Shown piece by piece: positions 1-51,880 of a stretch of DNA of 51,880 nt. Location of the stretch: positions 1 to 51,880 of the forward strand of contig JAGLVB010000013.1 in the NCBI GenBank assembly GCA_023134135.1, in the 5' to 3' direction. Numbering within the stretch: position 1 is the stretch's first letter; each line of letters opens with the position of its first letter. The position numbers were made by a program, and so were the translations under genes. The DNA is from Candidatus Aenigmatarchaeota archaeon (lineage in GTDB: Archaea; Aenigmatarchaeota; Aenigmatarchaeia; QMZS01). The notes below the pieces were generated by a model. It was not told the origin of the DNA. It saw nothing but the letters and a program-made list of their open reading frames with translations, and made no database searches.

Positions 1-405
1 GGGGTTAATTGGCAACAAGTCTAATCTTTCTGGATTCTTTTCAGTTCCAAAATAAACTCTGACTTTGAGAGTCTTATATTCTTTAACCAACTGATAAAAT
101 AATTTCATTGTTGGTTTTGTTTGCTCGTTAATTTCTAGTTGATTAAATTTGTCTTTGAATGCTTTAATTAATTGCTCTTTTGTGGGTTTAGTGGTATCAT
201 AACCCATCAGTATTTTAATCTCTTTAAGGTCTTTCAATGAACTTATTATTTCAATTAAACCTTCCAGATAGAAGTATCCCACAGCACACTTAAAACTTTC
301 AGAATCCTGTGCAATGGATTTCAATACCTGCTTCATATTGAGAGATTTGACTCTCTTGTTATCGACAATTTTTCCGTCCCTCAATATTTGACTAAAATCC
401 GCCAT
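1..405 (-). CDS. N-terminal part of a PLD-domain / SNF2-helicase-like protein (continues past the left edge)
   Basis: Not in the ORF track; translated by hand: MADFSQILRDGKIVDNKRVKSLNMKQVLKSIAQDSESFKCAVGYFYLEGLIEIISSLKDLKEIKILMGYDTTKPTKEQ... resembles the N-terminal phospholipase-D-like segment of helicase-related proteins. Open to position 1. Confidence 0.6.
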   Translation of the reverse strand, partial: MADFSQILRDGKIVDNKRVKSLNMKQVLKSIAQDSESFKCAVGYFYLEGLIEIISSLKDLKEIKILMGYDTTKPTKEQLIKAFKDKFNQLEINEQTKPTMKLFYQLVKEYKTLKVRVYFGTEKNPERLDLLPINP

Positions 406-544
406 TTTTCTTCCCCTTTTCTAATTCATGCACCATAAATTTATCTATTTTTCGAGATAAGATAATTGAATTTTCTTCACAATACTTCTTATATGCATCA
501 TAAAGGTTTTCATCTAAACTTAAGGCCACAGTTTTTCTTCCCAT
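392..544 (-). CDS. Small (50 aa) ribbon-helix-helix-like / antitoxin-like protein
   Basis: Hand translation MGRKTVALSLDENLYDAYKKYCEENSIILSRKIDKFMVHELEKGKKNGGF*; overlaps the start of the downstream helicase-like CDS by 14 bp. Confidence 0.55.
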   Translation of the reverse strand: MGRKTVALSLDENLYDAYKKYCEENSIILSRKIDKFMVHELEKGKKNGGF

Positions 545-906
545 ATGAATATATATAAATTCATATAATATAAACTTTTCTAATTTGTGATAAAAATCCC
601 CATAATTTGAGTAAATATGAGCCTTCGGCTTTGGTGTAAAGAACTCCCCCCGTCCTACGGACAGATTGTCTGCTTCGCAGAATATAACAGGAAATGGAAA
701 TTTTACTCTTCGTCGCTTCGCTCCTCGTCATCTTTCAGATGAGAATATAACAGCAGATATACGACTCCACTTCGTTCCGTCCAAATTTTTGCTTTGGAAC
801 AATTAAGGCTCGCAAAAACTTCGCATATCTGCATATGTTCAATCAAGATGATTTCCGCAAACTATTTGGTTAATCTATCTATATACAATAACAAACAAAT
901 TATTCT

Positions 907-1908
907 ATGCACTTGATAATTACTCTAAGTCTTTGTATCCTGATATCTTACGCGTTCAGCTTAATCGCCAATAAATTAAAAATATCTCCTGTTGTTTCAA
1001 TGATTGTTGCCGGACTTGTTATAGGTTCGTCCGCATTAAACGAGATTATTCTTGGACCTAACATATCTTATGTTTTAAGTATAGGTGATTTTGGTCTTCT
1101 TTGCCTGATGTTATTTGCGGGGATGGAATCTTCATGGAGTATGTTATACAAAGAAAAAAAAGAATCCATAATTATTGCTGTTTTTGCAACATTCATTCCT
1201 CTCCTGCTCGGATTTTTTACTTTCCTTTTAATGGGCTTCCCAGTATCAACTTCACTGATTGTCGGCATCTGCATGTGTATTACTGCGGAAGCAACAAAGG
1301 CAAAAGAACTTCTTGAACTGAAAAAACTTAAAACAAAAATAGGATCTTTGCTGATGGGCGCCGGAATACTTGATGATTTAATTGGAATTACTTTATTTAT
1401 TGGATCTGTCTATTTATTTACAAACACTTTAATAACAAAAGATATCCTGATTGTTTTTGGGGGTCTGACCGCTTTCTTCATAGGCATATTCATCCAAAAG
1501 ATTACCGGACCTGAAAGATACAAAATACCCTACCTTGAAAATTTCCTGTTTTTCTTCATAGTTCCTTTTTTCTTTATTTCTGTGGGTCTTTATTTTAATT
1601 TAATTGCGCTAACTCTAAACCCCTTTCTCCTGACTGTGATTATTGTCACAGCCATTGTCGGTAAAATATTAGGAGTTGTATTCACAAGACCATTTATTAA
1701 ATTGCGCATAAAACAACTCTATCTTGTTGGGTGGGGTATGAATTCAAGAGGGGCAATAGAGCTGGTGATTGTATTTACAGCTTTTAAAATAGGGTTGTTA
1801 GATCCAACCTTGTATTCCGGTCTTGTTGTTATGGCTCTAACAACCACATTTATTTTCCCTTTTTTTATCCGCAGCATGGTCAGGAAAAATCCTGGGATAA
1901 TGGACTAA
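907..1908 (+). CDS. Cation:proton antiporter (CPA/Kef-type membrane protein)
   Basis: 333 aa, multiple hydrophobic segments, NhaP/Kef-like pattern (MGAGILDDLIGITLF, GWGMNSRGAIELV). Confidence 0.85.
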   Translation: MHLIITLSLCILISYAFSLIANKLKISPVVSMIVAGLVIGSSALNEIILGPNISYVLSIGDFGLLCLMLFAGMESSWSMLYKEKKESIIIAVFATFIPLLLGFFTFLLMGFPVSTSLIVGICMCITAEATKAKELLELKKLKTKIGSLLMGAGILDDLIGITLFIGSVYLFTNTLITKDILIVFGGLTAFFIGIFIQKITGPERYKIPYLENFLFFFIVPFFFISVGLYFNLIALTLNPFLLTVIIVTAIVGKILGVVFTRPFIKLRIKQLYLVGWGMNSRGAIELVIVFTAFKIGLLDPTLYSGLVVMALTTTFIFPFFIRSMVRKNPGIMD

Positions 1909-2411
1909 ATATTCAGATAAGCGCAGATTTTCTCAACAACCTGTTCTATATTATATTCAACAGTATCAATAATTAAATCATAATTCTCCGCATCAAAAAT
2001 ATCCACAGAATACAACCGAATATATTTCTCTCTTTCTATTTTTTCTCTTTTCTCAATTTTTTCTTTCGCAATTTCTAAACTTAAGTTATCTCTTTTTACA
2101 ATCCTTTTTATTCTCTCATCCAAAGGAGCTTTTAGCCATATTTTTAAATCAGAGTTTGCAAAATGAAAACCCATTCTTGAATCCAGAATTGTGTTCTGTT
2201 TTGTAGCTCTCTGTTTTTCATCAACCTCGGTATCCAAATCCAGATTTTTCTCAGCATATTCCAAAAAATCTGTTAAATCTATTTTATGTTCTTCCGCCAG
2301 TTTCTTAAATATTTCGCCTGTAGAATTATAAGTGTAATTTAATTTTTTAGCGATTTCTTTTCCTATTGTTGATTTCCCTGAACCAACTTCCCCTGAAAGT
2401 GTGATTATCAT
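1905..2411 (-). CDS. cmk: Cytidylate kinase (archaeal type)
   Basis: P-loop LSGEVGSGKSTIGKEIAKKLNYTYNSTGEIFKKLA and DSRMGFHF region typical of archaeal Cmk. Confidence 0.85.
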   Translation of the reverse strand: MIITLSGEVGSGKSTIGKEIAKKLNYTYNSTGEIFKKLAEEHKIDLTDFLEYAEKNLDLDTEVDEKQRATKQNTILDSRMGFHFANSDLKIWLKAPLDERIKRIVKRDNLSLEIAKEKIEKREKIEREKYIRLYSVDIFDAENYDLIIDTVEYNIEQVVEKICAYLNI

Positions 2412-2547
2412 TTTATCTTAAAATAAATGTAAAATGGGATCATTAACCCACGATGTTTTTGGGGTGCAGACCTTTCCTCTATTTGCAAAGCAAATTGAGG
2501 TGCCGTCTGAAAGACGAGCATTTGCTTCACCTATGAAAAGGGTTGCT

Positions 2548-4545
2548 TCAGACTTTTCTTATAAACCCGGGTTTTGGTTTATATAGCACACCCTCCCTCT
2601 CAAGTTTTTGCACCATATCTCTCACCTCACCAAGACCTTCTTCCTCCGCTAAAGCCTCAATATCTTCCATTGAAACCTCTTTGGAATCTTTTTCAAGTTT
2701 ATCTATAATATCCAGCAATATTCTTATTTTTGACCTTTGCGTTCCGGCCACAGAATTTTCCATCCTATCAATATCCAGTTTATTTGTTTCAGCATCAAAA
2801 CCAAGTTGTCGCAATGAAATCTGCATAATTCTTATTGCCCTATCCGCATCTTCCTTTATTGTTTCTGTTCTTAAATTTACTTTTGCTGAACCCTGGGCAA
2901 GTCTTATTAATGCCTCAAATTGCCTGAAAGTTATTGGAACTATTCTATCCTCCTCAGTAAATTTGCTTCTCATATCTATAAAGAAGTTCTTGAACACTTT
3001 TAAAGTATCTTCGGTTAAAATAACCTCTTTTACATGTTGTTTTGAATAAGCTATATATTTTTTTATAAAAGAATGCGGTATTTCAGGCTCAATAGAATTT
3101 ATATCCAGTCTGGCTTTTAAAACATGGTCCACAAGTTTCTTATCTGCGTCCACATCAGGCACATCCCTTAAAGCAAATTTCAAATCAAACCTTGATAATA
3201 AAGTTGGTGGTATCATTATCTGCTCTGCTATGGGGGTATAAACATCAAATCTTCCAAGTTTTGGGTTTGCCCCGGCCAGAACGCTTGTCTGCGCAGGAAG
3301 GGTGGCAATAATAGTGGCTTTCGCTATGGAAACCGTTCCCTGCTCAAGAGCTTCGTGCATTGCAACCATATCCTCTTTATCCATTTTCTCAAATTCATCA
3401 ATCGCCAGCAAACCTTTGTTGCAAAGCACCAAAGCTCCCGCCTCAAGAACCCAGCCTCCAGTGAATTCATCCTTTCTCACAGTAGAGATAAGTCCTGCTC
3501 CGGTAACACCTTTTCCTGACACATACTTGGAACGAGGAATAAATTTGGAAACTAATTTAAGCAACTGGGATTTTGCTGTTGCGGGGTCACCAACAATAAG
3601 CAGATGGATATCACCCCTTATATGAGAACCATCAGGTAAATCTGCATGAGTCCCTCCGAAAATCTGCAATAAAATTGCTTCCTTTATCTCCCTATTTCCA
3701 TAAATAGAAGGGGCAAGTGAATCAACAAGTTTATCAAAAATATCCTTTTGTTTGGATAATTCAATAATCTTCTGCTCATCCTCCTTGCTTATATTTATCT
3801 CCTCAAGTTCCTGTTCTGTGAGCTCAATATAATTTGCTTCCAGATAAATATCTGTTTGTGTGGATTCAATTCCTCTTACCTGTCTTGAAAGTTCTTTTAA
3901 AATACCATTTAAAATTATCCGGTTTCCCGGGTCGGTCTTTCTCTGCATTTCCGGGGTTGTTAAATCTTTCTTTAAAAAAACTTTTATCTCTCCGGGCTTT
4001 TCACCTTCAGTAATCTCAAAAGGCTCCTGGATAGTAACCCATCTGGAATCATACATTTTCTTTTCAAGTAATTTAAATGAAGTTCTCCTCTTGCAAGTTG
4101 GACAAAGATAAGGTTTCACAATAGTTGAACCCCGCTGTTCCAGAGAGAATTTTTCCCCGCATTCCTGACATTCATGCAAGGTTTCATAAATTCTTGGTTT
4201 TACTTCAGAAGCCACCTTAACCATCCCCTCAACACAGAGGAATTTCTCCATATGCCTTGTCCTTAAATTCCTTATCCTTTCCTCCTGTGATTTTGGGAGA
4301 TTTTTAAATTGCAGTTCCACCTCAACTTCGAGCCCAAATTCTTTAACACCTTCATTAAATTCCTTTATTATTTCCTGTGGTTTTTCAAGTAAATCTTCCG
4401 CTAGTTTATCATCATATTTATCCAGTTCATTAAAATCAATAATAACTGATTTCCCGTTTGTTGCCGCAAAAACCAGCTTTTCCTTGTATTTCCTTAAATA
4501 ATCATCAATTTGCTCCTTTAATTTGATATTTCTCTCCAGATCCAT
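2548..4545 (-). CDS. mcm: MCM replicative helicase
   Basis: 665 aa; zinc motif CQECGEKF...CPTCKR, Walker A GDPATAKSQLLK, Walker B LLAIDEFEKM, arginine finger LLSRFDLKF, C-terminal wHTH. Confidence 0.97.
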   Translation of the reverse strand: MDLERNIKLKEQIDDYLRKYKEKLVFAATNGKSVIIDFNELDKYDDKLAEDLLEKPQEIIKEFNEGVKEFGLEVEVELQFKNLPKSQEERIRNLRTRHMEKFLCVEGMVKVASEVKPRIYETLHECQECGEKFSLEQRGSTIVKPYLCPTCKRRTSFKLLEKKMYDSRWVTIQEPFEITEGEKPGEIKVFLKKDLTTPEMQRKTDPGNRIILNGILKELSRQVRGIESTQTDIYLEANYIELTEQELEEINISKEDEQKIIELSKQKDIFDKLVDSLAPSIYGNREIKEAILLQIFGGTHADLPDGSHIRGDIHLLIVGDPATAKSQLLKLVSKFIPRSKYVSGKGVTGAGLISTVRKDEFTGGWVLEAGALVLCNKGLLAIDEFEKMDKEDMVAMHEALEQGTVSIAKATIIATLPAQTSVLAGANPKLGRFDVYTPIAEQIMIPPTLLSRFDLKFALRDVPDVDADKKLVDHVLKARLDINSIEPEIPHSFIKKYIAYSKQHVKEVILTEDTLKVFKNFFIDMRSKFTEEDRIVPITFRQFEALIRLAQGSAKVNLRTETIKEDADRAIRIMQISLRQLGFDAETNKLDIDRMENSVAGTQRSKIRILLDIIDKLEKDSKEVSMEDIEALAEEEGLGEVRDMVQKLEREGVLYKPKPGFIRKV

Positions 4546-4580
4546 TATAGAAATTATTTTAAATTGATAGTTGATTTATT

Positions 4581-4595
4581 TATTACATTGTAATA
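4581..4595. promoter_or_regulatory. Inverted repeat TATTACA-T-TGTAATA in the mcm upstream region
   Basis: Perfect 7-bp inverted repeat 36 bp upstream of the mcm start (4545); near-identical copies at 13305-13319 and 15783-15797. Confidence 0.5.
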
Positions 4596-4686
4596 TCCAA
4601 TGTTTTTCATAAATTTTTGGTTTTTATTCATAATTATCACTTTACTTGATAGTTTTATTTATGTCTTGTAGATTTGACAGAGCAAC

Positions 4687-5169
4687 TTATATAATTAATT
4701 GCTGTGTTATATCAATTTCTCTTTGTATTTTCTTATAGACAATACAGGTTGCATAAGGTTGTTCTTCCTGTTTTTTCTTTGGAAAATCACTAAAAAATTC
4801 ATCTACCATAACAACCGCATATGCCAGATGTTCTAGGGTATCTATCAAAACAGCTTCTTTAGGTGTTTTATTATAGATTTCCACTTTACTTCCAACTCCA
4901 AGTCTGAATAATTTACAAGTATAAATACAATATGAATCTGGTGACCTCTCCTGTCCCTCCCAAACACAACTCCTTTCCAATAAATCATTGCGGTTTCCGG
5001 AATGTATTCGACGATCCCTATCGGCAAGTACACCAGAACATTGCCTGTAAGGGTACTTACAATACCGACCATCAGGATTTATTAATTTTACATCTTTATG
5101 TTCCCTGTCTTTTTTTGTAACGTAATACTCAACCCTAAATACTTCCTCTAAGTCTTCTAATTCTCTCAT
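4687..5169 (-). CDS. Hypothetical protein with several cysteines
   Basis: 160 aa ORF; CKYPYRQC plus C(VWEGQ), C(IYT)C; no family recognised. Confidence 0.55.
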   Translation of the reverse strand: MRELEDLEEVFRVEYYVTKKDREHKDVKLINPDGRYCKYPYRQCSGVLADRDRRIHSGNRNDLLERSCVWEGQERSPDSYCIYTCKLFRLGVGSKVEIYNKTPKEAVLIDTLEHLAYAVVMVDEFFSDFPKKKQEEQPYATCIVYKKIQREIDITQQLII

Positions 5170-5271
5170 TAATCTATTCCGTTAATTTAATTAATTTAAG
5201 TATGTGGTTTTATATCCCGAATCTTTTAGAAAATAAATATAACGGTAATTATTTAAATTTTAAATAATATA

Positions 5272-5871
5272 ATGAAATATAGTGCAGTATATGAACTTAA
5301 GACCTCTGAGATTAAAGATTATGTTATATTCCCTGTAAATTTAAAAGAAAGTAAAGAATTTGAAGCCTCTACAGATGAAGAAGCTCTTAAGATTGCGCAA
5401 TATATCGGGTATCATATGGCAAAAATCATAAACCCAGAGGAATTTGATATAAAAAAAGTATTTCACAAACTAGACAATTTTTCACAAGTTACAATTAAGG
5501 ATTTATACAATAAAGAAACCAATCATAAATTAGACCTTCCAGTTCAAGAAAGCCATTATGCTGATTCTCTAATTATAAAATCTATCAGGTCGCATGGTAA
5601 AGATTGTCCTGTTGAAATTGTTGGGGTGAATTCTTACCTTTTAGGTCCACATAGTTTTATCGCAAAAAAAAAGTTGCCTGTTGATTCTGCAGATAGAGAC
5701 TTAAAAGAACTTTATTCCAATATTTACAAACCGCTTATGAAAGATGAAGATTTACTTAAAAATTATGGAGAACTCATTTATCCGGAAAATAAATTAATTA
5801 TAACCCCCGATACATATATATTCTTTCTTCACGTAGATGTACGTTTGCATACTGACAATCCTATAAGATAA
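5272..5871 (+). CDS. Hypothetical protein
   Basis: 199 aa ORF with archaeal-looking codon use; no family recognised. Confidence 0.55.
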   Translation: MKYSAVYELKTSEIKDYVIFPVNLKESKEFEASTDEEALKIAQYIGYHMAKIINPEEFDIKKVFHKLDNFSQVTIKDLYNKETNHKLDLPVQESHYADSLIIKSIRSHGKDCPVEIVGVNSYLLGPHSFIAKKKLPVDSADRDLKELYSNIYKPLMKDEDLLKNYGELIYPENKLIITPDTYIFFLHVDVRLHTDNPIR

Positions 5872-5881
5872 ATGTTATAAA

Positions 5882-6442
5882 TCATTCACAATCTCCACAT
5901 ATCCATAAGCCTCTTGAGAATTTCAAATCATTTGTGAATTTGCCGCAAACCTCACATATTCCCTTTACTCTTTTCTTTGCTTCCCCGCCTGGATGGATTC
6001 TTAACCATTCTATTTTATCAAGTAAGAATGTTGGTAAAACACTCATAATATCTTTCATAGTGATTATCCCAATAACCTCTTTTTTCTCTAAATCAATTAC
6101 AGGTAATCTTCTTATTTTATTCATCAGCATTTTATCAGAAGCATGTAAAAGGTCCTCATCAGGAGAAACATATTTTACAGGGCTCTCCATTATATCCTTT
6201 ACTTTTGTTTTTGAACATTTATTCTTTGCAACTGCTTTTCTAGTAATATCTCTTTCAGACACCATCCCTATTAATTTACCTTTATCAATTACAAGAACAT
6301 TAGCTACTCTGAATTCCTCCATTTTTTTTGCAGCAGACTGGATTGTAGTATTTGGCAATACTTGAGCTAATTCAGTTGTCATTGCATCTCTTACCCTCAA
6401 TTTTTTCCTGAAAAAAGATCTTAACATAATATATATCAACAA
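5882..6442 (-). CDS. CBS-domain pair protein with C-terminal zinc ribbon
   Basis: Two CBS repeats (VRDAMTTELAQVLPNTTI..., VKDIMESPVKYVSPDEDLLHA...) and ICEVCGKF...WICGDCE. Confidence 0.85.
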   Translation of the reverse strand: MLIYIMLRSFFRKKLRVRDAMTTELAQVLPNTTIQSAAKKMEEFRVANVLVIDKGKLIGMVSERDITRKAVAKNKCSKTKVKDIMESPVKYVSPDEDLLHASDKMLMNKIRRLPVIDLEKKEVIGIITMKDIMSVLPTFLLDKIEWLRIHPGGEAKKRVKGICEVCGKFTNDLKFSRGLWICGDCE

Positions 6443-6467
6443 TTATAAATAAGTAATTTTAAAATGA

Positions 6468-8699
6468 TTAATTAGTCGTCAATTGTCTTATTTCAGTTGG
6501 CTCTTTTTTACCCGCCCCTCTTATAAATTCACAAAGTCTGCCTGTTCCCGCCTGCACAAGCCGTTCATCATGAGTAACAATAATCACCTGATCAAGCAAA
6601 TCTACTACCTTTGTCCTGAATATCTCAGTAAGATTATCAATGGTATTTGAATCAAGATTATGGGTGGGCTCATCTAAAATAAGAATTTTCATATAAGGAG
6701 CCAAAACAACCGATAAAGCAATTCTCAATACAATAGACGCAATTGATCTTTCTCCCCCAGAAGAAAAACCTTCTACATTTATCCATGTGTTTTTGAGGTC
6801 GCAAAGTTGCAAAAGGTAATCCCTATCCTCTATTTTAAACCTAATTCCTGTATAATCTTCATAAGGGTAAACATAAACCCATATCTCATTCATCACTTCA
6901 TTAAGAGTCTCAATAAATTCTTTCCTAAGAACCTCCTGAACTTCAACAAGTATATTTGAAAAATCAGACAGCGCAGAAGAACCATATTCTAAAAATTCTA
7001 TTTCTGCCTTTGTTTTTTCAAGAAATTCAATCTCTCTTACCATTTGTTTCATCATTTCCTGTTTTTCAGTTTTCAATTCTTCTTTGTGTTTATAATTCAG
7101 TTTTAACTCCAATAAATTTCTCTTCAACTCTTCAACTTCTTTCCTGAGATTCTCAAACTCGGTTTCATTAAATGAAACCTCTTTTATTGCTTTTTCAATC
7201 AAAGTCTTTTTTTCCTCGCATTCTTTTAATTTTTGTTTTTTTATCTCAAGTATCTTCCACTTCCCTAAATTCACTTTTAATTCAAGAAATTCTTCTTTTA
7301 ATTTAGAATAATCTATTTTATTTGCTTTAAGCTCTGCCAGCATATTTTTTATCCTCTCGTACTCTTCCTCTGTGTTTTCAAGTTGTTTTAATCTGTTAAT
7401 GAAAAAAATCGCTTTTTCCTTATTTTTACTTTCTGTTTTAAATTTGGTGTTTATCTCAGAATGTTGTTTTTCAAAATTAATAATCTCTTTGTTCAATTCG
7501 CTTAATTCCTCTTTTTTGGATTTTATCAGTTTTTCTTTTTTTTCCTCATTAAGTTCCGCGTCGCAGGTAGGGCAAGTCCCTTTTACTTTATCTAGATTTT
7601 TAATTGCTTCCTCAAGCGTCCTCTTTCTTAACATCCCGCCAACCAAAAATTCTTTTATTTCCTCTACTTTTGTTTTCAATAACTCAAAGTCATTCTCATC
7701 AAATCCCACAATGAACTCCTGCGCGATTTTTTTATCTGTTAAAGAATTGTTAAGTTCTTTTAGAGTGGATTCAAGACCTGAAATCTTTCTCTCGCGTTCC
7801 AGTTCTTTCTTTTCAACTGCTTCAAGTTCTGATTTTTTATTCTCAAATTCTTTTTCTCTCTCGAAAATATTTCCAATATCCTCTCCCTCCAAATCGCTCC
7901 TGAAAACCGAAATTTTTGCCTCAAGTTCAATAAATTGTTTTTTCCGGGACTTAAATTCTGATTTCAATTTCTCAGATTCTTTATAAATTATTTCATTTTT
8001 AGCCAACAAAAGTGTTGTTTTCTTTATCTCTTCCTCTAAACGCAATCTTTCAGTTTCCAAATAAATTAAACTCAACTCAACCTGTTTTTTATTGGCTCTC
8101 AACTCCTGTTCTTTAATTGAAATAATTGCATCTGATTTTGCGGATTTAAGATTTTTAAATTTGTTTATGATTGAATTGGTTTTTGACCTTGCGGACTCAA
8201 ATTTAGACAATTTCAATAAATCATCAATATGATTCATCCTGTTCCCCGGCGGGATTGTGAGAAAATAATCCATCTGGTTTTGCTCCGCGTAAATCACTTT
8301 TGAAAATAAATCATAATCTATTTTAAGAATATGTTCGATTGCTTCAGTAACCTGCGATGGGTTAATTGCAATTAATTTGTTATTTTTTCTTAATTCTGCG
8401 CCTGAAGATTTACTTATATAAATCTCACGGGAAATCTCATATTTATTATTATCCATTTCAAACCGCAGGATAATTTTAGCGGATTCTTCTGTGAAAGGTT
8501 TTGACATTATCAGGTCTGAAATCTTTATCTTCCTCTTCTGTAATTTTGGTATTGTCCCATATAATGCAAAACATATTGCATCCAGAACACTTGATTTTCC
8601 GGAACCGGAAATACCTATAAAAACATTGTTTCCTTTTGAAAATTCCAGTTTCGTTCTCTTATGAGACCGGAAATTAAATAATTCTATTTCTGTAAACAT
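6468..8699 (-). CDS. rad50: Rad50-like SMC family ATPase
   Basis: Walker A GISGSGKSSVLDAICFALYG, zinc hook CPTCDAEL in coiled coil, signature FSSGGERSIASIVLRIAL, Walker B ILILDEPTHNLD. Confidence 0.88.
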   Translation of the reverse strand: MFTEIELFNFRSHKRTKLEFSKGNNVFIGISGSGKSSVLDAICFALYGTIPKLQKRKIKISDLIMSKPFTEESAKIILRFEMDNNKYEISREIYISKSSGAELRKNNKLIAINPSQVTEAIEHILKIDYDLFSKVIYAEQNQMDYFLTIPPGNRMNHIDDLLKLSKFESARSKTNSIINKFKNLKSAKSDAIISIKEQELRANKKQVELSLIYLETERLRLEEEIKKTTLLLAKNEIIYKESEKLKSEFKSRKKQFIELEAKISVFRSDLEGEDIGNIFEREKEFENKKSELEAVEKKELERERKISGLESTLKELNNSLTDKKIAQEFIVGFDENDFELLKTKVEEIKEFLVGGMLRKRTLEEAIKNLDKVKGTCPTCDAELNEEKKEKLIKSKKEELSELNKEIINFEKQHSEINTKFKTESKNKEKAIFFINRLKQLENTEEEYERIKNMLAELKANKIDYSKLKEEFLELKVNLGKWKILEIKKQKLKECEEKKTLIEKAIKEVSFNETEFENLRKEVEELKRNLLELKLNYKHKEELKTEKQEMMKQMVREIEFLEKTKAEIEFLEYGSSALSDFSNILVEVQEVLRKEFIETLNEVMNEIWVYVYPYEDYTGIRFKIEDRDYLLQLCDLKNTWINVEGFSSGGERSIASIVLRIALSVVLAPYMKILILDEPTHNLDSNTIDNLTEIFRTKVVDLLDQVIIVTHDERLVQAGTGRLCEFIRGAGKKEPTEIRQLTTN

Positions 8700-8872
8700 A
8701 ATTTAATAATTATAATTTTCAAGTGTATTTTTGTCATTTTAGTGAAAATTTATTTATTGAATAGCTCATAAAACAAATAACAATTTATATTTAAAATTTT
8801 AATCTAAATTTATTAAGTAAGTGGTTAATTCAACGATTCAAAAGGTTATTAACTAACGAACTAGTATATAAA

Positions 8873-9142
8873 ATGGCAGATAACGAAGTTTTGGTTGGAA
8901 AAAAGCCTTTGATGAGTTATGTCCTTGCAGTCATAACCCAATTATCAGAAGCAAAAGGGGAAGTAGTCATAAAGGCAAGAGGTAGATCAATCAGCAGCGC
9001 AGTGGACATAGTGCAGATAGTGAAGAATAAATTTGCAAAAGATGCAAAAATAGGTGAAGTGAAGATAGGGACACAGGAAGTAGAAGCAAAAGAAGGAGGA
9101 AAAATAAATGTTTCAACAATAGAGATTTCAATAAGCAAGTAA
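8873..9142 (+). CDS. albA: DNA/RNA-binding protein Alba
   Basis: 89 aa; VLVGKKPLMSYVLAVITQL...VVIKARGRSISSAVDIV is diagnostic. Confidence 0.95.
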   Translation: MADNEVLVGKKPLMSYVLAVITQLSEAKGEVVIKARGRSISSAVDIVQIVKNKFAKDAKIGEVKIGTQEVEAKEGGKINVSTIEISISK

Positions 9143-9161
9143 TTTTTGTTTTTATTATTTT

Positions 9162-9518
9162 ATGTTTTCAGAAAGAAAGTTAATTAGATTATCCTTACTT
9201 ACAATAATAATTGGTTTAACCGGACTATATTTTATAGGTCTATTTGTAGACCCTGAATTTGTTGAAATTGATCATATTGACGAAAATATGGCAGGAAAAG
9301 TTATTTCAACAGAAGGAACAATCTCAAAAATTGCTTTTATTGAAAAATCAAAAACTTTGTTTTTGGATATTAAAGGAGATGAAAAAACCCTGAAAATTAT
9401 TATTTTTAATTCTGAAAGAGATCTCTTTAAGAAAGGTGATGAAATTATCCTTAGTGGAGAGCTGGCAACTTATAAAGGAAAATTGGAATTAATCGCTAGA
9501 GATATTGAGAAGATTTAG
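9162..9518 (+). CDS. Membrane-anchored OB-fold protein
   Basis: N-terminal TM helix followed by OB-like domain (MAGKVISTEGTISKI...FKKGDEIILSGELATYKGKLELIA). Confidence 0.65.
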   Translation: MFSERKLIRLSLLTIIIGLTGLYFIGLFVDPEFVEIDHIDENMAGKVISTEGTISKIAFIEKSKTLFLDIKGDEKTLKIIIFNSERDLFKKGDEIILSGELATYKGKLELIARDIEKI

Positions 9519-9537
9519 CAAAACTTAAAGTAGGGAT

Positions 9538-10536
9538 TTATAACCAAGACTGGAATTTAGAACTCTTCAGCAGATTAACATATATTCTTAATAATATACT
9601 CTGAAATAAAGGAAATCTATCTAAAAATTCCAGCCGGTTATCTCCCTTTTGTTTAATTTTTACAATTTTATCAAGTTCTATAGTTTTATGATTGGGATTA
9701 ATAATTTTCTTTGCAACTTCCTTTCCACTAGTCAAAGCAAAAGAGATGCCCTCTCCGGTGGCTGCTGAAGTCAATCCTGCGGCATCACCTGCTAAAAAGA
9801 TATTGTCAAATTTAATTCCTTTGTATAAGCAATTTGCCGGAGCCCCCTCATATTGAGCTTTTTTATAATCCACTCCGCAATCATCCAAAAATTTGTCAAG
9901 AATTTCCCTTGCCTTATTAACCTTTAAAAATTTTGGATTAAAAAACACCCCTGCAGAAGTATAGGTCTTATGGGGGAATACCCACCCATACCCGGAATAA
10001 AGTGTTTTTGGATTAAAAAACCACTTCATTTTTTTGTATTGTTTTGGGATTATGTATTGTATTCCTATATAAATCTTATTTTCAAGTCCTAAATATTTCC
10101 TGACAATTGAAGCCGCCCCATCAGCACCCACAAGATATTTAAAATGAAATGTCCCTCTGGAAGTTTTTATCTTATTTTTTTCCATTGATTTAACTAAGGT
10201 TTTTTTTAAAATTGTTATGTTTTTTGTATTTTTTATTTTGGTAAACATATATTGCCCTAATTCATATCTATCTAAAGTCCTTATCGGATTATTCATGGAA
10301 ATTTCATATTTTTTATTTCCTAGAAATATTTCTAATTTATTAAATATTATTGTCTTGTCTTTTGGATAATCAAAACCTTTTGTTAATTGAGTCAAACCTC
10401 CGGCGCATATTTTAGGTCCTATTATTTGGTTTTTTTCAATTAATAAAACCGATAGTTTTGTGTTTTTTAATTCTTCGGCGCATTTTAATCCTGCTGGTCC
10501 CGCACCAAGGATAATCACATCATAAGTATTTTTCAT
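9538..10536 (-). CDS. Geranylgeranyl reductase family FAD-dependent oxidoreductase
   Basis: DVIILGAGPAGLKCAEEL dinucleotide-binding motif; FLAGDAAGLTSAATGEGISFALTSG. Confidence 0.88.
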   Translation of the reverse strand: MKNTYDVIILGAGPAGLKCAEELKNTKLSVLLIEKNQIIGPKICAGGLTQLTKGFDYPKDKTIIFNKLEIFLGNKKYEISMNNPIRTLDRYELGQYMFTKIKNTKNITILKKTLVKSMEKNKIKTSRGTFHFKYLVGADGAASIVRKYLGLENKIYIGIQYIIPKQYKKMKWFFNPKTLYSGYGWVFPHKTYTSAGVFFNPKFLKVNKAREILDKFLDDCGVDYKKAQYEGAPANCLYKGIKFDNIFLAGDAAGLTSAATGEGISFALTSGKEVAKKIINPNHKTIELDKIVKIKQKGDNRLEFLDRFPLFQSILLRIYVNLLKSSKFQSWL

Positions 10537-10537
10537 T

Positions 10538-12139
10538 TTATTTCAGACAACTTTTAACAAATCCATAAAATAAAGGAGAAGGCTTTAATAAATTAGATTT
10601 AAATTCAGGATGCGCTTGTGTGGCAACGAAAAATTTATTGTGCGGTAACTCAATAAATTCAACAAGAGGTTTGGTGGGGGAAATACCTGAAAACACCATT
10701 CCTTTCTCCTGAAGGATTTTATGATATTCCGGGTTTAATTCATATCTGTGCCTGTGTCTCTCAGAAACTTTATTTTCTTTGATAAGATTAAATTTATCAT
10801 ATAAATCATAAATTTTTGTTTTTTGTTTTAACTCAGCAGGGCAAGCCCCAAGCCTCATAGTCGCTCCAAGTTCCTTTATATTCTTCTGCTCCGGCAATAT
10901 ATCTATAACAGGATATTTTGTGTTTTTATCTATCTCTGTTGAATGCGCTCCTTCAAGTCCGCACACATTTCTTGCAAATTCAACAACAGCTAATTGCAAA
11001 CCTAAACATAAACCTAAAAAAGGAATATTATTTTTCCTGCAAAAATTTATTGCTTTAATTTTCCCTTCCACTCCTGAAGATCCAAATCCTCCAGGAACAA
11101 TAATTCCATCCAAATCTGAAATTTCCTGTTCTATTTTTGTTGAATCCACCCAGAATATATTTGGTTTTGTATTTAGAGCCACACACGCGTGTTTCACTGC
11201 CTCTTCAACAGAAATATAAGAGTCTGTTAATTCGAAATTTCCCGTGCTTATATATTTTCCAACAATTCCTATATTCACCTCATTTTTGGTATTTTTCAAT
11301 ATATCTACTTTATTTTCCCATTCTGATAATTCTGCATTATTCTCAGTTAAATTTAATTTATTTAAAATCTTTTTTGCAAATTCCTGTTTCTCAAAAACAA
11401 GAGGTAATTCATAAATTGTTTCCAAATCAGGATTGTTGATTATATTTTCTTCTGAAATATTACAGAATAAAGATATCTTTTCTTTCCTCACATTATCTAA
11501 TTCCTCAGGAGACCTGCAAACAATAAAATCCGGGAAAATTCCTAATTCCCTTAATAATCTTACAGATTGTTGTGTTGGTTTGGTTTTTGGTTCACCAAGT
11601 TTTTCAGGGATGGGCACATAAGAAACATGAATAAAAGCAACATTTTCCTCGCTCTGTAATTGCCTCGCCGCTTCCAAAAACAAAATATTCTCATAATCTC
11701 CAACAATTCCGCCTATCTCTATCAAGGTAATATCTGCTCCAGATTTTGTTGAAACCTCCTTTATTCTCCTCTTAATCTCATCAGTCACATGAGGTATTAA
11801 CTGAACGGTTTTTCCAAGATAATCACCTCTCCTCTCTCGGTTAATAACCTCATAATAAACCTGACCTGTTGTGATATTGTGTTCTTTTGTTAGCGGAAAT
11901 CCAAGAAATCTCTCATAATGTCCCAAATCCTGATCTGTTTCCCCGCCATCTTCAGTTACCCAGACTTCCCCGTGTTCTGTGGGTCTTAATGTTCCTGCAT
12001 CAACATTCACATAAGGGTCTATTTTTATTATTGTTGGTTTGTATCCTTTTGCTATTAACACCCTTGAAAGTGATGAAGTTACAATACCCTTTCCCAAACC
12101 TGAAATAACCCCGCCGGTTACAAAAATATAATTTGACAT
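10538..12139 (-). CDS. pyrG: CTP synthase
   Basis: FVTGGVISGLGKGIVTSSL; GATase motif FLGLCLGLQLAVVEFAR; full length 533 aa. Confidence 0.97.
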   Translation of the reverse strand: MSNYIFVTGGVISGLGKGIVTSSLSRVLIAKGYKPTIIKIDPYVNVDAGTLRPTEHGEVWVTEDGGETDQDLGHYERFLGFPLTKEHNITTGQVYYEVINRERRGDYLGKTVQLIPHVTDEIKRRIKEVSTKSGADITLIEIGGIVGDYENILFLEAARQLQSEENVAFIHVSYVPIPEKLGEPKTKPTQQSVRLLRELGIFPDFIVCRSPEELDNVRKEKISLFCNISEENIINNPDLETIYELPLVFEKQEFAKKILNKLNLTENNAELSEWENKVDILKNTKNEVNIGIVGKYISTGNFELTDSYISVEEAVKHACVALNTKPNIFWVDSTKIEQEISDLDGIIVPGGFGSSGVEGKIKAINFCRKNNIPFLGLCLGLQLAVVEFARNVCGLEGAHSTEIDKNTKYPVIDILPEQKNIKELGATMRLGACPAELKQKTKIYDLYDKFNLIKENKVSERHRHRYELNPEYHKILQEKGMVFSGISPTKPLVEFIELPHNKFFVATQAHPEFKSNLLKPSPLFYGFVKSCLK

Positions 12140-12201
12140 TTTTAATCCATTTATATATAGTCTTTGTAATTATATTACACTCAAAAAATTTGGGTTTAAT
12201 C

Positions 12202-13089
12202 TCAAAATCCGTGCGGATAATGCTCTTTAATCATATCTTTAGAAAAAGCAAGTTCCACAACATCATCCATTTTTTTGCTGACTGGTAAAATATAAGTTTC
12301 GCCATATCTGACACCTTTTCCGGTTTTCACAAAAGCGACCATTTTATTAGGGTAAGTTGGATGGTGAACTAAATAATCCTCAGCATTAATAGGATATTTA
12401 TTTTCTCCAAAGTTTTTTGTTCCATCACTAAACCACCCAACCTGATTAGCCACTAAAGCCCCTTTATATTTACCAATTTCTCTTCCGGCTTCCTTTAATA
12501 AATTAATTGAAGCTCTTAAACAGGCTATTTCATGTGTTTGCCTTTCTCTTTTGGTTTCTTGCTCTCCACAAATACCTTGGTCTCCTATTTCCTTTATCAA
12601 ATAGTTTTGCCTAGAATAAAAGGGATGTAAATCAAAATATACTGCATCACCTGCAAACCTCAAAGCAGACATCGCATCAGGAACCTGTTCAGTTAAAATA
12701 TCCCCAACAATAATTTCATTTATTCTTGTATTGTGAATAGGATTTAAATTATAATTATCTAATTCTTTTTTATGAGAATACACAATCTGATAAGAAGTTT
12801 GATCTTTCTCATTAATCATTACATAAGACAAATTTTTCTTTCCTTCCTGAAGATTAAATACACCTTCTTTGTTTAAATCCCCATTTGAATCTCTGTTTAA
12901 ATTTCCTTCTGAAAAAAACAAAATTCTTTCAGCAGGTCTTCCTCTACCCTTATTTAAACCATTTGTATATTTTTGCAACATTATTGGTGTTCCGGGTTCT
13001 AATAAATTATCCAATTTTTGCATATATTCAATAAAATTTTCTCCATCAATTTCACTTTTTCCTTCTGATGTTATTAATTCAATACCCAT
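12202..13089 (-). CDS. Hypothetical protein
   Basis: 295 aa ORF, no family recognised. Confidence 0.6.
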   Translation of the reverse strand: MGIELITSEGKSEIDGENFIEYMQKLDNLLEPGTPIMLQKYTNGLNKGRGRPAERILFFSEGNLNRDSNGDLNKEGVFNLQEGKKNLSYVMINEKDQTSYQIVYSHKKELDNYNLNPIHNTRINEIIVGDILTEQVPDAMSALRFAGDAVYFDLHPFYSRQNYLIKEIGDQGICGEQETKRERQTHEIACLRASINLLKEAGREIGKYKGALVANQVGWFSDGTKNFGENKYPINAEDYLVHHPTYPNKMVAFVKTGKGVRYGETYILPVSKKMDDVVELAFSKDMIKEHYPHGF

Positions 13090-13304
13090 AAATATTAAAT
13101 ATTATAAAAATTTAAGTATTTTGTTGTTGCACTAAACACTCAAAAACCAAATGTTTTTGGTGCGCAAAAATCTCTGATTTTTGATTATTCAATCCTTTAG
13201 AGAGTTTAACAAAGTATTAAGAGATTCCGAAATCTTGCAGATTTTCCATTTAAATCGAGTTATATTCAACTTTTTTAATTTAAAATTTGTGTTTGGAATT
13301 GGGT

Positions 13305-13319
13305 TATTACACTGTAATA
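13305..13319. promoter_or_regulatory. Inverted repeat TATTACA-C-TGTAATA
   Basis: Perfect inverted repeat (extends to TTATTACA-C-TGTAATAA, 13304-13320); same motif upstream of mcm and cdc6. Confidence 0.5.
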
Positions 13320-13436
13320 ATGTTATAGTTATTTTTGTTTAAGAGTTTTATTTTTGTCGGGTTTTCACGATAACAGCTTTAATTACCCTATACTCCTTAG
13401 CATTCTCTTGATTATAATATGGTTTGGTATAATTAC

Positions 13437-13449
13437 TGAACACTGTTCA
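13437..13449. promoter_or_regulatory. Palindrome TGAACA-C-TGTTCA just upstream of the winged-helix gene
   Basis: Perfect 6-bp inverted repeat 26 bp before ATG 13475; arms TGAAC/GTTCA match the half-sites of the downstream array in everted arrangement. Confidence 0.45.
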
Positions 13450-13474
13450 ATTATAAATAATCAATATATTTATT

Positions 13475-13771
13475 ATGGTAAGACCGCAGGATAAAAAGAA
13501 AATAAGTAAGTTATTAAAAATTTTGATTAAACATCCGGAAGGATTGTGGTTGAGGCAAATTTCAAAAGACACTAAAATTGCGCCTTCAACAGTGCATTAT
13601 TATGTAAACCAGACTTTATCTGAAATAATAGAAAATATTGGGGTAAAAGATAAAAAAGGAAAATATTTCGGACTGAGGATTATAAGATTAAAACCAAAAA
13701 TTATAGAAAATGCTGAAAAGGGGGGTTTGGATAATATATTTCATTTTCTCAAATTATCCAAAAAAATATGA
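13475..13771 (+). CDS. Small winged-helix DNA-binding protein
   Basis: 98 aa; KKISKLLKILIKHPEGLWLRQISKDTKIAPSTVHYYVNQTL is HTH-like (LRQISKDTKIAPSTVHYYV). Confidence 0.7.
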   Translation: MVRPQDKKKISKLLKILIKHPEGLWLRQISKDTKIAPSTVHYYVNQTLSEIIENIGVKDKKGKYFGLRIIRLKPKIIENAEKGGLDNIFHFLKLSKKI

Positions 13772-13895
13772 TTTTTAATAGAAAATAATATAAATATGGT
13801 GTGAAGTTCACGTGAACCTAATATTAAAACGTGAACTTAAAAAAGGAGAAATGAATATTATATGAAATTGATAAAAAGATTATAAATTATATTTG

Positions 13896-13911
13896 AAGTT
13901 CACGTGAACTT
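13896..13911. repeat. 16-nt perfect palindrome AAGTTCACGTGAACTT
   Basis: Read directly. Confidence 0.95.
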
Positions 13912-13930
13912 GGGTTTCTTATATTAATTT

Positions 13931-13979
13931 ATGTGAACTTAAATCCTAAATATATTGGTGTTTAAAGCCAAAACAATAA
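13931..13979 (+). repeat. 49-bp direct repeat, copy 1
   Basis: ATGTGAACTTAAATCCTAAATATATTGGTGTTTAAAGCCAAAACAATAA; 4 mismatches to copy at 14476-14524. Confidence 0.9.
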
Positions 13980-14128
13980 TTTTATATAAATTTTAAGTAA
14001 GTTCACGTGAACATCCTCTTAGAGTGTGAACTTGGTGTGAACTTGATAAAGTAAATTAGATGATAATTTGAAGTTTATATGAACAAAAAATATTAATGTG
14101 AATTAAATATAAACTTAATAAATTATAT

Positions 14129-14150
14129 CTCAAGTTCACGTGAACTTGAG
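14129..14150. repeat. 22-nt perfect palindrome CTCAAGTTCACGTGAACTTGAG
   Basis: Read directly; longest version of the array palindrome. Confidence 0.95.
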
Positions 14151-14381
14151 TTGTGTATGTGAACTTAACGTGAACTTAAAAATAGAAATATGAATTTGAA
14201 ATGAAATTCACATGAACAAAGAATACTAACGTGAACTTAAAATAAATATATTGATTTTGCGTGAACCAAACATGAATTTAGTATTTAGTTCACGTGAACT
14301 TGATTCCCGAACGTGAACTTAACGTGAACTAACCAAACCATAAAATCTAAAGTAAAACCATAATTTAACAAACCACCAAAC

Positions 14382-14420
14382 AATTTTTTTATATATTATT
14401 TAAATAACTATATATTTATT
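14382..14420. other. AT-only tract, candidate DNA-unwinding element
   Basis: aattttttt atatattatt taaataacta tatatttatt, a single C in 39 nt, inside the largest gap (154 bp) of the array. Confidence 0.4.
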
Positions 14421-14475
14421 GTACACAATAAAATCCCTGAAGTTCACGTGAACAAAGAATACAAACGTGAACTTA

Positions 14476-14524
14476 ATGTGAACTTAAATCCTAAAAATCT
14501 TGGTGTTTAAAGCCAAAATAAGAA
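14476..14524 (+). repeat. 49-bp direct repeat, copy 2
   Basis: ATGTGAACTTAAATCCTAAAAATCTTGGTGTTTAAAGCCAAAATAAGAA. Confidence 0.9.
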
Positions 14525-14575
14525 GTTCTCCTCAGCAAGATAATATTGTGTGAAGTTCACATGAACTTAAATATT

Positions 14576-15634
14576 ATGGGAGAAATAGAAAATTATAGAA
14601 ATTGGTTGGAAAAACAAGGTCTATCTAAAAATCCTTTCACACTTGAAATTAATCCCTCACTTCTTGTTGGATATGAAAAACAAATAACAAACCTTCTAAA
14701 AAATATAGAACAAAAACAAAAATTAATATTAATCAGCGGCGCAACCGGAAGCGGAAAAACAAGCTTGATTACTTATTTAATTTCCAAAAATAATAAGTTC
14801 ATTTTCCTGAGCAAGCCCCCAAGACAAACATCTCAGTTAATTAATATCTCAGATAAGTTTATTAAAGAATTGCCTTTATTTTCAAGAATATTTATAAAAA
14901 AACCAAAAAAAATTGAAGATGTCCCGCAATTTTTGAACAATATTATAAAAGAACCTAAAGTGCTCTATATAGATGAAATACATGAAGCAAGTATTGAGGT
15001 ATTGGAATGGTTTAGAATAATATCAGATCAGGTTCAAAATCTATCAATAATTTTCTCAGGTCTCCCAATATTTGATGAAATATTGACAAAAAACCTGGAA
15101 ACCCTTAAAAAAAGAATTATTGAAAAAATAGAACTTAATGCTCTGACAAAAGAAGAAACAGAACAATTAATAAGAAAAAGAATTGAATTTGTTGGGGGGA
15201 AGGGTATAAATCCATTCACACCAGAAACTATAGATTATATATATAATAGAACAGGTGGATTTCCAAGGGATATTATAATTCTATGTAATAAATTGTTAAA
15301 TACAACCGCAGAAAATAATACTGAATATATAGATATAAATTTAATAAAAGAAAAACCTGATAAAATTGAAAAAGTAAATGATTTTGGAAAACTCACAAAT
15401 TTATCTGTAAAACAGAAAAAAATAATAGAACTTATCCTTGAACACGAACCAATAGCGCCAAATAAACTTATTGAATTTACAACAGAATATCCCTCAGAAA
15501 AACATGCTTTGAGAGCAGTAAATAATTTATTAAAAAGACTTATATTTGAAGGTTATGTTGAAAGGAAAAAAACCGGAAAAACATATATTTATAATCTTAC
15601 ACCCTCAACACGAACTTTATTAATAAAATCTTAG
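14576..15634 (+). CDS. AAA+ ATPase (ExeA/Cdc6-like STAND/AAA) with C-terminal winged helix
   Basis: Track ORF 14546 starts at TTG; more likely ATG 14576 (MGEIENYRNWLEKQGLSKNPFTLEINPSLLVG). Walker A ISGATGSGKTSLIT, Walker B VLYIDEIHEA, sensor-2-like GGFPRDIIILCNKLL, C-terminal wHTH. Confidence 0.82.
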   Translation: MGEIENYRNWLEKQGLSKNPFTLEINPSLLVGYEKQITNLLKNIEQKQKLILISGATGSGKTSLITYLISKNNKFIFLSKPPRQTSQLINISDKFIKELPLFSRIFIKKPKKIEDVPQFLNNIIKEPKVLYIDEIHEASIEVLEWFRIISDQVQNLSIIFSGLPIFDEILTKNLETLKKRIIEKIELNALTKEETEQLIRKRIEFVGGKGINPFTPETIDYIYNRTGGFPRDIIILCNKLLNTTAENNTEYIDINLIKEKPDKIEKVNDFGKLTNLSVKQKKIIELILEHEPIAPNKLIEFTTEYPSEKHALRAVNNLLKRLIFEGYVERKKTGKTYIYNLTPSTRTLLIKS

Positions 15635-15782
15635 TCCTACCCTTTAGTTTCCTATGGAACTTAAAAATAATTTTTTTGTCGGCAGACACATAAAATCAAA
15701 ATTAAAAAAATAATTTTTTCATATTTTTATTAATTTTTAAAAATATTTATAATAAATGTATTATATAACTATATATTATAGA

Positions 15783-15797
15783 TATTACACAGTAATA
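15783..15797. promoter_or_regulatory. Inverted repeat TATTAC-ACA-GTAATA upstream of cdc6
   Basis: Third copy of the TATTACAYWGTAATA motif. Confidence 0.45.
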
Positions 15798-15885
15798 ATT
15801 ATCAATAAATATAATTATAATAAGTCCAGTGGAAATGAGGGGGTCACGTTACCATACTTAATAATATATTCTCTTGTCGAGAAGT

Positions 15886-15895
15886 CTATATATAG
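15886..15895 (+). promoter_or_regulatory. Putative TATA box for cdc6 (leaderless transcript)
   Basis: CTATATATAG centred about 24 nt before ATG 15915, a spacing typical of archaeal leaderless promoters. Confidence 0.5.
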
Positions 15896-15914
15896 TTCCA
15901 AAGGAAATATAGGT

Positions 15915-17111
15915 ATGCAGGAGAAACTTAGAAATTATTTTTCAGAATATCTGAATAAAGAAAGTTTTTTTATTGACAAAAAATTATTAACTCATAGCTA
16001 TGTGCCAGAAGAGATATTACACCGTGATGAACAAATTTCAACAATCGCAAAAATTCTCGCTCCTTCTTTGAAATTAGAACAACCTTCAAATTTATTTATT
16101 TATGGCACCACAGGAACAGGAAAATCAGTGGCCATAAAATATATATTTAATGAAATGCTCGCGGCGAATACTTCAAATTTTAATGCGATTTATGTTAATT
16201 GTAAATTAAGGAAGGTGTCTGATACAGAATATAGGATGCTGGCATATATCCTAAGAGAACTGAATTTCAAGGTTCCGGACACAGGTCTGCCAACAGAAAC
16301 ATTATATACTAAATTATTTGAATTAGTGGATTCAAAAAAACAGATAATTATTCTGGCTTTGGATGAACTTGATGTTTTAATAAATAAAATAGGTGATGAG
16401 ATTTTATATAACCTGACAAGGATAAATTCAGAATTAGTAAATTCAAAAATAAGTATTATTGGAATTTCAAATGATATTTCATTTACTGATAAATTAGACC
16501 CAAGAGTAAAAAGTTCTTTATCCGAGGAAGAAATTATTTTCCCTCCTTATAATGCCCCCCAATTAAATGATATAATTGAACAAAGGGCAAATAAAGCGCT
16601 TAAACAGGATGTTTATTCTGAAGGTGTTATAAGAAAATGCGCTGCCATAGCCGCTCAGGAGCAGGGAGATGCAAGGAGGGCTTTGGATATGATAAGAGTT
16701 GCTGCGGAAATTGCTGAGAGGAATGATGAAATAAAAATCACTGAAAAACATGTGGGTTTGGCAGAACAAAAACTTGAATTAGACCGCGTTGTGGAATTGG
16801 CAAAAATGCAGCCAAGACATTCACAAGTAACTCTTTATTCAATATTGAAATTATTTGAAAAAAGCGAGGATAATATATTAACAGGAGATGTTTATGAAAT
16901 TTATACTCAATTATGCAAGAGAAATGGGTATAGAATTTTAACACAAAGAAGAATATCTGATTTAATTTCAGAACTTAATATGTTAGGTATAATTTCAACA
17001 AAAGTTATTTCAAAAGGGAGGTATGGGAGGACAAGGGAAATCAGGCTCGCAATTGCAAAAAAACCCTTTGATATTTTAAAAAACCATTTTTCCACATTAT
17101 TTGAAATATGA
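15915..17111 (+). CDS. cdc6: Orc1/Cdc6 replication initiator
   Basis: Track ORF begins 15756, but the first 53 residues look noncoding; MQEKLRNYFSEYLNKESFFIDKKLLTHSYVPEEILHRDEQI then Walker A IYGTTGTGKSVAIKYI, Walker B ILALDELDVL, sensor 2 GDARRALDMIRVAAEIAE. Confidence 0.95.
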   Translation: MQEKLRNYFSEYLNKESFFIDKKLLTHSYVPEEILHRDEQISTIAKILAPSLKLEQPSNLFIYGTTGTGKSVAIKYIFNEMLAANTSNFNAIYVNCKLRKVSDTEYRMLAYILRELNFKVPDTGLPTETLYTKLFELVDSKKQIIILALDELDVLINKIGDEILYNLTRINSELVNSKISIIGISNDISFTDKLDPRVKSSLSEEEIIFPPYNAPQLNDIIEQRANKALKQDVYSEGVIRKCAAIAAQEQGDARRALDMIRVAAEIAERNDEIKITEKHVGLAEQKLELDRVVELAKMQPRHSQVTLYSILKLFEKSEDNILTGDVYEIYTQLCKRNGYRILTQRRISDLISELNMLGIISTKVISKGRYGRTREIRLAIAKKPFDILKNHFSTLFEI

Positions 17112-17713
17112 TATTAACATATGAAAAAATCCGGGAATTAAAACAACTTGAAAAACAAGATAAATTACAGGATTTACCTGAAAATTTTTCAATAGCTGTT
17201 GCTGAATACATTAATTTGAAGAAAGGGTCAGACGAAGAGGTTTCAGCAAAGAGTTTAATTAAGAGTTTGTATGATTTAAGAAAGAAGAAAATTATTAATT
17301 TAGCGGGATTATTTTACAAAACAGATAAAATTCCAGAAAATATAGAGGGTATGGAGGAAGAATTATATTTAAATACAGTAGAAATAATGAGAAAATATAA
17401 CATTTCTTTTGAAGGATTATTTAATAAACAATCTGAAACCGAAAGAACAGAATCAAAAAATAATAAACAATATTCTCAGAGCACAAAAACTAAAAATATG
17501 TTTAATTCTCTACAAATTAAAGAAGATACCGCAAACAAACCTTATGATAATAATTCACAAGAAAATAAATTAAAGGTTGTATTTTTATCAGATATACCTG
17601 AAATCATAACCCCTACAGGGGAAATATGTTCTTTCAAAAAAGAAGAAGAAAAGGAACTTAACACCGAATTTGCAATACAGCTTAAAGAACAGGGGTTTTG
17701 TAGATTTAAATAA
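17108..17713 (+). CDS. Archaeal GINS subunit (Gins51/Gins15-like)
   Basis: N-terminal LPENFSIAVAEYI, LRKKKIINLAGL; C-terminal B-domain VVFLSDIPEIITPTGEICSFKKEEEKELNTEFAIQLKEQGF. ATG overlaps the cdc6 stop. Confidence 0.8.
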   Translation: MILTYEKIRELKQLEKQDKLQDLPENFSIAVAEYINLKKGSDEEVSAKSLIKSLYDLRKKKIINLAGLFYKTDKIPENIEGMEEELYLNTVEIMRKYNISFEGLFNKQSETERTESKNNKQYSQSTKTKNMFNSLQIKEDTANKPYDNNSQENKLKVVFLSDIPEIITPTGEICSFKKEEEKELNTEFAIQLKEQGFCRFK

Positions 17714-17722
17714 TAATTATAT

Positions 17723-18109
17723 ATGGATGTTGTAGTATCTGCGGTTTTGGTTCTTGTGCTTTCTTTATCTGTAGTTGGCATGGTGATACAATATGGCGCT
17801 CCTTTAATACAGGAACAGAAACAGGAGATGGATTTTGAACAGGGAAAAAATCTGGTAAATTATCTCTCTCTCACAGTTTCTGATTTAATTTCAGAGCCTA
17901 TAAATTCTTCAAGAGTAATTGAATTGAGCTTAAGAAAAGGTAAAATAGAATTCTTAGATAATAAAATATCTTTTTACCTTGGGTATCAAGAATACAATAA
18001 AGAGTTTTCAAAAGTAATATTCTCAGAGATAGATATTCTAATAGGAGAGACAAAAGTAAGGCTTACTAAGAAATTGAAGGACGAAATAGAAGTGGAATTA
18101 ATAGGTTAA
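17723..18109 (+). CDS. Small membrane-anchored (pilin/archaellin-like N-terminus) protein
   Basis: 128 aa; N-terminal hydrophobic helix MDVVVSAVLVLVLSLSVVGMVIQYG followed by polar domain. Confidence 0.5.
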   Translation: MDVVVSAVLVLVLSLSVVGMVIQYGAPLIQEQKQEMDFEQGKNLVNYLSLTVSDLISEPINSSRVIELSLRKGKIEFLDNKISFYLGYQEYNKEFSKVIFSEIDILIGETKVRLTKKLKDEIEVELIG

Positions 18110-18264
18110 TTCTTAAATAATTAAGGTCTTACTATATAATTTAGTGTGGGTTTTGTTTATTCCTCAATAGGTTTAATACCCCGCAGCTCATTCACCCTTT
18201 AGATGATATATCATTAGCAAAGCTAACGAATGTGCTGCAAAGTGAGTGGAGCGAAGGGCGATAT

Positions 18265-18891
18265 TTAAGTTAATTTAAGAATACCCTCAATATTTTTAAA
18301 GATATAATTTGGTTTTATTTTTTCAGCGGATTTTTTATTTAACACCCCTGTAAGAACAGCGCAGGAGTTTATTTTTGCGTTCTTTGCCATTTGAATATCA
18401 TAAGGAGAATCTCCAATAAATATTGTTTCATTTTTCTCGATTTTAAGGTGTTTTAAGATTTTAAAAATCATTTCAGGGTCTGGTTTGGTTTTTTTAACTT
18501 CTTCTGAGCAGATATGATAATCAATATATTCACTTAAATCATATTTTTCAATGATTTTATCAACAAGATAATTATTATTTCCTGTGGCAATCGCAATTTT
18601 CATATTTTTTTGTTTTAATTGCCTGAATGTTTTTTCAACAAAAGGAAATAGTTTAAATTTTTCAATACCAATTTTATCTTTTTCCATCTTAAAATATTTT
18701 ATTATTTCTTCTTTATTTTCCGGAGTAAAATATTCAATAATTTCTGTATAAGGTTTGCCAAATTGATTTTTAATATCTCTTTCATTAACTTCCATTCTAT
18801 ATTTTTTAAATGTTTTTTTGAAAAGGGAAGCCCATATATTAATAGAATTTGTTAATGTTCCATCCAAATCAAAAATAAAAGCTTTAAACAT
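18265..18891 (-). CDS. HAD superfamily hydrolase
   Basis: FIFDLDGTLTNS; IAIATGNNN; KTKPDPEMIF; IFIGDSPYDIQMAKNA. Confidence 0.9.
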   Translation of the reverse strand: MFKAFIFDLDGTLTNSINIWASLFKKTFKKYRMEVNERDIKNQFGKPYTEIIEYFTPENKEEIIKYFKMEKDKIGIEKFKLFPFVEKTFRQLKQKNMKIAIATGNNNYLVDKIIEKYDLSEYIDYHICSEEVKKTKPDPEMIFKILKHLKIEKNETIFIGDSPYDIQMAKNAKINSCAVLTGVLNKKSAEKIKPNYIFKNIEGILKLT

Positions 18892-18906
18892 AAAAAAAGT
18901 AAAAAA

Positions 18907-19440
18907 TTAAGAATACTTCTTTAGTTTTTTTTCAATCAAACCTAAACCCTCTTTAGCGTCGCTTATCTTTTTCCCGCCAACACAAACAATACTCCCGCTT
19001 GAGAATACAAGGAAAGATACTTTTGGTTCTGTTAACCTGCATATAAGACCTGGGAAATTCTCAGGTTCATATTCTGAGTCTTCCATCTTAAAAGCAAGAT
19101 TTTCAAGATTTAAATCATAGCCTAAAGTGCCTACAGCAACGATATTCTCAATTTTTGTTTTGTATTTATCTTCTATTTTTACACCAAGTTTTTTTATCAT
19201 TTTCATTATTTTTTCTATTCCTGCTTTGGCTTCTTTCTCTGTTTTTGAACCAACACACACAATAGTTCCTGACCTGAAAACAAGAGCTGTGATGTTTGGA
19301 TCTTTTAATCTCATTACGAGTCCGGGAAATGCTTCTGGTTCATATTCTGCATCCACATATTCCTCTGCAATTTTCGTTAAAGGAAATATAGCTTCTACAT
19401 GCGCGGATACGACCACATTTTGAATTTTTATTTCTTCCAT
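18907..19440 (-). CDS. tbp: TATA-box binding protein
   Basis: Two symmetrical repeats (YEPEAFPGLVMRLKDPNITALVFRSGTIVCVGSKTEKEA / YEPENFPGLICRLTEPKVSFLVFSSGSIVCVGGKKISDA). Confidence 0.97.
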   Translation of the reverse strand: MEEIKIQNVVVSAHVEAIFPLTKIAEEYVDAEYEPEAFPGLVMRLKDPNITALVFRSGTIVCVGSKTEKEAKAGIEKIMKMIKKLGVKIEDKYKTKIENIVAVGTLGYDLNLENLAFKMEDSEYEPENFPGLICRLTEPKVSFLVFSSGSIVCVGGKKISDAKEGLGLIEKKLKKYS

Positions 19441-19498
19441 TATAGAAACATTAAAATATTAATTAAAGCTATATATAAGATTATTTAGTAAAGGTTAT

Positions 19499-20992
19499 CT
19501 ATTTTTTAATAACTTGTTTTGTTAAATCAATTATTTCCTTGATATTGATTACTTTAAGGAAAATCAACAAACCGACAAATAAAATAATGGAGGTGGAAAA
19601 ACAGATAATCACTTCGAGAATTAGATTAGAGGTGATAATCAAATTCTTTAACAGATAGATGGATAAAAGTGAAACAACTCCTGAGACTAAAGTAAGACCC
19701 CATTCCCTAAAAGGAATTTTTATTTTTATTAATTTTCTTAATTCCACAAAACTGAATAAAAACATTGTGATATAAGTAATTAAAGTAGATATTGCAGCCC
19801 CGGTAATCCCGATTATTGGAATAAACACCAAATTTCCTATTAGATTTAGTGTTGCTCCCAGATATATTATTTTTGTGTATTTTTTAGGTTTACCCAGTCC
19901 GTTAAAAATAACCCCATTTATCTGGACTATTGAGAAAAAGAGAGCTCCAATTGCAAGGATTTTTAAAACATCTGAGCCCTGCGCATAAAAAGAACCGAAG
20001 AATAGGTTAAGAAGTTCTTTTGAGAAAGAGAAAGCCATTAGAGAAAGTGGAATTATCACAATCCAGATATACCTGTAAATAAGGGAAATTCCTTTTTCCA
20101 GACCTTTTATTTTTTTGGTTTTTAATTCCACCACAAGTGGGAATAAAACTGTTGAGAATGCGCCTGAAAAAAACCAAAGAAGTCTTGCTGTTGGCTGGGC
20201 GGTCTGGTAAATACCAACTTTTTCCAAACCAAGAAAAAATGTAATTAAGATTGTGTCTGTATCTCCTATAATCATACCTGCGGCTGAGGATAGCATTAGA
20301 GGCAATCCATATAAAACCAACTTTTTTGACAATTCTTTATTGAAGCTTAGTTTTACTTTAGGAATTAATTTCAATACTAAAGGGGAGAATAAAAGAAATA
20401 CAAAAATATAGGAACACAGGAAACCGATAGCAGGCGAAAGATAAGAGAAATTTAATAAGATAAATAAATAGGTAAAACCAAACCAAGACCATAACCTGCA
20501 GAATTCCACAAAAGCATACATTCTCATTTTTTGGAAACCCTGAAGCACCCCATAGAAGGTACTAAAACCAACCTGTACAAAATAAGTGATTGCGAGTATT
20601 TTTAAAACAAAGACTCCTTTTGAAATATCACCTGAAAGATGAAGATAATTTATTGCGAAAAACTCAGCGAAAGTGAAAATAATACCTGTAATAATCAAAG
20701 CAAATATCATATGAACAAAAAATACAAAATAAATAGAACTTTTTAATTCTTTAAGTTTGTTGCCTGATTTGAATTTTGAGATGTGGTAAACCAGACTCCC
20801 GGATAATCCAAAATCATTAAATAAAGCAAATAAACCAACTAAAGAAAGACAAGCATAGAATAACCCATAATCTGCGGGAGTGAGATTTGAAGTAAGGATA
20901 AACCTAAGGGAATAAGAAGCTATTGCTCCAAGGATGCTAAACAAGAAGATGAAGAAAGCTCCTGAAGCTGCTTTTTTCAGATAGTTAACCAT
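19499..20992 (-). CDS. Polysaccharide flippase (Wzx/MATE-like)
   Basis: 497 aa, ~12-14 TM; TPADYGLFYACLSLVGLFALFNDFGLSGSLVYHIS. Confidence 0.85.
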   Translation of the reverse strand: MVNYLKKAASGAFFIFLFSILGAIASYSLRFILTSNLTPADYGLFYACLSLVGLFALFNDFGLSGSLVYHISKFKSGNKLKELKSSIYFVFFVHMIFALIITGIIFTFAEFFAINYLHLSGDISKGVFVLKILAITYFVQVGFSTFYGVLQGFQKMRMYAFVEFCRLWSWFGFTYLFILLNFSYLSPAIGFLCSYIFVFLLFSPLVLKLIPKVKLSFNKELSKKLVLYGLPLMLSSAAGMIIGDTDTILITFFLGLEKVGIYQTAQPTARLLWFFSGAFSTVLFPLVVELKTKKIKGLEKGISLIYRYIWIVIIPLSLMAFSFSKELLNLFFGSFYAQGSDVLKILAIGALFFSIVQINGVIFNGLGKPKKYTKIIYLGATLNLIGNLVFIPIIGITGAAISTLITYITMFLFSFVELRKLIKIKIPFREWGLTLVSGVVSLLSIYLLKNLIITSNLILEVIICFSTSIILFVGLLIFLKVINIKEIIDLTKQVIKK

Positions 20993-21051
20993 AATAACTT
21001 ATTCTGGTTTTTTAGATGGTTTGAAAGGATTAATTTTTCAGAAATATATTT

Positions 21052-21558
21052 ATGAGATTGTCGATAATATTGGGAACAAGACCGGAGATTATAAAAATGT
21101 CACCGGTTATCAGGAAATGCAAGGAATTAGAAATAGATTATTTTATAATCCATACAGGACAGCACTATTCTTATTGTATGGATAAACTCTTTTTTGAGCA
21201 GCTTGAAATCCCAGAGCCAAAATATAATCTGGAGGTGGGTTCAGGGACTCACGGGGAGCAGACTGGAAAAATGCTTGCGGGAATAGAGAGAATTTTGCAG
21301 AAAGAGAACCCGGACGTTGTTTTAGTGGAAGGTGATACAGATACTGTGCTTGCGGGAGCTTTGGCAGCGCATAAATTGCAGATAAAAGTAGCTCATGTTG
21401 AGGCAGGTTTAAGAAGTTATGACCGGAGAATGCCTGAAGAAATAAACCGGATTTTAACAGACCATTGCTCAGATCTGTTATTTCCCCCAACAGAAAAATC
21501 AAAAGAAATTTTGTTAAATGAGGGGTTTGATGAAAAAACAATATTTGTGATGGTATAA
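21052..21558 (+). pseudogene. wecB: UDP-GlcNAc 2-epimerase, 5' fragment
   Basis: MRLSIILGTRPEIIKMSPVI...HVEAGLRSYDRRMPEEINRILTDHCSDLLFPPTE..., truncated at EKTIFV where a TGN... motif is normally expected. Confidence 0.85.
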
Positions 21559-21745
21559 TCCTAAAAGCAACAGAAAAGAGGACTCTTTAGTCACATATAA
21601 AGAAGCAGAGCCATTTACAACAAAGATTAAGACAATTGACTGCTCAGATGCAGTTAATGACTTGAAACACGACCCAAAAATAACCACCGAAGAAGGGATT
21701 AAAAGAACGATGGAGTGGATGAAGTGGTTTTATCGGTTGAATTGA
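21549..21745 (+). pseudogene. NAD-dependent sugar epimerase, 3' fragment
   Basis: Hand translation WYNPKSNRKEDSLVTYKEAEPFTTKIKTIDCSDAVNDLKHDPKITTEEGIKRTMEWMKWFYRLN* matches the typical C-terminus of SDR nucleotide-sugar epimerases. Confidence 0.7.
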
Positions 21746-21883
21746 ACAGATAATTTAATAAAACCATTTGTTTAAGTTTATATATAAAATTATATCCTAT
21801 TATGGTAGTTAATACAAATATTAAGAAATTTGAAAGAAAAATTATCTCTAATAATTTTAGAGAGAATAATATTATAGAATAAT

Positions 21884-23023
21884 ATGGAAGCAGAAAGGAT
21901 GAATAGGGGTGTTAATATTGTGGATTTGGAGAAAGATATTTCAAATACAAAGCAGGTTCTTGAACTTATGAAAGCCCAGATAGCAATGCTTGGGGAGCAG
22001 ATACCTGTAATAGAAACCGAAGAGCAGAAACCAGAGGAATTTCCGGATTATAATGAAAAAAAAGTTCTTGTAACTGGAGGAGCCGGAGCAATAGGCACAA
22101 ATCTTTCAAAGAGATTAGCAGAACTCGGGGCAAAGGTGACAATTCTTGACAATCTTTCTTCAGCTTATGAATGGAATATCCCGGTTCACAAAAACATAAA
22201 ATTTGTAAAAGGAGATATTCTTAATGATGAGGATTTGAAAAGAGTTTTCAAGGAAAAGCCCGATTACATTTTCCACTTAACCGCGCATTTTGCAAACCAA
22301 AATTCTGTGGACAGCCCGGAAACTGATTTGATGATAAACGGGATTGGAATTCTGAAAGTATTGCAGTACGCCAATCTAGTAAAAGTAAAAAGATTTGTTT
22401 ATTCTTCTTCAGGTTGCGGGGTTTATGGACTTGATTCAAAAATGCCTTTTGAGGAACATGACATTTCTATAAAATTGCACACACCTTATCAGGTAACAAA
22501 ATTACTCGGTGAGTTGTACACAAATTATTTTTATAATTTATATAATCTCCCAATTGTGAACGCAAGATTTTCTAATGTTTTTGGTCCGGGGGAAGTTCCG
22601 GGAAAATACAGAAATGCAATTCCAAATTTCTTTTACTGGGCGCTGAACGGGAAATCAATTCCAATAACAGGAACAGGAGAAGAGACAAGAGACTGGACTT
22701 ATGTGGGAGATATTGTTAATGGATTGCTTGCGATGGGTCTTGAAGAAAAAGCAATAGGCGAATCAATCAATCTTGGTTCCGGGAAAGAATATAAAATAAT
22801 AGATGTGGCAACGGAAGTGAATAGATTAACCGGAAATAATACTGGGATGAAACAGGTGAGGGGAAGGGACTGGGATGTTAAAAAAAGACTTTGTTCTTCA
22901 GTTGAAAAGGCAAGGAGAATTTTAGGTTATGAACCAAAAACCGCATTCGAAGAAGGTCTCGGAAAGGTTTATAAATGGTTTGTGGAAAATAAATATAATA
23001 TAAATAAATCAGTTGAATTCTAA
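21884..23023 (+). CDS. NAD-dependent epimerase/dehydratase with ~60 aa N-terminal extension
   Basis: VLVTGGAGAIGTNLSKRLAELGAKV; YSSSGCGVYG; YQVTK; the N-terminal extension MEAERMNRGVNIVDLEKDISNTKQVLELMKAQIAMLGEQI is predicted helical. Confidence 0.88.
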   Translation: MEAERMNRGVNIVDLEKDISNTKQVLELMKAQIAMLGEQIPVIETEEQKPEEFPDYNEKKVLVTGGAGAIGTNLSKRLAELGAKVTILDNLSSAYEWNIPVHKNIKFVKGDILNDEDLKRVFKEKPDYIFHLTAHFANQNSVDSPETDLMINGIGILKVLQYANLVKVKRFVYSSSGCGVYGLDSKMPFEEHDISIKLHTPYQVTKLLGELYTNYFYNLYNLPIVNARFSNVFGPGEVPGKYRNAIPNFFYWALNGKSIPITGTGEETRDWTYVGDIVNGLLAMGLEEKAIGESINLGSGKEYKIIDVATEVNRLTGNNTGMKQVRGRDWDVKKRLCSSVEKARRILGYEPKTAFEEGLGKVYKWFVENKYNINKSVEF

Positions 23024-24215
23024 TATGAATATTTTGGTTGTTCAGGAATCAGATTGGATTGAGAAAGGACCGCACACAACTCATCATTTATTTGAGAGAT
23101 TATCAAAAAAAGGTCACAGAATAAATGTGATCGATTTTGAAATTTCATGGAGAAATCACAAAAAAGAAATAAGCTCCAAAAGAAAAGTTTTTAAAAACCA
23201 ACATAAAGCGATAAAAGAGGGGAACATTACAGTCATAAGACCCCCAATTATAAAACTACCTATTTTAGAATATCTCTCTTTGTTATATACACATAGAAAA
23301 GAAATAAAGAGACAAATAGCAGACTTTCATCCGGATGTGATTATTGGTTTCGGGATTCTTAATGCCAATATTGCGGGTAAGTTAGCAAAAAAGAAAAATA
23401 TTCCTTTTGTATATTATCTGATGGATTCTTTGAATGAGTTGGTGCCCCAAAAGATATTTAAACCCATTGCAAGAATAATTGAGAGTAAAAATATGAAACT
23501 TGCGGATAAGGTAATCTCTTTGAATGAATGTCTTAGAGAGTATACAATAAAACTGGGCGCAGATATAAAAAAGACCGAGGTAATCAGGTCAGGTATTGAT
23601 TTAAGCAGATATAATCCAAAAATTAAAGGGGATGAAATAAGAGAAAAATATGGGATTAAAGATTATGAACTGGTTTTATTTTTCATGGGCTGGCTCTATG
23701 ATTTTTCTGGTTTGAAGGAAGTTGCTGTTGAATTGTTAAAATATAAAAATATAAAAATTTTAATTGTTGGTGAAGGCGATGCTTATAAACACCTAAAAAA
23801 AATAAGTAAAGAAGCGGGAGATAGGATAATTCTTACAGGGAAACAACCCTATGAAAAAATCCCAGAATTTATATCTGCTTCAGATGTTTGTTTGCTTCCC
23901 GCCCATAACAATAAAATTATGCGGGATATAGTTCCTATAAAAATGTATGAATATATGGCCATGGAAAAACCAGTTATTTCAACAAAGTTGCCTGGAGTTA
24001 TATTGGAATTTGAAGAAAATAATGGAGTTTTATATGTAGATAAACCAGAAGATGTTGTTGAGAAAGCCCTGAAATTGGATAAAAAACACACAATCAAAAT
24101 AGAAGGAAAGAAAGCAAGAAAATTTGTTGAAAGAATGGACTGGAGTTTATTGGTGGATAAATTTGAAGAGTCTATTCTTGAGGGTGTGAATAAAAAATCA
24201 ATCCAAATCAGATAA
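23013..24215 (+). CDS. Glycosyltransferase family 4
   Basis: GT-B fold, VIRSGIDLSRYNP, PIKMYEYMAMEKPVISTKLPG. Confidence 0.88.
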   Translation: MNSNMNILVVQESDWIEKGPHTTHHLFERLSKKGHRINVIDFEISWRNHKKEISSKRKVFKNQHKAIKEGNITVIRPPIIKLPILEYLSLLYTHRKEIKRQIADFHPDVIIGFGILNANIAGKLAKKKNIPFVYYLMDSLNELVPQKIFKPIARIIESKNMKLADKVISLNECLREYTIKLGADIKKTEVIRSGIDLSRYNPKIKGDEIREKYGIKDYELVLFFMGWLYDFSGLKEVAVELLKYKNIKILIVGEGDAYKHLKKISKEAGDRIILTGKQPYEKIPEFISASDVCLLPAHNNKIMRDIVPIKMYEYMAMEKPVISTKLPGVILEFEENNGVLYVDKPEDVVEKALKLDKKHTIKIEGKKARKFVERMDWSLLVDKFEESILEGVNKKSIQIR

Positions 24216-24223
24216 GATATATT

Positions 24224-25348
24224 TTACAGGTAGTATATTTTTTTCTTTATTAATTTACTCAACCCTATAATTAATCTAACAACTTTTTCAGAAACATTTG
24301 TATCTCTATAATTTTCAGGACATAAAAATTTAACTCCCCTTTTCTTTTGATCCACAACAATTTCTATAGAATTCAAAATTATTTCAGAGTCTATACCCGT
24401 CATTATTACATTTCCTGTGTCATAGACTTCTTGTTTCTCATTACTCTCTCTTATTACCAGAGCCGGCAGTTCCATAATCGCGGCATCTTCATGTATTGTT
24501 CCGCTGTCGGATAAGTTACAATATGCATTTTTTTGTAATTTTATGTAATCAAACATACCAAAAGGATTATTTAGTTTAATTAATTTATTTAATTTTATTT
24601 TATTTTTGTTTAGTTTTTTCTTTAATCTGGGATGGGTGGAGATTATCAAAGGATATTTGTATTTTTTGGCTATTTTTTCCAAAGCTTTTAAAATATTTAA
24701 TAAATTTTCTTCATTATCTAAATTTTCTTCGCGGTGGATACTTACCACAAAATATTTATTTTCTTCTATATTTAACTTTTTTAGTATATTTGATTGATTT
24801 ATTTTTGACTGGTTTGCCATTATTATTTCAGCCATTGGAGAGCCGGTTACAAAAATATATTCGGATTTCAATCCTTCTTTTAATAAATTCCGTCTTGCGT
24901 GTTCTGTATAGGGTAGGTTTACATCAGAAGTGTGATCAACAATTTTTCTATTTATTTCTTCAGGAACCCTGTCATCAAAACATCTATTTCCGGCTTCCAT
25001 ATGGAATATTGGTATTTTTAATCTTTTTGCAATAATACAGGATAATGCCGAATTTGTATCTCCCAATATCAAGATGGAATCGGGTTTTTCTTTCAGAATT
25101 ATTTTTTCTGTTTGCGATATTATTCTTCCAATCTGTTCCCCAATTGATTTGCTTTTTACATCAAGAAGGTAGTCAGGTTTCTTCAGATTTAATTCCTTAA
25201 AAAAAATATCATTTAATTCATAGTTATAGTTCTGATTGGTATGGACTAAAACATGGTTTGTGTATTTTTCCAGTTTTTTTATTGTTTCTGATAATCTTAT
25301 TATTTCTGGTCTTGTGCCTAAAATACTCATCACTTTTAGTTTACCCAT
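24224..25348 (-). CDS. UDP-N-acetylglucosamine 2-epimerase (CapG/FnlC-like)
   Basis: VMSILGTRPEIIRLSETI; HMEAGNRCFDDRVPEEINRKIVDHTSD; start re-assigned to MGKLKVMSILG (25348), removing overlap with the cupin gene. Confidence 0.85.
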   Translation of the reverse strand: MGKLKVMSILGTRPEIIRLSETIKKLEKYTNHVLVHTNQNYNYELNDIFFKELNLKKPDYLLDVKSKSIGEQIGRIISQTEKIILKEKPDSILILGDTNSALSCIIAKRLKIPIFHMEAGNRCFDDRVPEEINRKIVDHTSDVNLPYTEHARRNLLKEGLKSEYIFVTGSPMAEIIMANQSKINQSNILKKLNIEENKYFVVSIHREENLDNEENLLNILKALEKIAKKYKYPLIISTHPRLKKKLNKNKIKLNKLIKLNNPFGMFDYIKLQKNAYCNLSDSGTIHEDAAIMELPALVIRESNEKQEVYDTGNVIMTGIDSEIILNSIEIVVDQKKRGVKFLCPENYRDTNVSEKVVRLIIGLSKLIKKKIYYL

Positions 25349-25352
25349 AATA

Positions 25353-25721
25353 TCATTCTTCAAATTTAAATGTATCGGGGTCACTTTCGTCGTATTCTTC
25401 ACTAATAATTATTAAAATCTCACAATCTTTCGCATTATTTTTATTATTTAAAATATGATTCTCAAAAGGATTCACTTTAACTAACTCTCTGTTTGAACTA
25501 TCCAATAAGATGCATCTTTTACTTTTTTTATTAACCTCAGTTAATAATAACTCGCATTTACCATGCAAACAACAAAACCATTCCACTTTTCTTTTATGAT
25601 AATGATTGCCTCTGGAGTGTCCGGGTTTAATAATAAGAAAACTAAGCTGACCAAAAATTACTTCATTTTTCTTTGCAATTTCCTGAAATAAACCGCTTTC
25701 ATTTTCATGTACCGGGTTCAT
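25353..25721 (-). CDS. Cupin domain corresponding to the C-terminal half of CapF/WbjC
   Basis: FLIIKPGHSRGNHYHKRKVEWFCCLHGKCELLLTEV; VNPFENHILNN. Confidence 0.8.
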   Translation of the reverse strand: MNPVHENESGLFQEIAKKNEVIFGQLSFLIIKPGHSRGNHYHKRKVEWFCCLHGKCELLLTEVNKKSKRCILLDSSNRELVKVNPFENHILNNKNNAKDCEILIIISEEYDESDPDTFKFEE

Positions 25722-25725
25722 TATT

Positions 25726-26379
25726 TTATTCCTTTTTATAATAATTTAAACATTTTTCAAGATTTTTATGATAACCTAATTTTTCAGTTAAATATAGATA
25801 AATTTCTTTTATTGATATAATTTCACCTTTAGGTTTTTTATAGGAATTGAATTTAGGCAATAATAGTTCATTAATTAAATCATCAATAAATATAAATTCT
25901 CTCTTTGTGTTTTGACTGTTGATAGTAACGGCTTGATTATTGGTAATCTGGTAACAAAATGTTGCAACCACGGAATTATAGAAGGGTTTGCCGCCAGGTC
26001 CATATACATTAGGTATATCAAATATACACCATTTTTTTGTTTTTTTTATCAGTTCTTCTTCTATTGTTTTTGTGAATCCATATTCAGAATTTGGGTTGGA
26101 TGTTGCTTGTTTGCTGGACGAAAATATTATTTCAGGATATTTTTTTTCAACAATCATTGCAAAAATTAAATTTGCGGTGGATATAATATTATTTTGCAAT
26201 ATTCCGCCTTCTTCTTCGCGATTTTTACCTGCCAGATGATAAATTCTGTCGCATTTTAAGATAAATTTTCTTACTTGTTTTAAGTCTTTTAAATCACCTT
26301 TAAAAAGTATTGGGTTTTTTATTTTTTTCTTCAAGTGGCTTCCTATAAAACCATTCCCCCCAGTAATACCAATATTCAT
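25726..26379 (-). CDS. SDR reductase corresponding to the N-terminal half of CapF/WbjC
   Basis: MNIGITGGNGFIGSHLKKKI; IYHLAGKNREEEGGILQNN; IPNVYGPGGKPFYNSVVATFCYQI. Confidence 0.8.
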   Translation of the reverse strand: MNIGITGGNGFIGSHLKKKIKNPILFKGDLKDLKQVRKFILKCDRIYHLAGKNREEEGGILQNNIISTANLIFAMIVEKKYPEIIFSSSKQATSNPNSEYGFTKTIEEELIKKTKKWCIFDIPNVYGPGGKPFYNSVVATFCYQITNNQAVTINSQNTKREFIFIDDLINELLLPKFNSYKKPKGEIISIKEIYLYLTEKLGYHKNLEKCLNYYKKE

Positions 26380-27359
26380 AAAAGATTACTTTGTTTAATT
26401 AATTCTAAAGTCTGTTTGGCATTATATCTAATTGTATTTGCAGATGTGTAGGGTTCTGGTCGGGTTTCACGTTCTCCTTTAAAGAAATAATCTTCAGTTT
26501 CAGTTTTTTGTTTTGGCACTCTGACGAAATTAATATTGTTTTCGGTCAGGTCTATAGAACGAAACACTTCATCTGAAGTTAATAAAGTTTCATGCATTTT
26601 TTCACCAGGTCGGATTCCAATAGTCTTTTTTTCAAACTTTCTTTTAAAGTGAAGTTCCAGTGCTTCGGTTAAGGTTCTTATTTCACAGGAAGGAGATTTA
26701 ATTACAAAAAGGTCTCCTGACTTTCCATCAAACAAGCATTTAAGTGCTAAATCTACAGCTTGGTCAAGTAATAGCAAAAATCTTGTCATATAGGGATTGG
26801 TAATTGTTAAGGGTTTATTTTTTGATATTTGCTCCAGGAATAAAGGAAGTACAGAGCCCCTAGACCCCAAAACATTACCATATCTTAAGCTTAGACAGAT
26901 AGTATCTCCTTCAAAAGCAGCAACTACTTTTTCCCCCAAAGCTTTACTCATACCATAAGCATTTATAGGATAAACGGCTTTATCAGTGCTGAGATTTACC
27001 ACTTTTTTTACACCACACTCTTCTGCAGCTTCCAAAACGTTTTTTATACCCAGCACATTTGTTTCTATCACCTCCTCTGGAAAATTTTCTCCAGTGGGAA
27101 CGTGTTTCAAAGCAGCTGCATGGAAAATATAATCAACATCTTTAAAAACCCTACTTAATTTCATCCTGTTTCTTATATCACCGATTATATATTTAACATT
27201 TTTGTTTAGTCTGTTAACCATCATATCATGCTGCTTTTTTTCATCTCTGCTGAATACAATAAGTTCTGCATCCAAATCCAGCAACTTGTCAAGTAAAGCA
27301 TTTCCAAATGACCCTGTCCCTCCAGTAATTAAAATTCTTTTACCAACCAATTGCTTCAT
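26376..27359 (-). CDS. CapE/FnlA-like UDP-GlcNAc 4,6-dehydratase/5-epimerase
   Basis: RILITGGTGSFGNALLDKLL; HAAALKHVPTGENFPEEVIETNVLG; STDKAVYPINAYGMSKALGEKV. Confidence 0.88.
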   Translation of the reverse strand: MKQLVGKRILITGGTGSFGNALLDKLLDLDAELIVFSRDEKKQHDMMVNRLNKNVKYIIGDIRNRMKLSRVFKDVDYIFHAAALKHVPTGENFPEEVIETNVLGIKNVLEAAEECGVKKVVNLSTDKAVYPINAYGMSKALGEKVVAAFEGDTICLSLRYGNVLGSRGSVLPLFLEQISKNKPLTITNPYMTRFLLLLDQAVDLALKCLFDGKSGDLFVIKSPSCEIRTLTEALELHFKRKFEKKTIGIRPGEKMHETLLTSDEVFRSIDLTENNINFVRVPKQKTETEDYFFKGERETRPEPYTSANTIRYNAKQTLELIKQSNLL

Positions 27360-27408
27360 AATCTATTAAATTAAATTTATTAAAATAAAATTTCTTAGTA
27401 TAAATATT

Positions 27409-28593
27409 ATGAAAATCCTACAAGTTACTAATTTTTTTAAACCTTCATGGGAATCCGGGGGTCCGGCGAGGTCCTGCTATGAAATTTCAAAAGAGTTGGT
27501 TAAAAGAGGACACGAAGTAACAGTTTACACAACAGATGGTTTTAAATACAGGCTGGATGTTGCGAAGAACAAACCTGTAATTGTTGATGGAATTAAAGTT
27601 TATTATTTCAGAAATTTATCAAACTACCTGAGCAGAAACTTTGTTTTACCAATTCCCTATTATTTGCCTTTTGTTGCTGGAAAAGAAATTAAAAATTTTG
27701 ATGTAATTCATTTACATGAATATAGAACCTTTTTAAATATTGTTGTTAGTTACTATGCAAGAAAATATAAAATTCCTTATGTATTGCAATCAAGAGGGTC
27801 TATTCCCAGACTTAGCCGAAGAGAAGAACTAAAAATTATTTTTGATATTTTGTGGGGTTATAGATTGCTAGATAAAACTTCAAAAATAATTTTTTCCTCA
27901 AAAATAGAATTAGAAAAAAGTAAATATAAATTGAAAAGAGAAAATAAGTTTGAAATCATACCCAACAGTCTAAATCTATATAACTTCAAAAAACTACCAA
28001 AAAAAGGAGAATTCAGAAAGAAATATAGTATAAACAAAAATGAAAAAATAATTTTGTATGTAGGCAGGATTCACAAAATTAAAGGTTTGGATTTACTCAT
28101 TAGTGTTTTTTCAAGTTTGAATAAAGAATTAAAAGATATTAAACTCGTAATTGTGGGACCTGATGATGGTCATTTGAATTCTTTAAAAAACCTGGCAAAA
28201 ACATTAAAAATAGAAAACAAAATCTTGTTTACAGACCCTCTTTTTGGAAAAGACAAATTAACCGCTTATGTTGATGCAGATATTTTTGTATTACCCTCAA
28301 AATATGAATCCTTTGGTAATGTTGCTTTAGAAAGTCTAGCATGTGGGACACCAATAATTATTACTAAAGGTTGTGGACTTTCCGAATATATTGATAGAAA
28401 AGTAGGATATATTATAGATTATAATAAACAACAGCTATTAGAGACTCTTTATGATAGTTTAACTAAAGACAAGAAAATTAAGATTATGGGTAAAAATGCT
28501 AAAAAATTTGTGGAGAAATTTTCTTGGACAGAGATTGTTGAGAAAATAAAAAAGGTATATATAAAGGTTCTAAATACCTCAAACATCCGTTAA
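27409..28593 (+). CDS. Glycosyltransferase family 4
   Basis: WESGGPARSCYEISKELVKRGHEVTVYT; FVLPSKYESFGNVALESLACGTPIIIT. Confidence 0.9.
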   Translation: MKILQVTNFFKPSWESGGPARSCYEISKELVKRGHEVTVYTTDGFKYRLDVAKNKPVIVDGIKVYYFRNLSNYLSRNFVLPIPYYLPFVAGKEIKNFDVIHLHEYRTFLNIVVSYYARKYKIPYVLQSRGSIPRLSRREELKIIFDILWGYRLLDKTSKIIFSSKIELEKSKYKLKRENKFEIIPNSLNLYNFKKLPKKGEFRKKYSINKNEKIILYVGRIHKIKGLDLLISVFSSLNKELKDIKLVIVGPDDGHLNSLKNLAKTLKIENKILFTDPLFGKDKLTAYVDADIFVLPSKYESFGNVALESLACGTPIIITKGCGLSEYIDRKVGYIIDYNKQQLLETLYDSLTKDKKIKIMGKNAKKFVEKFSWTEIVEKIKKVYIKVLNTSNIR

Positions 28594-28674
28594 GTAGATA
28601 ATCTTTATTTTATCTTAATACCTCGTTACTCTGTAGCAGGAAATTATTTCAAAGACTTTATTTCTTATATAATT

Positions 28675-29349
28675 ATGAAAGATAAAATAACTAAATTTCT
28701 ACAACCTTATTATAAAAAAGTTGGGTATGATCAAAAGTATGAGTGGGATAAGATTGCTTTAATTTATATGAAAAATTGTGAAAAAATATTAGACCTTGGT
28801 TGTGGTATAGGAAGGTTTATAGAGCAGTCTCCAGAAAGGATTGTTGGTGTAGACTACAATGAGAGTTCAATTGAAATATGTAAGAGGAAAGGGTTTAATG
28901 TAAAAAAAGCAAATGCTACAAAGCTACCTTTTGGAGATTCTTCCTTTGATGGTGTTCATTGTTCACATGTAATTGAACATTTATATCCTAAAGAGGCACA
29001 TCTTTTATTAACAGAGATGAATAGAGTTTTAAAGAAAAAGGGAATATTATGTATAAGAACACCACTTTTATATGGCGGTTTTTATAAAGATTTTACACAC
29101 ATAAAACCTTATTATCCCGAAGCAATATTGCATTATCTAAAAATTAAAGAACAAAACCAGAGAACTTCTTCTGATATCCACTGTTTATACAAATTCGTTA
29201 AATTAAAATATAGGAGACCCCAATTATTTTCAGGAGTTTACAATACATTCTTATGGTTCTTGTACCCATTTTTTAATATATTATGCAAGGTTGGAATAAC
29301 CTCTTTTAAGAAGACAGGTTATATGTTAATTCTTGAAAAGATTGAATGA
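28675..29349 (+). CDS. Class I SAM-dependent methyltransferase
   Basis: ILDLGCGIGRFIEQSPERIVGVDYNESSI; LPFGDSSFDGVHCSHVIEHL. Confidence 0.88.
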   Translation: MKDKITKFLQPYYKKVGYDQKYEWDKIALIYMKNCEKILDLGCGIGRFIEQSPERIVGVDYNESSIEICKRKGFNVKKANATKLPFGDSSFDGVHCSHVIEHLYPKEAHLLLTEMNRVLKKKGILCIRTPLLYGGFYKDFTHIKPYYPEAILHYLKIKEQNQRTSSDIHCLYKFVKLKYRRPQLFSGVYNTFLWFLYPFFNILCKVGITSFKKTGYMLILEKIE

Positions 29350-30431
29350 TGAAAATATGTTTTTTTGCCGATGGAAAAACTATTCATACACAAAGGTGGG
29401 TAAATTATTTTGTAGATAAAGGTTATGAAGTCTCTTTGATTAGTAGTACTCCTTACAGATATAAATCTCTAAAATTTTATTTATTGAAGAGTTATACAAA
29501 CAATAGGTATTTTAATTTTTTAGGATATTGCTTACAAATAAACAAGATTATAAACAAAATAAAACCTGATATAATCCACTCACATTATGCAACCATCTAT
29601 GGTTTTTTTGGAGCCTTATCTAATTTTCATCCCCTAGTTGTTTCTGTGTGGGGGAGTGATGTTTTAGTTGAACCAAAAAAATCTAGAATATTAAAAGGGC
29701 TAACCCAGCATGCACTAAAAAAAGCAGATTTGATAACTTGTGATGGAGAAAATACAAAAAATGCAACGATTGAGTTAGGTATAAATATAGAAAAAATAAA
29801 GATTATTTACCATGGTGTGGATACTAAAAAATTTAAGGCAAATAAAAAAGATAAAAAATTCATAAAAAATTTATTTGGGGGTAATTTTCCAATAGTTATA
29901 AGTATCAGGACTCTTAGACCAATATATAATGTTGAGACTTTAATAAGGGCTATACCTTTAATCTTAAAAAAGATACCCAAAGTAAAATTCATAATTGCAG
30001 GAAAAGGAGAACAAAAAAAATATTTGATGAATTTAGCAAAATCTTTATGTATATTTAATGCAATTAGATTTACAGGGGCGATACCACATAATGACCTTCC
30101 AAAATATCTGGCATCTTCTGATGTCTATGTTTCAACATCTCTTTCAGACGGAGGGATAGCAGTTAGCACATTAGAAGCAATGGCATGTGAATTGGCTCCA
30201 GTTGTTACTGACATAGGGGATAATAAAAAATGGATAAAAGATGGAGAGAATGGGTTTATTATTCCTATAAAAAATCCGAAAAAACTGGCTGAGAAAATTA
30301 TTTATTTGCTTGAAAATAAAGATATTAGAAAAAAGTTTGGAGAAATCAATCGAAAAATAATTAAAGAAAAACAAAATTATTACAAAGAAATGGAAAAGAT
30401 GGAAACACTTTATAAAAAATTAATAAGATAG
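29346..30431 (+). CDS. Glycosyltransferase family 4
   Basis: IIYHGVDTKKF; VYVSTSLSDGGIAVSTLEAMACELAPVVTDIG. Confidence 0.9.
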   Translation: MMKICFFADGKTIHTQRWVNYFVDKGYEVSLISSTPYRYKSLKFYLLKSYTNNRYFNFLGYCLQINKIINKIKPDIIHSHYATIYGFFGALSNFHPLVVSVWGSDVLVEPKKSRILKGLTQHALKKADLITCDGENTKNATIELGINIEKIKIIYHGVDTKKFKANKKDKKFIKNLFGGNFPIVISIRTLRPIYNVETLIRAIPLILKKIPKVKFIIAGKGEQKKYLMNLAKSLCIFNAIRFTGAIPHNDLPKYLASSDVYVSTSLSDGGIAVSTLEAMACELAPVVTDIGDNKKWIKDGENGFIIPIKNPKKLAEKIIYLLENKDIRKKFGEINRKIIKEKQNYYKEMEKMETLYKKLIR

Positions 30432-30434
30432 ATT

Positions 30435-31445
30435 ATGAAAATCTTGATAACAGGTGGTGCAGGGTTCATAGGTTCTGTGCTTGTAAGGGACCTATTAAAT
30501 TCCAACTATAAAGTGACAATACTCGACAATTTTACCTTTGGTTTAGAATCTATTAAAGAGATAAAAGATAACCCTAATCTCAAAATAGTGAGGGGAGATA
30601 TTCGTAAAAGCGAAGATATTGAAAGAGCAATAAAAGATATTGATGTAGTAATACATTTAGCTGCCCTTGTTGGTGATCCTGCATGTGCAGCACAAGCAGA
30701 TATAGCATATGAAGTAAATTTCACTTCTACAATTAAACTAGCCGATATGTGTCGTAGTCTTAAAATAAACAAATTTATTTTTGCTTCTACATGCAGTGTT
30801 TATGGTGCAAGTGAGAGCGACGTTAAATTAACTGAAAAATCTAAATTAAATCCTGTTTCGTTATATGCAGAGACTAGATTATATGCCGAACAAGGAATTT
30901 TGGCTTTAGCGAATAAGGACTTCTCACCAATTATTCTAAGGTTTGGCACGGTTTATGGTATATCGCCGCGTATGAGGTTTGATTTGATAGTAAACTATTT
31001 AACACAGAAAGCGGTAATGGGAAAAAAAATCGGTATATTTGGAGGAACGCAATGGCGCCCATTTATTCATGTTAATGATATTTCGAGGGCGGTTCAGTTA
31101 TTTTTAGAGGCCCCACTTCATAAAGTCAGAGGTGAAGTTTTCAATGTGGGGTCAACAGACGAAAACTATCAAATGAAGAGATTAGGCGAAGTTGTAAAAG
31201 AAATTCTCCCCGATACAAAAGTTAATTGTATTGAAGAAATAAAAGATAAAAGATCCTACAATGTTTCTTTTGATAAGATAAAAGACGTATTAGGATTTAA
31301 AACAGAGAAGACCATTAAAGATGGTATAATTGAAATTGCAGAGGCAATTAAGAAGGGGGTAATTAAAGATCCTTCGGATCCAAAATATTATAATCATCTT
31401 GTTAAGTTAGCTTTACCAAAAAAGACTGAGGGGATAACTTTATAG
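30435..31445 (+). CDS. NAD-dependent epimerase/dehydratase
   Basis: MKILITGGAGFIGSVLVRDLLNSNYKVTILDNF; YAETRLYAEQ. Confidence 0.9.
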   Translation: MKILITGGAGFIGSVLVRDLLNSNYKVTILDNFTFGLESIKEIKDNPNLKIVRGDIRKSEDIERAIKDIDVVIHLAALVGDPACAAQADIAYEVNFTSTIKLADMCRSLKINKFIFASTCSVYGASESDVKLTEKSKLNPVSLYAETRLYAEQGILALANKDFSPIILRFGTVYGISPRMRFDLIVNYLTQKAVMGKKIGIFGGTQWRPFIHVNDISRAVQLFLEAPLHKVRGEVFNVGSTDENYQMKRLGEVVKEILPDTKVNCIEEIKDKRSYNVSFDKIKDVLGFKTEKTIKDGIIEIAEAIKKGVIKDPSDPKYYNHLVKLALPKKTEGITL

Positions 31446-31455
31446 AGATAATAAG

Positions 31456-32304
31456 ATGAAAATGAAGGCAAAATATAATCCAGATATTTTCTGGGAGGGT
31501 AGATTTAAAAAATATGGTCATACAGGATGGAGTGACCAAATCATATATAAATATGATCAACCATTGAGGTTGAGAGTTATAAAAAATATCCTGAATAAGA
31601 TACAAGGCTCAATAGAAAATAAAAAGATATTAGATGTAGGTTGTGGTGTTGGTGATTTTTCTATTATGTTTGCAAAAATGAGTGCAGAGGTAACAGGAAT
31701 TGATATTAGTGAAAAAGCTGTGGGAGAAGCCAAGAAAAAGGCAAAAGGATTATGTTGTGATTTTAAGGTTACTTCTATCAAGAATATGGATTTTCAAAAA
31801 TCATTTGATATTATTTTAAGTATTACCGTCCTTCAGCATATTCCTAACAAGGACTTATTATCAAGTATACAAAAATTAGCAGATTCTCTAAATATTGAGG
31901 GGTATATCTATATTTTGGAAACAGCACCAGTTAAGTTAAATCAGAATACAACCAACTCAGAATATCAACATTTCCATACAAGAAAAGATTGGATAAAACT
32001 TTTTGAAAAGGCAAGTATGAAACTGCAGTTTGAAATAGTATATCCGGGTTTTGGTTTATCTTTAATTAGATTGGGTGATAATATAGCAAGAGCAATATAT
32101 AATAGATTCATATCTAAAAAAAATCAAGAAATACCCACCACAACAACAAACCAACTTATTTTAATAAATAATAATAAATTAGTTAAAATTTATAGTTTGT
32201 TTGAAAAAATTATCTTTATCTTTTCTAAACCAATTGATTATTATATGCCTTTTTTAGCAAAATTTGGGACAACAAGGGTAATGGTATTTAAAAAGGTGAA
32301 ATAA
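31456..32304 (+). CDS. Class I SAM-dependent methyltransferase
   Basis: KILDVGCGVGDFSIMFAKMSAEVTGIDISEKAV. Confidence 0.85.
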   Translation: MKMKAKYNPDIFWEGRFKKYGHTGWSDQIIYKYDQPLRLRVIKNILNKIQGSIENKKILDVGCGVGDFSIMFAKMSAEVTGIDISEKAVGEAKKKAKGLCCDFKVTSIKNMDFQKSFDIILSITVLQHIPNKDLLSSIQKLADSLNIEGYIYILETAPVKLNQNTTNSEYQHFHTRKDWIKLFEKASMKLQFEIVYPGFGLSLIRLGDNIARAIYNRFISKKNQEIPTTTTNQLILINNNKLVKIYSLFEKIIFIFSKPIDYYMPFLAKFGTTRVMVFKKVK

Positions 32305-33440
32305 TGGATAAAAAATTTCTACCGTATTGTCAACCATTAATTGAAAAGGAAGAAATAAAAGAGGTTGTAGATACGCTAAAGTCTGGGTGGCTTACAATAG
32401 GTCCAAAGACTACAGAATTTGAAAGCCTAATTGCTGAATATGTTGGAGCAAAACACGCAATTTCTGTAAATTCTTGCACAGCTGCGCTGCATCTTTCTTT
32501 AATAGCTTTAGGCATTAAAAGTGGAGACGAAGTAATAACAACTCCATTTACTTTTGCGTCTACTGGAAATGTTATTGTTCACATAGGAGCGAAGCCTGTG
32601 TTTGTTGACATAAAGAAAGATACTTATAACCTAGACCCAGAAAAGATAAAAGAAGCAATAACTCCAAAGACAAAAGCAATAATTCCCATCCATTATGCAG
32701 GTCAACCTTACGATGTGAAAGCAATTATGGAAATTGCGAAAGATCACAATTTATTTGTAATAGAAGATGCCGCACATGCAATTGGTGCTGAATATAATGG
32801 CAAAAAAATTGGAACTTTTGGCACTACAACCTGTTTTAGTTTTTACGCCACTAAAAATATGACAACTGGAGAGGGAGGTGCGGTAACGACAAATGATGAC
32901 AAACTGGCAGATAAACTCAGAATATTAAGATTGCATGGAATGAGTAAAGATGCTTGGAAGAGGTATTCTGACAAGGGAAGCTGGTATTATGAGATTGAAG
33001 AGTGTGGTTGGAAATATAATATGACCGATATGCAAGCCGCATTGGGGGTGCATCAAATAAAAAAATTGGACAAATTCATTGAAATTAGGAGAAAATATGC
33101 CAGCATCTATAACAAAGAATTAAAAAAAATTGAAGGAATCATCATACCATATGAAAAACCAAATGTTAAACATGTATATCATCTCTATCCAATTTTACTA
33201 AAAAATTATAATAGGAACAAATTCATTGAAGAAATGAAAGAAATGAACATTGGATGCAGCGTCCATTTCATTCCATTACATTTACACCCTTTTTACAAAA
33301 GAACATTTAGATTCAAAAAAGGTGATTTTCCAAATGCGGAATGGGTATATGAAAGAGAAGTTTCATTACCACTTTATCCAAAGATGAAAGAAGAAGAATT
33401 AAAATATATAATTAAATGTATAAGAAAGTTATTATTATGA
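32304..33440 (+). CDS. DegT/DnrJ/EryC1/StrS aminotransferase
   Basis: SCTAALHLSLIALGIKSGDEVITTPFTFAST; VIEDAAHAIGAEYNGKKIGTFG; FSFYATKNMTTGEGGAVTT. Confidence 0.93.
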   Translation: MDKKFLPYCQPLIEKEEIKEVVDTLKSGWLTIGPKTTEFESLIAEYVGAKHAISVNSCTAALHLSLIALGIKSGDEVITTPFTFASTGNVIVHIGAKPVFVDIKKDTYNLDPEKIKEAITPKTKAIIPIHYAGQPYDVKAIMEIAKDHNLFVIEDAAHAIGAEYNGKKIGTFGTTTCFSFYATKNMTTGEGGAVTTNDDKLADKLRILRLHGMSKDAWKRYSDKGSWYYEIEECGWKYNMTDMQAALGVHQIKKLDKFIEIRRKYASIYNKELKKIEGIIIPYEKPNVKHVYHLYPILLKNYNRNKFIEEMKEMNIGCSVHFIPLHLHPFYKRTFRFKKGDFPNAEWVYEREVSLPLYPKMKEEELKYIIKCIRKLLL

Positions 33441-34051
33441 GAAATACCAGTCATTTGTCTTTAAAATATTTTTATAACAAACTTAAAGTAAAATTATATG
33501 AGAAGAAATATCCTGAACATCCTTGGCTAACGCAGGAAGCTAACTCTATCCTTTCAACTCTACTTAAACCAACAGATGTTGGATTAGAATTTGGTTCAGG
33601 AAGAAGCACAATTTGGTTTGCTAAAAGAATAAAACATTTAACAAGTGTTGAGCAGAATAAATTTTGGTATGATAAAGTTTTTAAAATGATAGAAGAAAAT
33701 AATCTTAGTAATGTTGATTTGTTTTTTCAAGACAAGAATTATATAAAAGTTGTAGATAAGTTCAAAAATAATAATTTAGATTTTGTTCTTATTGATGGAA
33801 TTTTGAGAGGAGAATGTGCCAATGCTATAATTAACAAAGTTAAAAGAGGCGGGATTATTGTGATTGATGATGCTCATAGATATTTTCCTTTCCCTTCAAC
33901 TGTGTCTTATTCTCTTTTTAAGAAGCAACAAAAAACTTCTTTAGAATGGAATAAATTCATAAAACAAACCAAGAATTGGAAATATATTTGGACGAGTAAT
34001 GGACTTAAAGACACTGTAATTTGGTTTAAACCACCAATCCAAAATTATTGA
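33437..34051 (+). CDS. SAM-dependent methyltransferase-like protein
   Basis: VGLEFGSGRSTIWFAKRIKHLTSVEQ; VLIDG; GGIIVIDDAHRYF. Start re-assigned from 33416 to reduce overlap. Confidence 0.7.
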   Translation: MRNTSHLSLKYFYNKLKVKLYEKKYPEHPWLTQEANSILSTLLKPTDVGLEFGSGRSTIWFAKRIKHLTSVEQNKFWYDKVFKMIEENNLSNVDLFFQDKNYIKVVDKFKNNNLDFVLIDGILRGECANAIINKVKRGGIIVIDDAHRYFPFPSTVSYSLFKKQQKTSLEWNKFIKQTKNWKYIWTSNGLKDTVIWFKPPIQNY

Positions 34052-34076
34052 TTAAATTAAAAAGTTAAAGGTATTT

Positions 34077-35213
34077 ATGACTAAAAAATACAAACTTGCT
34101 GTATTAGTTTCTCATCCAATATTGTATCAATCCTCTTTTTTCAAGAAGTTAGACCAGCAGCCCAAAATTGATTTAATGGTTTACTTTTGTGGAGATTTCA
34201 ATATTGAAAAAGATAACTATGCATTGAAAGGGTACAAATACAAATTTTTAAAGAATTTTTCTCCACATCCTCATAACTCATTTTTTGGCCAAATGAATTT
34301 AGGAATTATAAAAGAACTTTTTAGTGAAAGATATGATGCTGTTTTGGTTCATGGATATGCAAGATTTACTTGTTGGCTCGCTTTTTTAGGGGCTTTTATA
34401 ACAAGAACCCCGATACTATTAAAAGGAGTTACAACTATTACACAGCGTAGGTCTATATGGGCAGAATTATCAGGAAAATTAATTTTATTCCCTTTATTCA
34501 AAATCTTTTCTGCATTCTTAACAGTAGGTACTATGAACAAATCTTATTATAAAAGTTATGGTGTCCCCGACTCAAAAATGTTTTTTGTTCCTTATAGTGT
34601 GGATAATGATTTTTTTAGTAAAAAATATAAGAAGTTGTCCCTCAAAAAAAAGCAACTAAAAAAAGAAGAGGGATTAAATCCAAATTTACCAATAATACTC
34701 CATGTTTCTAATCTATTATCTATAAAGAGACCTTTGGATTTACTAAAAGCGTTCCAGCCACTACAGAACAAAGCACAATTAGTATTTGTTGGAGAAGGAA
34801 CAGAAAGAAAAAAAATAGAACTTTATGTTAAAGAACATAATTTGAAAAATATCTTTTTTGTTGGATTTAAAAACAGACAAGAACTTCCAATCTATTATGT
34901 GATAGCAGATATTTTTGTATTGCCTTCAGCTAGTGAGACCTGGGGTGCAGTGATAAATGAGGCAATGAATTTCAAACTTCCAATAATAACTACAGACAAT
35001 GTTGGGTCTGCACCTGATTTAATAAAAAACGGAGAGAATGGGTATATTTACAAAGTTGGAGATATAACCGCTTTATCCAAACATTTATTAAGGTTATTAA
35101 AAAATCCAAAACTAATTAAAAAAATGGGAGAGAAATCATATGAAATTATTTATAAATGGAATTTTGATAAAGATGTAGAAGGAATTATCAAAGCAATGGA
35201 TTATATATTATGA
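34077..35213 (+). CDS. Glycosyltransferase family 4
   Basis: FVPYSVDNDFF; IFVLPSASETWGAVINEAMNFKLPIITTDNVG. Confidence 0.9.
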   Translation: MTKKYKLAVLVSHPILYQSSFFKKLDQQPKIDLMVYFCGDFNIEKDNYALKGYKYKFLKNFSPHPHNSFFGQMNLGIIKELFSERYDAVLVHGYARFTCWLAFLGAFITRTPILLKGVTTITQRRSIWAELSGKLILFPLFKIFSAFLTVGTMNKSYYKSYGVPDSKMFFVPYSVDNDFFSKKYKKLSLKKKQLKKEEGLNPNLPIILHVSNLLSIKRPLDLLKAFQPLQNKAQLVFVGEGTERKKIELYVKEHNLKNIFFVGFKNRQELPIYYVIADIFVLPSASETWGAVINEAMNFKLPIITTDNVGSAPDLIKNGENGYIYKVGDITALSKHLLRLLKNPKLIKKMGEKSYEIIYKWNFDKDVEGIIKAMDYIL

Positions 35214-36004
35214 AAATAAAGAGATGGATTGTAAACTCCTTATTTATAAATCTAATAGGTATATTATTATATCCTTGTTTGTTAATTTATAAAAGAGTGT
35301 ATCCTTATCAAGGTACGGTAATCCTCCTTTTTCATGACCCCTATTCTAAAAATTTTGAGAGTATAATCAAATATTTAAAGAAAAATTATAGAATTATTTC
35401 TTTTGGTGAATTTAAAGATTATTTTTTGAAGGGTAAAAATCCACCAGAAAACTCAATTATAATCACATTTGACGATGGTTTCAAGTCAGTGTATAAAGAA
35501 GCTTTCCCAGTAATATTAAGAGAAAAGATTCCTATAATGGTTTACTTGATTTCAAACTCACTTGAAGGAAAAACCATGAAATATCACAGTATGGAAACTA
35601 TACATTACTTAAGTCTAAAAGATATTAAAAAAATGCAAAAGTCCACTTTTGTAGCCTTTGGGTCGCATACAAAGTCTCACCGTTGCTTAAGTAGTTTGTC
35701 TTTAAAGGAAAGGGGAAATGAGATAAGAGGTAGTAAACATGTTATTGAGAAAATGATTGGAGAAAAAATAGAAGATTTCTCTTTTCCTTATGGCGGCTTT
35801 AATACCTTTTCAAACGAAGACATTACTATATTAAAGAAAGCAGGGTATAAAACTGCTGTAATTAACGTTGGAGGCACCAACTCTAAAAATACCAACCCTT
35901 GTCTACTCAGAAGAGTTTGTATTGGTAAAAACCACAACAAATATGTTGTAGAACTATTCCTATATGGACTATTACATAAGCTAATAGGAGTATGGAAACC
36001 TTAA
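35210..36004 (+). CDS. Polysaccharide deacetylase (NodB-like)
   Basis: IIITFDDGFKSVYKEAFPVILREKIPIMVYLIS; FGSHTKSHRCLS; DFSFPYGGF. Confidence 0.88.
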   Translation: MKIKRWIVNSLFINLIGILLYPCLLIYKRVYPYQGTVILLFHDPYSKNFESIIKYLKKNYRIISFGEFKDYFLKGKNPPENSIIITFDDGFKSVYKEAFPVILREKIPIMVYLISNSLEGKTMKYHSMETIHYLSLKDIKKMQKSTFVAFGSHTKSHRCLSSLSLKERGNEIRGSKHVIEKMIGEKIEDFSFPYGGFNTFSNEDITILKKAGYKTAVINVGGTNSKNTNPCLLRRVCIGKNHNKYVVELFLYGLLHKLIGVWKP

Positions 36005-36008
36005 TAAT

Positions 36009-37259
36009 TTATAAACCCCAATAGACAATACCTTTTTCTTCAGCTTCTTTTTTATTGAATTTTCTTTTAAGGTCTATTAGAATTCCATTTTTATTTAATA
36101 AATCAAAAATATTTAAATTCTCAAATTTTTTGTGATTCACAACAAATACCACAATATCAGGTTTTTCTAATTTATTTATATTTTCAATACCAAAAATTTC
36201 TTTTTTATTTATTAAAGGTTCATAGATCATAATTTTCTCAAATCCAAGATTTTTTAGTTCTTCAACCATGTTTCTGACTTTACTTTCTCTCAAATCAGGC
36301 ACATCTTCTTTGTAGGTTGCGCCTAAAATTAAAATATTAGAATTTTTTATATCCTTATTTGTTCTTTTAGATAATTTAAAAATTTTTCTAGCTACATAAT
36401 AAGGTAAAATTTCATTAGTTTTACATCCAGATAAGATTAATTCCGGATTGTAATTATTTTTCTTTACCTTCTCAATCAAGTAATAGGGATCAACACCAAT
36501 ACAATGTCCCCCAACAAAACCAGGGTAGAATCTTAAAAAATTCCATTTTGTTGAAGCAGCATCAAAAACTTCTTTGCTATCTAGATTCATTTTATCAAAC
36601 AACATTGCCAGTTCATTAAATAACGCAATATTTAATCCCCTTTGTGTATTTTCAACAACTTTCGCTGCTTCAGCCACTTTAATTGAAGGGGCTTTGTATA
36701 CATTTGTGATTTTTCCATAAATCTTAGCTAATTTGTCTGTTGTTTTATTATCATAACCTGCGACAATTTTATAAATTTTATCTATAGTATGCTTTTTATC
36801 TCCAGGGTTTATTCTTTCAGGACTATATCCTATAGAAAATTCGCCCAATTTCAATCCAGATTCTTTTTCTAAAATAGGCAAACAAAATTCTTCTGTGCAT
36901 CCAGGATAAGTTGTAGATTCATAAACTACAATTGTCCCTTTTTTCAAATTCATACCAACAGTTTTTGAAGTATTTTCCAAATAACTTAAATTTGGTTTTT
37001 TGTTTTTAGATATTGGTGTTGGAACTGCAATTATGATTACCTCCATTTCAGAAATTTTCTTTTTATCATTTGTAAATTCTATATTTTCTTTTATTCTTTC
37101 AAATTCTTTTTCTAAAACACCCAGATTTCTGTCAAATCTATTTCTTAATTCTTTAACTCTTTTTTCATTTATGTCAAACCCAATAACCTCAAAATACTCT
37201 GCAAATTTTATTGCTAAAGGCAACCCAACATAACCCAAACCAATAATTCCAACCTTCAT
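36009..37259 (-). CDS. Nucleotide-sugar dehydrogenase (UDP-N-acetyl-hexosamine dehydrogenase, WbpA/TviB-like)
   Basis: MKVGIIGLGYVGLPLAIKFAEYFEVIGFDI; YPGFVGGHCIGVDPYYLIEK; GATYKEDVPDLRESKV. Confidence 0.93.
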   Translation of the reverse strand: MKVGIIGLGYVGLPLAIKFAEYFEVIGFDINEKRVKELRNRFDRNLGVLEKEFERIKENIEFTNDKKKISEMEVIIIAVPTPISKNKKPNLSYLENTSKTVGMNLKKGTIVVYESTTYPGCTEEFCLPILEKESGLKLGEFSIGYSPERINPGDKKHTIDKIYKIVAGYDNKTTDKLAKIYGKITNVYKAPSIKVAEAAKVVENTQRGLNIALFNELAMLFDKMNLDSKEVFDAASTKWNFLRFYPGFVGGHCIGVDPYYLIEKVKKNNYNPELILSGCKTNEILPYYVARKIFKLSKRTNKDIKNSNILILGATYKEDVPDLRESKVRNMVEELKNLGFEKIMIYEPLINKKEIFGIENINKLEKPDIVVFVVNHKKFENLNIFDLLNKNGILIDLKRKFNKKEAEEKGIVYWGL

Positions 37260-37352
37260 AATTGAATTAATAAAATTATATCAAGTAAAAAAGAAATGAA
37301 AATATCTTTAGATTAATTAATTCTTTAACTTGTTCCACCAATTCCCTATTAT

Positions 37353-37688
37353 TCATCTATTATGTTTAGCAATTACAAAATTCACATATTTCGGATAAGA
37401 AGGGTATATAAAATCCAACCAAGTAATAGGTTTTAGAATAAATTTTATAAGACAATCCATATATAGACGCTCTCCAGCTACTCTGCTTATCTTTCTTTGA
37501 ATAACAAGAGCTTTTTGTGTAAAATAACCCCCGCAAGTATCTTTAAATACAATCTTAAGATTTGCTTCACCCAATAATTTTTCAAAGTCATCAAATGAAT
37601 ATCCTTCTCTCACATGACCTTGAAACCCAGTTCTTTCCATAGGATTCAAGGTATTCCGCAAATGCTCTGCACAGGAACCAACTCAAAT
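37353..37688 (-). pseudogene. Methyltransferase 3' fragment
   Basis: CAEHLRNTLNPMERTGFQGHVREGYSFDDFEKLLGEANLKIVF... resembles the C-terminal part of class I methyltransferases; no SAM-binding motif upstream. Confidence 0.6.
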
Positions 37689-37726
37689 ATAGTTTATCCA
37701 AAATTATATAATTTCACAACTTATTC

Positions 37727-38365
37727 TTATTTTCCTTTTTGAAATATTAGAAAACATCCGGGTTCCAAGGATAAAATTCCTTCGTATATTGTATACGGAG
37801 GCGGTATTGAGCCATTAAGCAGGAAGAGACCAGCGGCTTTTTTATTTGTCTTTTTCTCAATTAACCTGGAAGACAAGATCCCTTTCAACTCTGACGCAAA
37901 AATAAAATATTCTTTTGAATAATTATAATAAACAGGTTTAATTCCAAACCTATCTCTTGCCATAAGCAATTTTTCCTTTTTGGAATCCCAGATTGCGAAA
38001 GCAAACATCCCTCTTAAATCTTCCAGCAATTTTTCTCCTTTTTCTTTGTAGAGGTAAAGTATAAATTCTGTATCCGAGGTCGATTTAAATTTGTATTTCC
38101 CCTCCAATTTTTTCTTCAATTCTTTGTAATTATAAATTTCCCCATTAAAAATAATATGGATTGAATTGTCTTTATCTGACATTGGTTGGTTACCTGAAGA
38201 ACTCAGGTCAATGATGCTCAGTCTTCTATGAGCAAGCCCGACAGTCCACTCATTTTTAGAATCTATAAAAGAACCTTTTGCGTCAGGACCTCTGTGAGAT
38301 AAAATTGTTTAGAATTTTTTTGTATTTAGACTGCCTTTATTTAAGACCCCAGCTATCCCGCACAT
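37727..38365 (-). pseudogene. asnB: Asparagine synthase (glutamine-hydrolysing) N-terminal fragment with internal stop
   Basis: Hand translation from 38365: MCGIAGVLNKGSLNTKKF*TILSHRGPDAKGSFIDSKNEWTVGLAHRRLSIIDLSSSGNQPMSDKDNSIHIIFNGEIYNYKELK...; the synthetase domain is absent. Confidence 0.85.
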
Positions 38366-38469
38366 AATTATCTTCTGTAATTATTTTATCATAATACCTA
38401 TCCTTTACAAAGAATTTATTTTTAGTGAGATTATTCTTTAAAACTATTCAAATTAATAAGTAAAATCAA

Positions 38470-40344
38470 TTACAATATCTTAAACAAAAAGAAACCACCA
38501 TTGCTTAATTTTTCTTCAACCCTGAATTTTCCAGAACCAAATATCTCCTGTATTTTTAAATTGGTTTGATTTAATCCAAAATCTTTGACACAACCCCCAT
38601 CAATAATTAGATAAGAATAATCATATTTTTTCAGGAATTTGTAATTATTGTCAATAGTATCATTTAACGCCACTTTTTTATAATCTTCAATTTCTTTAAT
38701 CCAAGTATAATCCATTTTATCCACACCGATAACTGTTTTTGGGTTTTTGCATAAACTATAAACCATTGTATTTGGCGGAAGTTCTTTTAATCCAACATAC
38801 CCCTGAATCTGTTCATTAGAAATCCAACCCACCCCAGGAGGCCACTGCGAGGTCTGGACAACATATTTTGGATAGGCGGAAGTAACCAGAATGCCAACAA
38901 ATATCAAAGAGATTATTATATATGAAGCTGCTTTATCTTTTTTTGTTGAGTTATAAATCAAGATTATGCTCCAGGCAACCAAAACAACCACAGGTATTGC
39001 AAAGAACACCCAGAATCTGTGAGGCATCAATTTATAAGGCAGGGCATTTCCTTCTATCCCAATAAACCCAATAATCAACCACAATAAAGAGACTAGCAGA
39101 TATTTATTGCGCGGTGTTATTAATTTCTTTCGCTGATACAATAACACAAGAACAGAAAACAATAAGAGTATAAATATGACCAAACCTAATCCTGTTGCTT
39201 GATCCATTTTTGAAACATTAGGCGCAATTGCAAAATCCTGTATTCCATAAAGGTCACCGCCTATAGCATACACACTCATATCTTTGAAGAAATCTTCAGT
39301 GGCGCCCATAGAGGACAACACCTCTTCAAGACCTTGCGAATTTATTACAGGTATCCAGTAAATTGACAGTGCGAGAGACAGTCCAAGCAGACCTCCCAAA
39401 AATAAATATTTTATCTCTTTATTTTTGAATACTTTAATTATATTGAATTTTGATTCTTTTTTCAAAAATTGAATCGCAAATTCAACAAAAAAGTAACTGG
39501 CATAAAATAGACCAAATACTACGGCCACTGAAGGTTGGGTTATTAAAATTGCGGAGATTGTTAGAATTGCAACTACTACCCATTTTTTGTTTTTTTCTTC
39601 TTTCATTTTTTCAATTGAATACAATGCCGGAAACCATAATACAAGAGCAAGAGTCTGGGCCCAGATGAAATGATTCATGAAGCAGGGAAGAACTGCGAGA
39701 AGGAAGGTTCCTGTTAAAGCAATATTATCTGATTTGGTGAATTTTCTCAGCCAGATATAAGCGAAAGGAAGACCTAAGGTTATCAGCAAAACATTAAAAA
39801 ATTTAAGAACCCATTGCACTGATTCAGGATGGACCTGATGCAACACACCCATCATTGAAGCATAAAAAGGAGGATAAGGTTCAAGATAATGAATTGGCAG
39901 ATGGTCTGGTTGGGTGTAAGTGTGTTCCATTGAAACATATTTTGCTGCCACAGCATGACCCCAGGGATCATCATCTTCAAGATAAGGATACCCAAAAGCT
40001 CCTGTTAGATACACATAGAAAAATGCTAAAGTAATTAACCCAACAATCAAATAATTTTTATAAGCAATATTTGAAAAGTTTAGTTTTAATTTATTTTGTT
40101 TTATTTTTTCACCCAGAGAATATAAAGGAATGATAAGGGCTATGATTAAAAAAACCTGCCAGAATAAACCTTGAATTAAATTCAAAGGAATATACAACAA
40201 AATAAAAGAACCCAAACCCAAACCCAAAATAAAGATTATTTCTTCCAAAATATCTTTAAATTTATCCAATTTTAATAATTTTTTTGCTGAGTAACCCAAA
40301 CCTAAGATAACTGCAAAAAAATAGGCTATAGCGACTAACTCCAT
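38470..40344 (-). CDS. Polytopic membrane protein, GT-C / STT3-like glycosyltransferase candidate
   Basis: 624 aa, many TM segments; first-loop motif YLEDDDPWGHAVAAKYVS resembles the acidic motif of GT-C/oligosaccharyltransferase-like enzymes. Confidence 0.6.
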   Translation of the reverse strand: MELVAIAYFFAVILGLGYSAKKLLKLDKFKDILEEIIFILGLGLGSFILLYIPLNLIQGLFWQVFLIIALIIPLYSLGEKIKQNKLKLNFSNIAYKNYLIVGLITLAFFYVYLTGAFGYPYLEDDDPWGHAVAAKYVSMEHTYTQPDHLPIHYLEPYPPFYASMMGVLHQVHPESVQWVLKFFNVLLITLGLPFAYIWLRKFTKSDNIALTGTFLLAVLPCFMNHFIWAQTLALVLWFPALYSIEKMKEEKNKKWVVVAILTISAILITQPSVAVVFGLFYASYFFVEFAIQFLKKESKFNIIKVFKNKEIKYLFLGGLLGLSLALSIYWIPVINSQGLEEVLSSMGATEDFFKDMSVYAIGGDLYGIQDFAIAPNVSKMDQATGLGLVIFILLLFSVLVLLYQRKKLITPRNKYLLVSLLWLIIGFIGIEGNALPYKLMPHRFWVFFAIPVVVLVAWSIILIYNSTKKDKAASYIIISLIFVGILVTSAYPKYVVQTSQWPPGVGWISNEQIQGYVGLKELPPNTMVYSLCKNPKTVIGVDKMDYTWIKEIEDYKKVALNDTIDNNYKFLKKYDYSYLIIDGGCVKDFGLNQTNLKIQEIFGSGKFRVEEKLSNGGFFLFKIL

Positions 40345-40384
40345 AAGTTAATTGTCAAATAAATAAATGCTTTAATGTTTTATT

Positions 40385-41524
40385 ATGGTTTCTAAACGAA
40401 TTGAAGTGTCTGTAATCATACCAACGAAAAATGAGGAGAAAACAATTAGTGAGGTAATCAAAAAAGTTAAAAATATTTTCAAAAAAAATAATATTCGCGG
40501 CGAGATTATTGTTTCAGACAGTTCCACAGACAACACACCCAAACTCGCAGAGAAACTTGATGCAAAGGTTATAACACCAAAAAGGATTGGATATGGGGCT
40601 GCTTATATGGAAGGTTTCAAAGAAGCAAAAGGTGATTATATTTTCATGGCAGATGCGGACGGAACTTATGATGTATCTCAACTGCCAAAATTTATAGAAC
40701 CTTTAAAAGAAGGCAGAGCCGAAATGGTTATGGGCTCAAGATTTAAAGGCAAAATATTAAAAGGAGCCATGCCAGCATTGCATCAATATATTGGAAATCC
40801 TTTTCTGACTGCGGTTCTCAATCTATTTTTTGGAACTAAAATATCTGATGCTCACTGCGGGATGAGAAGCATAAAAAAAACAGCTTTGGATAAACTAACT
40901 TTGAGCGCAACCGGGATGGACTTTGCGTCGGAAATGATAATAAAAGCAGCCAGGGAAAAATTAAAAATATTTGAGATTCCAATTATTTATTATCCAAGGA
41001 AGGATGACAATTCTACTTTAAACAGTTATTCTGATGGGTGGAAACATTTAAGATTGTTGTTGTTATACAGTCCGCTTTATTTATTTTTAGTTCCAGGCAG
41101 TTTTTTGTTCATTGTTGGATCAATATTGTTGACCTGCATTTTACCGGGTCCTTTAGTAATAGGCAGTTTTGTTTTGGATTATCACTGGATGATATTGGGA
41201 GCTTTATTTACGATAATTGGATTTCAGATAATCACTATGGGTGTCTGGGCTAAAACTTACGCTTATTTTAACAAAATTGAGAAGGAAACAAAAACTTTAT
41301 CTGTTTTCTTAAATAAATTAAATCTCGAAAGAGGGATAGTTATAGGTTCTTTAATAGGTTTGTTGGGTTTTGCAATAAATCTCAGCATTGTTTATAATTA
41401 CCTGTATTCTGATTTTGTTATTTCCTATAGACCTGCGCTTTTCGCATTGGTTCTTATTTTTTTGGGAATACAAATTATTTTTTCCAGTTTTTTTGTAAGT
41501 ATAATAAGAGTATATAAAAACTAA
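40385..41524 (+). CDS. Family 2 glycosyltransferase (dolichyl-phosphate hexose synthase-like) with C-terminal TM domain
   Basis: VSVIIPTKNEEKTISEVIKKVK; DYIFMADADGTYD; MGSRFKG. Confidence 0.9.
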   Translation: MVSKRIEVSVIIPTKNEEKTISEVIKKVKNIFKKNNIRGEIIVSDSSTDNTPKLAEKLDAKVITPKRIGYGAAYMEGFKEAKGDYIFMADADGTYDVSQLPKFIEPLKEGRAEMVMGSRFKGKILKGAMPALHQYIGNPFLTAVLNLFFGTKISDAHCGMRSIKKTALDKLTLSATGMDFASEMIIKAAREKLKIFEIPIIYYPRKDDNSTLNSYSDGWKHLRLLLLYSPLYLFLVPGSFLFIVGSILLTCILPGPLVIGSFVLDYHWMILGALFTIIGFQIITMGVWAKTYAYFNKIEKETKTLSVFLNKLNLERGIVIGSLIGLLGFAINLSIVYNYLYSDFVISYRPALFALVLIFLGIQIIFSSFFVSIIRVYKN

Positions 41525-41525
41525 C

Positions 41526-42908
41526 ATGAAAATTTTATTGATTAGTCCGTCAAGAAAAGAGAGCCTGTACACATCCCATCCATTAGGTCTTTGTTATATT
41601 GCGGGAATGATAAAAAAAGAGCATGAGGTTGAAATACTGGATTGTCCTGCTTTAAAATATAAACTGGAAGATGCGGGGAAATATATTAAATCCTATAAAC
41701 CGGATTTGGTTGGAATAAGCGTGACAACACCGGATTTGGTTCAGGCTACGAAATTATCAGAATTAATAAAATCCCATTCAAAGGCTGTTGTGGTTGCCGG
41801 GGGACCCCACCCATCTTTACTTCCCGGGGATGTTATTTCTTTGCCTTCTGTGGATATTGTTGTCCGGGGGGAGGGAGAATTTATTTTTAAAAATCTGGTA
41901 TCCGCAATAGAGCAAAGTAAGGATTTAAAAATTGTAGATGGCATCTGTTTTAAGAAGAACGGAAAAGTTATCTGCACATCGCTTCCAAAACCAATTGAAG
42001 ATTTGGATAGCCTGCCATTTCCGGCGAGAGAACTTCTCCCCATAGACAAATACAAACAGCTTATTGGTTTTCCGGATTCTTTTATAACTTTGATTACCAG
42101 CAGAGGTTGTCCGTTTAGTTGCATCTATTGTTCCAAAGGGGTTTTTGGAAATAGGACAAGATTCAGAACACCTGAGAATATATTAAAGGAGATTAAAGAG
42201 AACGTAGAAAAATACAATATCAAGGAATTAATTTTCTATGATGATACATTTACATTGAATAAAGAACGCGTTATGAAAATATGCGATTTGCTTATTGAAA
42301 ATAAGATAAATATTCCATGGAAATGCGAGACCCGAGTTGATACAGTTGATTATGAATTGCTTAAGAAAATGAAAGAAGCGGGTTGTTTTATAATTTCTTA
42401 TGGGGTTGAATCAGGAAATGAAAAAATACTTAAGACCATACAGAAAGTTGTTAATAAAGATAGAATAAGAAAAACCTTCAGGCTAACAAAAAAAGTTGGA
42501 ATACAAACTTTAGGTTATTTCATGATTGGAATTCCCGGAGAAACGAAAGAGACCATTAAAGACACATTGGATTTTGCAATAGAACTTGACCCTGATTATG
42601 CGCAGTTTTCAATAGCAACGCCTTACCCCGGAACGCAGTTATATAAAATGGTGTTGGAGAAAAATCTGCTGATTGAGAAAGACTGGACCAAGTACTCTTA
42701 TGTAGGCGACAATTCTCTGCCGGTTATAAGAACCGAAGAATTAAGTCAGGAAGATTTGTTGGTTGAACTTAAAAATATTATGCATAAATTTTATTTCAGA
42801 CCAAAGTATATTTTCAAACAATTTCTTAAATGCAGGGATCCGCAAATATTAAAAAGAAATATTTGCGCTCTTAAAACTTTATTAAGTTGGAATAAAAAAA
42901 AGTTATAA
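41526..42908 (+). CDS. B12-binding-domain radical SAM protein
   Basis: N-terminal B12-like domain and TSRGCPFSCIYCSKG (CxxxCxxC). Confidence 0.93.
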   Translation: MKILLISPSRKESLYTSHPLGLCYIAGMIKKEHEVEILDCPALKYKLEDAGKYIKSYKPDLVGISVTTPDLVQATKLSELIKSHSKAVVVAGGPHPSLLPGDVISLPSVDIVVRGEGEFIFKNLVSAIEQSKDLKIVDGICFKKNGKVICTSLPKPIEDLDSLPFPARELLPIDKYKQLIGFPDSFITLITSRGCPFSCIYCSKGVFGNRTRFRTPENILKEIKENVEKYNIKELIFYDDTFTLNKERVMKICDLLIENKINIPWKCETRVDTVDYELLKKMKEAGCFIISYGVESGNEKILKTIQKVVNKDRIRKTFRLTKKVGIQTLGYFMIGIPGETKETIKDTLDFAIELDPDYAQFSIATPYPGTQLYKMVLEKNLLIEKDWTKYSYVGDNSLPVIRTEELSQEDLLVELKNIMHKFYFRPKYIFKQFLKCRDPQILKRNICALKTLLSWNKKKL

Positions 42909-42992
42909 AATTCCAATAATTTTTTTATAAAAAACCAATAAAAACAAAGCCCTGAAATTAAATCCTATTAACCTAAATAATTTAATTAAGAT

Positions 42993-43553
42993 ATGGGCGG
43001 AAGATGGAATTTTATTGATGATTATTTAGCGGGAATCAGAACGAACAAAATTAAGAAATATATTCCCAAAAATTCTTTGTTGCTGGATATTGGTTGTTAT
43101 TCTGATTTTAGATTATTGAAAGAATTAAGCAAATATGTTAAAAAAGGATATGGTGTGGATTTGGAAGTTGAGGAAAAACAACATAAAAATCTGACTTTAT
43201 TTAAGATTGACATCACAAAAGAAAAAATACCTTTAAAGGACAATTCAGTGGATGTTGTTACTATGCTTGCGGTAATCGAACATCTGCATTCAGCAACATT
43301 TATAATTTCTGAGATTCATAGGGTTTTGCGGAAAGGGGGCGTTTTGTTGCTTACAACTCCAACCCCGCAATCAAAACCAATATTGGAATTTGGGGCTAAT
43401 ATAGGAATATTTGATAAAGTGGGAACATTTGATCATAAATGTTATTACAATAAGAAGAAATTGTTGGGTGTTTTGGAACAAAAATTTGAAATAATAAAAC
43501 ATAAATATTTTGAGTTTACTTTGAATCAGTTTGTGGTCTGTAAAAAATGTTAA
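42993..43553 (+). CDS. Class I SAM-dependent methyltransferase
   Basis: LLLDIGCYSDFRLLKELSKYVKKGYGVDLE; IPLKDNSVDVVTMLAVIEHLH. Confidence 0.85.
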   Translation: MGGRWNFIDDYLAGIRTNKIKKYIPKNSLLLDIGCYSDFRLLKELSKYVKKGYGVDLEVEEKQHKNLTLFKIDITKEKIPLKDNSVDVVTMLAVIEHLHSATFIISEIHRVLRKGGVLLLTTPTPQSKPILEFGANIGIFDKVGTFDHKCYYNKKKLLGVLEQKFEIIKHKYFEFTLNQFVVCKKC

Positions 43554-43588
43554 TTTTGAGATTATTATAATTAATTATTAAAATAGAT

Positions 43589-44935
43589 ATGGTCGACATA
43601 ATCTTAACCAATGTTCCTGTAAAGAAGATAATTGAACTTCATGATGCCCCAAAATTTCCTTCTCCTGCGTTGGCTTATCTTGCGGCCTCATTATTCAAAA
43701 ATAAAATTTCTTACAAAGTGATAGATTCAAAATATGATAAAATTAACGAGGAAACATTAATAAATCAGATTGGACCAGAAACAAAATATTTTGGAATTAG
43801 TTCCATGACTCATGAGATATTAAGCGCTCATGAGTTGGCGAGAAAAGTAAAACAAAAGAGACCGGATATAAAAATAATTATAGGAGGGTGCCACGGAACA
43901 GCTCTTCCAAAACAAACTCTTGAGGAATTTAATTATTTTGATATTGTTGTGATTGGCGAGGGCGAGGAAACCCTGATTGAGATTATGAAATCAAAGACTC
44001 TTTCTAAAGTCAAAGGTGTGGCGTTCCGAAAAGATAAAGAAATAATAGTAAATGAAAGGAGAGAATATATTGATATTGATAGTATAACCCCTAAATGGGA
44101 CGATTTTAGACCGGCTAAATTTTATATAGTTGGTTGTTCGCGCGGATGCCCTTTTCAATGTGTTTTTTGCATGAGGGTGTTGGGAAATAAAGTCAGACAA
44201 AGGAGCATTGCAAAGGTAATTAAAGAATTAAAATATCTTGTTGAAGAAATGGGCGCAGAGGAAATATTTTTCTCAGACGAGACATTCACATTAGATAAAA
44301 AATTCGTTAATGAATTTTGTTCTGCATTGAGAAAGGAACAACTCCATAAAAAAATGAAATGGTGGATTCAAACAAGAAGCGGCACTGTGAATGAAGATAT
44401 ATTGAAAAATATCAAAAATGCGGGATGTTACAAACTTGGTTTTGGGGTTGAGAGCGGGGACGAGGAAATAATTAAAATAATTAAAAAAGGGATTTCTCTT
44501 GAGCAGGTGGAAAAAGATGTAAAGCTCGCCAAGAAATTAAAATTTGTTACCTGTTCTTATTTTATTATAGGTCATCCCGGAGATACAAAAAAAACCATAT
44601 GGAAAACAATTAAATTTGCCTCCAAGATCAATACTTATGAAACTTCTTTTGGGATAATGATTCCTTATCCGGGAACAGAAGTATATGGTTTTGCTTTGGC
44701 GAAAGAATATAATTATAGGTTGTTAACTACAAGCTGGTCCGCATATAATAAACAACTGGGTTCTGCGCTTGAGTTGACAAACATAACCAGAAAAGAGTTA
44801 TCTTTACTTCAGATTTATGCTTATTCTTACGTATTTCTGGCGAATCTGCGGTTTCTGGATATGCTATATTTTATATGGAGTTATAAACAGACTGTGGTGG
44901 AGATGATTAAGAACTTGATTTTCACTAAAAAATAA
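43589..44935 (+). CDS. B12-binding-domain radical SAM protein
   Basis: VGCSRGCPFQCVFCMRVLG cluster motif; N-terminal B12-like domain IIGGCHGTALPKQTLEEFNYFDIVVIGEGE. Confidence 0.93.
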   Translation: MVDIILTNVPVKKIIELHDAPKFPSPALAYLAASLFKNKISYKVIDSKYDKINEETLINQIGPETKYFGISSMTHEILSAHELARKVKQKRPDIKIIIGGCHGTALPKQTLEEFNYFDIVVIGEGEETLIEIMKSKTLSKVKGVAFRKDKEIIVNERREYIDIDSITPKWDDFRPAKFYIVGCSRGCPFQCVFCMRVLGNKVRQRSIAKVIKELKYLVEEMGAEEIFFSDETFTLDKKFVNEFCSALRKEQLHKKMKWWIQTRSGTVNEDILKNIKNAGCYKLGFGVESGDEEIIKIIKKGISLEQVEKDVKLAKKLKFVTCSYFIIGHPGDTKKTIWKTIKFASKINTYETSFGIMIPYPGTEVYGFALAKEYNYRLLTTSWSAYNKQLGSALELTNITRKELSLLQIYAYSYVFLANLRFLDMLYFIWSYKQTVVEMIKNLIFTKK

Positions 44936-45010
44936 CCCGAGATAAATAAAATTCTATTCAGCAAACTAATCCAAAATATTTTTAAACATTCAGTTATTTT
45001 TGATTGAGTT

Positions 45011-45934
45011 TTATTTAACTTTTAACCAACACAATAATCCAATCCCTCCGAGGATATATTCTTCAATTAAAATTCCCAGTGAAAATGCAATAGCTAGTTC
45101 CGGGGATATTCCAAAAGTTGATAATAGCAAAACCGCAGCGGCTTCTCTTGTGCCTATGCCGGAAATTGAGATTGGAATTAACTGAACCAGAATTAGTATT
45201 GGGGCTATTAGACAAATTGAAAAATAAGATAAATTTAATCCAAGGGAAAGCGATAAAAACCAGTGTTGCGCAAAACAAACAAACCAAACAAGAACAGTCA
45301 ACAAGAAATTAATGAAAATATTTTTTTTATTCATTTTTTCAATATTTTTATAAAAAATATTAATATTTTCTCCCGCAAAACTTTTGTATTTTTTCGGAAC
45401 TAATAATTTGTAAAAAGGCATTCCTATTTTTTTAATCAATTTTTCGTTTCTTAAAAAGAAGATTCCAATAATAAACAATACAAAGAATGCCAGAAATAAA
45501 TAACTCAGATAAGATAAATGTGTTTTATTTAAGAATAAACTGAAAACAGCGAATATTCCAAGAATGAATAGGACAAAAATATCATTAAGTCTGTCAACAA
45601 GAATTGTGAGAAAACTTTTTCCGGGTTTTGATTTCAGGAATTTTACTTTTGTAAATTCACCCAGTTTTCCGGGGGTCAACATACCAATACCATACCCTGC
45701 AACCCATGCAAAAATACCTTTAGGCAAACTCAACCTATCTTTTTTATCAATAACAACCAACCATTTTGCGGTGTTTATGATGACTTCCGGGACAATGAAT
45801 AAAATTGATATCAATAGATAAGTATAATTCATTGATTTGAATGAATCCAATAAAAGATTCAAATTAATCGTTGACATTAAATAGATAAATATACCTATAC
45901 CTATTAATCCAATTAATCTGAAATAGTTTTTCAT
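45011..45934 (-). CDS. Lysylphosphatidylglycerol synthase TM-region / UPF0104 (AglD-like) membrane protein
   Basis: 307 aa, PEVIINTAKWLVVI, GYGIGMLTPGKLGEFTKVKFL, PISISGIGTREAAAVLLLSTFG. Confidence 0.85.
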   Translation of the reverse strand: MKNYFRLIGLIGIGIFIYLMSTINLNLLLDSFKSMNYTYLLISILFIVPEVIINTAKWLVVIDKKDRLSLPKGIFAWVAGYGIGMLTPGKLGEFTKVKFLKSKPGKSFLTILVDRLNDIFVLFILGIFAVFSLFLNKTHLSYLSYLFLAFFVLFIIGIFFLRNEKLIKKIGMPFYKLLVPKKYKSFAGENINIFYKNIEKMNKKNIFINFLLTVLVWFVCFAQHWFLSLSLGLNLSYFSICLIAPILILVQLIPISISGIGTREAAAVLLLSTFGISPELAIAFSLGILIEEYILGGIGLLCWLKVK

Positions 45935-46055
45935 AATATATTTACTTTCAAATAACCGAAGGTTTTTATATGATTGGATTAAAATAATCTAATTTTGATT
46001 GTTAAAATGGATTCTAAATATTTTAATAACTTAAAAACTTATTTCAAATAATAAA

Positions 46056-47798
46056 ATGGAGAAGAATATTCTGATTGGCGGCGAGGCAGGAAAAGGAATA
46101 GCTAAAACCACAATTTTAATAAGCAAAGTTTTTACGAAATTAGGATATTATGTATTTAATTACCGGGAATACCAGTCTTTGATTAAAGGAGGATTTAATT
46201 TCAATATTTTGAAGATTTCAGATAAACCCATATATTCTCATGAGAATTCTTATGATGTGATTTTTGCTTTAAATCAGGATATAATAAACAAACATGAGAA
46301 ATATTTAAAAGAGGATGGATTTATAATCGGAGACAAAAACCTGAAAGGAAACACTCGTCTTCTGGACGGTGCAAGCGTTTCTTTTGGAAACGATGCATCA
46401 TTTTCGAAGAAAATGAATGCCCCTTTTTTGCAAAACAAAAAAGAGGGAAATCTGATTGGAATTGATGTGCAAGCTCTTCTTGAGAAAACTAAAGCTCCGG
46501 CAAAATTAGGAAATGATATATTGATTGGGGCTTTGGCAAAGGTATTGGGACTTCCAGTTGAACCTGTTATTGAAGTGGTAAAGAATGCGTTTAAGAAGAA
46601 TTTTGAATTGTTGGAAGCCACCATAAGAGCGGGATATGAATGCGTTGAACCAAAGATAGAGTTTGATAAACCTAAGAATAATGAGGAGAAATATTTCATA
46701 ACCGGGAACGAGGCCATTTCAGCGGGAGCAATTGCTTCAGGGATTGATATGTATATTGCTTATCCCATAACCCCCGCAACACCAGTTCTTCATATTCTTG
46801 CGTCAAAACAAATAGAGTATGATTATATGGTTGTTCAGCCTGAAAATGAAATTGCTGTTGCTTGTTCAGCGCTGGGCGCAAGTTATGCTGGCACGAATAC
46901 AATGATAGGAACTTCAGGCGCGGGATTTTCTTTAATGGCAGAAGCATTAAGTATGCAGGGAATATCAGAAGTGCCTTTGGTTGTTTATCTCAGCCAAAGA
47001 ACAGGTCCTGCTACAGGGGTGCCAACATATAATTCTCAAGGGGACTTAAAATTTGCTGTAAATATAGGGCATGGTGAATTTATCCGTGTTGTTGTTGCTC
47101 CGGGGGACGCAAAGGAATGTTTTTACAGGACAATTGAAGCCTTCCATTTAGCATCTAAATACAGGGTGCTTGTAATGATTCTTGGGGATAAGCATGTTGG
47201 AGAAAGCAATTATAGTTTTGATGATTTTGAAGAATCAAAAATTAAACCAACACGAGGAATTACAGAACCCTGCGAGGATTACAAAAGTTATTTGATAACT
47301 GAAGACGGGGTTTCACCAAGGTCTGTTCCGGGGCAAGGGGCGGTTGTGAAAACTTCAAGTTATGAGCATGATGAATACGGGCATACAACTGAAAAGGGAG
47401 ATGAAGTGATTAAGATGAATGACAAAAGATTTAAGAAACTTGAAAAATTAAAAGAAGAAATAGATACCTTAGTGCCTGTTTATCTTCACGGAGAAGGAAG
47501 AAAATTAATTATTGGATGGGGTTCAACAAAAGGCGCAATAGTGGACGCTTTGAAAGATTTGCCTGATTTCAGGTTTTTGCAGGTTTCCTATATATCGCCT
47601 TTCCCTATGGAAGAAGTAAAAAGAGAAATAGAGAACTCTGATGAGGTTGTTCTTGTTGAAAACAATGCCACAGGGTTGCTTGGAGATATTATTGCTGAGC
47701 AGACAGGAAATATTATAAATAAAAAGGTTTTAAAATATGATGGAAGACCTTTCACTTCCAATGAAATTGTTGAAAAGGTCAACGGGGCAGTAAAATGA
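46056..47798 (+). CDS. korA: 2-oxoacid:ferredoxin oxidoreductase, gamma-alpha fusion subunit
   Basis: N-terminal gamma domain (LIGGEAGKGIAKTTILISK), then GNEAISAGAIASGIDMYIAYPITPATPVLHIL. Confidence 0.9.
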   Translation: MEKNILIGGEAGKGIAKTTILISKVFTKLGYYVFNYREYQSLIKGGFNFNILKISDKPIYSHENSYDVIFALNQDIINKHEKYLKEDGFIIGDKNLKGNTRLLDGASVSFGNDASFSKKMNAPFLQNKKEGNLIGIDVQALLEKTKAPAKLGNDILIGALAKVLGLPVEPVIEVVKNAFKKNFELLEATIRAGYECVEPKIEFDKPKNNEEKYFITGNEAISAGAIASGIDMYIAYPITPATPVLHILASKQIEYDYMVVQPENEIAVACSALGASYAGTNTMIGTSGAGFSLMAEALSMQGISEVPLVVYLSQRTGPATGVPTYNSQGDLKFAVNIGHGEFIRVVVAPGDAKECFYRTIEAFHLASKYRVLVMILGDKHVGESNYSFDDFEESKIKPTRGITEPCEDYKSYLITEDGVSPRSVPGQGAVVKTSSYEHDEYGHTTEKGDEVIKMNDKRFKKLEKLKEEIDTLVPVYLHGEGRKLIIGWGSTKGAIVDALKDLPDFRFLQVSYISPFPMEEVKREIENSDEVVLVENNATGLLGDIIAEQTGNIINKKVLKYDGRPFTSNEIVEKVNGAVK

Positions 47799-48661
47799 AA
47801 ATAGAGGAATTAAATACAGGGGAGAAAACAACCTGGTGTCCGGGTTGCACAGATTTCGGAATTCTAACTTCAGTTAAACAGGCAATAACAAATCTTGTAA
47901 ATGCGGATAAAATAAAACGCGAAAATGTTGTTGGGGTTAGCGGTGTCGGGTGTTTTGACAAAATTTATGATTATATCAATATAAACTTTTTCCACACTCT
48001 GCATGGGAGAACTTTGCCAACAATGTTCGGGATAAAACTTGCAAATCCTGAATTGAAGGTTATTGGATTTGGAGGAGATGGTTCAACTTACGCGGAGGGA
48101 ATGGCTCATGTTGTGCATTCCTGCAGGTATAATGAGGATACAACTTTTATTGTTTTTGATAACCAGAGATTTTCATTGACAACAGGGCAGGCAACACCTA
48201 TGAGCGAAAAAGGTTTTGCAGGACCATCAACGCCTTTAGGTGTGCAGGAAAAACCAGTAAATCCTTTAGTCCTTACCATGACCTGCGGCGCAAGTTTTGT
48301 TTCAAGAGGTTTTGCATTGGATGTTCCGGGTTTAACTAAATTAATTGAGGCGGCTGTAATGCACAAGGGTTTCTCTTTTGTGGAAGTTCTTCAACCTTGC
48401 ATCTCTTATCACAATACCATACAATTTCTTAGAGATCATATTTATAAACTCGAAAATCATGATATAGGAAATTATGATGAAGCAATGAAAAAAGCTCTTG
48501 AATGGGGTTATTGTCAGGATGAAAATTCAAGAATCCCTACAGGCATTTTTTATGAAACAAATAAACTGATTTATGAGGACCAGTGGCCGCAATTAAAACC
48601 CTGGTATAATGTCAAAAGAAATCCGGATTTCAGGAAAATTCTTCAGGAATTCAAAGAATAA
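47795..48661 (+). CDS. korB: 2-oxoacid:ferredoxin oxidoreductase, beta subunit
   Basis: TTWCPGCTDFGILTSVKQAI; VIGFGGDGSTYAEGMAHVVHSCRYN; DNQRFSLTTGQATP. Confidence 0.93.
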   Translation: MKIEELNTGEKTTWCPGCTDFGILTSVKQAITNLVNADKIKRENVVGVSGVGCFDKIYDYININFFHTLHGRTLPTMFGIKLANPELKVIGFGGDGSTYAEGMAHVVHSCRYNEDTTFIVFDNQRFSLTTGQATPMSEKGFAGPSTPLGVQEKPVNPLVLTMTCGASFVSRGFALDVPGLTKLIEAAVMHKGFSFVEVLQPCISYHNTIQFLRDHIYKLENHDIGNYDEAMKKALEWGYCQDENSRIPTGIFYETNKLIYEDQWPQLKPWYNVKRNPDFRKILQEFKE

Positions 48662-48686
48662 TATATTTTGTAAAGTGTGTTATATT

Positions 48687-49589
48687 ATGGAGGAACAGGA
48701 ATATTTTTTAGGTGTTGATGCAGGAGCAACTAAGACAACATTATTTGTTGTTAATTCAAAAGGAAAAAAAATATTCGAAACAAAGAAAGATAATTTATCT
48801 CATAGGCATTTGACAGAAAAACAATTTGTAAATACTCTTGATGAAATCGCTTTATCAATAAAACAAGATATCAAATTTTCATGTTTTGCTTTTGCGGGAA
48901 TGGATACTGAGGAAGAGGAAAAGAAAATTGTAAAAATGATTAAAAAAAGCAAGTTAGGTAAAATGGTTAAATCAGATTTTATTGTTGTAAATGATATTGA
49001 AACTGTGTTGCCTTCTATTGATGCGGAAAATGGGGCTGTTGCAATTGCGGGAACCGGTTCTGCTTTTTTTGCAGTAAGCAAAAACAAAACTGTTAAAGCA
49101 AGTGGTGTGGGTTATTTGCTGGCTGACGAGGGTTCAGGTTATTTTATTGGACTTAAAGTTTTGAGAGCGGCAGTAAAATCAAATGATGGAAGAGGAAAGA
49201 AAACAATTCTTGAAAAAATGGTATTTAATAAATTAAAGATAAAGAATGTAGAAGATTTGGTGGATTATATTTATACAGGAAATCTAAAGAAACAGGTTGC
49301 GGAATTTGCCCCTCTGGCTGAAAAAGCCCTTGAGAAAAAAGATAGGGTTGCGAGAGATATTCTCAATTCAGCGGTTGATGAAATTGAAGTAGGGATTAAG
49401 GCTGTTGTTAAAAGAGCGGGACTTAAGGGGAATTCTAAGATTGCTTTAACAGGGAGTGTTTTCACCAATAAATTTATAATGAAATATTTGAACCCGAGAA
49501 TTAAAAAACTTTTTCCAAAAGCGGAAATTTGCATTGTCAAAAACTCAGCGATTGGGGCTGCGAAACTTGCAATAAAAGAATCCAAATAA
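48687..49589 (+). CDS. BadF/BadG/BcrA/BcrD ATPase (N-acetylglucosamine kinase-like)
   Basis: FLGVDAGATKTTLFVVNSKG; AIAGTGSAFFAV; start re-assigned from 48609 to MEEQEYFLG. Confidence 0.88.
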   Translation: MEEQEYFLGVDAGATKTTLFVVNSKGKKIFETKKDNLSHRHLTEKQFVNTLDEIALSIKQDIKFSCFAFAGMDTEEEEKKIVKMIKKSKLGKMVKSDFIVVNDIETVLPSIDAENGAVAIAGTGSAFFAVSKNKTVKASGVGYLLADEGSGYFIGLKVLRAAVKSNDGRGKKTILEKMVFNKLKIKNVEDLVDYIYTGNLKKQVAEFAPLAEKALEKKDRVARDILNSAVDEIEVGIKAVVKRAGLKGNSKIALTGSVFTNKFIMKYLNPRIKKLFPKAEICIVKNSAIGAAKLAIKESK

Positions 49590-49593
49590 TATT

Positions 49594-50274
49594 ATGTGGC
49601 AACTCGAAAAAATAAATAAACTTGAACCTGATATAAGAACTTTGTTTGATATGAAGGAAGTAATTTATGATAAACAATGGCTTAAGAACCAGAAAGACAA
49701 AGATTTGTATTTTATGTATCGGAATATTTTTAAGGAAGAGGATAAAAATAAAATAGAAAAATCAGGTTTGAGGTATGATGTTACTGTAATACCCCCTGGA
49801 ATGCTCGGGCGCGAATTTACCAAGACTGTTGGACATTACCATGAAATTGCGGTTGAAGATTTATCTTATCCTGAAGTTTATCAGGTTTTGAAAGGCGAAG
49901 CAATTTTCCTTATTCAGAAAATTGATTTTGACACAAACAAAATAATTGATGTGTGTTTTTCAAGATGTTCTGCAGGGGACGTTTTTGTGATTCCACCAAA
50001 TTACGGTCATGTTACAATAAACCATTCAAATCAGGAACTTGTGATGTCTAACTGGGTTGCATCAAATTTTAAATCAGTCTACTATTCTATAAAATATATG
50101 GGCGGTGCATGCCATTTTTTTCTTGATGAAGGCTGGGTGAAAAATAATAGGTATCCTTTGGTTCCTGACCTTAGGGAACTACAGGGAAAAACCATGGAAG
50201 ATATGTACACGTTTATAAACACTCCCGAGAAACTGGAATTTCTAAAAAATCCAAAAATAGAACCTGAGTTGTGA
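49594..50274 (+). CDS. Cupin-type phosphoglucose isomerase
   Basis: VTVIPPGMLGREFTKTVGHYHE; YPEVYQVLKGEAIFLIQK; VFVIPPNYGHVTINHS. Confidence 0.92.
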   Translation: MWQLEKINKLEPDIRTLFDMKEVIYDKQWLKNQKDKDLYFMYRNIFKEEDKNKIEKSGLRYDVTVIPPGMLGREFTKTVGHYHEIAVEDLSYPEVYQVLKGEAIFLIQKIDFDTNKIIDVCFSRCSAGDVFVIPPNYGHVTINHSNQELVMSNWVASNFKSVYYSIKYMGGACHFFLDEGWVKNNRYPLVPDLRELQGKTMEDMYTFINTPEKLEFLKNPKIEPEL

Positions 50275-50405
50275 CATGAACAATTAAAAGAATCTCAGAA
50301 TAATTTTTCAAATGAAAAATCTGCAAATGCGTTTTATTTTACAGATATGCCCTGAGGCTCTGCCTTAATTGGATATTTCATTTTATATAAAATACAATTT
50401 ATATT

Positions 50406-51521
50406 ATGATTAAAGATACAGGAACATTCAAAATATATAATAAAATTAAAAATTTAGTTATTCCCCTTTCTGAATGCATTCCTGAAACCGATTCTGAGAC
50501 TTCAAATAAATCAAATCAGAAGTATCCATCATCTAAAATCAAATTCCTGTTTCTGGGCGGATTAATTGTGTGTTTTGCATTATTTTATGCTTCTGGTTAT
50601 ATAAATTTGCCCACAGGCAATATTATTTCTTCCGAACCTGTTGTGTTTTCAGAACCCGTTGTTCTGGGAAAATCTGTGTATCCTGAGAAGGTGGCGCACG
50701 GGGATGTGTTGCTTGAGAAGGTTTTTATTGAGGATGAATACGGGATTGAATCTGTTACGGGCGAGATCGAGGGCATTGACAACATGACATTTTCTTTGAT
50801 TGATGGCACTCTGAAAAATGGAACATGGCAGAATGCATGGATCGTGCACACCACAGAGAATATGAAATGGTACACCACCGTCATCACAATAAAAAACATC
50901 AAAGGGGAAACCACGGTCACAACACTTCTTTGGCAGGACCCTACTGTTTACCACCCCGCATCCCAGATAACAGAAGGAACTTTTGATACAGGGGATTTTA
51001 CTTTTCAGGATAATGTTATAGTTCAGGACAACCTTACTGTGACTGGAAATCTAACAGTTGTAAATGGCAATATCAAGGTACAGGGTGCTGATATAATACC
51101 TAGCGGGTTAATTGTAATGTGGTCAGGAACCTATGACAACATCCCGACCGGCTGGGGTTTGTGCGACGGGACGAGCGGCACCCCGAATTTGACGGATAGA
51201 TTTATCTACGGGGTCAACGCGAGCTACGCGTCCGGCAATGACGGGGATATAAATGCGACCGGCGGGTCGAGCAGCTATAACCTTACAGTAGCCCAGTTAC
51301 CTCCACACAATCACACAGTCAACGACCCCGGGCACAGCCACACACTTGGGGCTGGGACCAGTACGTCCACCAACTGGCTCGCTAAGCGAGTGGGCGCGGC
51401 AAGCGGCTCCCTTACAACCGGGACGTCGTTTACTGGCATCACCCTCGGTAACACGGGGGACGGCGCTCCGATTGACAACCGTCCTGATTACTATGCCCTC
51501 GCATTTATAATGAAGCTTTAG
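50406..51521 (+). CDS. Membrane-anchored surface protein with C-terminal phage tail-collar domain
   Basis: N-terminal TM helix FLFLGGLIVCFALFYASGYI; C-terminus LIVMWSGTYDNIPTGWGLCDGTSGTPNLTDRFIYG...LPPHNHTVNDPGHSHTLGAG...DNRPDYYALAFIMKL is tail-fibre/collar-like. Confidence 0.85.
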   Translation: MIKDTGTFKIYNKIKNLVIPLSECIPETDSETSNKSNQKYPSSKIKFLFLGGLIVCFALFYASGYINLPTGNIISSEPVVFSEPVVLGKSVYPEKVAHGDVLLEKVFIEDEYGIESVTGEIEGIDNMTFSLIDGTLKNGTWQNAWIVHTTENMKWYTTVITIKNIKGETTVTTLLWQDPTVYHPASQITEGTFDTGDFTFQDNVIVQDNLTVTGNLTVVNGNIKVQGADIIPSGLIVMWSGTYDNIPTGWGLCDGTSGTPNLTDRFIYGVNASYASGNDGDINATGGSSSYNLTVAQLPPHNHTVNDPGHSHTLGAGTSTSTNWLAKRVGAASGSLTTGTSFTGITLGNTGDGAPIDNRPDYYALAFIMKL

Positions 51522-51666
51522 GGGCTTTGAAATTTGAATTCTGAACCGCTTCTGTCACCAGACTATTCACAGATGCTCTGCCCCCGTTATTAGGCAATCT
51601 GCCGGCAAATCCCGTTGGAAATTAAGTTAATTTTTAATAAATAATAAGACTTATTATAATAATATT

Positions 51667-51880
51667 ATGGAAAAGAAAAACCAATTAAAACAATTAAAAC
51701 CAAAGATTGTAAAAATTTTGACGAAGAATCATGTAGTCAGAGCCGGAATATTCGGCTCATATGCCCGGGGAGAACAAAAGAAAAACAGCGATATAGATAT
51801 TCTGATTGAAGTAAAAGCGAAAAAATTTAGTTTGTTTGATTTAGCAGGTATAGAGTTAGAGCTTGAAAAAACCTTGAGAA
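51667..51880 (+). CDS. MNT-type minimal nucleotidyltransferase (truncated by window edge)
   Basis: Hand translation MEKKNQLKQLKPKIVKILTKNHVVRAGIFGSYARGEQKKNSDIDILIEVKAKKFSLFDLAGIELELEKTLR; GSYARGE..SDIDILIE motif. Confidence 0.85.
   Translation, partial: MEKKNQLKQLKPKIVKILTKNHVVRAGIFGSYARGEQKKNSDIDILIEVKAKKFSLFDLAGIELELEKTLR

Follow-up and report, generated by a model that had tools for sequence, protein, structure and literature searches.

Throughout the class, a phased array of palindromes and half-sites follows the gene of an AAA+ ATPase and not orc1. In the window, which is the whole stretch of 51,880 nucleotides analyzed here, this array lies at 13806-14566, immediately upstream of the ATPase gene. 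On balance we favor the reading that it is the cognate DNA site of that ATPase, linked to a replication origin and not itself the origin. The Orc1 origin looks like a separate element, an inverted pair of classical ORBs at 15633-15846, about 1.1 kb from the array. The original prediction, which took the array for the origin of the replicon or a linked partition site, contained neither this ORB pair nor the helical phasing described below.

The array in the window

A motif search placed a lattice of TTCACGTGAA palindromes and GTGAA half-sites, with a counterpart across the class, at 13806-14566. All of its sites fall within the noncoding DNA that separates the ORF of a 98-aa winged-helix protein (wHTH98, 13475-13771, plus strand) from the ATG of the ATPase at 14576. 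Six palindromes are exact copies of GTTCACGTGAAC: palindromes 1 to 4 (13806-13817, 13898-13909, 14001-14012 and 14134-14145) and two more at 14288-14299 and 14442-14453. Three others are degenerate, namely ATTCACATGAAC with two mismatches at 14206-14217, GTTCACATGAAC with one mismatch at 14555-14566, just 5' of the ATPase ATG, and a weaker site at about 14072. Between the palindromes are exactly 12 lone GTGAAC half-sites, 12 of 12 on the plus strand. Their geometry is fixed, at +25 and +36 from the palindrome starts 14001, 14134, 14288 and 14442, and the palindrome at 13806 also has a half-site at +25.

Allowing up to two mismatches to GTTCACGTGAAC, the window holds 10 matches where 0.77 are expected, and 0 of 100 shuffles reached 10. 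The inventory of nine palindromes (six exact, three degenerate), at least twelve half-sites and a noncoding location given by the original prediction thus holds, as do the neighbors it named: an AAA+ ATPase, Orc1/Cdc6 and GINS, the last with a weak match just at the Pfam cut-off. The home genome (986 kb, about 1 Mb, in 31 contigs and 73% complete) has a single copy of the array; at up to one mismatch, one isolated palindrome is the sole match outside it. An Rfam search returned no match.

Between blocks of the array is an AT-rich, TATA-like segment (14380-14430), where GC falls to a minimum of 0.08 some 195 bp 5' of the ATG. It is probably the ATPase promoter, and could conceivably be an unwinding element.

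An array that follows the ATPase gene

Relatives were grouped into numbered families, f1 being the home family; their MAG assemblies are fragmentary. Of 60 relatives, 50 have the ATPase, as do 55 of the 74 phylum genomes searched (requested completeness of at least 85%), and the closest named relative, a Candidatus Aenigmatarchaeota MAG, has an ATPase 90% identical to that of the window.

Within 450 bp upstream, exact TTCACGTGAA occurs 83 times at ATPase loci versus 0 times at the 28 orc1 loci. With up to one mismatch, the ATPase upstream regions (58.6 kb in total) have 201 palindromes versus 42 in 655 kb of flanking sequence, an enrichment of about 54-fold, and in most families the palindromes stand immediately upstream of the gene. 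Several families have sites at -14 to -55 from the ATPase ATG, such as TTTATATATTCACGTGAA in f5. The ORBs show the opposite distribution: 24 of 28 orc1 loci have ORB-like sites in the 450 bp upstream, versus 6.6% of random slices and 0 of 46 regions upstream of the ATPase. Only in the home genus is orc1 a close downstream neighbor of the ATPase; outside it, orc1 has ORBs and no lattice. The expectation that the array would be conserved at cdc6 loci in relatives therefore failed, and on this split between ORBs and lattice we reject the array as an ORB origin. Location, core sequence and 10.5-bp phase are conserved across families whose intergenic sequence is otherwise different.

The ATPase and orc1 are nevertheless linked. 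Outside f1, the two genes share a contig in 25 genomes, at 5-60 kb from each other; they are divergent in 24 of these (the exception is G078), where the array is on the side that faces orc1. In f2 and f15, for instance, the array and the ORBs are more than 15 kb apart. In some genomes, e.g. G013, G037 and G032, they are on different contigs. Neither the ATPase nor the main Orc1 occurs in families f19 (11 genomes) and f17 (three genomes), G040, G045, G055 and G070 being examples; a divergent Orc1 paralogue is all that most f19 genomes retain, and none was detected in some genomes of f17. One f20 genome has Orc1 without the ATPase and another lacks the two, and a further genome (G018) has the ATPase without Orc1. 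Shared ancestry could account for part of both patterns: the linkage may reflect inherited gene order, and a single evolutionary event may lie behind the co-absence.

Half-sites recur once per helical turn

Phasing was measured in one genome from each of 16 families, with a positional jitter of ±5 bp as the null. The best period of the GTGAA/TTCAC half-sites is 10.50 bp (mean cosine 0.69, 752 same-strand pairs), with a pooled z of 27.5 against the jitter null. The phasing is individually significant in 13 of the 16 families, the others being f4, f8 and f10. Same-strand distances peak at 11, 21-22, 31, 42, 51-53 and 62 bp, with almost none between, while half-sites on opposite strands prefer offsets of -5, +6 and +17. 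Scrambled control words which do not overlap the motif have no 10.5-bp period, though they form few pairs.

The phase also locates the array within chromosomes. In a genome assembled as a single contig of 875 kb (G031), the region upstream of the ATPase contains no exact palindrome, yet it is the best phased cluster of the whole contig, scoring 7.8 versus 4.0 for the next. The top phased cluster in 320 kb searched of a second genome (G051) is likewise at the ATPase.

A separate, probable ORB origin

The inverted ORBs lie between the ATPase and orc1. The minus-strand copy, GTTCCATAGGAAACTAAAGGGTAGGACT, with GTTCCATAGGAAACTAAAGGGT inside it, is at 15633-15660, and the plus-strand copy, TCCAGTGGAAATGAGGGGGTCA, is at 15825-15846; they were identified by an ORB search and class comparison, and the window has no perfect ORB core with G-run besides those at 15633 and 15825. 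The two ORBs flank a 164-bp AT-rich stretch (15661-15824), a probable unwinding element. Downstream on the plus strand follow orc1/cdc6 (15915-17111, with a likely start at 15915, although the longest ORF starts at 15756) and a GINS subunit (Sld5 / Gins23-like, 17108-17713). The layout agrees with published archaeal origins, in which ORBs flank an AT-rich region adjoining cdc6 (PMC4010727).

Once gene orientation is corrected for, GC skew at third positions has its best switch at 15.25-16.25 kb, at the ORBs and orc1 (0.255 leading, 0.018 lagging), and 0 of 1000 permutations reached this value. Because a breakpoint at 12.75-13.25 kb fits almost equally well, skew by itself does not distinguish the ORBs from the array. 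Raw skew over whole contigs is weak, with no clear switch, in G031 and in part of G051, and lends no weight to an origin at the ATPase. The skew switch, along with orc1, GINS and MCM nearby, means that the region very probably bears an origin; that part of the original prediction stands, and its placement of the origin at the array gives way to the ORB pair.

Like an archaeal ORB/oriC with Orc1/Cdc6, the array is a set of noncoding repeats beside a replication AAA+ gene, with an AT-rich segment, at one locus. Unlike it, the array has no TCCAnnGGAA core plus G-run, is not found directly upstream of orc1/cdc6 across relatives, and tracks the ATPase gene. The original prediction was right that the core, TTCACGTGAA, lacks the G-rich ORB extension, and its alternatives, a linked partition array or an unrelated recognition system, may still hold.

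The surrounding segment (2548-20992) is an information-processing gene cluster with MCM, Rad50, Alba, the ATPase, Orc1, GINS and TBP. A second palindrome, TATTACANTGTAATA, occurs at 4581-4595, 13305-13319 and 15783-15797 of the window and at 2137-2151 of L179, elsewhere in the home genome, upstream of MCM, wHTH98, orc1 and dnaG. At up to one mismatch there are only five such sites in the genome, the fifth inside an ORF, and relatives in the genus have the palindrome around their ATPase-orc1 regions too. It may mark a replication-gene regulon.

The ATPase as candidate reader

The proposed reader of the array (14576-15634, plus strand) is an AAA+ ATPase of the AAA_22 type, ExeA/MuB/TnsC-like, with a BlaI/MecI-like winged helix at its C-terminal end, at about residues 270-352. 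Among the 28 aligned ATPases, AAA_22 is matched by all and a BlaI/MecI-type winged helix by 21. The closest models are ExeA/XrtA-ATPase and MuB-like (TIGR03015, 6e-26; PHROG 296, 'DNA transposition protein', 6e-16). The protein falls outside the Orc1/Cdc6 family, scoring 16.7 bits against TIGR02928 versus a cutoff of 181.3, and Cdc6_C is absent from the families listed. A PDB profile search gave generic P-loop matches only, plus one weak match to a MecI winged helix. AlphaFold, run with a two-row alignment (the window protein and L045), gave a pLDDT of 40, and the oligomer model draws on family resemblance instead.

MuB/TnsC-type proteins assemble on DNA. These, together with IstB and ExeA-type ATPases, are the closest sequence families; the protein described here differs in carrying a C-terminal winged helix and in having a fixed chromosomal array, and no transposase or secretion gene was recognized beside it. 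Relatives of 25-30% identity, e.g. a haloarchaeal AAA ATPase, are found on plasmids among the matches listed, and viral contigs gave one partial match (37%) at a contig end. One haloarchaeal plasmid AAA ATPase (L178, 3968-5107), 25% identical over 98% of the query, lies near a TFB gene. Among open-licence papers, nothing was found on Aenigmatarchaeota origins or on this ATPase.

In the clade of f4, f10 and f16, a conserved winged-helix His is changed to Asn and palindromes are almost absent, although f10 keeps many TTCAC half-sites. On the tree, the change from His to Asn and the loss of palindromes amount to one event.

The most likely account has the ATPase as reader, an autorepressor with an origin-linked function, all of which we infer from sequence. 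The winged helix would read each GTGAA/TTCAC half-site, unless a regulator from some other locus takes that part. As the half-sites recur about every 10.5 bp on one helix face, ATPase protomers can align there, and they would line up at about one per turn. The TTCACGTGAA palindromes, where two protomers would meet, would seed assembly, and the AAA+ domain would convert the bound protomers into an ATP-controlled oligomer at a single chromosomal locus. The complex would repress its own promoter; such autoregulation is likely because blocks of the array bracket the TATA-like segment. The size and uniqueness of the array and its link to the origin suggest a further role, and the complex would serve segregation or control of Orc1 initiation.

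Other readings of the array

A less likely but serious alternative is that the array acts solely as an autoregulatory operator, with no origin role: binding of the ATPase, or of a different regulator, to its many phased sites would repress the ATPase promoter. The sites overlap the promoter and start region and bracket the TATA-like element, there is one locus only per genome, and the minimal form, in f8, is just five half-sites around a TATA-like segment. Elsewhere, however, the lattice reaches 48 half-sites over 0.6-1 kb, which is more than an operator needs, and an operator leaves the origin linkage, the consistent divergence from orc1 and the co-absence with the main Orc1 unexplained.

Somewhat less probable, though still to be taken seriously, is a chromosomal centromere-like partition site (a parC/parS analogue) for which the ATPase would be binder and motor or the adaptor of the motor. 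The nearest likeness is type II parC of plasmid R1 (ParMRC), which has one part on either side of the par promoter, represses that promoter when its flanking repeats are wrapped, and binds one dimer per iteron (PMC5016525). The array shares with it short, helically phased direct repeats of about one turn (11-bp spacing), in blocks around the promoter of the presumed cognate ATPase, and it forms one origin-linked locus per chromosome. It differs in that R1 uses the RHH adaptor ParR with an actin-like ATPase, whereas here one AAA_22 protein carries the winged helix and the lattice is chromosomal. Membership of the parC-like family fails because no ParM or ParR adjoins, and none of ParM, ParA and TubZ is an AAA+ protein. 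SegAB of Sulfolobales likewise has palindromic sites upstream of an ATPase gene near an origin (PMC12284271), but SegA is ParA-like, SegB is an RHH protein and their TCTAGA-type sites are scattered round the chromosome, whereas each genome here has one lattice and an AAA+ ATPase. The families listed as matching the ATPase or wHTH98 include neither ParA nor RHH.

It is unlikely that the array is itself an origin, alongside the ORB origin or replacing it, and that its initiator is the ATPase and not Orc1, in the manner of the WhiP/oriC3 pair. Its blocks do bracket a very AT-rich segment upstream of its own ATPase gene, the gene-corrected skew switches within 13-16 kb, and 20 of the 28 ATPases weakly match the Pfam family ORC-CDC6-like (best 6.5e-6). 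Against this, canonical ORBs lie nearby, the skew optimum falls between the ATPase and orc1, G031 has no skew extremum at the ATPase, and the orientation of the lattice changes between families.

Slightly less likely again is wHTH98, encoded just upstream, as the reader. It adjoins the ATPase in many families, but the lattice is retained in f5, f11 and f18, where it does not. It also has a different palindrome in its own promoter: TGAACACTGTTCA, at approximately 13440-13453 and shortly 5' of its start, is of a type, TTGAACASTGTTCAA, found exactly or in close variants in f1, f3, f6, f13, f14 and f15. This is a probable wHTH98 autoregulatory operator, and wHTH98 is therefore disfavored and probably does not read the array.

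Two 55-nt blocks within the array (13928-13982 and 14473-14527) share 89% identity, which points to local segmental duplication, but the class-wide conservation of location, core and 10.5-bp phase makes neutral repeat expansion or a mobile-element remnant extremely improbable as its origin.

Implications

Control of replication and segregation in DPANN archaea has been little studied. Two cis-elements which were merged in the earlier reading are now separate: an ORB origin of classical type, and a phased lattice paired with an AAA+ protein of its own. The 10.5-bp phase rule, kept while the surrounding intergenic sequence changed, is a sharp mark of a cooperative nucleoprotein complex, and the ATPase and the lattice make a testable protein-DNA pair. 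More tentatively, the pattern may point to a chromosome-maintenance system of Aenigmatarchaeota, so far undescribed, in which one AAA+ protein would be both sequence-specific binder and ATPase, assembled with a protomer at each DNA turn of one origin-linked lattice, and would segregate the chromosome or license Orc1 origins.

Follow-up and report, generated by a model that had tools for sequence, protein, structure and literature searches.

A helically phased half-site array linked to an AAA+ winged-helix ATPase gene in a replication gene neighbourhood of Aenigmatarchaeota

The window, by which we mean the whole stretch of 51,880 nucleotides analysed here, comes from the 985-kb draft genome of a Candidatus Aenigmatarchaeota archaeon (GenBank assembly GCA_023134135.1, contig JAGLVB010000013.1). 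It carries an array of half-sites and palindromes between the gene for a small winged-helix protein, wHTH98, and that for an AAA+ ATPase, AAA352, which is followed by orc1 and a gene for a GINS subunit-like protein (Table 1). The reading frame of orc1 opens at 15756, which is 53 codons early, as its homologues begin near ATG 15915, and the ORB at 15825 lies inside the 15756-15914 segment.

Table 1. Features of the locus within the window (numbers with a plus sign are spacings in bp)
Feature	Coordinates	Strand	Basis
wHTH98, small winged-helix protein (HTH_IclR-like), usual array neighbour	13475..13771	+	profile search, family comparison
Half-site/palindrome array (NGTGAAC + GTTCACGTGAAC), helically phased ladder	13801..14566	+	sequence reading, genome-wide motif scan
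Unit 1: palindrome 13806-13817, then half-site 13830 (+19)	13806..13836	+	motif scan
Unit 2: palindrome 13898-13909, then half-site 13932 (+29; without +19 site)	13898..13938	+	motif scan
Unit 3: palindrome, then 14025 (+19), 14036 (+11)	14001..14042	+	motif and composite scan
Unit 4, degenerate: 14078/14097/14108, both spacings retained	14073..14114	+	direct reading
Unit 5: palindrome, then 14158 (+19), 14169 (+11)	14134..14175	+	motif and composite scan
Unit 6: ATTCACATGAAC, then 14230 (+19), 14260 (+30 from 14230), degenerate 14271 (+11)	14206..14277	+	direct reading, motif scan
Unit 7: palindrome, then 14312 (+19), 14323 (+11)	14288..14329	+	motif and composite scan
Unit 8: palindrome, then 14466 (+19), 14477 (+11)	14442..14483	+	motif and composite scan
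Terminal palindrome GTTCACATGAAC, end 9 bp ahead of AAA352 start codon	14555..14566	+	direct reading, motif scan
AAA352, AAA+ ATPase (AAA_22; ExeA/TniB/TnsC/ORC-like) with C-terminal BlaI/MecI-like winged helix, putative array binder	14576..15634	+	profiles, AF2, Foldseek
Archaeal ORB, canonical, TCCAGTGGAAATGAGGGGGT, ahead of orc1, separate from array	15825..15844	+	pattern scan against PMC4164010 consensus
Orc1/Cdc6; ORF opens 15756, likely start ATG 15915	15915..17111	+	profiles, homologue starts
GINS subunit-like protein	17108..17713	+	profile search

We first describe the sites themselves. Between 13772 and 14575, the plus strand contains GTGAAC 18 times, whereas 2000 dinucleotide shuffles gave 0.35 copies on average and never more than 4. 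When 18 sites were placed at random in 20,000 trials, P was below 5e-5 for both 19- and 30-bp pairs, and it was 0.0006 for 11-bp pairs. All six exact genome-wide copies of GTTCACGTGAAC lie within one 650-bp stretch of the array. The original prediction had described units in which a palindrome is followed by a same-direction half-site 19 bp later and, in some units, by another 11 bp further on. Indeed, we recovered all seven 19-bp pairs (13811>13830, 14006>14025, 14078>14097, 14139>14158, 14211>14230, 14293>14312 and 14447>14466) and all five 11-bp followers (14036, 14108, 14169, 14323 and 14477), including both spacings of the degenerate unit at 14078/14097/14108, which reads TATGAAC/TGTGAAT/TATAAAC. 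Sites absent from that earlier list are the unit at 13903 (+29), the series 14230>14260>14271 (+30, +11), the site at 14555, and extra half-sites located 11 bp 5' of some palindromes, such as that at 13801. The claim that the spacing was kept despite decay of the sequence also held, since the inter-unit spacers are only 26-57% identical in DNA of about 75% AT, and are mostly no recent copies of one another, while the spacing is the same. The spacing has thus outlived the sequence, with the exception of one recent duplicate of 55 nt (TTTAAATCCTAAATATATTGGTGTTTAAAGCC-like), in which 13928-13982 equals 14473-14527 at 89% and whose copies lie at the ends of two array units.

A scan of 150 genomes with the composite motif, allowing up to two mismatches, returned 22 places, whereas the reversed control returned none. 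Nineteen of the matches lie directly upstream of AAA352, two lie beside wHTH98 at a contig end (G004), and one lies elsewhere (G027:C3). The composite spacing is real, far above chance and locus-specific, but the 19+11 arrangement turned out to be a local form and not the general rule. As for other identities of the array, a structured RNA was rejected, as Rfam gave no match, and so was a defence system, for which PADLOC gave weak P-loop-type matches only. A lone half-site pair with 11-bp spacing (GTGAAGTTCATGTGAAC) lies outside the array at G000:C27:73196-73212, and is possibly a further target.

The general rule emerged when the half-site definition derived from the window was applied to the other families, for which f1, f2 and so on are working labels. 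In the first 70 regions pooled, same-direction GTGAA[C/G] sites lie 11, 21-22, 31-32, 42, 52, 62-63 and 73 bp apart, with almost none between these values. The resultant at 10.5 bp was 0.72, compared with a mean of 0.036 and a maximum of 0.105 in 500 jittered sets, and it was still 0.71 without the window's family. Tested family by family, the phasing reached P <= 0.001 (1000 jittered sets) in f1, f2, f5, f8, f9, f11, f12, f13, f16, f18, f21, f22 and f23, and it was undetectable by this test in f3, f4, f6, f10, f14 and f15, among them several families with few sites. The jitter test preserves site density and not phylogeny, and the families share history, yet independent families agree. The sample consists mostly of draft genomes, whose assemblies frequently break inside the array, and a genome-wide ladder count in G031 at strict tolerance gave zero and missed even the small local array, so that it was set aside as evidence. 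As a general rule, the distance between same-direction half-sites is a multiple of 10.5 bp, and the sites share one face of the helix. Since G003 and G008, two genomes from the same genus as the window, have spacings of 9/11/20/31 and the 10.5-bp phase is class-wide, the 19+11 unit of the window is a lineage-specific form of this same-face ladder. In addition, the fixed direction that had been ascribed to the units did not hold, as those of f5, f16, G046 and most of f11 mainly point the opposite way. The number of half-sites per array ranges from more than 30 (f22) to almost none (f4 and f10), with weak arrays in f3, and AAA352 is retained throughout.

We then asked which gene the array accompanies. 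The array, AAA352 and orc1 lie side by side in the window's family, which is why the original prediction tied the array to cdc6. That assignment was not borne out, since the array stays with AAA352 where orc1 lies elsewhere, and Orc1 has its own ORB with a G-string. In five genomes (G009, G024, G046, G064 and G018), the array accompanies AAA352 while orc1 is on a separate contig or undetected. The exact palindrome 12-mer was found in 24 genomes; in 21 of them, all but G073, G163 and G185, it precedes AAA352 or, at a contig end, adjoins wHTH98. Furthermore, 49 of 70 genomes have at least two copies of TTCACGTGAA (up to one mismatch) ahead of AAA352, where about 0.06 are expected per region, and the same motif is mostly absent upstream of orc1. 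As the linkage persists with orc1 elsewhere and Orc1 owns a separate ORB, the array is that of the AAA352 gene and not of cdc6. In G018, which is 94% complete, array and AAA352 are present and Cdc6_C/Orc1 is undetectable; the f19 genomes are without AAA352 and have distant Orc1 relatives only.

The separate ORB was identified with the published common motif TCCA[CG]T[TG]GAAA[TC][GA]AAGGGGT (PMC4164010), to which TCCAGTGGAAATGAGGGGGT of the window conforms. In contrast, the array fails the ORB consensus with G-string (TCCA[CG]T[TG]GAAA..AAGGGGT). Of 30 genomes, 22 have ORBs with the G-string ahead of orc1, the window's among them, whereas a loose ORB pattern was found nine times in 67 kb upstream of AAA352. 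The ORB core is CAGTGG or similar in the window's family, as against CACGTG in the array. In f3, f13 and f14, the ORB core is CACRTGAA with a G-string and resembles the array motif; the sites of Orc1 and AAA352 may have a common origin or be in competition.

The surroundings of AAA352 and orc1 form a conserved neighbourhood of replication genes. Where the two genes share a contig outside the window's family, they are divergent in 32 of 34 genomes, with a median of 15.5 kb between them. The array adjoins orc1 in the window's family only, in which the ancestral AAA352-orc1 arrangement has collapsed and the genes are now adjacent. The ten loci compared contain, between or around the two genes, a PolD-small-subunit-like exonuclease (assigned by reading, with an OB fold below cut-off as its Pfam match), Hjc, a DnaG-like Toprim protein, a LigT-like phosphoesterase, RadA and an RPA-like protein. 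Cumulative GC skew reaches a local minimum near 13 kb in the window. GC skew was nevertheless discarded as proof of an origin here, as G051 has no skew extremum at its array, and the extremes of GC and other disparity curves lie away from the array in the single-contig chromosome of G031.

We next examined the AAA352 protein. It matched AAA_22 (PF13401) above the cut-off (E 6e-13) and TIGR03015 (ExeA-like) with 91 bits, below the cut-off of 324.5; it also matched phage DNA transposition proteins, and every equivalog cut-off failed. Its C-terminal 80 residues match winged helices of the MecI/BlaI type (penicillinase repressor). The profile search gave no match to Cdc6_C (PF09079), and the similarity to Orc1 in hhalign is restricted to part of the AAA domain. 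A confident AF2 model (mean pLDDT 85.6) and Foldseek show an AAA+/lid/C-terminal winged-helix fold, for which the best PDB matches are ORC/Cdc6 (TM about 0.5, including the origin-DNA complexes 2qby and 2v1u), and TnsC is also matched. By prediction, AAA352 is therefore an ATPase of the ORC/TnsC clade with a winged helix, and is not assigned as Orc1. The recognition helix of the winged helix is conserved at 2.99 bits, compared with 3.03 for Walker A and a mean of 2.39. The closest sequence families of the core are those of the ExeA/TniB/TnsC (AAA_22) ATPases (AAA_22, TIGR03015 and phage transposition protein), from which AAA352 differs in its C-terminal winged helix and as a single-copy core gene, present in about 111 of about 155 genomes of the class. 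No transposase was seen among its neighbours, which offer replication and repair genes instead of a transposition or secretion context. A further archaeal phylum likewise carries AAA352 as a single-copy gene (27 of 34 genomes), preceded by parS-like sites at lower density; in its member G167 the gene and orc1, about 10 kb apart, are once more divergent.

Starting from the array, its helical phasing, the class-wide linkage to AAA352, the separate Orc1 ORB and the replication gene context, all of which are directly supported, we propose that the array is a cooperative binding platform of AAA352 for origin-proximal control of replication or segregation, a reading to which we give an even chance. 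The winged helix of every AAA352 subunit would read a single NGTGAA[C/G] half-site, and AAA+-AAA+ contacts would join subunits bound at distances of one to three helical turns along a single face of the DNA, to yield a nucleoprotein oligomer under ATP control, of the ORC/DnaA/TnsC type. Set within the ancestral replication neighbourhood, such an oligomer would most likely be an origin-proximal element controlling replication or segregation, and AAA352 and its array would form a second replicator-initiator-like pair alongside Orc1 and ORB. The complex is probably a repressor of its own gene as well. No partner of the array is as constant as AAA352, but f4 and f10 have no array and that of f3 is weak, and we thus infer the binding; AAA352 remains putative as binder, as oligomer and in its function. 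Several observations count against this proposal. The variation of array size while AAA352 is kept would be unexpected of an origin or centromere that is essential, most arrays have wHTH98 alongside as well, the disparity curves of G031 and G051 are unsupportive, and an array abutting the AAA352 start codon in the window is also compatible with plain autoregulation. Judged from sequence, a cooperative, ATP-controlled nucleoprotein platform near replication genes would still be the best-supported function, and it may serve origin control, segregation or autoregulation alone. The wider proposal, that Aenigmatarchaeota and another archaeal phylum possess a core chromosomal system in which AAA352 on a parS-like ladder controls origin firing or segregation independently of Orc1, we advance more tentatively, as somewhat short of an even chance.

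Autoregulation on its own would make AAA352 a transcription regulator and the sites its feedback operator. The array indeed terminates at the AAA352 start codon, and the lone 11-bp pair at G000:C27:73196 could be another target. A precedent is the Sulfolobus Orc1-2 protein, an Orc1 relative that regulates DNA damage genes (PMC9738581): it is likewise an Orc-like AAA+ winged-helix protein, is not an initiator, and binds a motif in its own promoter. AAA352, in contrast, is no Orc1 relative by domain profile and has no scattered regulon, since every exact palindrome of the genome lies at a single locus. Moreover, 800 bp with more than 20 half-sites (more than 30 in f22) is far beyond what an operator needs, and the gene is located in a replication cluster. 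We consider this explanation unlikely, though one to be reckoned with.

The array might instead be a centromere, on which AAA352 and/or wHTH98 would form a partition complex like ParR-parC, TubR-tubC or ParB-parS near oriC. The palindromic core TTCACGTGAA has the same sequence as the middle of bacterial parS, TGTTNCACGTGAAACA (PMC7022226), and in ParB-parS systems, too, clustered sites lie near a replication initiator gene. However, parS is a 16-bp site outside any helical ladder, the flanks of GTTCACGTGAAC are unlike those of parS, and ParB (TIGR00180) is absent from the window's genome and genus, being above cut-off in 3 of 115 genomes. Bacterial ParB-parS was thus rejected as the identity of the array, and with no ParB in genome or genus, any likeness to parS is convergent. 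The parC and tubC centromeres (PMC5016525), and iterons, are closer in layout, having short direct repeats of about one helical turn and a winged-helix neighbour, and the repeats of the array are in helical phase as in parC and tubC; its single locus near orc1 would also suit a centromere. The array differs in being chromosomal and in mixing palindromes with half-sites, the family matches of AAA352 are of the ORC/TnsC class and not ParA-, actin- or tubulin-like, and the f5 arrays persist without wHTH98. A centromere is accordingly quite unlikely in our judgement.

Binding by Orc1, with the array as mini-ORBs lacking the G-string, would make the locus an Orc1/Cdc6 origin. Archaeal ORB and Orc1-Cdc6 pairs resemble it in having repeated sites beside the gene of an AAA+ protein with a C-terminal winged helix in a replication context. 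The window has array, ORB, orc1 and GINS together as well as the local skew minimum, and the ORB core of f3, f13 and f14 is likewise CACRTGAA. The array, however, consists of tandem half-sites in 10.5-bp phase without TCCA..GAAA..GGGGT, and the gene adjoining it encodes no Cdc6_C domain. Orc1 was dropped as first choice for the owner, because the arrays track AAA352 rather than orc1 and Orc1 has its own G-string ORBs, with a different core in the window. This leaves an Orc1-bound array very unlikely.

A similarly small probability attaches to wHTH98 as the binder, with AAA352 merely its neighbour or effector. The gene of wHTH98 adjoins the array in most array-bearing families, and in f4 and f10, where AAA352 is kept, a recognisable array and an adjacent wHTH98 are both missing. 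On the other hand, none of the five f5 genomes, whose ladders are strong (resultant 0.89), yielded wHTH98, which makes it improbable as the sole binder, and in G034 and G059 the arrays are strong with wHTH98 8-9 kb away. Finally, neutral tandem repeats grown by slippage or duplication, suggested by the recent duplicates among the copies (13928/14473), are almost certainly not the explanation, as the spacing was held while the spacers diverged, and motif and helical phase recur in most families tested.

How tiny, host-dependent archaea start replication and inherit their chromosome is little known, and we found no study of it in the literature searched. The locus offers a conserved, putative protein-DNA pair beside replication genes, whose strict geometry predicts how the protein would be placed on the DNA, and an array on one face of the helix points to an undescribed protein-DNA machine in chromosome replication or inheritance. 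If the AAA352 platform is real, archaea would possess a second AAA+ platform next to Orc1, and the parS core would be used convergently outside ParB. Further along the window, sugar-nucleotide epimerase/dehydratase-like and glycosyltransferase genes at 21884-24215 probably form a surface polysaccharide cluster.

Follow-up and report, generated by a model that had tools for sequence, protein, structure and literature searches.

An AAA+ ATPase with a C-terminal winged helix and the array of TTCAC/GTGAA half-sites lying directly upstream of its gene form, by sequence comparison, a phylum-wide and anciently linked unit in the Aenigmatarchaeota, with the array as the conserved companion. The array is a second, origin-linked site, near the Orc1/ORB replication origin and apart from it, and our leading reading, to which a probability of roughly 0.4 is given, is that the ATPase binds it cooperatively as an origin-proximal, centromere-like complex of the parS or SegB type. 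The finding is broader than proposed in an earlier note on this DNA, since the ATPase-array pair is spread through the phylum and occupies a place close to, though distinct from, the Orc1 origin. The window, i.e., the whole stretch of DNA analysed, is a complete contig of 51,880 nucleotides within a 986-kb assembly that is 73% complete.

To our knowledge, chromosome separation in archaea is largely unknown beyond a few models, and few DPANN archaea can be cultured. The ATPase is a candidate for the missing means by which these uncultured tiny archaea organise or separate their chromosomes. Its locus offers a protein and a DNA site that are both defined, as well as comparative data from across the phylum, so that its function can be tested in vitro and in a surrogate host.

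Sequence and predicted fold of the ATPase

The open reading frame at 14576-15634 of the forward strand is intact and real, and its 352-residue product has a 90% identical orthologue in the Candidatus Aenigmatarchaeota MAG CSMAG_516. Alternative in-frame start codons are found upstream at 14546 and 14561, with the last palindrome of the array (14555-14566) lying across this stretch. The description of the product as an AAA+ ATPase with a C-terminal winged helix is borne out by the intact frame, by an AlphaFold2 model with a mean pLDDT of 91.9, and by both Pfam and fold matches, and its Walker A motif, GATGSGKT, is of the AAA+ type. Upon alignment of 46 orthologues, the KPP, DExxE and GxPR motifs are invariant, together with the winged-helix residues R313, N316 and N317, which fall within the recognition-helix region.

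As far as sequence profiles go, the ATPase belongs with the AAA_22/ExeA-like ATPases and not with Orc1/Cdc6. Its best sequence-profile match is TIGR03015 (XrtA/PEP-CTERM ATPase, ExeA-like), at 91.4 bits and short of the curated cut-off of 324.5 bits, while the Orc1/Cdc6 profile TIGR02928 scores 16.7 bits, against a cut-off of 181.3 bits, and aligns to the P-loop residues 26-71 only. In a Pfam scan with E values up to 1, neither Cdc6_lid (PF22703) nor Cdc6_C (PF09079) was among the best 25 of the 38 matches to the ATPase, the last of those 25 being at 0.032; by the same scan, the product of the adjacent cdc6 gene matched these two domains with 80 and 100 bits.

On the contrary, the predicted fold follows the Orc1 plan, with an AAA+ core and then a C-terminal winged helix. 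Foldseek/VIA-align comparison of the model gave 7jgr, 2qby and 1w5t as best matches (Z 19.1, rmsd 7.2, 314 residues), with A. pernix ORC2 (Z 19.1), P. aerophilum Cdc6 and ORC subunits leading the whole-length fold matches. Such an rmsd over 314 residues indicates that the domain arrangement of the ATPase differs from that of its Orc-like matches. When the AAA+ core is taken by itself, MuB and TnsC align to it at 3.5-3.7 Å. The earlier view that the protein is nearer to ExeA-type ATPases than to Orc1/Cdc6 is thus right for the sequence (91 versus 16.7 bits) and does not extend to the predicted fold, which is nonetheless Orc1-like. Of the families tested (Orc1/Cdc6, ParABS, SegAB and TIGR03015), none includes the ATPase.

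Distribution and inheritance of the ATPase

By tblastn, the ATPase was detected in 114 of the 156 phylum genomes, including 32 of the 39 good ones, and mostly in single copy; counting full-length proteins and clear fragments only, it is present in 111 of 156. Outside the phylum, a profile search added 14 genomes with a clear orthologue (E below 1e-100), and the ATPase thus occurs in other archaeal families as well. This range does not fit the lineage-specific protein that had been suggested. Descent of the ATPase is essentially vertical, as its tree requires 12 label changes for 12 families, with a minimum of 11 and 62 upon shuffling (family labels such as f2, f9 or f12 are working labels of this analysis and not published names). 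Several families live without any ATPase, so that its function must be replaceable.

Among genomes at least 90% complete, 31 hold both the ATPase and a full-length Orc1, one the ATPase only, none Orc1 only, and seven neither. Families f12, f13, f14 and f28 have neither of them and keep a shorter Orc paralogue of ~350 aa scoring about 200-270 bits, no long Orc1/Cdc6 (>300 bits) being observed there. The joint loss of both proteins is suggestive, with few independent losses behind the co-occurrence.

Regarding particular genomes, G107 was rejected as a closed genome, its contig C1 carrying many runs of N and two full ATPase loci (at 255 and 462 kb; L070 and L136) that belong to different families and clades; it is probably a chimeric assembly. 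A full-length remote homologue with 25% identity is encoded close to a TFB gene on a haloarchaeal megaplasmid (Halobacterium noricense NZ_CP089469.1, 279828-280967; L219).

The half-site array upstream of the ATPase gene

In the window, the array extends over 13801-14566 and contains 29 TTCAC/GTGAA half-sites, often paired as TTCACGTGAA, its composite unit being a palindrome plus GTGAA at +19 and +30. Six exact copies of GTTCACGTGAAC lie at 13806-14453, with 10 sites at up to two mismatches versus 0.77 expected, and this exact 12-mer is confined to the array, having no other copy in the 986-kb assembly. Half-sites number 36.7 per kb in the array (29 in 0.79 kb), as compared to 1.6 per kb outside it in the window. 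The last palindrome, GTTCACATGAAC (14555-14566), ends 9 bp before the ATPase start and is likely a feedback site on the ATPase gene; at 32 of 100 loci, the ATPase start has a near-palindrome no farther than 75 bp away.

Comparison across genomes agrees with the association between ATPase and array that the earlier note put forward, and extends it through the phylum and beyond. The ~0.7 kb upstream of the ATPase is the richest in half-sites of all 700-bp segments of the locus in 86 of 96 testable cases, while the same test applied as a control to other gene starts was passed by 3 of 280. In 125 kb of DNA upstream of ATPase genes, 179 copies of exact TTCACGTGAA were counted, as opposed to 22 in the 1,248 kb around it, and genome-wide counts are of 0-15 copies, most of them, among the places listed, at the ATPase locus. 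Families without the ATPase rarely hold the motif: in f12-f15, which have no clear ATPase, TTCACGTGAA is absent from 19 of 23 genomes and present in one or two copies in the others. Outside the phylum, where loci were assessed by motif positions only, TTCACGTGAA or GTGAANTTCAC lies within 2.5 kb of 9 of the 14 orthologues, with 0.17 expected (P = 2e-15, presuming an independence of genomes that does not fully hold).

In most families, sites are moreover phased with the DNA helix. Distances from one palindrome to the next gather at multiples of 10.4 bp (73 spacings, R = 0.77), and half-sites of the same orientation in the array families give R = 0.64 (n = 2,773 pairs), with controls at 0.01-0.12. 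Four families, in which palindromes are also weak, depart from this pattern: their half-sites show weak phasing in f29/f31/f32 (R = 0.21) and none in f9 (R = 0.11). When thpR is the immediate divergent neighbour (37 genes), half-sites amount to 13.5 per kb inside thpR, whereas the 41 thpR genes located elsewhere have 3.8 per kb (p = 1e-8, a value that ignores kinship, related families not being independent). Since the half-sites continue into this coding sequence, the site is set by adjacency to the ATPase and not by mere intergenic space.

A literature search returned no paper containing GTTCACGTGAAC, and those with TTCACGTGAA and "archae" concern, by their titles, only bacterial parS, origin finding or gut bacteria; among the titles listed, none was of a DPANN partition or origin paper on such an array.

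Position relative to the Orc1 replication origin

A canonical ORB, TCCAGTGGAAATGAGGGGG, is located at 15825-15843 of the forward strand, just upstream of orc1/cdc6 and separate from the array. Upon reading by eye, similar elements precede orc1 in L038, L040, L041, G103 and G107, and more degenerate ones were seen in G074 and in f9 loci. ORBs are placed at orc1 and not at the array, usually 5-60 kb away from it. With an ORB beside orc1 and another motif at the array, the Orc1 origin is distinct from the ATPase array, and the array as the Orc1/ORB origin itself was rejected.

Both sites are nonetheless neighbours. Of 41 pairs of ATPase and orc1 on one contig, 39 are no more than 60 kb apart (median 16.5 kb), a figure biased by short contigs; on contigs of at least 100 kb, the same applies to 17 of 19 (combined p = 6e-4). 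The exceptions, G117 and G127, are both single-contig genomes with orc1 294-379 kb off (294 kb in G117). Outside the phylum, the four orthologues sharing a contig with orc1 have it ~10 (G167), 10 (G209), 33 (G249) and 19 kb (G359) away. This proximity could be old gene order. In the window, the ATPase is followed by the origin marker orc1/cdc6 (15915-17111, forward strand, 398 aa) and by a weak match to GINS (Sld5/Gins23; 17108-17713, forward strand), the arrangement being as previously described. Such direct adjacency of cdc6 and GINS is found in the window's genus only and was discarded as a conserved feature; orthologues consistently away from arrays and from cdc6 were not observed, arrays being kept and orc1 usually within 60 kb.

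Cumulative GC skew in the window reaches its minimum at 13147, 0.65 kb from the array, which is suggestive as an origin marker. Skew is too weak to place the origin in G103, G074 and G107, its mean over 101 ATPase loci displays no clear sign switch beyond gene orientation, and no distinctive AT-rich stretch was seen at the array in G103 and G074. TTACAC(T/A)GTAA palindromes were observed at 13307 and 15785 of the window, and the related TATAACANTGTTATA beside the ORB, upstream of orc1, in G103, G107, L109, L112, L125 and L128; they would constitute a further conserved origin element.

Comparison with known systems

With Orc1/Cdc6 and its ORBs, the system shares an AAA+ domain followed by a C-terminal winged helix, an Orc-like predicted fold, and a gene beside its own repeat array in the same chromosomal neighbourhood. 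It differs from them in the array motif, TTCAC/GTGAA as opposed to the ORB TCCANTGGAA plus G-run that is present separately, and in a protein that scores 16.7 against 181.3 bits, with neither Cdc6_C nor Cdc6_lid among its best 25 of 38 Pfam matches. The Orc1-2 protein of Sulfolobus, a non-initiator Orc1 that regulates damage-responsive promoters (PMC9738581), is likewise an AAA+/winged-helix DNA-binding regulator, as the ATPase would putatively be; on the contrary, Orc1-2 belongs to Orc1 and acts globally, whereas the putative sites of the ATPase are concentrated at one locus. The TIGR03015/ExeA/MuB/TnsC group provides the best profile match (91 bits) and a similar AAA+ core fold, but the ATPase remains far under the 324.5-bit cut-off and has a wHTH.

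Bacterial parS sites have the consensus TGTTTCACGTGAAACA (PMC7383237) and are usually near the origin (PMC7333895). The core TTCACGTGAA of the array is identical to the centre of this consensus, and both systems present one origin-proximal locus with several sites. Agreement is nevertheless limited to the core decamer and the parS 16-mer is not matched, the parS flanks being avoided at array palindromes (T before the core in 12 and A after it in 26 of 173 sites). ParB (PF02195) was not found in the window's genome, whose assembly is 73% complete, or elsewhere among the 11 genomes that make up its family, ParB_N being present in 17 of the 156 phylum genomes, and the classical Walker A of the ATPase is unlike the deviant one of ParA. 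Considering that ParB_N is absent from the window's family and that the parS flanks are avoided, ParB was rejected as the reader of the core. A bacterial parS core without ParB would be either a striking convergence or a hint of constraint on such sites.

In Sulfolobales, the palindromic sites of SegB are grouped in front of the segAB operon and within the oriC1 region (PMC12284271), which resembles the arrangement here described. Neither protein nor motif agrees, however, SegB being a ribbon-helix-helix protein that reads TCTAGA(G/C)TCTAGA, and SegA a ParA-type protein with the deviant Walker A that the GATGSGKT of the ATPase is not.

A putative centromere-like complex and its alternatives

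Considering that (i) the array persists without a strong small winged-helix protein and (ii) ParB is excluded, the ATPase is the best candidate reader of the array; we infer this role, as well as its oligomerisation and a segregation output. Its winged helix would read the TTCAC/GTGAA half-sites, whose placement on one helix face would favour cooperative binding of many ATPase copies, and the AAA+ domain, with its Orc1/MuB/TnsC-like fold, might then build an ATP-dependent nucleoprotein complex over 0.5-1 kb. The array would be a single landmark maintained near, yet separate from, the Orc1/ORB origin, and might organise or separate newly replicated origins as parS/ParB or SegB sites do, while the bound array would feed back on the ATPase's own promoter. 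Search for a dedicated partner ATPase or adaptor identified none, AAA_31 (ParA-like) matching an uninformative 154 of 156 genomes. Also speaking against the centromere-like reading are the remote orc1 of G117 and G127, the poor palindromes and phasing of f9, f29, f31 and f32, and the families that do without the ATPase. More tentatively, the locus may represent a new archaeal partition system in which one AAA+ ATPase of the ExeA/MuB class, equipped with its own winged helix, both reads a phased, parS-like array and supplies the ATP-driven activity; it is also only tentatively that the array near the Orc1 origin, as spread through the Aenigmatarchaeota and several other archaeal families, may be seen as the site of such a system.

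Two alternatives assign the array to the ATPase with another output. The ATPase might be an accessory or second initiator, an Orc1-like factor that would bind the array to license or control regional replication besides Orc1 at the ORB. Its AAA+/wHTH plan, the Orc1/Cdc6 and ORC structures among its best whole-length fold matches, its co-occurrence with full-length Orc1, the skew minimum of the window, and the fact that genes of initiators commonly adjoin their own repeats (PMC4010727) are in line with this possibility, which we regard as doubtful: a canonical ORB beside orc1 makes another origin a few kb away unneeded, the arrays of G103 and G074 lack a special AT-rich stretch, skew in these genomes is too weak for origin placement, and few independent losses underlie the co-occurrence. 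The dedicated initiator at the array that had been envisaged appears accordingly less likely on these sequence grounds, the ORB origin being separate, and a partition role, the other option then raised, leads. Somewhat more doubtful still is that the array is a large operator by which the ATPase or the small wHTH protein regulates its own and the divergent gene, with no chromosome-scale role. Sites upstream of the ATPase gene, near-palindromes close to its start included, would also be expected under autoregulation, and AAA+/winged-helix proteins that are pure regulators, such as the Sulfolobus Orc1-2 (PMC9738581), do exist. Yet up to 11 exact palindromes over 1 kb (L042), half-sites running on through the thpR coding sequence, and conservation of the array across families, when operators usually turn over fast, count against an operator, and linkage to orc1 is left unexplained.

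Two further alternatives concern the proteins themselves. Upstream of the array, at 13475-13771 of the forward strand, the window encodes a small winged-helix protein of 98 aa which, like the ATPase, is basic. In roughly one out of two families of the phylum, a strong orthologue of it adjoins the ATPase, with the array lying in between in many families, so that this protein might read the array and recruit the ATPase as a motor. We consider this improbable, because arrays are retained in f2, f5, f7 and f22, where no strong wHTH gene adjoins the ATPase, exact palindromes are few in f24 and f27 despite their wHTH, and in some families a different repeat, CTCACAT, is nearer to the wHTH gene. Finally, a MuB/TnsC/TniB-like ATPase captured near the origin as a transposon or plasmid relic would account for the alignment of the AAA+ core to MuB and TnsC and for remote homologues on plasmids. 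Its vertical inheritance in single copy across the phylum, the lack of any named transposase among inspected neighbours, and viral contigs holding almost nothing similar make this very improbable, and no support was found for a mobile-element origin.

Gene neighbourhood

No exosortase, secretion or transposase genes were recognised in the ATPase neighbourhoods inspected. Neighbours at four inspected loci (L046, L052, L109 and L112) and in the window resemble housekeeping genes, a statement that refers to those loci only. As named by eye, the conserved ones at the four loci include a ThpR/LigT RNA ligase, a small OB-fold protein, DnaG, a PRC-barrel protein, RadA, RPA and a histone, which by such naming would form an information-processing cluster.

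In some families, the stretch that separates the small wHTH gene from the array is enriched ~7-10 fold in the CTCACAT/ATGTGAG repeat, as seen in L052 (-720 to -420 of the ATPase) and L153 (G103:C1, 665.5-667 kb). This repeat, which forms no cluster in the window, is possibly the site of the small wHTH protein. At 9162-9518, ~5 kb upstream of the ATPase, the window encodes a small OB-fold-like protein, which in other families is found beside thpR and the ATPase.
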